A program made the translations under genes and the position numbers. Of a stretch of 33,316 nt of DNA, positions 1-33,316 are shown one piece after another. Positions within the stretch are counted from its first letter, which is position 1. Every line of letters begins with the position of its first letter. A model generated the notes under the pieces. That model saw only the letters and a list, made by a program, of their open reading frames with translations, made no database searches and was not told the origin of the DNA. This stretch comes from Pseudomonadota bacterium. GTDB taxonomy: Bacteria; Pseudomonadota; Alphaproteobacteria; SMXQ01. The stretch spans positions 1 to 33,316 of the forward strand of contig JACZQV010000010.1 of NCBI GenBank assembly GCA_022545545.1. Reading direction: 5' to 3'.

Positions 1-151
1 ACGCGTCGCCCCCGTCCGCGAGCGATTTCCAGACCCGGTGCGCCGCGGCGTAGTCCCCCCGCTTGTAGGCGTCATAGCCGGCGTCGGATTGGCCCCACGC
101 CGGCGCGACCAGCCCGAGAAGGATGATGATGGAGAACGCTGCCCGTCTCAT
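1..151 (-). CDS. Secreted Sel1/TPR-like repeat protein, 5' end only
   Basis: Only the first 50 codons are in the window; the gene continues past position 1. The start is ATG at 149-151, with a good Shine-Dalgarno GGGAGG (158-163) six bases upstream. The product opens with a short basic stretch, a hydrophobic run (FSIIILLGLVAPAWG) and a likely signal-peptidase site near AWG|QS, so export is likely. The mature part (YDAYKRGDYAAAHRVWKSLA) has the helix-turn-helix spacing of a Sel1-like/TPR repeat, where small residues and W/L pack between helices. Sel1 proteins are usually scaffolds for protein-protein contacts; no specific partner can be named from this fragment. The family call rests on one partial repeat. 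Confidence 0.7.
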   Translation of the reverse strand, partial: MRRAAFSIIILLGLVAPAWGQSDAGYDAYKRGDYAAAHRVWKSLADGGDA

Positions 152-227
152 GACGCACCTCCCGGAACGAGCATAGCGTCGTCGAGCCGCCATTGCCACG
201 CCGGCGAGGGAAGACGATGACCCGCTT

Positions 228-1352
228 CTAAAGCACGGCGCCCCGCGCGGTCACCGGCCACAGGCACTCGACCGCGCCCCGGCGGACGCCGACCAGCCAG
301 TCGTAGAGGTTGACCGTCGGGTCGCAGTGCCCCGGCACCAGCCGGACCTTGTCGCCGACCCCGAACCCGTCGCCGGCGCCGGTGATGGCAAGCAGGCCGT
401 GTTCGTCCGACGCCCCGACGCATTCGACATCGGCGAAGCCATGGACCGCCGGCAGGCCGGAATCGACGGCGAAGGCCTTGAGCCCGGCGTCGACCAACGC
501 CCGGTCCGGCGCCGGCCGGGACATGACCGTGGCGTAAACGAACAGGCTTTGCTCGAACTCATCGAATGGGGCGCCGTCGGCGCCGAGATTGCGCCCGTAA
601 TCACCGTCCATGAAGATGTAGGAACCGGGCTGCAGCTCGTTGTAGACGCCGCTCATTGCCTCGAAGGCATAGGTGCCGGTGCCCGCGCCGCCGACGATGC
701 CGCACTCGAGCCCGCCCTCGGCGAGCAAGGCGACCGTTTGCCGGGTCAGCTCCGCCGCGCCCTCGACCGCCCGGCGGCGTTCGTCATGGGCGCGGATATG
801 CTGGGCGCGTCCGTGGTAGGCCTGCAGCCCGCCGAAACGAAGCCGGGAATGGCCGGCGATCCTCCTCGCCAGAACCACGGCCGGCTCACCCGGCGGGACG
901 CCACAGCGCCCGGCGCCGACGTCGATCTCGACGAGGACGTTCAACACCGTATCGGCGCGCCCGGCGGCGGCCTCGAGCGCATCGACATTACCGGCATCGT
1001 CGGCGCAAACGGCGATCCACGCCTTGCGGCTCAGCGCCGCCAAACGGTCGAGCTTGGGCCGGCCGACGACCTCGTTGCTGACCAGGATGTTGTCGATGCC
1101 ACCCTCGGCCATCGCTTCCGCCTCGGAGACCTTCTGGCAGCAGACACCGATGGCGCCGGCGGCGATCTGCTTCAGCGCGATCTCGGGGCATTTGTGGGAC
1201 TTGGCGTGGGGCCGAAGCCGCGCCCCGGTATCCGCCACCGCCCGCGCCATGCGGTCGAGGTTGCGCTCCAGACTATCGAGATCGACCACCAGGGCCGGGG
1301 TGTCCACGTCTTGGAGGGAATCGCCGGCTTCGGCGGGCGGTCGCATCGTCAT
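228..1352 (-). CDS. DSD1-family PLP- and metal-dependent aldolase/dehydratase (D-threonine or 3-hydroxyaspartate aldolase-like)
   Basis: A 374-residue protein with an alanine-racemase N-terminal PLP barrel followed by the D-serine dehydratase-like C-terminal domain. The PLP lysine is K51 in RPHAKSHK; the C-terminal metal site is H342-C343-D344 in PGHCDPTVNLYD. Family members split or dehydrate D-3-hydroxy amino acids: D-threonine aldolase, D-serine dehydratase, or the 3-hydroxyaspartate aldolase that gives glycine and glyoxylate. The sequence alone does not fix the substrate. No other beta-hydroxyaspartate-cycle gene is adjacent, so a full cycle is not supported here. ATG at 1352 is preferred over ATG at 1346 because GGGAGG (1363-1368) lies about 10-11 bases upstream. 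Neighbours are glnS upstream and the Sel1-like gene downstream, all on the same strand. Confidence 0.88.
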   Translation of the reverse strand: MTMRPPAEAGDSLQDVDTPALVVDLDSLERNLDRMARAVADTGARLRPHAKSHKCPEIALKQIAAGAIGVCCQKVSEAEAMAEGGIDNILVSNEVVGRPKLDRLAALSRKAWIAVCADDAGNVDALEAAAGRADTVLNVLVEIDVGAGRCGVPPGEPAVVLARRIAGHSRLRFGGLQAYHGRAQHIRAHDERRRAVEGAAELTRQTVALLAEGGLECGIVGGAGTGTYAFEAMSGVYNELQPGSYIFMDGDYGRNLGADGAPFDEFEQSLFVYATVMSRPAPDRALVDAGLKAFAVDSGLPAVHGFADVECVGASDEHGLLAITGAGDGFGVGDKVRLVPGHCDPTVNLYDWLVGVRRGAVECLWPVTARGAVL

Positions 1353-1427
1353 CTTCGGCCTTGCCTCCCAAGAAGGGTTACGGGGTGGCGCCAGACGGCG
1401 TCGTAAGCTCGCCGGCCGAAGCCGGTG

Positions 1428-3119
1428 CTAGCCTTTGCCTGCGCCCTTGGCCTTGATCTTCGCCCAGCTGTCGCGCAAGGCGACGGTGCGGTTGAACACC
1501 AGCTTGTCCGGCGAGGAGTCCGGATCGAGGCAGAAATAGCCCTGGCGCTCGAACTGCAGGGTTTCGCCCGGCCGGGCGTCGGCCAGCGCCGGCTCCAGCC
1601 GGCAACGCTTGAGCACCGTCAGCGATTCCGGGTTGATATCGTCGACGATATCGCCCTCGGCACCCGGATCGGGGCGGGTGAAGAGATGATCGAAAAGCCT
1701 GACCTCGGCCTCCACGCCGTGGGCGGCGGAGACCCAATGGAGGGTCCCTCTCACCTTGCGCCCGTCGGGCGCGTTGCCGCCCCGGGTCGCGGGATCGTAG
1801 GTGCAACGCAATTCGGTCACCACCCCGGCATCGTCCTTGATCACGTCGGTACAGGTGATGAAATAGGCGTAACGCAGCCTGACCTCGCGCCCCGGCGCCA
1901 GGCGGAAGAACTTCTTCGGCGGGTCCTCCATGAAGTCGTCCCGCTCGATGTAGATCTCGCGCGAAAACGGCACGGTTCGCGTGCCGGCGGCGGCGTCCTC
2001 GGGATTGTTGATGGCGTCTAGCTCCTCCTCGGCGCCTTCGTCGTAATTTTCGATCACCACCTTGAGCGGCCGCAGCACCCCGAGGCGGCGCTCGGCGGTC
2101 TTGTTCAGCCCCTCGCGGATGCAGTGATCGAGCAAAGCGACCTCGACCGTGTTGTCGCTCTTGGAGATGCCGATGCGCTTGACGAAGTCGCGGATCGCCG
2201 CCGCCGGCACGCCGCGCCGCCTGAGCCCCGAGATCGTCGGCATCCGTGGATCGTCCCAGCCGCCGACTTGGCCGCCGGCGACGAGACCGGTCAGTATCCG
2301 CTTCGACAGCACGGTGTAGAAGAGATTGAGGCGCGCGAACTCGTACTGCCTGGGCCGGGCGGGCACCGGCAGGTTGTCGATCAGCCAGTCATAGAGCGGG
2401 CGGTGGTCCTCGAACTCGAGGGTGCAGAGCGAATGGGTCACCCCTTCGATGGCGTCCGACTGGCCGTGGGCGAAGTCATAGGTCGGGTAGATGCACCACG
2501 CGTTGCCGGTTCGCGGGTGCTCCGCGTGCAGGATGCGGTAGATCACCGGGTCGCGCAGATTGATGTTTCCCGACGCCATGTCGATCTTGGCGCGCAGCAC
2601 CCGCGCGCCGTCGGCGAACTCGCCGGCACGCATCCGGCGGAAGAGATCGAGGTTCTTCTCGACCGCGCGCTCCCGATACGGGCTGTTCCTGCCGGGCTCG
2701 GTCAAGGTGCCGCGATGCTTGCGGATCTCGTCCTGGGAGAGATCGTCGACATAGGCCTTGGCCTCTGAAATCAGGTGTTCCGCCCATCCGTAGAGGGTCT
2801 CGAAATTATCGGAGGCGAAGTAGAGATGATCGCCCCAGTCGAAGCCGAGCCAGCGGACGTCGTCTTGGATGGAAGCGATGAACTCGTGCTCTTCCCTGGT
2901 CGGGTTGGTGTCATCGAAGCGCAAGTGGCAGCGCCCGCCGAACTCTTCCGCGACGCCGAAATTCAGGCAGATCGACTTGGCGTGGCCGATATGGAGATAG
3001 CCGTTGGGCTCGGGCGGGAAGCGGGTGACGACGGAACCGGCGCGCCCGGCATCGAGATCGGCGCGGATGATGTCGCGGATGAAATCCCCGCTTCTTTCCT
3101 CGGCCTCGGTCCCGGACAT
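1428..3119 (-). CDS. glnS: Glutaminyl-tRNA synthetase
   Basis: Class I aminoacyl-tRNA synthetase that charges tRNA-Gln with glutamine. HIGH is at residues 43-46 (GYLHIGHAK) and the GlnRS form of KMSKS is VLSKR at about 270-274. The stretch [14 protein letters not shown] and the [18 protein letters not shown] segment are typical of GlnRS rather than GluRS. The C-terminal third is the beta-barrel anticodon-binding region. An open frame extends 37 codons further upstream, but that part is basic and unlike the family. ATG at 3119 gives 563 residues, close to the E. coli length of about 554. The ribosome-binding site before it is weak. Many alphaproteobacteria lack GlnRS and use GatCAB transamidation, so its presence is a lineage clue. 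Confidence 0.96.
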
Positions 3120-3441
3120 CCTATCTTGGCGCTCGTCGCTTTTCGGTCTCGCCGTGGCGCCCGACCTATCGGGGCGGCGGCGGGAAATCCTATGCCACAA
3201 TTGGCGCCGCTTAGCCAGCGCGACGGTCACCGCCCAAGGCCGGCGATGGGCGCAAGCCGAGGCCGCCGCCCGCGTGGCGGCACCTATGATTCGGGCGCGG
3301 ATGGGACGGTTGGGCCGTCGTCGCGTCCGCGGCCCCCCTTAGGCTGGCGTTCGGCTTGAGCTTACCCTCGCCCGTGCATAGCTCTATGGTGATCGTGGGC
3401 TATCGGGCCCATCGCATACGGGACGGGAAGGGGAGGACGCC
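3120..3441. other. Intergenic region between divergent glnS and VOC gene
   Basis: About 320 bases with no convincing gene. GC-rich open frames here are continuations of noncoding frames from glnS. It should hold both divergent promoters. On the plus strand TTGAGC near 3355 followed about 17 bases later by TAGCTC is a poor -35/-10 candidate. I see no strong hairpin. Confidence 0.4.
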
Positions 3442-4065
3442 ATGCTTTTGACCGGCATCAACCATCTGGCCTTCATCACCGACGATCTCGAGAAGACCAT
3501 CCGCTTCTACCGCGATCTGCTCGGCATGGAGCTGGTGGCCGGCATCGGTCACGAAGGGTACCGCCACTATTTCTTCAAGTTCGGCGACAACCAGGTCGCC
3601 TTCTTCGAATATGAAGGCGCCCGGCCGATGGAGCGCAAGCCCCATGGCGCCCCGACCGAGGAGCCCCAGGGTTTCGATCACGTCTCCTTCACCGTCGCGA
3701 CGTGCGAGGATCTGTTCCGCCTCAAGGACAAGCTCGAGGCGGCGGGCATCGAGGTCACCGGCGCCGTCGATCACGGCATCATCTGGTCGATCTATTTCTT
3801 CGATCCCAACAATATCCCGCTCGAGGCGTCGTGGGACTGCATGGAGCTTCTAAACGCCCCGGCCATGGAGGACGTCGAGCCCATGGCGATCGCGGCGGAG
3901 GGCGCCGGCCCGCAGCCGGGCCATTGGCCCGAGGTCAGCGAACCGACGCCGCGGGAGAAGATGACGGCGAGCGCGGGAAACGGCTTCGAGATGCGCGAGT
4001 CGTTCCTGAAGCAAGGGCTCGGCCGCATGACCGACGAATATCTGGAAATCACCGGCGGCGCGTAA
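3442..4065 (+). CDS. VOC-superfamily (glyoxalase/bleomycin-resistance/dioxygenase fold) protein
   Basis: A 207-residue protein. Residues 1-130 form a vicinal-oxygen-chelate domain made of two beta-alpha-beta-beta-beta units: INHLAFITDDLEKTIRFYRDLLG opens the first and FDHVSFTVATCEDLFRLKDKL the second. Likely metal ligands are H8, H80 and E128 (IPLEAS), with E56 a further candidate, as in metal-dependent lyases and extradiol dioxygenases. The last 75 residues are polar, without a recognised domain, and contain little predicted core. The start is well supported by GGGAGG (3431-3436) five bases before ATG. The nearby Rieske dioxygenase is on the opposite strand, so a shared aromatic pathway is possible but unproven. 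The substrate is unknown. Confidence 0.85.
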   Translation: MLLTGINHLAFITDDLEKTIRFYRDLLGMELVAGIGHEGYRHYFFKFGDNQVAFFEYEGARPMERKPHGAPTEEPQGFDHVSFTVATCEDLFRLKDKLEAAGIEVTGAVDHGIIWSIYFFDPNNIPLEASWDCMELLNAPAMEDVEPMAIAAEGAGPQPGHWPEVSEPTPREKMTASAGNGFEMRESFLKQGLGRMTDEYLEITGGA

Positions 4066-4083
4066 GCGACGCGCGCCGATCTT

Positions 4084-4620
4084 CTAGCGGCTGAGTCCCG
4101 GCGGCAGGCCGCCTTTGCGCTTGGCCCGTCCCGGCGGCAGGTTGCCGCTCCGCTTGGCGAGACCCGGCGGCAGATTGCCGCTCCGCTTGGCCAAACCGGG
4201 CGGCACGGGGTGGCCCTTGGCGAGTCCATACGGCAGGTTGCCGTCGCGTTTGGCCAATCCGTATGGCAGCGGGTTTTTCTTGGCGAGCCCGGGCGGCAAG
4301 CCCCCACCGGTGCCGACGGTGACGCCTATCCCGTCGAGAACCCGGACCCCGGCGTTGCCCGAACCCCTGCCCGTGGCCAGGCCCTTGGCCTTACCCGAAC
4401 CCTGGCCCGTGGCCTTGCCCGCCGCCTTGCCCTTGCCTGTCGCCAGGCCCTTGCCCGCGGCCTTGCCCTTGCCGGTGCCGAGGCCCTTGCCTTGCGCCAT
4501 CGCCGGCGCCGAGAAGGCCAGCGCCGCCACCAGGACCAGGACCAGGAATGGCACGGATAACGCCGCGATGACGCCTGATTTGGCCGATCCGCGGCCTCTA
4601 TGACCTAACATCGGGATCAT
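4084..4620 (-). CDS. Secreted low-complexity protein with GKGK-rich and LPPGLAK tandem repeats
   Basis: About 178 residues. ATG at 4618-4620 is chosen because GGGAGG (4626-4631) sits five bases upstream; an in-frame ATG nine codons earlier lacks this. The N-terminus has a basic stretch, a long hydrophobic segment (VLVLVAALAFSAPAMA) and a probable cleavage after AMA. The mature chain has two arrays: a Gly/Lys/Ala-rich one (GKGKAAGKGLATGKGK type) and, after a short GVRVLDGIGVTVGTGGG linker, about seven copies of an LPPGLAKRSGN-like unit. Proteins with LPPG(I/L)AK repeats occur as secreted or periplasmic proteins of unknown role in proteobacteria. The chain is strongly cationic, which suggests binding to envelope polyanions; that is inference. 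No enzyme motif is visible. Confidence 0.75.
   Translation of the reverse strand: MIPMLGHRGRGSAKSGVIAALSVPFLVLVLVAALAFSAPAMAQGKGLGTGKGKAAGKGLATGKGKAAGKATGQGSGKAKGLATGRGSGNAGVRVLDGIGVTVGTGGGLPPGLAKKNPLPYGLAKRDGNLPYGLAKGHPVPPGLAKRSGNLPPGLAKRSGNLPPGRAKRKGGLPPGLSR
4096..4300. repeat. 30-33-bp tandem repeats inside the LPPGLAK protein gene
   Basis: On the plus strand a unit starting (T)CCCGGCGGCAG and ending CGCTTGGC recurs about every 30-33 bases, six to seven times. The two copies around 4129-4194 are nearly identical, and units become more diverged toward 4300. They encode the LP(P/Y)GLAK units on the minus strand. The graded identity suggests expansion by slippage or unequal exchange. Confidence 0.8.
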
Positions 4621-4734
4621 CGGAACCTCCCATAGGACGCACCCCAAGTTCTTGATAGATTAGCATGAATCGGCATCGAATGACAGCCTGAAGCAAGGCT
4701 CCGTGAAACCCGGGCCCGGGCGTGGACACAAAGC

Positions 4735-5214
4735 TCAGATCGGGAAGATCAGCGAGGTCGGCACCATCACCGAATCGAAGACGCAGAGCTTTTCCTTGAA
4801 CTTGAGGCCGTCGCCCTCGCGCACCAGCTTGTCGAGATATTTGCCGGCGTTGAACACCGTGGTGAACTCGTTGGTCAGGGTCTCCAGCACGGCGTAATTG
4901 GCCTGGACGTCGATGACGCCGTTGGCCACCCCCTTGACGCGGATGTTGCTGAGGAGGTGCCTCAGCGCCCGGTCGTGATAGACGCTGGTCGTGGTCACGC
5001 TGACGACCCGGTCCTTGAGCCCGCCCTTGCCCTCGCACAGCATCGCGCCGAGCGGCAGGCCGCGTTCGAAATTCTCCCGCGAGATGATCTTATAGAGGCA
5101 GTCGTCGGTGAAGAAATCGGGCCAGCGTTCGACCTCGCCCTCGTCGAGACACTCGACATAGGCAAAAAACAGTTCCTCGACTTCGTAGCGCAACAAGCGT
5201 GGATCGTCCGTCAT
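4735..5214 (-). CDS. Aromatic-ring-hydroxylating dioxygenase, beta (small) subunit
   Basis: A 159-residue protein of the SnoaL-like/NTF2 fold used by small subunits of Rieske ring-hydroxylating oxygenases. Seen in the sequence: an N-terminal helix with FFAYVECLDEGEVERWPDFFTDDCLYKI and the family signature YHDRALRHLLSNIRV. This subunit has no cofactor and stabilises the alpha3beta3 oxygenase. It lies 42 bases downstream of the alpha-subunit gene on the same strand, so co-transcription is very likely. The anthranilate/salicylate-type subfamily seems closest by eye. No ferredoxin or reductase gene for the electron chain is adjacent. Confidence 0.9.
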   Translation of the reverse strand: MTDDPRLLRYEVEELFFAYVECLDEGEVERWPDFFTDDCLYKIISRENFERGLPLGAMLCEGKGGLKDRVVSVTTTSVYHDRALRHLLSNIRVKGVANGVIDVQANYAVLETLTNEFTTVFNAGKYLDKLVREGDGLKFKEKLCVFDSVMVPTSLIFPI

Positions 5215-5256
5215 TCCTCATTCCTCGCCCCGCCTGTCCCGACGCCTCGAACCCGG

Positions 5257-6501
5257 TCAAAAACCCATGACATTGCGGTAGTGATCGTAGAACGCCCGGA
5301 TCGACGATTCGGTGACCATGTGGTCCTGGTCCTCGACGCCGCGCCCGCCCATCTCGACCACGGCCTCGGCGTCGGGATATTTGCCGAGGCCGAACTGGGC
5401 CGCCTCCATCACCTCGCTGTCATCGATGGAGACGAAGCCGGCCGGACCCATCAGGTTGGCCTGGCGCAAACGCCTCATCGTCATCCCGTCATCGTCATCG
5501 GCGTAGCCGAAGAAGGTCCAGTGCAGCTCGAACACCTCCGGGCCCAGGGTCTGAATCTGGCGCATGGCCAGCGTGTTGGACTGCTGCTGGACGATGAGGT
5601 TGGGCCAGATCGTCTGCATGACCACCGTGGCGTCGCCGGGGAATTCGGGCACCGGTTGAAGCATCTCCGGGTTGTGAAGCCGGAGTCCCTGGTCGAACTG
5701 GCGCATTTCCCGCGTCCCCTCGGAGGCCTTCTGCTCGCCGCGGCGCGAGACCTGGACCGAGTGCATGCCGGTCTTCTCGTCCATCTGGACCTGGGAGGGA
5801 TTGTCGGCCCTGAAAAGCCCGAAGGAGACCAGGAAGACGTGCAGCAGGCTGGCGTGATAGGGGTCCTTGAGGTTCTCGAACATGAGCTTCCAGTTGGCCC
5901 GCATGCGCTGGCGCGAATAGCCCAGAATGCTGAGCTCGCGCCCGTCGAACACCCGGTCGAAGTAGCCCAGCATCTTGGGTCCGAGATAATCCTCGAACGC
6001 GGGCATGGTGTGATCGAAGGAGGCGAAGACAACGCCGCCCCTAAGCGCGCACTTCAGGGCCTCGAGATGATGGTCCTCGAGCCTGAAATCGTCGGGCATG
6101 CCGCCCTGCTTCTTGACCCCGCGGCGGAAGGGTACGGAGATCAAGGCGCCGGTGAGGTCGTAGGTCCACTGGTGATAGGGGCAGGTGAACTCCTTGGCGT
6201 TGCCGTGTTCGCGGTAGCAATATCGCGAGCCGCGATGGGCGCAGCGGTTGACGAGGACGTTGACGCCGCCGTCGGTATCGCGGACGACGACGACCGGCCT
6301 GTCGCCGATCTTCGTGCGCTTGAAATCCCCGGGATTGGGGATATCCGCTTCGAGCGCGACGAAGCTGTAGGAGGCGCCGCCGAAGACCCGCTCCTGCTCC
6401 CTCTCATAGACCCTGGGATCGGAATAGACCCAGTAAGGGATCCTGCTGTTTCCCTCCTCGGGCCATTTATAGGGCAAGGACTCGTTCATCGCCGCCGCCA
6501 C
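5257..6501 (-). CDS. Aromatic-ring-hydroxylating dioxygenase, alpha subunit (Rieske oxygenase)
   Basis: A 414-residue catalytic subunit. The Rieske [2Fe-2S] ligands are C87-x-H89 (NRCAHRG) and C107-x2-H110 (CPYHQW). The mononuclear iron site is in ENLKDPYHASLLH: D213 is the bridging Asp, H216 and H221 are iron ligands, and the third ligand is an Asp in SIDDSEVME (D360 or D361). It inserts O2 into an aromatic ring with electrons from a separate reductase. The start shown is GTG at 6499-6501, behind GGGAAGGG; ATG four codons later (6489) is an alternative. The upstream junction with AT-rich, foreign-looking DNA begins only about 50-60 bases away, so its original promoter may be lost. The substrate is undetermined; anthranilate/salicylate-like compounds are a guess. 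Confidence 0.93.
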   Translation of the reverse strand: MAAAMNESLPYKWPEEGNSRIPYWVYSDPRVYEREQERVFGGASYSFVALEADIPNPGDFKRTKIGDRPVVVVRDTDGGVNVLVNRCAHRGSRYCYREHGNAKEFTCPYHQWTYDLTGALISVPFRRGVKKQGGMPDDFRLEDHHLEALKCALRGGVVFASFDHTMPAFEDYLGPKMLGYFDRVFDGRELSILGYSRQRMRANWKLMFENLKDPYHASLLHVFLVSFGLFRADNPSQVQMDEKTGMHSVQVSRRGEQKASEGTREMRQFDQGLRLHNPEMLQPVPEFPGDATVVMQTIWPNLIVQQQSNTLAMRQIQTLGPEVFELHWTFFGYADDDDGMTMRRLRQANLMGPAGFVSIDDSEVMEAAQFGLGKYPDAEAVVEMGGRGVEDQDHMVTESSIRAFYDHYRNVMGF

Positions 6502-6560
6502 ACCACCCTTCCCGTCCCGGCCGGGGATGGCCGAAGTTCCCTCGTATCGCCATCGATGCT

Positions 6561-6857
6561 ATGTCCGATTCTAACGCCAAAGGCGCGACAAGCATAGACT
6601 TCAATCTGTATCGCTCGGTTGAAGAGGCTGAAGGCGGGCAGGAGTATGGTGGGGCGGGGTTTTTAGTTAGTGTGCCGTGGGAAACGAGGCCGATCGCAAT
6701 TCATATGTATGCGGTGACTAATTATCACGTTGCGATTGCGGATGGTGCATCGGTCATACGACTAAATACGAAGGATGATAAGTCGGGGTACATTAAGAGC
6801 CAAATCACCAAAATTCGACTGACGGATGGCTGCGGAGGGAAATTTTTCCAAAGATAG
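6561..6857 (+). pseudogene. Truncated trypsin-like serine protease, N-terminal part only
   Basis: A 98-codon AT-rich frame. The stretch GGAGFLVSVP followed by AVTNYHVAIAD matches the start of a trypsin-like peptidase domain: the G-x-GFL strand and the (L/V)TNxHV catalytic-histidine motif. A full domain would continue for about 150 residues with the catalytic Asp and the GDSGG-type Ser. Here the frame changes to an unrelated tail (TDGCGGKFFQR) and stops, and neither motif follows in any frame before the channel gene. No clear ribosome-binding site is present. Best read as a remnant broken by rearrangement; a small expressed protein cannot be excluded. Confidence 0.5.
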
Positions 6858-6910
6858 TGAAATTTGGGCTCTGTCGTGGCGGATTTAACGGTTATCTGAG
6901 AATTGTCGGT

Positions 6911-9259
6911 TTAGTTGCCGCCGTCACCATCAGAGACGTCGCCCTTGTCTTGAACCATCCGCGCCTTGCTCTCCGCTGCCGGTTGGGCGGACGGTTGGGT
7001 GGCTACCCGTTTGTCCGCCACCACGATGCGGCCGGCAACGGCGTTGCCATCTTTGTCTTCGCCGAAGGTGATGGTCCGTTGGGGGAAAGGAATCTCGATT
7101 CCCAGTTCGTCAAAGCGGTTCTTCAGGCGGCGGTTGAATTCCCGCTTCAAGCCCCACTGTGTTCCGGCCCTGACCATCATTTTGGCGCGGATGACCACGG
7201 CGGAATCGCCAAATTCTTGCACGCCCTGCGCTTCCATCGGCCCGGTGATGTCGGCGCCCAGGGATTGGTCCTCGGCCATTTCCCGGCCCAGGTCCTCGAT
7301 CACCTTCATCACCTCATCCACGTTTTCCCGGTAGGAGATGCCGACATACACCATCATGTTGGAAAAATCCTTGGTGTAGTTAATCACCGCGCCGACTTCG
7401 CTGAAGGGCACCGTGTACACGGTGCCGGGCACGTCGCGCAGGCGGATGGTACGGATGGAAAGGGATTCTACTTCGCCTTCGTGACCGCCCACGGTCACCC
7501 AATCGCCGACCGCGATCGTGTCCTCGACGAGGATGAACAGGCCGGTGATCACGTCCTTGACCAGGGTCTGGGCACCGAAGCCCACGGCCAGGCCGATCAC
7601 CCCGGCGCCGGCCAGTAGCGGGCCGATGTTGATGCCCAGTTCGGAAAGCACGATCAGCGACACCATCACCGCCAGCACGGTGAACACCACCTTGCGGAAC
7701 AGAGGCAGCAGGGTGCGGATGCGGGCGCTACGCTCGACCACATTTCCTTGCGCGTCGGTCTGGGTCAGATAGCGTTCGACGCCGGTGTTGACTGCTTCCC
7801 AGAATATCAGCGCCAGTACCACCACCATGACGATGCTGAAGGCGCTTTCCGCCAACCGCTTGCCCAGGGGTGTGTCCAGCCAGCCCAGCGCATCTACTCC
7901 CCAGGTTTCCAGCAGGGCCAGAGCGGCGATCAGACCCACCGCCCAACGCAACAGCCGGCACATGGCAGGGAGGTAACGGTTGGCCCTTCCTTCCAAGGTG
8001 GGGAAGCGGTCGCGAACTTCCTGACGAATGGCGAAGCCCCGTTCCACCAGCCGATCCAGTACGGCCATGATCAGCCGGGCGGCGACCAGGATCACGGCGG
8101 TAACCGCGGTCGCCCGGGCCAAGTACTGAAAGCCGCCTTCGAAGCCCAGCACCCAAACGCCGATGATGGCGACCGCATAAATAACCGCCAGAACATGCCA
8201 GATGTCGGCGAACCGGTCGCGTAGCCGTCCGGCCCGTTTAGCCGTTCCTTCGCCCCGAATCCAGGCCGCCACCGGCGCCCGGTTCTGCAGGATGAAAACC
8301 ACTACCAGGCCAGTGATTACCAGCCCCAGCAGGCCTCGCAGGCCCGTATATCCGCCCGCCGGCAATCCCAGCAGCAGCGCCGCTTCGGCGAAGAAGAAGC
8401 CGAAAACGGAAAATCCCACCAGCCGCCGGATCCAGATGAACAGGTAATTGGCGTTCACGTCCGTCAGCGGCAGTATGCGAAGGGTTTTCACCGCTGGCGC
8501 CAACAGTATGCGGGCCACAGCCAGTATGCCACGGACGATCAGATAGGCGTTGATGAGGATCAGCGCCATGACATGTACCTGGGGCGCGGGCTGCACCATC
8601 GGCGCCACGGCGTAGGCGGCGGCGTAGGCGGCGGCGGCGAAGGCGGCGATGGGCACCAAATCCAGCACCGTGCGTCCGGCCAGTAGGGGCAGGCGCACCG
8701 AGAGTGTGTCGGCGTCACGTTCCTCCAGGGCCCGCCGGGGTCGCCTGAGAAGACGGTGCACCAGCCGTTCGGCAATCCAACCAGAAAACAGAATCAACGC
8801 CACCTTAATAATCAGACCAAACCACCGCTGCCGGGTTTCCGGATTTGCCGCCTGATCCCGGACCCAGGCAAAAAGTACCGGCACATCCCGAAGCGCATCG
8901 GCGGCAGTCACCAACTGGCGGCTGGTTTCCCTCACGTATTCTGAAAGAGCGGCGATCAGCCGGGCGCCGGCGTTTTTCACCGGCGGCTTCACCTGGGTCG
9001 TTTCCCTGGTGGCGATCAGGGCACGGATTCGCGAAAGCAGTTGTTCCCGGGCCGCTTCGTCCTCCATGACCGCAGCCAGGTCTTCCAGTTTCTGGACGGT
9101 AACGGCCGGGGCGGGCTCGGCCTGCTGGGCCTGTGCGAAGGTTGGCCCCAACAGAAGAAAAACAACAACAAAGCCAAAAAGGCTAAAACGACTGGCCCCC
9201 AAGCCAGCCCTCAAGAAGGAGAGCAGCCGCGAATTCCACTGAATGTTGTAAATATTCAT
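6911..9259 (-). CDS. MscS-family mechanosensitive channel, YbiO-like
   Basis: About 782 residues from ATG 9259; an open frame reaches 20 codons further up but lacks a signal-like start. A signal peptide (hydrophobic run ending GPTFAQA|QQ) leads to a periplasmic helical region and then about nine or more hydrophobic segments. The MscS pore signature is clear: INIGPLLAGAGVIGLAVGFG followed by AQTLVKDVITGLFILVEDTI and VGDWV. The C-terminus has the MscS beta and alpha/beta cage domains (YTVPFSEVGAVINYTKDFSN). The layout resembles E. coli YbiO (741 residues), an inner-membrane tension-gated channel protecting against osmotic downshock. Codon use is less GC-biased than the neighbours and the look is gammaproteobacterial, which suggests transfer. 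The start is uncertain because no strong ribosome-binding site precedes it. Confidence 0.9.
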   Translation of the reverse strand: MNIYNIQWNSRLLSFLRAGLGASRFSLFGFVVVFLLLGPTFAQAQQAEPAPAVTVQKLEDLAAVMEDEAAREQLLSRIRALIATRETTQVKPPVKNAGARLIAALSEYVRETSRQLVTAADALRDVPVLFAWVRDQAANPETRQRWFGLIIKVALILFSGWIAERLVHRLLRRPRRALEERDADTLSVRLPLLAGRTVLDLVPIAAFAAAAYAAAYAVAPMVQPAPQVHVMALILINAYLIVRGILAVARILLAPAVKTLRILPLTDVNANYLFIWIRRLVGFSVFGFFFAEAALLLGLPAGGYTGLRGLLGLVITGLVVVFILQNRAPVAAWIRGEGTAKRAGRLRDRFADIWHVLAVIYAVAIIGVWVLGFEGGFQYLARATAVTAVILVAARLIMAVLDRLVERGFAIRQEVRDRFPTLEGRANRYLPAMCRLLRWAVGLIAALALLETWGVDALGWLDTPLGKRLAESAFSIVMVVVLALIFWEAVNTGVERYLTQTDAQGNVVERSARIRTLLPLFRKVVFTVLAVMVSLIVLSELGINIGPLLAGAGVIGLAVGFGAQTLVKDVITGLFILVEDTIAVGDWVTVGGHEGEVESLSIRTIRLRDVPGTVYTVPFSEVGAVINYTKDFSNMMVYVGISYRENVDEVMKVIEDLGREMAEDQSLGADITGPMEAQGVQEFGDSAVVIRAKMMVRAGTQWGLKREFNRRLKNRFDELGIEIPFPQRTITFGEDKDGNAVAGRIVVADKRVATQPSAQPAAESKARMVQDKGDVSDGDGGN

Positions 9260-9352
9260 AGCCGCTCTCGATAAGTCCCCCAGGCGGGCGAGATTATACG
9301 CAGCACCCCGCCTTGTCACACCCTTTGGGGCAATTACCCGTTAACTAAGCCG

Positions 9353-9366
9353 ACATTCCCCAGATG
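9353..9366 (+). repeat. IS1380 left terminal inverted repeat
   Basis: ACATTCCCCAGATG. It pairs with 10975-10988 with 2 mismatches in 14. The outer bases (CTAAGCCG) do not match the other end, so the true tip is unclear. Confidence 0.55.
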
Positions 9367-9547
9367 ACATCCAAATTCGTGGAAGTTGTACCGCCGTTCC
9401 ACCGCCAAGGGAACTGCATCCCTTCCGCAGCCATCCGAGGGTCTGATTTTGGAGATCGGTCCTCGTTTGGAAGGCCATTTGCCCAGATTTTCCGCCATTC
9501 AGACACACCCCTCCTGTCGATTTCACCTGGCCGTCGATTTCCTCGGC

Positions 9548-10897
9548 CTACGCCGGAACGGGTCTTCGTCGTAGATCATCAATCAGGCTCAGGATTTTCT
9601 GGAACAAGCTTCTCGGCACGGCAACTTCGGCCAATTGGAACGTGACGTACCGGCCATGGCGGACGACCTTGGCTCCGATCTTCACCAGTTTCTCCCGCAG
9701 TGTAGTCAGTGACCAATGCTCCACCTCCATCGGCAACGCCAGCGTCCGCATGAAGTTGGCGAGGTTGTATGCCAGGGTGTGAAGCTGGAGCCGGACCTCG
9801 TTGTTGCGGAACCCGCGGCATGACAGCCGGGTCCATTTGATCGCGTTCTTGCCTTCCTTGATGTACTGCTCCGCCGTCCCTCGGTGATTGTAGAAGGCCA
9901 CGACCCGCTCCGCCGGTCGGCTCAGGTTGGTGACAATGAAGCCGACGCGGGGATACAGTTCCCCGGGATGCCACTCCACCTTGGCGACGACCCGGCGCTT
10001 CCTGTCCCACGAGCCTGCCTGATAGCTGAAGCTGGCATGGAAGCGGCGAACATGATTCGGCGGGCGACCGACCGGACGGGAGAGCAGATGGGCGATGTTT
10101 TCTTGAAGAACCGCGTTGGCCTTGAGACGGATGGCGTACTTGTAGCCCTCGGTTTCCAGGAACTCATAGAGGTCCGGCGAGGCAAAGGCCGCATCGCCTC
10201 GGAAATAGCGCCGCAGCTTCCGATCACGATACCGGGCGACCACGGGTTCCAGAACGTCGAGCCAGCCATGAGCGCTATGGACGTTACCGGGTCGAAGCAC
10301 GCACCGCTCCAGATCGCCAAACTGGTTGAACACGAAGAGTGGATGGTAGCAGGTGCAGGCGAAGTAGCCGTTGTAGGCAGTGCCCTCCTGTTCGCCATGG
10401 GTTGGGCTGACCGAACTGTCCATGTCGAGCACGATCAGCTTCGGTGGATTGTGGTCATGAACCCGGTCGATCCAGATGCCCGAAAGGTCAGCGAGCGCGG
10501 CAAGGTTCTCGTCGGCGGCAAGAAACTCCGTCTCGAAGCGCCCCATCTGGCTGGTGGAAGCGGCCTGTTTTGCAACAGCGTGACCACCGACAACCCAGCG
10601 CATCGCCGGGTCACGTCCCAGGCGGTCGGCGTCGTTCACGTCCTCATAGCCACCGAGGCGGCCGAAGACGGACTGGCGAAACAATCCTGTCAGCGCATGC
10701 CGGCCGTTCTTGCCGGTGCGCGGGTCAACGAGACCATCGCCAACCATGTCGGTCAACCCGAGCGCGTCATCGAGTTCACGATAGGCGAGCAATCCGGCGT
10801 CGGTGGTGATCCTGGAGCCATGAAACTCGAGCTTCAGGCGGCGGTCGAAATCAAGCCGCAAAGGCTCGTTCTTAGATTCACCCGCCGGGTCCGTCAT
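9548..10897 (-). CDS. IS1380-family transposase
   Basis: A 449-residue DDE transposase. Candidate catalytic residues are D158 or D160 (VLDMDSSV), D235 (FRGDAAFA) and E343 (YNHRGTAEQYIKEGK). The C-terminal stretch GKNAIKWTRLSCRGFRNNEV, with the following LQLHTLAYNLANFMR, is characteristic of the family. The frame could open seven codons earlier, but ATG at 10895-10897 has GGAGG (10906-10910) eight bases upstream and is preferred. No frameshift or stop is seen and the catalytic triad is present, so the gene looks potentially active. It is transcribed toward the channel gene, on the same strand. Confidence 0.93.
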   Translation of the reverse strand: MTDPAGESKNEPLRLDFDRRLKLEFHGSRITTDAGLLAYRELDDALGLTDMVGDGLVDPRTGKNGRHALTGLFRQSVFGRLGGYEDVNDADRLGRDPAMRWVVGGHAVAKQAASTSQMGRFETEFLAADENLAALADLSGIWIDRVHDHNPPKLIVLDMDSSVSPTHGEQEGTAYNGYFACTCYHPLFVFNQFGDLERCVLRPGNVHSAHGWLDVLEPVVARYRDRKLRRYFRGDAAFASPDLYEFLETEGYKYAIRLKANAVLQENIAHLLSRPVGRPPNHVRRFHASFSYQAGSWDRKRRVVAKVEWHPGELYPRVGFIVTNLSRPAERVVAFYNHRGTAEQYIKEGKNAIKWTRLSCRGFRNNEVRLQLHTLAYNLANFMRTLALPMEVEHWSLTTLREKLVKIGAKVVRHGRYVTFQLAEVAVPRSLFQKILSLIDDLRRRPVPA

Positions 10898-10974
10898 CGG
10901 TCGCGCCTCCAGATGCATTCAACACATTGATTCTTGTAGCAGAATCAGTGAAAGCCCGCATCAATTGGTGGAGA

Positions 10975-10988
10975 CATCCGGGAAATGT
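10975..10988 (-). repeat. IS1380 right terminal inverted repeat
   Basis: CATCCGGGAAATGT, the partner of 9353-9366. It lies about 80 bases upstream of the transposase ATG. Confidence 0.55.
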
Positions 10989-11033
10989 GGGTTCAAACGA
11001 TCGATTGCGCGATCCGGCGGTGAAACGGGCCAA

Positions 11034-11049
11034 CCGCCAAAAATGGCGG
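11034..11049 (-). terminator. Possible hairpin downstream of the TRAP permease gene
   Basis: CCGCC-AAAAAT-GGCGG forms a 5-bp GC stem with a 6-base loop about 20 bases after the TRAP stop codon. An alternative pairing uses GGCGGT (11017-11022) with ACCGCC (11033-11038). There is no clean U-run after the stem on the minus strand, so this is a weak call. Confidence 0.3.
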
Positions 11050-11070
11050 GAATCCTGGCCTCCCGGCGCC

Positions 11071-12990
11071 TCACGCCGAGCCGCGGGGCCGCCACCGGCC
11101 CGTGGACGCCACCAGGGCGATGGCGGCAAGGGCGGCGCCGATGAGGATACCGAGAGTCCACGGCGCCAGCAGACAGCACCCGCCGACCGTCAGCAACCCC
11201 CGCGCCCACCAGGGAAGGGCGCTTCTCCAGTAACCCTCGACCGCGAGGGCCAGGCAGACGACGCCGGCGAGGGCGGTCGCGAAGGCGACGGCGATCCCGC
11301 CCGGGGAGCCGACGAGCAACAGTTCCGGCCCGTAGACGAAGGCGAATGGCACGATGAAGGCGGCCAGCGCCAGGCGCACCGCGAGGACGGCGATATGGAG
11401 CGGATTGGCCTCGGCGAGGGACGAGGCGGCGTAGGCCGCCACCGCCACCGGCGGCGTGATCGCCGACATCACCGCGTAATAGAGCAGGAACATATGGGCC
11501 GATAACACCGGCACCTCGAGATCGGCGAGCAGCGGCCCCAGCAGGACGGCGGCGAGGATATAGGCGCTCGGCGTCGGCATGCCGAGGCCGAGCACGATGG
11601 TCAGGGCGGCGGCGATGAGCAGCGAGGGGAAGAGCTGGGCTTCGGTGATGGCGTAGATCACGTGCGCGAACTTGAGCGCCAGTCCCGTCATGGTGATGCC
11701 GGCGATGACAAGCCCCGCCGCGGCGCAGGCCCCGGCCACCGGCACCATGCGATAGCTGGTCTCGGCCAGCGCCTTGAACAGCTTGACGGGCCCGACGCGC
11801 GAGTGCTTCCGCAAGCTGGCGACGGCGAGGACCGACACCGTGCCCCACACCGCCGCCATCGTCGGCGTATAACCGGCGAGCAGGAACACCGTCAGCACCA
11901 CCAGCGGCACGAAGAACAGCCCGCCACGACGCAGCGTCGTCCAAAGCCCGGGGATCTGGTCCTCGTCCAGTCGCGCCAACCCGATCTTGAGGGAGCGGAA
12001 GTGGACCTGGGCATAGACGCAGACGTAATAGAGCAGCGCCGGCAGGAGGGCGGCGATGGCGATGTCGCGATACTCGATGCCGGTATAATCGGCCATGATG
12101 AAGGCCGCCGATCCCATCACCGGGGGCACCAGGGAACCGCCCGTGGAGGCCGCGACCTCGACCGCGCCCGCCAGCGCGCGGTGATAGCCGAGCCGGCGCA
12201 TGATCGGAATGGTGATCGAGCCGGTGGTCACGACGTCGGAGGTGGGACTGCCGGAGATCATGCCGTAAAGGCCCGAGGAGACGACGGCGATCTTCGCCGG
12301 CCCCCCCGGCCGGCGGCCGCTGATCACGGCGGCGAAGTTGAAGAAGAAGTCGCTGCCGCCGGCGACGCCAAGCACGGTGCCGAAGAGGACGAACAGGAAG
12401 GCGTAGGTCGCGGCGACGCGCACCGGCAGGCCGAGGATGCCGTCGGTGGTGAACACCATGATGTCGATGAAGTGCCGATAGTCTATGTAGCCGTGCCCGA
12501 GCACGCCGCTCAACATATGGCCGAGGAAGTTGTAGGCGACGAAGATCAGCACCACGACGGTCAACCCCAGACCGGTGGTGCGCCGCGTCACCTCCAGGGT
12601 CAATAGGAAGAGCGCGGTGGCGAACAGGAGGTCCCACCCGGAAAGCGGATCGAGAAGCGAGATGCGCTCGTCGATGGCGCCGGCGTTGACGGCGAAATAG
12701 ATGCCGACGGCGACGCTTAAGCCCGCCAGCGCCCAGTCGATCTTCGATGGCCGCTCGGCATCGGAATCGGCAAAGGCGCCGACGGTAAGGAAGGCCAGCG
12801 CCAGCATGCCGCAAAGGAAAATCGCCGTAAGGGTCCAGGGAGCGATGATGATGACCGCCGCCGCCAACAGCACGTAGACGGCGATCGCCGCGGCGAACGG
12901 CGTGATCAGCCAGGCGAGCCGGCCCTTGGGCCGGCGGCGGACGCCGACCGAAAACCAGGTGGCGGGGGCGAACAGCTTCAACCGGGCCAC
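11071..12990 (-). CDS. TRAP transporter permease, DctQ-DctM fused type (4TM/12TM)
   Basis: A 639-residue inner-membrane protein with about 16 or more hydrophobic segments. The N-terminal part carries the small-subunit-like helices and the rest is DctM. Family hallmarks are SSGLYGMISGSPTSDVVTTG followed by SITIPIMRRLGY, AASTGGSLVPPVMGSAAFIM and LGLGMPTPSAYILAAVLLGP. It moves a solute by ion-coupled secondary transport, using the periplasmic binding protein encoded just upstream. Fused permeases of this kind typically pair with TAXI-type binding proteins. The start is GTG at 12988-12990 with AAGGG six bases upstream; no in-frame ATG is better placed. The substrate is unknown; TAXI systems include glutamate, succinate and 2-oxoglutarate transporters. 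Confidence 0.92.
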   Translation of the reverse strand: MARLKLFAPATWFSVGVRRRPKGRLAWLITPFAAAIAVYVLLAAAVIIIAPWTLTAIFLCGMLALAFLTVGAFADSDAERPSKIDWALAGLSVAVGIYFAVNAGAIDERISLLDPLSGWDLLFATALFLLTLEVTRRTTGLGLTVVVLIFVAYNFLGHMLSGVLGHGYIDYRHFIDIMVFTTDGILGLPVRVAATYAFLFVLFGTVLGVAGGSDFFFNFAAVISGRRPGGPAKIAVVSSGLYGMISGSPTSDVVTTGSITIPIMRRLGYHRALAGAVEVAASTGGSLVPPVMGSAAFIMADYTGIEYRDIAIAALLPALLYYVCVYAQVHFRSLKIGLARLDEDQIPGLWTTLRRGGLFFVPLVVLTVFLLAGYTPTMAAVWGTVSVLAVASLRKHSRVGPVKLFKALAETSYRMVPVAGACAAAGLVIAGITMTGLALKFAHVIYAITEAQLFPSLLIAAALTIVLGLGMPTPSAYILAAVLLGPLLADLEVPVLSAHMFLLYYAVMSAITPPVAVAAYAASSLAEANPLHIAVLAVRLALAAFIVPFAFVYGPELLLVGSPGGIAVAFATALAGVVCLALAVEGYWRSALPWWARGLLTVGGCCLLAPWTLGILIGAALAAIALVASTGRWRPRGSA

Positions 12991-13117
12991 GGCCAGCCCT
13001 TAGTACTTACTTTCATAGAAGGATAGTACATCCGGAGGTAGGTACCCGCGGCCGCCAGGCGCGGCGTCGGCGGTCCGGGATCCCCCGCTGACCGCGCCGG
13101 CGCCGCGCCTTGGCGCC

Positions 13118-14116
13118 TTACCGCAAAAGCCCGGCCTCGCGCAGATATTTCGCGGCGCCGGGATGGAACGCGACGATCGCGGGATCGGCCATCATCTGCT
13201 TGGTGACCTTTTTCTTGAGCAACCGATGCGCCGCCTTGAACTTGTCGATGTTGGTCAGGATCCCCTTGGTCAGGTTATAGGCCGTTGCTTCGTCCATGTT
13301 CTCGTTCACCAGGATGACGGTGCCGACGCAGACCGTCGTCACGTTCCGATCGAGGAACTCGTACTCTTCCGCCTTGACCAGGCAGACCTTGCCGCCCATG
13401 AAGTCCGCCACCTTCTGGACGACGCTGAACGATGTGTTCAAGAATACCGGCGTTATGCCCTTGGCGATCTCGCGCACCCGGGGATGGTTGTAGGCGATGC
13501 CGAAATGGGCCATGTCGATGCGCCTATCGAGCATCAGCGAGACGATCTCGCGCGAGGCGGCGCGCACCACCTGACCGCCCCACTTCTCGATGTTCTCGAG
13601 GCTCGCGCCCATGCCGGCCAACAACATGGCGCTGATATCGCCGTCCATGTTGCCGCGCCGGTTGATGGCAACGCGCAGCGGCGCCTTCTTGGCGACGATG
13701 TCGGAAAACGCCTTGATCCCGTGCTTGTCGGCGAAGGACTTGTTCAACAGCACATGGGTCATCTGGAAGCGGGCCGAGGCGCCGTAGGTCCTGAGCAGGA
13801 CCCGGACGTTCTTGATCGGCGCCTTGAAGGGTTTGCGTCCCATGTAGGCCGCCGTCAGCTCCATGTCGGCGGCGATGCCCATGGGCACCTTGCCGCTGGC
13901 GACCAAGGACACGTTGGCGAGACCGCCGGAGGAGGTCTGGTAGGTGATGGTGGAGCCGGGATAGGCCGCGGCCAGCGCCGCGTCGATGCCGGCGCCAATC
14001 GTCGACCACAAGCCGCCCGGGCTCGCCCCGGTAAGCGTCAAATTATAGGGCTGGGCGCCGGCCGGTCCGCCAAGGACCGCCAGCGCGCCGATAATGGCAA
14101 GAAACAATGTCCGCAT
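13118..14116 (-). CDS. TAXI-family TRAP solute-binding protein
   Basis: A 332-residue periplasmic binding protein that delivers substrate to the TRAP permease 127 bases downstream. ATG at 14114-14116 is chosen: GGGGAGG lies five bases upstream and it begins a good signal peptide (MRTLFLAIIGALAVLGGPAGA|QP). The mature start YNLTLTGASPGGLWSTIGAGI matches the TAXI pattern, in which the glycine-rich G(A/T)xxGGxW segment is typical, followed by the TYQTSSGGLANVSLVASGKV region. TAXI proteins bind ligand without the conserved Arg of DctP proteins. Its order ahead of the permease suggests one operon. The ligand is not predictable here. Confidence 0.9.
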   Translation of the reverse strand: MRTLFLAIIGALAVLGGPAGAQPYNLTLTGASPGGLWSTIGAGIDAALAAAYPGSTITYQTSSGGLANVSLVASGKVPMGIAADMELTAAYMGRKPFKAPIKNVRVLLRTYGASARFQMTHVLLNKSFADKHGIKAFSDIVAKKAPLRVAINRRGNMDGDISAMLLAGMGASLENIEKWGGQVVRAASREIVSLMLDRRIDMAHFGIAYNHPRVREIAKGITPVFLNTSFSVVQKVADFMGGKVCLVKAEEYEFLDRNVTTVCVGTVILVNENMDEATAYNLTKGILTNIDKFKAAHRLLKKKVTKQMMADPAIVAFHPGAAKYLREAGLLR

Positions 14117-14277
14117 TTTCGCCTCCCCGATGTTTATGTCTCGTCCGGACAATTTCGCAATCAAGGGCGCGATTTTGCCATGCTCCGGCGTTGAAGCAAA
14201 GCGTTGTTAGGGGGTGTCGATGGGACCAGCGATCCCGGAGACCGCGCCCGGCCGGAAAGCGATCCAATGCCGGGCGC

Positions 14278-15369
14278 TCAAGAGCCGGCGTCGTTCGGTG
14301 GTGCGGAAAGTTCGTGGACCGCCCACAGCGCCAGCGTGAAGAGCGCCAAGGCGCCGGCCTGATGGGCGGCGGCGAGGGACACGGGAACGACCAGCAACAA
14401 GGTGGCGATGCCGAGCCCCGGCTGGAGAACGGCCATGGCCAGGGTGAGGCCAAGGGCCAAGCGCGCGCGCGCCGGCAATTCGAAGCGCCGTGATATGAGC
14501 CACAAGAGGATGACCGCGGCGAGGGTGAGGATACCGAGCACGCGGTGGTCGAACTGTACGGTGGCGACGTTCTCGAAGAAATTGGCCATCGGCGGGTCGA
14601 GGAGGAAGATTTCGTCCGGCACCCATTGCCCGCCCATGAGGGGGAAGGTGTTGTAGCTGAGCCCGGCGTCAATCCCGGCCACGAAGGCGCCGGACATCAC
14701 GGTGAGGGACACCAAGGCGATGACCAAGATGGCGAAACGTTTCAACCCCGGGTTCGGCCCCGGGACCCGGGACCCGCGCGCCCGGACCCCCCGGCCGGCG
14801 GCAAGGCCGAGCGCGATCCACAGGATATAGGCGTAGATCGCGAAGGCGGCGGCAAGATGCGCCGCCAGGCGGTACTGGCTGACGGACGGGTCTTTGACCA
14901 GGCCGCTCTTGACCATGTACCAGCCGAGCCCCCCCTGGAGCGCGCCAAGCACGAAGATGATCCCCAGATGGAGGCCGAGTCGCTTGCCGATCCTCCCTGT
15001 GGCGAGGAAATAGAGGAAGGGGACGAGAAACACCAAACCGATCAGCCGGCCCCACAGACGGTGGGTGTACTCGAACCAGAAGATGAGTTTGAAATCGTCA
15101 AGCGTCATGCCGGTATTCAGCACCCAGTATTCCGGATAGCGCTGGTAATCGCGGAAGAGCTGCTGCCATTCGCCGTCGCCGAGCGGCGGCATGATGCCGA
15201 GGAGGGGTTTCCATTCGACCATGGAAAGCCCCGACTGGGTAAGCCGCGTCACCCCGCCGATCACCACCATGGCGAAGATCATGGCGCCGCAGACGAACAG
15301 CCAGATCGCGATCCGCCGGTCGGCTCCGTCGCTCGCTGCCCGGGCGCCGGCCGGTGCCGATGATGCCAA
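14278..15369 (-). CDS. ctaA: Heme A synthase (CtaA/COX15), TTG start
   Basis: A 363-residue inner-membrane enzyme that oxidises the C8 methyl of heme O to the formyl of heme A for aa3-type cytochrome oxidase. Eight hydrophobic segments are visible, with the four conserved heme-ligand histidines H103 (FEYTHRLWGR), H171 (AAHLAAAF), H275 (FDHRVLGI) and H336 (AAHQAGAL). The signature GGVTRLTQSGLSMVEWKPLL is near residues 38-57. The open frame continues far upstream, but that part is Arg/Pro/Gly-rich and not family-like. The only start that keeps the first transmembrane helix is TTG at 15367-15369, behind GAGGAG with a 7-base spacer. Other cox genes are not in the window. Confidence 0.95.
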   Translation of the reverse strand: MASSAPAGARAASDGADRRIAIWLFVCGAMIFAMVVIGGVTRLTQSGLSMVEWKPLLGIMPPLGDGEWQQLFRDYQRYPEYWVLNTGMTLDDFKLIFWFEYTHRLWGRLIGLVFLVPFLYFLATGRIGKRLGLHLGIIFVLGALQGGLGWYMVKSGLVKDPSVSQYRLAAHLAAAFAIYAYILWIALGLAAGRGVRARGSRVPGPNPGLKRFAILVIALVSLTVMSGAFVAGIDAGLSYNTFPLMGGQWVPDEIFLLDPPMANFFENVATVQFDHRVLGILTLAAVILLWLISRRFELPARARLALGLTLAMAVLQPGLGIATLLLVVPVSLAAAHQAGALALFTLALWAVHELSAPPNDAGS

Positions 15370-15655
15370 TCCTCGTCTCCTCTTCTCGACCGCCCCCGCC
15401 TGTGCGCCCGGAGCCGCTTCGCCGTGGCGAAGGCCCGACCCGTGCGGGCACCGCCTCGGCCTCCGCGTTCGATCGCGCCGGAGAGCCCGCGCCCCGCTCT
15501 CCACCGCCAGGCGATAAACACCCGAAGGCCGTGGTGAAAGGTGGTCCGGCGGGGGAACTATCGGCGTTTTCAGGACCGGGCACAAGACGCGGCTTGGGCG
15601 CGTCGGGAGGCGCCGGGCGGAACCGTCCAGGGCCGCCGGGGGGCTGAAAACCGGG
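15370..15655. other. GC-rich leader/intergenic region upstream of ctaA
   Basis: About 285 bases between the ctaA start and the AT-rich promoter pocket. The open frames here have Arg/Gly/Pro-rich composition typical of noncoding GC-rich DNA. I compared it by eye with cobalamin riboswitch and RNase P RNA consensus elements and found no match. If ctaA is transcribed from the AT-rich pocket, this would be a long 5' leader. Confidence 0.4.
15377..15382 (-). promoter_or_regulatory. Shine-Dalgarno that decides the ctaA TTG start
   Basis: GAGGAG on the minus strand, seven bases before TTG 15367-15369. The next in-frame ATG codons fall inside the first transmembrane helix, so this site fixes the start. 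Confidence 0.75.
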
Positions 15656-15709
15656 CCAATACGATATACATAATATTTTTGTGGTTTATTGAATTTCACA
15701 CAACAAACG

Positions 15710-15737
15710 TTGACAAATTATATATTCACATTATAAT
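15710..15737 (+). promoter_or_regulatory. Near-consensus sigma-70 promoter of the sulfur cluster
   Basis: TTGACA (15710-15715), a 16-base spacer, then TATAAT (15732-15737): both hexamers match consensus exactly. The surrounding 130 bases are strikingly AT-rich in a GC-rich genome. It points toward the sulfite reductase gene, whose ATG is about 52 bases beyond the -10. A strong promoter like this usually needs a repressor. Confidence 0.85.
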
Positions 15738-15757
15738 CTTGTTGTAATTGGTATTTT

Positions 15758-15772
15758 ACAGATGTTATCTGT
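15758..15772. promoter_or_regulatory. 15-bp palindrome, candidate operator or leader hairpin
   Basis: ACAGAT-GTT-ATCTGT is a perfect 6-bp inverted repeat with a 3-base centre. It lies 20 bases past the -10 hexamer and 17 bases before the ATG, where a bound repressor would block transcription. It could also act as a small mRNA hairpin near the ribosome-binding site. The regulator is unknown. Confidence 0.5.
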
Positions 15773-15789
15773 GTTAATGGAGTGACGCC

Positions 15790-17928
15790 ATGTCTGAAGT
15801 GACCGTCGAGTTTCCGGGCTCCGGGGCCGGCAACGGTGCCGGCGTGCTGGCGGCCGAGCCTCTCGCGCTCCTGACCGATATCGATGAGTTTCGCCAAGGT
15901 TACGGCAAGTTCAAGTCCGGTGAGTGGGACAATTCGAAATGGCAGCCCTTCCGGCTGCGCTACGGCGTTTACGGCCAGTTGCAGCCCGGCGTCCATATGA
16001 TACGCATCAAGTTCCCGGGCGGCATCATGGATGTCGACGGGGCGCGGGCGGTCGCCGAGGCCAACCGGCGCTGGGCCGGCGCCAAGCTCCACCTGACGAC
16101 GCGCCAAGCCATCCAAATCTACTACATCTCGCCCGACGACGCGCCCGAGGTGCTGGAGTATCTCTGCGAACGCGGCATCACCACGCGGGAGGCCTGCGGC
16201 AATTCGCTGCGCAACATGGACTCCTGCCAGTTGGCGGGGGTCTGCCCGCGCGAGCACGTCGATGCCGGCAAGGTGGCCCAGCGCCTGGCGCTGAGTTGGA
16301 TCCGCCACCCCCTGGTCCAGCACATGCCGCGCAAGTTCAAGACCACCGTCTCGGGCTGCGAGACCGACTGCGCGTCCACCCACATCCATGACCTCGGGCT
16401 GATCGCCACCAGGAAGGACGGCAAGGTCGGCTTCAAGGTGTTCGCCGGCGGCGGCACCGGCGGCATTCCGGTAAGCGCGGTCGAGGTCGCCGATTTCGTC
16501 ACAGAAGAACAACTGCCCGCCGTGGTCGAGGCGCTGGTGCGCCTCCATCAGCGCTACTCCAACCGCAAGAACCGCAACAAGGCCCGCATCAAGTTCCTGG
16601 TCAAGCGCTTCGGGGCGGAGAAATTCCGCGCCCTCTTCGAGGAGGAATTCGCGCGCGCTCTCGAGCTGCCGCAGCGTCCGTGGGAGCCGCTCGAGTGGCG
16701 CCAGCCGACGGAAGCGCCGGAGCCGATCTCCCCTGGCGGCGTCGTCGCCCAGCATGACGGCAAGGCCTGCGTCATCGTCAATCCCCCCCTTGGCCTGTTG
16801 ACGAGCGATGAGTTCGAGGCCCTGGCGGACCTGGCCGAGCGTTACGGCGCCGACAGTTTGCGCGTCACCCGCGACCAGAATCTGGCGATCACCGGGCTCG
16901 ATCCGGAGACGGTGACCGAAATTGTCGGCGTGGTGCGCGGGCTTGGATTCGGCGTCGAGGACGAACCCGGCGACGTCGCCAATGTCGTCGCCTGCCCCGG
17001 CACCTCGACTTGCGGCATCGGCATCACCAATTCGCAGAATTTCGGCAAGGAGATCCTCGATCAGGTGCAAAGCTACACCGCCAAGCCGAACCTGACGGTC
17101 AATGTTTCCGGCTGCCAGAACGGCTGCGGCCTGCATCATGTCGCCGATTTCGGCTTCCGCGGCATGGGCAAGAAGATCGGCGGCAAGAACGCGCCGCACT
17201 ATCAGATCTACTTCGGCGGCGATGCGCGCAAGAACGGCCATATCGGCCTCACCGGGCCGATCGTTCCCGCCCGCCTGGCGAAGACGGCGCTCGATTTGGT
17301 GCTCGATGGCTATGCCACCGGCAAGGTCAACGGCGAGACCGTGCGCGAATGGGCGCTCAGGCTCGGCAAGGATGGGCTCAAGGCCCTCGTCAAGCCGATA
17401 GAGGGCGAGATCGATCCCGAGAACGAAGGCCTGTTCTTCGACTTCGGCGAGGATTGGACGTTCTCCCCGCCCGCCGGCCGGACCGCCGAGTGCGCCGCCG
17501 GTTTCGAGGACGACGATCTCATGCGGGACCTGGCGGATGACGGCCTGATCAACATGGACCGGGCGCTTGCGGCCGATCGGAACGAACGGGCGTTGGTCTT
17601 CGCCCGCGAAGGTTTCCGCTATGCCGCGGAACGGCTCAGGATCCGGGTCGGGCTTCCGGGGACGGACGATGATTCGGAGGAATTGGTGATCAGCACCATC
17701 CGTGGCGCCGATGAGGATGATACCGGGGTCATCGACGCGCTCGACGGTTACCTGGAGACCCGCGTGGCGGCGGAAGCGGGCGGCGATCCCGCCCCTTACC
17801 GCGAGGCCCTCGCCCTTTGGATCGACACCGCCGCCGAGATGATGGCGCGGCCGGTGACGGTGGAAGCGTTCGATCCGACGGCGTTCGACAAGAGCGGCGG
17901 CGTCATGGACCTGATCCGCGGTAGCTGA
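15790..17928 (+). CDS. Siroheme/4Fe-4S sulfite (or nitrite) reductase hemoprotein with C-terminal extension
   Basis: A 712-residue protein with two ferredoxin-like half-domains and two siroheme/4Fe-4S domains. The cluster-siroheme cysteines are C402-x5-C408 (CPGTSTC) and C442-x3-C446 (SGCQNGCG). The N-terminal half carries the related CGNSLRNMDSCQLAGVC and VSGCETDC segments. It reduces sulfite to sulfide with six electrons, or nitrite to ammonia; the sulfur neighbours favour sulfite. Typical members are about 550-570 residues. Here about 150 more residues follow (from about 560), acidic and helical, with AREGFRYAAERLRIRVGLPG, possibly a regulatory or docking module. No flavoprotein (CysJ) gene follows, so ferredoxin is the likely donor. 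GGAG precedes ATG by seven bases. Confidence 0.9.
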   Translation: MSEVTVEFPGSGAGNGAGVLAAEPLALLTDIDEFRQGYGKFKSGEWDNSKWQPFRLRYGVYGQLQPGVHMIRIKFPGGIMDVDGARAVAEANRRWAGAKLHLTTRQAIQIYYISPDDAPEVLEYLCERGITTREACGNSLRNMDSCQLAGVCPREHVDAGKVAQRLALSWIRHPLVQHMPRKFKTTVSGCETDCASTHIHDLGLIATRKDGKVGFKVFAGGGTGGIPVSAVEVADFVTEEQLPAVVEALVRLHQRYSNRKNRNKARIKFLVKRFGAEKFRALFEEEFARALELPQRPWEPLEWRQPTEAPEPISPGGVVAQHDGKACVIVNPPLGLLTSDEFEALADLAERYGADSLRVTRDQNLAITGLDPETVTEIVGVVRGLGFGVEDEPGDVANVVACPGTSTCGIGITNSQNFGKEILDQVQSYTAKPNLTVNVSGCQNGCGLHHVADFGFRGMGKKIGGKNAPHYQIYFGGDARKNGHIGLTGPIVPARLAKTALDLVLDGYATGKVNGETVREWALRLGKDGLKALVKPIEGEIDPENEGLFFDFGEDWTFSPPAGRTAECAAGFEDDDLMRDLADDGLINMDRALAADRNERALVFAREGFRYAAERLRIRVGLPGTDDDSEELVISTIRGADEDDTGVIDALDGYLETRVAAEAGGDPAPYREALALWIDTAAEMMARPVTVEAFDPTAFDKSGGVMDLIRGS

Positions 17929-17939
17929 GCCGGCGGCCG

Positions 17940-18500
17940 ATGTATCCCGTCATCCTCGATCTCGGGCGCGTCAGCGTCGCCCTCGTCGGCAACGGCGAAG
18001 CCGCCGCCCGCCGCCTGGCGGGTCTCGACGCCGCCGGCGCCGGGGACGTCGGCGTCTTCGCCGAGGCCCCGTGTGAAGAACTAGCCCGCCTGGCCGGGGC
18101 CAGGCTCGTCCGCCGCCTGCCGAAAGCGGAAGAACTCGCCAAGGTAAAGCTCCTGCTGATCGCCGGTTTGGATCGGCGCGCCCAGGCGCCCCTCGCGACG
18201 GCGGCCCGCGCCATGGGGATCCTGGTCAATGTCGAGGACCAGAAGCCCTGGTGCGATTTTCACCTGCCGTCGGTAACCAGGCGCGGCGATCTCATGATCA
18301 CCGTCTCGACCAATGGCAAGAGCCCGGGCCTTGCCCGGCGCGTCCGCCAGTTCATCGAGCGCCGGTTCGGGCGCGAGTGGCGGGACCATCTCGATGAGCT
18401 CGCGGTGAGGCGGGAAAACTGGCGGGCGTCTGGGGCCGATGCGCCGGCGCTGCTGCGATTGACCGACGATCTGATCGCCCGCCGCGGCTGGTTGCGCTGA
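17940..18500 (+). CDS. Siroheme synthase N-terminal module: precorrin-2 dehydrogenase/sirohydrochlorin ferrochelatase (Met8/CysG-N type)
   Basis: A 186-residue bifunctional enzyme that oxidises precorrin-2 with NAD+ and inserts Fe2+ to give siroheme, the cofactor of the reductase encoded 11 bases upstream. The NAD-binding turn is VALVGNGEAAARR (residues 13-25). D100 in VNVED corresponds to the catalytic Asp of CysG (NVVD). The family block FHLPSVTRRGDLMITVSTNG, continued by KSPGLARRVR, spans about 107-136. The methyltransferase half of CysG is absent, so uroporphyrinogen must be methylated by a protein encoded elsewhere. The tight spacing implies co-transcription and perhaps translational coupling; its own ribosome-binding site is weak. 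Confidence 0.92.
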   Translation: MYPVILDLGRVSVALVGNGEAAARRLAGLDAAGAGDVGVFAEAPCEELARLAGARLVRRLPKAEELAKVKLLLIAGLDRRAQAPLATAARAMGILVNVEDQKPWCDFHLPSVTRRGDLMITVSTNGKSPGLARRVRQFIERRFGREWRDHLDELAVRRENWRASGADAPALLRLTDDLIARRGWLR

Positions 18501-18605
18501 ACCAAATAACCGCCGATATCTCGTTTAACGGCGGAACGGGCGATCCGACATCAAACGGACCCCGTGCCGCAATCTTGCGCGGCGACACTGCATAGGAGGA
18601 AACAA

Positions 18606-19568
18606 ATGCAAATTTCGAAAACTCGTACCACCGGCTTGTTGGTAGCCATGTTCGCTTTGGTTGCGGGCCCGGTAGCAAGCGTCTCGGCCCACGAGATCTG
18701 GGTCACCAACATCAAATCGGGCGATGTGACCGTCATCGATGTCTCTTCGCTCAAGGTCAAAGCCACCATCAAGACCGGCAAGGGAGCCCATAACGTCACC
18801 ATCACCCCGGACGGCAAGCAGGCCTTCGTCGCCAATGTCGGCGAAGCCACCGTGAGCATCATCGACACCCGCAAGAAAAAGGTCGTTGGGACCGTGGCGG
18901 CGGGTAAGAAGACCCATGACGTCTCGGTCTCGCCCGACCAGAAGTTGGCCGTCGCCGCCAATGTCGGCACCGACACCGTTACCCTGATCGATGTCGCCAA
19001 GAAACGACCGCTCGCGACCCTCAAGACGGCGGACGGCGCGATCATGTCGCTGTTCTCGCCCGACGGCCGGCTCCTTTATGTCGCCAATGCGCGCGCCGGC
19101 AACATTTCGGTCATCGACGTGAAGTCCCGCAAAGTTACCAAGACCCTGCCGGGCGGCAAGGGGATGATGGCGTTGGCGCCGACCCCCGGCGGGAAGCGCG
19201 CCTGGCTGACGGCGCCGGGCAGCAACCAGCTCATCCTCCTCGACCTGATCAAGGCCGAGAACGTCGCGGTCGTCGACGTTGCCGGCCAGCCCCACGGACT
19301 GGCCTTGAGCCCGGATGGCAAGAAGGCTTACCTGGTGCAGCGAAAGTTGAACCAGATTTCGATCATTGACACGGCGTCGCGCAAGATCATCAAGAGCGCA
19401 AAGGTCGGCAAGCGCCCGGACATGCTTGCCATCAGTCCCGATGGAAAGACCCTCTATGTGACGAGCCGTGACGAGGATAAGCTGCTGGTGGTCTCGGCGG
19501 CGAGCCTGAAGGTCAAGGCGGAAGTGGCGACGGGTAAAGAACCCCATGGGGTGGCGTATCGCAAATAG
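18606..19568 (+). CDS. Secreted YVTN-family beta-propeller protein
   Basis: About 320 residues. ATG at 18606 is chosen over an in-frame ATG 14 codons earlier because AGGAGG lies six bases upstream and a signal peptide follows (LLVAMFALVAGPVASVSA|HE). The mature chain is a run of about seven blades, each with the pattern LxVxNxxxxxVSxIDxxxxKVxxTIxxGxxP plus (S/T)PDGKxxxVAN. This is the YVTN/cytochrome-d1-like propeller. No heme-binding motif is seen. Such proteins are periplasmic or surface-exposed and mostly of unknown role. Its place between siroheme synthase and a sulfur transporter suggests a periplasmic part in sulfur handling, but that is inference. A 105-base gap could hold a second promoter. 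Confidence 0.88.
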   Translation: MQISKTRTTGLLVAMFALVAGPVASVSAHEIWVTNIKSGDVTVIDVSSLKVKATIKTGKGAHNVTITPDGKQAFVANVGEATVSIIDTRKKKVVGTVAAGKKTHDVSVSPDQKLAVAANVGTDTVTLIDVAKKRPLATLKTADGAIMSLFSPDGRLLYVANARAGNISVIDVKSRKVTKTLPGGKGMMALAPTPGGKRAWLTAPGSNQLILLDLIKAENVAVVDVAGQPHGLALSPDGKKAYLVQRKLNQISIIDTASRKIIKSAKVGKRPDMLAISPDGKTLYVTSRDEDKLLVVSAASLKVKAEVATGKEPHGVAYRK

Positions 19569-19634
19569 TAGCGCGCCTGGCGCGATCGACGGCGTCCCGA
19601 TACCCTCCTTGGGGCGGCGAAGGGGCAAGGGCGG

Positions 19635-20822
19635 ATGAGCGTATCGTTCGTGGACGGGACGGCGCCGGCCCGTCCGCCGGCCCAGCTCCTGGTCGCCGGA
19701 TCGGGGCTTTTGGCGCTCACGCTTGGCGCCGTTTACCTTGGCGGCGACGGTTGGCGGCAGGCCGCGCTCTTCATCATCGGCGGGCTGCTCGGCGTCAGCC
19801 TCTATCACGCCGCCTTCGGTTTCACTTCCGCCTACCGCAAGCTCTTCCTCAGCCGCGACGTCGCCGGCGTGACCGCCCAGTTGGTCATGCTCGCCGTCGC
19901 CATGGTCCTGTTCGCCCCTGTCTTGGCCGAAGGCGAGGCCTTCGGCCAAGGCGTGGTCGGGGCGGTGGCGCCGCTTGGTGTGTCGGTGGCGGTCGGAAGC
20001 TTCCTCTTCGGCCTCGGCATGCAGCTCGCCGGCGGCTGCGGGTCGGGCACGCTCTATACCGTCGGCGGCGGTAGCACGCGCATGGTGGTCACCCTCGTAG
20101 CCTTTTGCGCCGGCGGCTTCTGGGGCAGCCTCGATCTTGCCTTCTGGTCGGGCCTGGGGGATTGGGGAAGCATATCGCTGGCGCGGGAGACCGGCTGGGG
20201 GGCCGCGCTCGCCCTGCAATTCGCCGTCCTGCTTGCTCTCTGGCTCGGTCTTCGCGCCTGCTCTCGCGGCGCCGCGCAAAGCCCGCTCTGGACCCGCGGA
20301 TTCGGTTGGCGGGACGTGCTCGCCGGCCCCTGGCCGCTGCTGCTTGGCGCCGGACTTTTGGCGCTGCTCAACTGGGCCACCCTGGTGGTCGCCGGCCATC
20401 CCTGGTCGATCACCTGGGCCTTCACGCTGTGGGCGGCCAAGATCGCGGCGGCGCTCGGCTGGGATCCCGCCACCAGCCCGTTCTGGACCGCGCCCTTCCC
20501 CCGTGGCGCGCTCGGCGCCAGCGTCTTTGACGACGTCACCTCGGTGATGAATTTCGGCATCATCATCGGCGCCTTGACCGCCGCCGGGCTGGCCGGCCGC
20601 TTCCGGCCCGCCGCCGGGGTGCCTTTGCTGTCGCTCGCCGCCGCGCTCACCGGTGGGCTTCTCATGGGTTACGGCGCGCGTCTGGCGTTCGGCTGCAATA
20701 TCGGGGCGTTTTTCTCCGGCGTGGCGTCGACCAGTTTGCACGGATGGCTGTGGATCGTCTGTGCGCTGGTAGGCACCTGGGCCGGCGTGCACCTGCGCCC
20801 GTTGTTCGGTCTCAGGAACTGA
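19635..20822 (+). CDS. YeeE/YedE-family (TsuA-like) sulfur-compound transporter
   Basis: A 395-residue inner-membrane protein with about ten hydrophobic segments in two similar halves. The two family motifs are GMQLAGGCGSGTLYTVGGGS (C135) and YGARLAFGCNIGAFFSGVAS (C354). In E. coli TsuA equivalent cysteines relay thiosulfate across the membrane. Thiosulfate or a related reduced sulfur compound is therefore a sensible substrate, in line with the sulfite reductase and siroheme genes upstream. No TusA-like sulfur carrier gene is adjacent, although TsuA is often paired with one. AAGGGC lies just before ATG. Confidence 0.88.
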   Translation: MSVSFVDGTAPARPPAQLLVAGSGLLALTLGAVYLGGDGWRQAALFIIGGLLGVSLYHAAFGFTSAYRKLFLSRDVAGVTAQLVMLAVAMVLFAPVLAEGEAFGQGVVGAVAPLGVSVAVGSFLFGLGMQLAGGCGSGTLYTVGGGSTRMVVTLVAFCAGGFWGSLDLAFWSGLGDWGSISLARETGWGAALALQFAVLLALWLGLRACSRGAAQSPLWTRGFGWRDVLAGPWPLLLGAGLLALLNWATLVVAGHPWSITWAFTLWAAKIAAALGWDPATSPFWTAPFPRGALGASVFDDVTSVMNFGIIIGALTAAGLAGRFRPAAGVPLLSLAAALTGGLLMGYGARLAFGCNIGAFFSGVASTSLHGWLWIVCALVGTWAGVHLRPLFGLRN

Positions 20823-21127
20823 TCGCGGAGGATTGTATTGACAGTGGACGGGGACGATATACAAGCTTATACAACGACGAAACGGCGGATTCCGCCCAGC
20901 CTTTGGGCACATTTGAAGCCGAGGGACGAAGCAAGCTCTCAGATAGCGTCAAACAGACGGACGGACCGGGTCTTGGGCGATGGGGTGAATGGTGGGCCTC
21001 GTCCGCGCCCAGGCTTGCCGGGAGACCACGTCGGTAGGTTTAGAACCTGTTAGGAAAGTTCGAGTTATTAGCGGTTAGGAGAGCTTGAGGACCATGGACG
21101 CAAGTTCGGTCGGAGAGTCTTAGGGCC
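20823..21127 (+). other. Intergenic region before korA
   Basis: About 305 bases without a convincing gene; the short frames here show no domain and lack a good start. TTGACA at 20838-20843 is followed by TATACA at 20858-20863, but the 14-base spacer is too short for a good promoter. Near 21050-21120 TTAGG occurs three times (GTTAGGAAAG, GGTTAGGAGAG, CTTAGGGCC), function unknown. A short frame at 21094 (ATG to TAG, nine codons) could be a leader peptide but has no support. Confidence 0.4.
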
Positions 21128-22996
21128 ATGGCAGGAAATGCCGCGATAGACTTGACCAGTCCTCCCCGCCAGGAGGTCGAGAGCGTCGTCATCCGTTTCG
21201 CCGGCGATTCAGGTGACGGCATCCAGATGACCGGGGGGCGCTTCACCGATGTCACCGCCCTTGCCGGCAATGACCTCGCCACTTTTCCCGATTTCCCCGC
21301 CGAAATCCGCGCGCCGGCCGGGACCACCTACGGTGTTTCCGCCTTCCAGATCAATTTCGGCGCCCGCAATATCAAGACCTCGGGCGACGCGCCCGATGCC
21401 CTCATCGCGCTGAACGCGGCGGCGTTGGCGGTCGAAATCCGGGATCTCAAGCCGGGTGGAGTGGTGATCGTCAATACCGGCGGTTTGGCGGAGAGGAACC
21501 TGCGCAAGGCCGGGCTCGAGGGAAATCCGATCGAGGACGGGACGCTGAGCAATTTCCGCGTCATCGCCATCGACATTTCGAAGCTGACGCTGGAGGCGGT
21601 CAAGAACAGCGGGCTGAACAAGAAGGACGCGCTGCGCTGCAAGAATTTGTGGACCCTCGGCCTGGTCTACTGGATGTACGACCGCGACCGGCAGCCGACC
21701 ATCGATTGGCTCAACAAGCGGTTCGCCAGTCACCCCGAACTCGCCGCCGCCAACGTCGCCGCGCTGAACGCCGGGCACGCCTTCGGCGAGACCGCCGAAT
21801 TGGCGGACGGCATTACGCCTTACACCGTCGCTCCCTCCCATTTCGCGCCGGGAGAGTACCGTACCGTCCATGGCGCCGAGGCGATGGCCTGGGGCCTGAT
21901 GGTGGGGGCTCGCCTCGCCGGGCTCGATCTCGTCTTCTCCTCCTACCCCATCACCCCGGCGTCGGGCGTGTTGCATGCCTTGGCTAAGCTGAAACATTTC
22001 GGCGTCACCACCTTCCAGGCGGAGGACGAGATCGCCGCCATCTGCGCCGCCATCGGCGCGTCTTTCGCCGGCTCGCTCGGCGTGACGTCGAGCTCGGGCC
22101 CGGGCATGGCGCTCAAGACCGAGGCGCTGGGACTGGCGATCAGCGCCGAGTTGCCGCTGGTGGTGATAAACTCCCAACGCGCCGGGCCTTCCACCGGCAT
22201 GCCGACGAAGACCGAACAATCGGATCTCTATCAGGCGGTCTTTGGCCGTAACGGCGACAGCCCATTGGCGGTGCTGGCGGCGCGTTCGCCGTCGGATTGC
22301 TTCGACGTGGTGATCGAGGCGGTGCGAATCGCCACCAAATACATGACTCCGGTGATCGTGCTGGCGGACACCTATATCGCTAACGCGGCCGAGCCGTGGC
22401 TGATCCCGAACGTAGACGAGCTGACCCCTTTCCCGGTCGAGTTCCGTACCGAACCCGAGGGCTTCCATCCCTACCTTCGCGACGAACGGACCCTGGGCCG
22501 GGCGTGGGCGGTCCCCGGCACGCCGGGGTTGGAGCACCGCATCGGCGCCCTGGAGAAGGATTACGATACCGGCAATATCTCCTACGACCCGGCCAACCAC
22601 CAGCGCATGACCGACGCGCGCGGCGCCAAGATCTCCGGCATCGCCGACGATATACCGCTCCAGGCGGTGGAGGCGGGCGAGGAGAGCGGGCGGCTCTGCG
22701 TCGTCGGCTGGGGGTCTAGCTACGGGCCCATCGCCCGCGCGGTGGGCAACCTGCGCGAGGAAGGGCACTTGGTCTCCCACATCCACCTCCGGCACATCTG
22801 GCCGTTGCCCCGCAACCTGGTGCGCCTGCTCCGGGGATTCGACAAGATTCTCGTGCCGGAGATGAATACGGGTCAATTGCTGACCCTGCTGAGGGCCGAG
22901 GCCCTGGTGCCCGCCGAAGGACTCAGTAGCGTCACCGGCAAGCCCTTCAGGATCAGCGAGATCGAGGAGGCGATCCGCCTCCGCCTGGGAGGGTGA
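21128..22996 (+). CDS. korA: 2-oxoacid (2-oxoglutarate):ferredoxin oxidoreductase, fused gamma-alpha subunit
   Basis: A 622-residue subunit. Residues 1-200 are the gamma domain (VVIRFAGDSGDGIQMTGGRF), and the rest is the alpha pyrimidine-binding domain with the conserved YPITP motif at 273-277 (SSYPITPASGVLHAL) and the SSGPGMALKTEALGLAISAE loop. With KorB it oxidises a 2-oxoacid plus CoA to acyl-CoA and CO2 and reduces ferredoxin. The fused form is usual for two-subunit enzymes of aerobic and microaerobic bacteria, where 2-oxoglutarate is the common substrate. Pyruvate or branched-chain 2-oxoacids cannot be excluded. The start at 21128 has only a weak ribosome-binding site; an ATG at 21094 stops after nine codons. 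Confidence 0.93.
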   Translation: MAGNAAIDLTSPPRQEVESVVIRFAGDSGDGIQMTGGRFTDVTALAGNDLATFPDFPAEIRAPAGTTYGVSAFQINFGARNIKTSGDAPDALIALNAAALAVEIRDLKPGGVVIVNTGGLAERNLRKAGLEGNPIEDGTLSNFRVIAIDISKLTLEAVKNSGLNKKDALRCKNLWTLGLVYWMYDRDRQPTIDWLNKRFASHPELAAANVAALNAGHAFGETAELADGITPYTVAPSHFAPGEYRTVHGAEAMAWGLMVGARLAGLDLVFSSYPITPASGVLHALAKLKHFGVTTFQAEDEIAAICAAIGASFAGSLGVTSSSGPGMALKTEALGLAISAELPLVVINSQRAGPSTGMPTKTEQSDLYQAVFGRNGDSPLAVLAARSPSDCFDVVIEAVRIATKYMTPVIVLADTYIANAAEPWLIPNVDELTPFPVEFRTEPEGFHPYLRDERTLGRAWAVPGTPGLEHRIGALEKDYDTGNISYDPANHQRMTDARGAKISGIADDIPLQAVEAGEESGRLCVVGWGSSYGPIARAVGNLREEGHLVSHIHLRHIWPLPRNLVRLLRGFDKILVPEMNTGQLLTLLRAEALVPAEGLSSVTGKPFRISEIEEAIRLRLGG

Positions 22997-22997
22997 G

Positions 22998-24026
22998 ATG
23001 ACCGTCGAGACAATGGAACCAAATCTGACGCCGAAGGACTTCGCCTCCGATCAGGAGGTCCGCTGGTGCCCCGGCTGCGGTGATTACGCCATTCTCAAGG
23101 CGGTCTATAAGACCCTGGCCGATATCGCCGTCCCCAAGTCCGATGTCGTCTTCGTCTCCGGGATCGGCTGTGCGTCCCGCTTTCCCTATCACGTCTCGAG
23201 TTACGGCTTCCACACCATCCATGGGCGGGCCCCGTCGGTCGCCACCGGGATCAAGCTGGCCAATCCGGACTTGAGCGTCTGGGTCGTCACCGGTGACGGC
23301 GACGGGCTGTCGATCGGCGGCAATCATATGCTGCACGTGCTGCGCCGCAATGTCGATCTGCAGATCCTGCTGTTCAATAACGAGACCTATGGGCTGACCA
23401 AGGGACAGTATTCGCCGACCTCGAGGGTGGGGACGGTGTCGCCGTCGACGCCGATGGGCTCGGTCGACTACCCGGTCTCTCCGGTGGCCTTCGCGCTCGG
23501 CTCGGGCGCCCGCTTCGCCGCCCGTTCGGTCGACACCATGCAGCGGCACCTGCCGGTGGTGTTGAAGCGCGCCCATGAACACCGCGGCGCCTCTTTCGTC
23601 GAGATTTTCCAGAACTGCATCGTCTATAACGACGGCGCCTTCGACGACTTCACCGAAAAGGCAGTGGTGGACGACACCCAGATCCACCTCGAGCACGCCA
23701 AGCCCCTTATCTTCGGCAAGGAGGGGGAAGAGCGGGGCATCAGGCTCAAGCCCGGCGTGATCGAGCTCGAAGTGGTGCGCTTGGGCGAGGGCGGCATCGG
23801 GATTAAGGATCTGCTCGTCCATGACGAGACCAACCGGTCGCTCGCCGTCATGCTGGCGGCGATGGCGCCGCCCGATTTCCCGATGGCGCTCGGCGTCCTC
23901 TATTGCGACCCGGCGCCGGGCTACGAAACCCTGGTCAGGGATCAGATCGAGGAAGCCAAGGCCCGGACCCCCAACGGCGATCTCAACGCCCTCTTGCGCG
24001 AAGGCTACACCTGGACCGTCGGTTAA
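22998..24026 (+). CDS. korB: 2-oxoacid (2-oxoglutarate):ferredoxin oxidoreductase, beta subunit
   Basis: A 342-residue thiamine-diphosphate subunit. The TPP motif is GDGDGLSIGGNH (residues 99-110) followed by NNETYGLTKGQYSPTS. Cysteines C24 and C27 (WCPGCGDY), C58 (GIGCASR) and C207 (FQNCIVYND) have the spacing of the 4Fe-4S ligands in two-subunit archaeal-type enzymes. It starts one base after the korA stop codon (TGA-G-ATG) with GGGAGGG just before, so translation is coupled. The cluster passes electrons one at a time to ferredoxin. No ferredoxin gene is in the window. Confidence 0.94.
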   Translation: MTVETMEPNLTPKDFASDQEVRWCPGCGDYAILKAVYKTLADIAVPKSDVVFVSGIGCASRFPYHVSSYGFHTIHGRAPSVATGIKLANPDLSVWVVTGDGDGLSIGGNHMLHVLRRNVDLQILLFNNETYGLTKGQYSPTSRVGTVSPSTPMGSVDYPVSPVAFALGSGARFAARSVDTMQRHLPVVLKRAHEHRGASFVEIFQNCIVYNDGAFDDFTEKAVVDDTQIHLEHAKPLIFGKEGEERGIRLKPGVIELEVVRLGEGGIGIKDLLVHDETNRSLAVMLAAMAPPDFPMALGVLYCDPAPGYETLVRDQIEEAKARTPNGDLNALLREGYTWTVG

Positions 24027-24030
24027 AAGC

Positions 24031-24042
24031 TACCGGCCGGTA
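24031..24042 (+). terminator. Palindrome just after korB
   Basis: TACCGGCCGGTA is a perfect 12-bp palindrome five bases after the korB stop codon. Without a loop it is a poor hairpin and no U-run follows, so a termination role is doubtful; it could be a protein-binding site. Confidence 0.25.
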
Positions 24043-24049
24043 ACTCCCG

Positions 24050-24075
24050 CCAAGCACTGACCCACCAAGCACTGA
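24050..24075 (+). repeat. Short direct repeat CCAAGCACTGA x2
   Basis: CCAAGCACTGA occurs at 24050-24060 and 24065-24075, with a 15-base period, between korB and the ferredoxin reductase gene. No function is evident. The rest of this 237-base gap holds no gene; TAATTA near 24194 is a possible -10 but lacks a clear -35. Confidence 0.6.
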
Positions 24076-24263
24076 ATCGAGCGGCCCCCTCCGCGCCCGC
24101 CGCCAACCGTGGCCGGCGAAAGCGGGCCCTATCCTCTCCGTGCCTTCGACGTCCCGGCGCCCGTTGTCGTCTTTCGACCGTTCACGGCGATGTAATTAGA
24201 CGCGCGGCGCGGGATCGATTAGTAATCTTCGGGCTGTCCCATCAACCGGTTCGAGGCGCGGTA

Positions 24264-25592
24264 ATGTCCGTCAGTGTTGCCATCGTTGGAAGTGGTCCCG
24301 CCGGGTTCTATACCGCGGACGCATTGGTCAAATCGGACGCCGATTATCGCATCGACATCATCGAACGCCTGCCGACGCCGTTCGGCCTCATCCGTTACGG
24401 CGTCTCGCCCGACCATGAGACGACGCGGAAGGTGTCGAAAGCGTTCGAGCGCACGGCGCTCGCCGAATCGGTACGCTATTTCGGCAATGTCGAGCTCGGC
24501 CGCGACGTCGGTTTCGAGGAGTTGCGTTCCCTTTACGACGCGGTGGTGCTGACCTTCGGCATGCCGCGCGACCAGATGCTCGGTATTCCCGGCGACGACA
24601 AGGCCGGGGTGATCGGGGCGGCCGCCTTCGTCGGCTGGTACAACGGCCATCCCGACTTCACCGGCCTCGACCCGGACCTCGACACCGAGGCGGCGGCGGT
24701 CATCGGCGTCGGCAATGTGGCGCTCGACGTCGCCCGCATCCTGGCCAAGACGAGGGCCGAGTTGACCGCCACCGACATGCCGGACCATGCGCTCGACGCC
24801 ATCGACAGCGCATCTTTCAGCGATATCTATATTTTCGGCCGCCGCGGACCCGTCGAGGCCAAGTTCTCCAATGTCGAGTTGCGTGAAATGGGTGAGTTGG
24901 AGAACGGCGTGCCCGTCGTCGACGGCGCCGTGATCCCCGATGCCGTCACCGGCGAAATGGCGGAGCGGGATGTGCGGCTCAAGGAGAAGAACCTGGCGAC
25001 GCTTCGGGAGTTCGCACGCGCCGAGGCCAAGCCCGGCAAGACACGCCTGCACTTCCGGTTCTACGCCGCCCCCGTCGAGGTCCTCGGAGACGAGAGGGTG
25101 GAAGGGCTCCGGCTCGAACGCACGGCCGTGGTCGAGGGGCGCGCCGTCGGCAGCGGCGAGTTCTTCGAGGTCCCCTGCGGCCTCGTCCTCCCGGCGATCG
25201 GCTACCGCTCCGCCCTGGCCGACGGCGTGCCGCTCGACGCCAAGCGCGGCACCGTCGAGAACACCGACGGGCGCGTCGCCGACGGGGTTTATGCCGCCGG
25301 CTGGATCATGCGGGGGCCGACCGGCGTCATCTCGTCCAACCGGACCGATGGACGGTTGGTGGCGAGCCACATCGACGCCGACATCAAGGACGGGAAAAAA
25401 CCCGGCCGCGAGGGCCTCAAAGCGCTGCTCGCCGCCCGCGGCGTCAATTTCATCGGCTATGCCGATTGGCAGAAGATCGAAAGCGCCGAGATCGCCGCCG
25501 CCCGCGCCGGCGCGCCGAGGGGCAAGTTCGTCACCGTCGACGACATGCTGGCGGCCGCCGGCGCCGAGACCGCGCGGCGGGAAGCGGGTTGA
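24264..25592 (+). CDS. Ferredoxin-NADP+ reductase, adrenodoxin-reductase (FprA) type
   Basis: A 442-residue FAD/NADP enzyme. The FAD dinucleotide motif is VAIVGSGPAGFYTA (5-18), then ERLPTPFGLIRYGVSPDH. The NADP motif is GVGNVALDVARIL (148-160), with the Arg pair in FGRRGP. The C-terminal FAD loop is GWIMRGPTGVISSN (346-359). These are diagnostic of the adrenodoxin reductase/FprA group rather than plant-type reductase. It exchanges electrons between ferredoxin and NADPH. Placed after korAB, it could turn ferredoxin reduced by 2-oxoacid oxidation into NADPH, or supply ferredoxin to the sulfite reductase upstream. GAGG lies seven bases before ATG. The gap of 237 bases suggests its own promoter. 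Confidence 0.93.
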   Translation: MSVSVAIVGSGPAGFYTADALVKSDADYRIDIIERLPTPFGLIRYGVSPDHETTRKVSKAFERTALAESVRYFGNVELGRDVGFEELRSLYDAVVLTFGMPRDQMLGIPGDDKAGVIGAAAFVGWYNGHPDFTGLDPDLDTEAAAVIGVGNVALDVARILAKTRAELTATDMPDHALDAIDSASFSDIYIFGRRGPVEAKFSNVELREMGELENGVPVVDGAVIPDAVTGEMAERDVRLKEKNLATLREFARAEAKPGKTRLHFRFYAAPVEVLGDERVEGLRLERTAVVEGRAVGSGEFFEVPCGLVLPAIGYRSALADGVPLDAKRGTVENTDGRVADGVYAAGWIMRGPTGVISSNRTDGRLVASHIDADIKDGKKPGREGLKALLAARGVNFIGYADWQKIESAEIAAARAGAPRGKFVTVDDMLAAAGAETARREAG

Positions 25593-25645
25593 GTCAGAGG
25601 CGGGTTTCTAGGATCCCGGGGCCGGATGATGGGGGTGTCGGCGGC

Positions 25646-26050
25646 TTAGACGCTCGCGTGGCGCGCCCGGGCGGCGCGCTCTATCGCCGCCGCCGCCAGC
25701 GGCTCGATCTCCAGGCGCTCACCGATCAATTCGACCAGCGCCAGTTCTTCGTTCGATGCCTTGCCGTCGGCGGCGGCGACGTCGCAGGCGAGCACATAGG
25801 CCGTCTCCCGAAGCTTCTCGGGCAGGCCCGCCAGGATCAGGTCGAGGGCGGCTTCGAACCCATCGTCCTTGGTGAGAAGCTCGGCGCAATCCTGCGCCGC
25901 GCTGGTCAGCTCGTTGTGGTCAAAGTCCTTGAACACCGGCAGGTACTTGACCATTTCGCCGATCTTGCCGAGCTCGGCGTCGGACATGTCCCGGTCCGCC
26001 GCGGATACCAAGACCATGGTGTAAATCAGTGCCGTGTGATGATCGATCAT
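25646..26050 (-). CDS. TerB-like protein (tellurite-resistance/DUF533-type helical fold)
   Basis: A 134-residue all-helical protein. The pattern is typical of TerB-like domains: IYTMVLVSAADRDMSDAELGKIGEMVK at the start and the mirrored YVLACDVAAADGKASNEELALVELIGERL later, each with an acidic (A)D(G/R)xxxxxE turn that can hold a metal ion. Cytoplasmic, with no signal peptide. Members are common in alphaproteobacteria as single genes. The TerB name does not prove tellurite resistance, and no other ter genes are here. It runs convergently with the ferredoxin reductase gene. A perfect palindrome (26071-26091) lies 21 bases upstream of its ATG. Confidence 0.8.
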   Translation of the reverse strand: MIDHHTALIYTMVLVSAADRDMSDAELGKIGEMVKYLPVFKDFDHNELTSAAQDCAELLTKDDGFEAALDLILAGLPEKLRETAYVLACDVAAADGKASNEELALVELIGERLEIEPLAAAAIERAARARHASV

Positions 26051-26070
26051 GGCCGTGTCCGGAAGCTTTT

Positions 26071-26091
26071 ATACCAAAGGTCCTTTGGTAT
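26071..26091. repeat. 21-bp perfect palindrome upstream of the TerB-like gene
   Basis: ATACCAAAGG-T-CCTTTGGTAT: 10-bp arms around one base. Its first 12 bases (ATACCAAAGGTC) recur at 31522-31533 between lysS and the aminotransferase gene. It could be a repeated extragenic palindrome or an operator. Confidence 0.8.
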
Positions 26092-26161
26092 TACCCATCG
26101 CCGCGTCGGTATCCACTCTCATCGCAGGGTGACAGGGGGTGCCAGGGGCCGTCAAGAGCCG

Positions 26162-26244
26162 ATTGGCCCCAAGGGGCGATCGCCAGGGTGCATCGGCACC
26201 AAGGCATTCGGCCGCTAGGCCGGGTCGGAACCAAGGAATTCGGC
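26162..26244. repeat. Degenerate 31-32-bp tandem repeat across the dinG 3' end
   Basis: TCGGCACCAAGGCATTCGGC (26193-26212) and TCGGAACCAAGGAATTCGGC (26225-26244) match at 18 of 20 bases, offset by 32. A weaker third unit, TTGGCCCCAAGG, starts near 26163. The right copy encodes the last residues of the helicase (AEFLGSDPA) and its stop follows; the others are outside the gene. It looks like an old tandem duplication of the gene end. Confidence 0.6.
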
Positions 26245-29007
26245 TATGCGGGCGGCGGCGGCGGCGAGGCCGGTGCGCTCGACGACGGCGTCTTCGGGAA
26301 AGGCGCCGTTAAAGCGCGACGGCATGGCCCTATCGAGCATGACGAACACTCCCCTATCGTCGGCCCGGCGCACCAGGCGGCCATAGGCCTGTTTCAGGCG
26401 CAGCCTGGTGATCATCTCGTCATAGCCGCGCCCGCCGAAGGCGGCCCGCCGCGCCCGGTGCAGGATGTCGGGACGGGGCCACGGCACCCGGTCGAAGACG
26501 ATGAGCCTGAGGGATTTTCCCGGCACGTCGACGCCGTCGCGGACGGCGTCGGTGCCGAGCAGGCAGGCGTCTTCCTCGGCGCGGAATATGTCCACCAGCG
26601 TCGTCGTGTCCAACTCGTCGACATGCTGGGCGTAGAGCGTGACACCGGCCTTCTCCAGCGCCGGCGCGATCCGCTCATGCACGGCGCGGAGCCGCGAGAT
26701 CGAGGTGAACAGGCCGAGCCCGCCGCCACCCGAGGCGGTGAACAGGACGCGGTAGGCCGCCGCCACCTTGTCGGCGTCATCGCGGGCGACATCGGTGACG
26801 ACGAAGATGCGGGTCTGGCGCGCGTAATCGAAAGGCGAGGGAACCCAGGCGCGCACCGGCCGGCCGGCCAGGTGCAACGCCCCGGTAGCGATCTCCGCCG
26901 CCCGCCAGTCGGCCTCGTTATCGCCGGTGCCGTCGCGCAGACTGGCCGAGGTGACGACGATGCCATGGGCCGGCTCGGCGACGTGACGGATGAAAGGAAC
27001 GGTCGGATCGACCCAGTGGCGGTGCATGCCGACATCGGTCTCCCGTCCCGCCTCGCGGTCGATCGCGAACCAATCGACGAACTCCTCGGGCGTTTGGCCC
27101 GCCAAGGTCTCGATCATCGATCGCCAGCCGATGATGGGGATCTTCGCCCGGCGCTCGAGGCTCCTGAGGCCTCCCTCGATGCGAAGGCGGGTCGGTGTGT
27201 CGAGCTTGTCCGCCCCTTCGTCGATCATGGCCCCAAGGCGCCCGCCAAGCGCCGCCAAGGGCCCGGCCAACGCCGCCAGCGCCGCGTCCAGCGCGCCGGC
27301 GGCGTCGATCAGGCCGTCGACGGGCGGCGCCTTCTCGGTCTCCAACCCATAGGGGCCGTCGGCCGATCTGGCGCGGGCCAGGACCTGTTGGCGCACGCGC
27401 CCGAGGAACGCCTCCGCCGGGCCCCGGGGGGTGTCGGCGGCGAGGCGCCTGAGCCAATTCTCGCCTGGAAGCTTCCGTGCCGCCCGCAGCAGTTCCTCGA
27501 GCGCCGCTTCCGCCGCGTCGTCCGTCACCGTCAGATCGCCGATGCGGCGTTTCAGCCCCCGCGCCCGCCCCCTCTGCCTGCCGCCGCCATCCTCGGCGCC
27601 CAGCAGCCAGCGGCGGAGTTCCGCCGTCTCGCGGCCCGAGAGACGGGCCGAGAACGCCGCATCGGCGGCGGCGAACACGTGATGGCCTTCGTCGAACACG
27701 TAACGCATCGGCAGGTAGGCGTCGTCGAGACCGCCGAGCGCCGCCTGGGTCATCACCAGGGCGTGGTTGGCGACGACGATCTCGGCCCTTCTCGCGCGCC
27801 GCACCGTCTTCTCGATGAAGCATTTGTGGTAATGGCGGCAGGCCGAATAGACGCATTCGCCGCGCCTGTCGGCAAGGCCAAGCGTGCGGGCATATCCCAG
27901 AAGGTGTGAAAGCCAGGCGGGGAAATCGCCGCCGATCATGTCGCCGTCCCGCGTGCTGGCCGCCCAGCGCGCCATGAGGCCAAGGGCGATGGCTTCCCTG
28001 TCCTGGCCGGCCTGGCGGTTGACCGCTTCCTCGAGGTTCAGGAGGCAGAGATAGTTCTCGCGGCCCTTGCGGACCACCACCTTGCTCGCTTTCCTGACCG
28101 GATCGGGAAACAGGCGGTCGAGCTCGGTGTCGATCTGGCGCTGGAGGTTTCGCGTGAAGGTGCTGATCCAGACGGGGGCCTGGTTCTTCTCGGCCCAGAG
28201 GCTGGCCGGCGCGATATAGCCGAGCGTCTTGCCGACGCCGGTGCCGGCCTCGGCGAGGACGAATCTGGGTTCGCCTCGCACCTCGCGGGGGGCGAAGGCG
28301 GCGGTGACGGCGGAGGCGTAATCGGCCTGCTGGGGACGGGCCTCGGCGCCGTCGCCAAGGAGCGCCGCCAGGCGTGCCCGCGCCTCCGCCGGTTCGACGC
28401 CGATGTTGCCGGGCGGTGTCTCGGGCCCGCGTTCGGACCATTCGGGAAGCCGCTCCCAGACCTTCAGCCCCGCCGCCGCCATGCCCTTCCCCAGGTCCCC
28501 GCCCTCGATGCCCAGCGCCGCCAGCACCAAGGGCCCCCAGGCCCATTCGGCGGCCGCCATGGCACCGGCGATCGGAACGGCGTCTTCTATTTCCTTCGGC
28601 AACCCCGCCGCCAGTTCGTCGAGGAGGGCGGCGGCGGCCTGACCGAGCGTCTTGGCTTCGTCGTCGTGGCTTTCGGGCGGCGGAAGGCCGAGCGCCGCGG
28701 CGACACCCCTTGGCGTCGGCAGCAGGAAGGAGACGGGGCGAACGAAGGCGAACAGTTCGAGGACATCGAAGGCCGCGAACGGCGGGCAGCCGAGCCGGCG
28801 CGCCGTCGCCGGAATGTGGCAGACGATCGGCGGGGGGGACTTCACGAAAGCCGCCGCGTCGGCGTGGGAAAGCGTGCGGACCTCCCCTTCGGGCGAGATG
28901 GCGGTAGCGCCACCCGTTCCGGCCACCAGGGCCGGCGCGTCCGGGACCGAGACCCGTCTTGGCGGTGGATGGGTTGGCCTGGCTATGCTTTCCCCTGCGC
29001 GGCTCAT
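26215..29007 (-). CDS. DinG/XPD-type ATP-dependent DNA helicase with 4Fe-4S cluster
   Basis: About 930 residues from ATG 29007 (MSRAGESIARP). Walker A is EAGTGVGKT (about 253-261), after an RPQQ Q-motif-like element. The Fe-S cysteines are about C321, C385, C390 and C396 (GECVYSACRHYHKC). The DEAH-like box is DEGHH (about 439-443), following IVVANHALV. The C-terminal motif is QAYGRLVRRADDRG. Such helicases unwind 5'-to-3' and resolve R-loops or repair forks. The first 200 residues (to about LLDELA) are an extra domain absent from E. coli DinG (716 residues), perhaps a degenerate exonuclease fold. The start is uncertain: no in-frame ATG (29112, 29043, 29007) has a good ribosome-binding site. 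Confidence 0.88.
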   Translation of the reverse strand: MSRAGESIARPTHPPPRRVSVPDAPALVAGTGGATAISPEGEVRTLSHADAAAFVKSPPPIVCHIPATARRLGCPPFAAFDVLELFAFVRPVSFLLPTPRGVAAALGLPPPESHDDEAKTLGQAAAALLDELAAGLPKEIEDAVPIAGAMAAAEWAWGPLVLAALGIEGGDLGKGMAAAGLKVWERLPEWSERGPETPPGNIGVEPAEARARLAALLGDGAEARPQQADYASAVTAAFAPREVRGEPRFVLAEAGTGVGKTLGYIAPASLWAEKNQAPVWISTFTRNLQRQIDTELDRLFPDPVRKASKVVVRKGRENYLCLLNLEEAVNRQAGQDREAIALGLMARWAASTRDGDMIGGDFPAWLSHLLGYARTLGLADRRGECVYSACRHYHKCFIEKTVRRARRAEIVVANHALVMTQAALGGLDDAYLPMRYVFDEGHHVFAAADAAFSARLSGRETAELRRWLLGAEDGGGRQRGRARGLKRRIGDLTVTDDAAEAALEELLRAARKLPGENWLRRLAADTPRGPAEAFLGRVRQQVLARARSADGPYGLETEKAPPVDGLIDAAGALDAALAALAGPLAALGGRLGAMIDEGADKLDTPTRLRIEGGLRSLERRAKIPIIGWRSMIETLAGQTPEEFVDWFAIDREAGRETDVGMHRHWVDPTVPFIRHVAEPAHGIVVTSASLRDGTGDNEADWRAAEIATGALHLAGRPVRAWVPSPFDYARQTRIFVVTDVARDDADKVAAAYRVLFTASGGGGLGLFTSISRLRAVHERIAPALEKAGVTLYAQHVDELDTTTLVDIFRAEEDACLLGTDAVRDGVDVPGKSLRLIVFDRVPWPRPDILHRARRAAFGGRGYDEMITRLRLKQAYGRLVRRADDRGVFVMLDRAMPSRFNGAFPEDAVVERTGLAAAAARIAEFLGSDPA

Positions 29008-29191
29008 GGGGGAAGTATACGCCCTCGCGCCGGCGCCGACCATGGCACGACGCCGGCGCCCGTCCCTTGGCAATCGCCGCGGTTGCGCTTGGCGCCGCCT
29101 TGCGCCGATCATGCGATGCCCCTATATCGAACCGGACCGGGGTTCGGACGATGTACGCCCCGGCACGCCATTTCAGCGAGGGGAGGAGGTG

Positions 29192-29815
29192 ATGGAAATC
29201 GCCGTGCTTGTATTCGACGATCTCACGATGCTCGACGCCGCCGGGCCGCTCGAGGTGCTCGCCCGGCTTCCCGACGCCAAGGTCAAGATCGTCGCCAAGG
29301 ACAAGGGGCCGCTCCGCGCCCATAAGGTCAGCGGTGGCATCGGTCTGATCGCCGATCACGCGCTCTCGGACGTGCCAAGCCCGGACATCCTGCTGGTTCC
29401 GGGCGGTTTCGGGACGCGAGAGCTGGCCGGCGACGGGACCGTCACCGGCTGGATCGGCGAGGTCCACCGCAACACGATGTGGACCGCTTCCGTTTGCACC
29501 GGCGCGCTGCTGCTTGGCGCCGCCGGGGTGCTGGTCGGCCTCAAGGCCACCACCCATTGGCGGGCGATGGATCGGCTCGCCGGCTACGGCGCCATCCCCA
29601 CCAAGGAAAGGGTGGTGATCGACGGCAAGGTCATCACCGGCGCCGGCGTCTCCGCCGGCATCGACATGGCGCTGCGACTGGCATCGATGATCGCCGGCGA
29701 CGATTATGCCCAGGCGATCCAGCTGCAGATCGAATACGACCCCGCCCCGCCCTTCGATGCGGGCCACGTCGATAAGGTGTCGCAAAAGGTCCGGGACTTG
29801 CTGATCCCCGTATGA
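29192..29815 (+). CDS. DJ-1/PfpI-family protein, isonitrile hydratase-like
   Basis: A 207-residue class I glutamine-amidotransferase-like protein. The nucleophile elbow is [12 protein letters not shown] with C102, followed by LKATTHW. D15 in TMLDAAGP occupies the place of the catalytic Asp of Pseudomonas cyclohexyl-isocyanide hydratase (InhA), where the pair is D17/C101. That points to the InhA subgroup, which hydrates isonitriles to N-formamides, although many members have unknown substrates. ATG at 29192 is supported by GGGAGGAGG immediately upstream. The longer frame to 28652 runs antisense to the helicase and is not real. It is divergent from the helicase gene and precedes lysS. Confidence 0.87.
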
Positions 29816-29918
29816 TCCCGTTTCGCCGCCGCGCCGGTTGACGGGTGAGGTCCTGCCGCCTAGGTTCGGGCCTCAAGTTTTGGTTTCCTCAAGCAAGAGC
29901 GTACGGGGTGGCGCCGGG

Positions 29919-31514
29919 ATGAGCGATATTCTGAGGCCCGCCATGGAGAGCCGGGCCTGGCCGTTCGAGGAGGCGCGAAAGATCCTCGACCGTCTGGGCG
30001 GCGGCGGTCCCACGGGTCTGCCCGGGAAGGGTCACGTGCTGTTCGAGACCGGTTACGGGCCCTCCGGCCTTCCCCATATCGGCACCTTCGCCGAGGTCGC
30101 GCGCACCACCATGGTGCGCCACGCCTTCGCCCGGCTTTCCGCCATACCGACGCGCCTGATCGCCTTTTCCGACGACATGGACGGCCTTAGGCGCGTGCCC
30201 GACAACATCCCCAACCGGGAGATGCTGGCCGAGCATCTCGGCAAGCCCCTGACCGCCATCCCCGACCCCTTCGGCACCCACGAGAGCTTCGGCCACCACA
30301 ACAACGCCCGGCTCAAGGGGTTCCTCGATGAATTCGGCTTCGACTACAGCTTCGAGAGCGCCACCGAGTGTTACCGCTCGGGGCGATTCGATGAGGCGCT
30401 TTTGAACGTGCTTCGCCATTACGATGAGATCACCGAGGTCATCCTGCCGACGCTGGGGCCTGAGCGGCGCGCCACCTACAGCCCCTTCCTCCCCGTCTGC
30501 CCGCGGAGCGGACGGGTCCTCCAGGCGCCGGTGATCGCCCGCGACGGGGACGCCGGCACCATCACTTACGAGGACGAGGACGGCGGCACCCACGAGGTTC
30601 CGGTGACCGGCGGGCATTGCAAGCTGCAGTGGAAGGCCGACTGGGCGATGCGCTGGGTGGCGCTGGGCGTCGATTACGAGATGTCGGGCAAGGATCTGAT
30701 CGAGTCGGTGAAGCTCTCGGGGCGGATCTGCCGCATCCTCGGCGCCAAGCCGCCCGAGGGGTTCACCTACGAGTTGTTCCTCGACGAGAACGGCGAGAAG
30801 ATCTCCAAGTCCAGGGGCAATGGCCTGGCGGTCGAGGAGTGGCTGCGCTACGCGCCGGCTCAATCCCTATCGCTTTTCATGTATCTCTCGCCGCGCAAGG
30901 CCAAGCGCCTTTATTTCGATATCATCCCACGCCACGTCGACGACTATCTCTCCCATGTCGCCAAGTTCGCCCGACAGGAGGTTCCCGAGCGACTCGCCAA
31001 TCCGGCCTGGCACATCCACGACGGCGCCCCGCCCCAAGAGGAGGCGCGCCTCAGCTTCGCCATCCTGCTCAACCTCGCCAGCGTCTGCAACACCGAGGAC
31101 AGGGCGGTGCTCTGGGGGTTCGTTTCGCGCTACCTGCCCGAGGCGACGCCCGAGAGCGCGCCGGTCCTCGATTCCCTCGTCGGCCACGCGATCAATTACT
31201 ACCGCGACATCGTCAAGCCGGCGAAGAGTTACCGCAAGGCGAACGAGATGGAGCGGTCGGCGCTCTCGGATCTGGCCGGGGCGCTCGAGGCCCTACCCGC
31301 CGGGGCCGGCGCCGAGGACATCCAGGCGCAAGTCTACGAGGTCGGCAAGCGCCACCCCTTCGGCGACTTGAAGTCCTGGTTCCGGGCGCTTTACGAGATA
31401 CTCCTCGGCCAGACCCACGGGCCCCGCATGGGCTCTTTCTTCGTGCTCTATGGGCTCGGCGAGACCGTCGCCCTGATCCGCCGGGCGATCGAAGGCGAGG
31501 ATCTGGCCGGATAG
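29919..31514 (+). CDS. lysS: Class I lysyl-tRNA synthetase
   Basis: About 532 residues; charges tRNA-Lys. The class I fold is shown by the HIGH-type motif PHIG in [14 protein letters not shown] (53-56) and KISKS (294-298, [12 protein letters not shown]). Class I LysRS is found mainly in archaea, spirochetes and a set of alphaproteobacteria; most other bacteria use the unrelated class II enzyme. ATG 29919 is preferred, with a GGGGTGG-like element upstream; ATG 29943 is possible, and the extra 27 codons before 29919 look noncoding. The last codons and stop (CTG GCC GGA TAG) form the left copy of a perfect 19-bp inverted repeat whose partner is at 32395-32413. The gene converges on the aminotransferase gene with 19 bases between stop codons. 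Confidence 0.96.
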
Positions 31515-31521
31515 TGCTCTG
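31503..31521 (+). repeat. Left copy of a 19-bp perfect inverted repeat
   Basis: CTGGCCGGATAGTGCTCTG. It covers the final lysS codons, the TAG stop and seven following bases. It is the exact reverse complement of 32395-32413. Identity ends sharply on both sides. Confidence 0.95.
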
Positions 31522-31538
31522 ATACCAAAGGTCTCAGA
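31518..31538. terminator. Hairpin between convergent lysS and aminotransferase genes
   Basis: TCTGATACC-AAA-GGTCTCAGA: 8 of 9 base pairs around an AAA loop. It overlaps the aminotransferase stop codon. The convergent position suits a bidirectional terminator, but there is no U-run. It contains ATACCAAAGGTC, also found in the palindrome at 26071. Confidence 0.4.
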
Positions 31539-32388
31539 TACGCGCACCCTTGACGCAGGTGCGGGCGAAGTCGAAGTAAAGCCCGCGCGCTTGCTTGTAG
31601 ACCGGCCCCGGCTGCAGGTCGCGGTCCTCGATGCGGATCGCCGGCGAGACCTTGGCGTAATTGCCGGTCGAGAACACCTCGTCCGCGGCGCACACTTCGG
31701 CGTAACCGAGCGTCCGTTCGACGACTTCGGTGCCGGCGTCGCGCAACAGCCCGATCACCCGCTGGCGGGTGATGCCGTCGAGGAAGGTGCCGTTGGGCGC
31801 CGGCGTGTGCACGGTGCCGTTGGTGGCGATGAAAAGGTTGGCGGTGGCGAACTCGGCGACATTGCCGTTCATGTCGAGCACCACGGCGTTCTTGTAGCCC
31901 TTCTCCCTGGCTTCGCGGAGCGCCCGGGCGTTTTGGGGGTAGAGGCACGAAGCCTTGGCCTCGGTCGGCGCGGTCTCCGGGCTCGGCCGGCGGGTACTTG
32001 AAAGGCACGCCGAGAACCCCGTCGGCGCCGGCAAGGGCAATTCGAACAGGGAAAGGACGAACCGGGTGCTCTCCGGCTCGGGCTCGACGAAACCGTCCTC
32101 GGCATAGAAGAGGGGGCGGATATAGAGATCCGTGCCCTCGGGGAATTGACCGATGCCCTGCCACGCCAACTCCTCGATCTCCTCGGCGCTGACGGTGGGC
32201 GCCAGCCCCATCGTCAGGGCCGAACGGACCGTGCGGGCACAATGGCGGTCGAGATCGGGCGCGGCGCCGCCGAACGCCCTGGCGCCATCGAAAGCGACCG
32301 AGGACATCCACGCGGCGTGGGTCATCGGCCCCATGATCGGCGGATTGCCCTGGCGCCATTCGCCGTCGATGTAATGCAGTGCGTTCAT
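31534..32388 (-). CDS. ilvE: Branched-chain-type aminotransferase (class IV, PLP fold type IV)
   Basis: A 284-residue enzyme that transfers amino groups between branched-chain amino acids and 2-oxoacids. The PLP lysine is K145 (PTEAKASCLYP). The cofactor-binding glutamate is E179 in NVAEFATANLFIA. NGTFLDGITRQRV and AADEVFSTGNYAKV complete the class IV signature. The related D-amino-acid aminotransferases and aminodeoxychorismate lyases share this fold, but the ADEVFSTGNYxKV pattern favours the branched-chain type. The ATG is preceded by CTCTGGTGTAA with no real Shine-Dalgarno. The gene is bracketed by the 19-bp inverted repeat: one copy six bases before the ATG, the other 12 bases after the stop. 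In its present orientation it may be transcribed with the S24 repressor gene upstream. Confidence 0.88.
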   Translation of the reverse strand: MNALHYIDGEWRQGNPPIMGPMTHAAWMSSVAFDGARAFGGAAPDLDRHCARTVRSALTMGLAPTVSAEEIEELAWQGIGQFPEGTDLYIRPLFYAEDGFVEPEPESTRFVLSLFELPLPAPTGFSACLSSTRRPSPETAPTEAKASCLYPQNARALREAREKGYKNAVVLDMNGNVAEFATANLFIATNGTVHTPAPNGTFLDGITRQRVIGLLRDAGTEVVERTLGYAEVCAADEVFSTGNYAKVSPAIRIEDRDLQPGPVYKQARGLYFDFARTCVKGARI

Positions 32389-32394
32389 TTACAC

Positions 32395-32413
32395 CAGAGC
32401 ACTATCCGGCCAG
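32395..32413 (-). repeat. Right copy of the 19-bp perfect inverted repeat
   Basis: CAGAGCACTATCCGGCCAG, the reverse complement of 31503-31521. It lies in the 81-base gap between the S24 repressor and aminotransferase genes, six bases from the aminotransferase ATG. Confidence 0.95.
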
Positions 32414-32469
32414 TGCCCAATCTTCGCCGCCCGCCACGCCTCGGTCGCGTCTCGAGAGGCCAGACACGG

Positions 32470-33099
32470 CTACTGGTTCACCCACACGATGCGGGACATC
32501 CAGACGATGTCATCGATGTTCAAGCTGATGGTGGGGTGGGCGGCGTTCACCGATCCGAGTTCCAGCTTGCGGGCGGTCTTGCGCGTCAATTCCTTGGCCA
32601 TGACCTCGCCCTCGGCCGTCTTCACGACGACCCTGTCGCCGCGCCGGATGTCGGCCGCGGGGGAGACGATGATGGTGTCGCGATCCCGGTACACGGGCTC
32701 CATGCTGTCGCCCGAGATTTCCAGCGCGAAGGCGTTGGCATCGCCGATATCGGGAAACAGGACCTCGTCCCAGCCGGTGGCCACCGGATATCCGGCGTCG
32801 TCGAAATAGCCGCTCCGGCCCGCCTCGGCGTAGCCGATGATGGGAATCCTCTGCACGACGCCATCGCCGGTGCCGCCGAAAAGCGCCACGAAATTGCCCA
32901 GCGAACAACCGGTCGCATCGAGCACCTTGGACACGCTCTCGGTGCTCGGCCAGCGCTTCCTGCCGCCGGCGTTGACGCGCTTGCTCTTGTTGAAGGTGGT
33001 CGGGTCCAGGCCCGCGCGCCGCGCCAGTCCCGAGGGGGAGAGGCCGTTTTGGCGGGCAAGGGCGTCGATGGCGTGCCAGATGTCGGCGTGTCTCAACAT
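32470..33099 (-). CDS. LexA-like/cI-like HTH repressor with S24 peptidase domain
   Basis: A 209-residue regulator. Residues 1-70 hold a helix-turn-helix (GLSPSGLARRAGLDPTTFNK). The C-terminal half is the S24 domain with S132 in GDSMEP and K169 in EVMAKEL, 37 residues apart, exactly as in LexA (S119/K156). An Ala-Gly pair (AEAG, A93-G94) sits where LexA is cut, so RecA-stimulated self-cleavage is possible. ATG 33099 has GGGGAG six bases upstream. It is not LexA itself: the HTH is of the phage-repressor type. No prophage genes are next to it, so a chromosomal stress regulator or a domesticated repressor is likely. Its targets are unknown; the aminotransferase gene downstream is the first candidate. 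Confidence 0.88.
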   Translation of the reverse strand: MLRHADIWHAIDALARQNGLSPSGLARRAGLDPTTFNKSKRVNAGGRKRWPSTESVSKVLDATGCSLGNFVALFGGTGDGVVQRIPIIGYAEAGRSGYFDDAGYPVATGWDEVLFPDIGDANAFALEISGDSMEPVYRDRDTIIVSPAADIRRGDRVVVKTAEGEVMAKELTRKTARKLELGSVNAAHPTISLNIDDIVWMSRIVWVNQ

Positions 33100-33316
33100 G
33101 GCTAGCTCCCCTTATAACCACATCCCCGTGATGGCACTAGGAATTAAGCCTCAGGAAAGGTGCTTGCGCCTGTCGTCGATGGGCCCCGGGACCGCTCCGG
33201 CGACGGCCAGGCGGACGCCCGACCCGCCGGTTGTCATCCCCGGCACATGTGTTAGTACTCGCTTTCGCGCGAAAGCGGCTCGCCTGCGCGGCCGGGCGCC
33301 GCCGAAGCGACGCTGG
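33100..33316. promoter_or_regulatory. Region upstream of the repressor with an 18-bp palindrome and a possible outward promoter
   Basis: No gene is seen in these 217 bases. CGCTTTCGCGCGAAAGCG (33260-33277) is a perfect 18-bp palindrome. On the plus strand TTGTCA (33231-33236) and TTAGTA (33252-33257), 15 bases apart, could be a weak promoter for a gene beyond the window, and the palindrome would sit just past its -10. On the minus strand TTATAA near 33113-33118 is too close to the ATG to be a sure -10 for the repressor. Confidence 0.35.

Follow-up and report, generated by a model that had tools for sequence, protein, structure and literature searches.

Phased ACA-N9-TGT boxes on the promoter of an alphaproteobacterial sulfite reductase gene and a candidate Rrf2 repressor that may dock to CysK

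Which regulator reads the DNA in front of the cysI-type sulfite reductase gene of this alphaproteobacterium, where a consensus promoter lies in an AT-rich pocket? The window, that is the whole stretch of 33,316 nucleotides that was analysed, has a GC content of 65-80% in 100-bp intervals from 15300 to 15599, against 27% at 15650 and 31% at 15700. The first-pass annotation had reported a TTGACA-N16-TATAAT promoter and a downstream palindrome in this pocket, and both are present there (Table 1). The promoter matches the consensus at 12 of 12 positions and is the only such match on either strand of 8000-24000, a region with four promoter-like sites of at least 9/12 (2.1 ± 1.8 in shuffles). The −35 pattern TTGAC[ACT] occurs in 20 of 30 upstream regions, compared with a mean of 5.6 and a maximum of 8 in block shuffles. 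A strong sigma-70-type promoter lying under operator-like boxes, 5′ of a sulfite reductase gene and amid sulfur genes, is supported.

The downstream genes encode proteins of the CysG N-terminal, YncE and YeeE/YedE types. Against NCBIfam, every match of the sulfite reductase itself stays below its cut-off; a C-terminal extension of about 170 residues (about 540-712) runs past the SIR domains and has no Pfam match. Neither the window's genome (G000) nor its sister (G001) showed a PAPS-reductase-family gene (cysH or cysD), so sulfite in both probably does not come from sulfate; it may come from organic sulfur or thiosulfate.

Table 1. Features of the window around the sulfite reductase promoter
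Feature	Position	Strand	Basis
DDE transposase (DDE_Tnp_1_4)	9548-10918	−	profile search
ctaA (heme A synthase), divergent neighbour	14278-15363	−	profile search
Box 1, ACATAATATTTTTGT, ACA-N9-TGT	15668-15682	.	place and arms the same in L034
Box 2, ACACAACAAACGTTG, one arm mismatch	15698-15712	.	arrangement the same in L033, L034, L037
−35 element TTGACA	15710-15715	+	consensus scan; TTGAC[ACT] in 20 of 30 upstream regions
Box 3, ACATTATAATCTTGT, contains the −10 element	15728-15742	.	pattern and spacing counts
−10 element TATAAT	15732-15737	+	consensus scan
Box 4, ACAGATGTTATCTGT, palindrome of the first-pass annotation	15758-15772	.	pattern scans of window and assembly
Likely ribosome-binding site GGAG	15779-15782	+	by eye from sequence
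cysI-type sulfite reductase, 712 aa	15790-17928	+	NIR_SIR 7.5e-56, NIR_SIR_ferr
CysG N-terminal (precorrin-2 dehydrogenase) type protein	17940-18500	+	profile searches
YncE-type beta-propeller	18564-19568	+	profile searches
YeeE/YedE-type sulfur transporter	19635-20822	+	Sulf_transp 1.7e-63

The palindrome turned out to be the last of four copies of a 15-bp box, ACA-N9-TGT, that starts every 30 bp across the pocket. The last three bases of box 2 (TTG) are the first three of the −35 element. Because the cores of the boxes differ, the array is invisible to a finder of direct and inverted repeats, which returned no repeats in the pocket. When up to three mismatches were allowed, ACAGATGTTATCTGT had a single site in the window, read on both strands (0.15 expected), and ACAGATNNNATCTGT occurs once in the 2.75-Mb assembly. 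In the sister species (L034), whose sulfite reductase is 91% identical, all four boxes are as far from the start codon as in the window. The palindrome is real, but its exact inverted repeat is not the conserved unit: L034 carries ACAAAGAATAACTGT at box 4, which leaves ACA-N9-TGT as the only part in common, and conservation of the box over the −10 element is just as good. Three boxes at 30-bp spacing were found in L033 and two exact boxes each in L036 and L049.

Across 32 segments upstream of cysI-type genes, among them one (L009) taken in the wrong orientation and holding no box, ACA-N9-TGT occurs 26 times, compared with 1.8 ± 1.4 in shuffles. Because counts for arm gaps of N8 (10) and N10 (8) are raised too, as is N6 (6), with shuffles giving about 1.3-1.5 each, the N9 gap is not exclusive. 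The AT-rich DNA before cysI holds 29 boxes in 6,073 bases, whereas the remaining AT-rich DNA of these 30 records holds 5 in 23,390 (4.78 vs 0.21 per kb); in records of at least 55% GC, the counts are 22 in 3,034 bases and 1 in 3,008. Box-to-box distances are raised at 29-32 and 60-62 bp, with 30 bp at the top (8 vs 0.2), and distances of 16, 27, 39 and 66 bp, with 1-3 counts, also pass the over-representation mark. Pairs at exactly 30 bp with up to two mismatches were found in 9 of 30 upstream regions, every one of them in a genome that carries the rrf2-cysK gene pair described below.

The annotation had proposed a search for the palindrome before other sulfur genes. The exact palindrome precedes no other gene of the genome, but the looser box does precede sulfur genes of relatives. 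PAPS-reductase-family genes occur in 6 of the 11 genomes of the family, and their upstream regions, which played no part in deriving the motif, form a test set. Five of these six cysH loci have a box pair 30-32 bp apart with up to two arm mismatches, a number that none of 300 block shuffles reached (mean 0.18 loci); with up to three mismatches, all six do, compared with 1.4 in shuffles. Further pairs, chosen by eye, lie in genome G006 before a rhodanese gene and before a CysA-like ABC gene that is accompanied by a binding protein and whose CysA C-terminal domain falls just below the cut-off. In G002 and G006 (L086 and L088, about 3.9-4.2 kb), pairs also chosen by eye sit in the gap that separates a 1-Cys peroxiredoxin gene from a DUF1178 gene, and DUF1178 may belong to the sulfur response. 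The window's genome has a single further AT-rich candidate, before a RimK-like ATP-grasp gene (C178:6502, L084), and this near-box pair is conserved in G001 (C102:16645, L085). A Pfam search with the ATP-grasp-like gene gave no match.

Searched genome-wide, the two-box pattern gave 6 matches vs 2 for the reversed control in the window's genome and 44 vs 38 in 13 relatives, and the one-box pattern gave 60 vs 51 in 11 genomes (the latter two comparisons summed by hand). In a class-wide search, the two-box pattern without mismatch occurred in 42 of 385 genomes, compared with about 32 for the reversed control, and most of the listed matches look like chance. Because these counts lie near the control, the motif alone cannot list targets, and AT content and position guided the choice of matches at genes other than cysI and cysH.

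Shared control of ctaA by the same pocket, which the annotation had also suggested, is not supported by the arrangement: the array lies directly 5′ of cysI, with the ctaA start about 290 bp away. Moreover, ctaA is a neighbour in 10 of 29 relatives, in two of which (L037 and L049) it is more than 1 kb away, and the array follows the cysI start. The minus-strand TTGTCA suggested to serve ctaA exists, but by eye only TTCAAT follows 17 bp on, and the minus-strand 9/12 site GTGAAA-N18-TATTAT at 15699-15670 is at chance level. The array probably does not control ctaA.

A candidate reader is encoded elsewhere in the genome. Rrf2 proteins occur in all 11 genomes of the family, and one group of them is encoded directly 5′ of cysK; in 27 of 30 loci the gene after rrf2 is cysK. 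The member from the window's genome (C102:3834-4286, P0004) scores 102.1 bits against the Rrf2 domain model TIGR00738, above the cut-off of 73.3, and stays below the cut-offs of the named regulators: CymR (NF047409, equivalog, 62.9 of 195 bits), IscR (TIGR02010, 82.6 of 207.55; NF008110, 86 of 275) and RirA (NF008886, 33.2 of 193). Its nearest solved structures are IscR (2.5e-22) and CymR (8.8e-12). The Fe-S cysteines of IscR are absent, since a single Cys is present in 22 of the 25 distinct sequences and two in the other three; C131, near the C-terminus, is the only Cys invariant in the 25 sequences (L229-L255) and may sense redox state or persulfide. In a plasmid collection, the protein retrieved 28 records, all below 60% identity and mostly IscR. 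CysB was rejected as reader of the boxes: the CysB-like LysR protein from L059, used as query, found nothing above 28% identity in the 11 family genomes.

The C-terminal tail of this Rrf2 group is constant: each of the 27 complete copies (25 distinct) closes with [LM]DF[TSIV]I, that is D-F-x-I, and the alignment of 25 sequences shows no change at D148, F149 or I151, behind a variable linker. A C-terminal Ile is missing from all 24 complete CysE proteins read in these genomes (four of 28 loci had no motif match, and L299-L300 were left out) and from all 21 other Rrf2 proteins (three of 24 control loci were not matched). The CysK loop PTSGNTG was matched by pattern in 22 of 27 loci, with five unmatched. 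According to the cited text of PMC5562914, the C-terminal Ile of CysE inserts into CysK, and O-acetylserine dissociates the complex. PMC12895370, in the portion cited, states that other CysK partners dock by the same tail trick, names CymR among them and describes CysE proteins of P. aeruginosa without a C-terminal Ile.

An orthologue of this Rrf2 protein was found in 23 of 29 genomes with relatives of the sulfite reductase, the L033 copy being cut by a contig end, and was not found in L038, L039, L051, L054, L057, L059 or G009. A box scoring at least 9 lies within 450 bp in 20 of 24 carriers of rrf2-cysK vs 2 of 6 non-carriers (L051 and L054), a co-occurrence (Fisher p 0.03) that is partly circular, with training boxes supplied by 13 of the 24 carriers, and confounded by kinship. 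Seven of the 11 carriers outside the training set reach a score of 9, and the block-shuffle p is at most 0.02 only for L041, L052 and L056. Four of the 24 carriers have no good box; L044 and L046 carry rrf2-cysK and no box. At L044, a regulator that looks Lrp/AsnC-like by eye (355-870) is encoded divergently to the sulfite reductase, with no box there, and is perhaps a replacement regulator.

The array probably binds a cysteine-sensing repressor, for which the cysteine-making enzyme would act as the gauge of sulfur supply. We consider it reasonably likely that this reader is the Rrf2 protein encoded before cysK, acting as a CysK-docked and O-acetylserine-released repressor of the sigma-70-type cysI promoter. 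The main inferred step, from Rrf2 to the boxes, draws on gene context, the tail and the rough co-occurrence. Because 30 bp is about three helical turns, all four boxes would face much the same side of the helix; a dimeric repressor bound to operators at the start of the −35 element, over the −10 element, just downstream and upstream would shut RNA polymerase out. Boxes over −35, −10 and downstream argue for repression by polymerase exclusion, as at the sites of the Rrf2-type IscR in Rhodobacter, which overlap −35/−10 in the account that PMC4618611 gives in its cited part. In the crystal of a related Rrf2-operator complex, as the cited section of PMC9338935 describes it, the central 7 bp have no base-specific contact, which suits the conserved arms and loose AT core of the boxes.

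As the CysE tail does in other bacteria, the D-F-x-I tail would insert into the CysK active site. With plentiful sulfide, O-acetylserine would be low, the Rrf2-CysK complex would stand and the cys promoters would be repressed; with sulfide short, O-acetylserine would build up as the signal, displace the tail and derepress the genes. For Bacillus, PMC2940859, PMC4961446 and PMC9338935 report, in the parts cited, that CysK stabilises CymR on DNA and that the signal is O-acetylserine. We put forward more tentatively, at somewhat short of an even chance, the wider proposal that, in this alphaproteobacterial lineage, the tail that docks to CysK was transferred from CysE to a transcription factor. 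CysE would no longer form a cysteine synthase complex, CysK would be the O-acetylserine sensor of the dedicated Rrf2 repressor encoded beside it, and this repressor would bind the phased ACA-N9-TGT arrays at cys promoters.

The array might instead be a true sulfur operator that is read by a LysR-type or uncharacterised repressor, with Rrf2-CysK acting elsewhere. A 15-bp dyad at 30-bp spacing also suits LysR tetramers, and LysR proteins occur in 11 of 11 family genomes. This reading also draws on the rrf2-cysK loci themselves, in which a scan found no box and thus no sign of autoregulation, and on G009, a draft genome at 90% completeness with boxes before cysH, in which the Rrf2 orthologue was not found. 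However, no LysR protein was seen by eye beside the operons in the family loci, coverage of −35, −10 and downstream sequence fits a repressor better than a LysR activator, and the CysK link and the tail are features of Rrf2; we regard a different reader as unlikely, though as the most serious competitor.

Less probable still, at about one chance in ten by our judgement, is an IscR-like paralogue that is encoded beside cysE and would tie sulfur assimilation to Fe-S supply. Its gene is present in the family, by eye between cysE and a cysteine desulfurase gene, and AT-rich palindromes are the usual operators of Rrf2 proteins, but the AT-rich ACA-N9-TGT box was not seen in its loci (L169-L178) and its tail lacks the CysK-docking Ile. 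That the pocket is only an ordinary AT-rich promoter, with boxes as by-products of composition, would agree with the overlap of boxes 2 and 3 with the −35 and −10 elements and with the genome-wide counts near the reversed control. It is nevertheless very improbable: the cysH pairs do not arise in block shuffles, which preserve local composition, boxes are 23 times sparser in the other AT-rich DNA of these records, and boxes 1 and 4 keep the register outside the promoter elements.

How sulfur assimilation is controlled in these alphaproteobacteria, in which no CysB orthologue was found here, is not described in the open papers searched, and no study of an alphaproteobacterial rrf2-cysK pair was found in the open-access literature. 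Like the system proposed here, the gammaproteobacterial CysB regulon includes sulfite reductase and the assimilation of sulfate. A LysR gene, CysB-like by eye, is divergent to cysI in L059, a gammaproteobacterial locus, and it is this protein that lacks a close match in the family. NrdR, ArsR and MarR proteins were also considered as readers; paired boxes about 31-32 bp apart are known for NrdR before ribonucleotide reductase genes, and the targets found here are sulfur genes. The RirA box is TGA-N9-TCA. With IscR, the Iron-Rhodo-box and RirA of alphaproteobacteria, the proposed system shares the Rrf2 fold and palindromic operators over −35/−10 (PMC4618611, in the part cited); it differs in having no three-Cys cluster site, other operator letters and sulfur rather than iron genes. 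As in CysE-CysK and CdiA-CT-CysK (PMC5562914 and PMC12895370, as far as their cited text goes), a C-terminal Ile tail appears aimed at CysK, but here a transcription factor carries it, and none of the 24 CysE proteins read does.

The closest parallel is CymR-CysK of Bacillus subtilis and Staphylococcus aureus, in which an Rrf2 protein without the three IscR cysteines targets sulfur and cysteine genes and CysK is the partner, as it probably is here; CymR, too, has a C-terminal Ile peptide according to the cited portion of PMC12895370. Unlike CymR, the present protein stays below the equivalog cut-off, is encoded directly before cysK and belongs to an alphaproteobacterial host, its candidate operator is ACA-N9-TGT in 30-bp arrays, and the CysE set checked has no C-terminal Ile. 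The logic is known from CymR-CysK; absent from the open papers searched were the operator with its phased array, the rrf2-cysK pair and a tail on the regulator rather than on CysE. This reading yields a named operator, a candidate repressor and a last isoleucine as a one-residue test point; if it is true, the CysK trigger-enzyme logic of Bacillus extends to alphaproteobacteria, with the docking tail on the regulator instead of on CysE.
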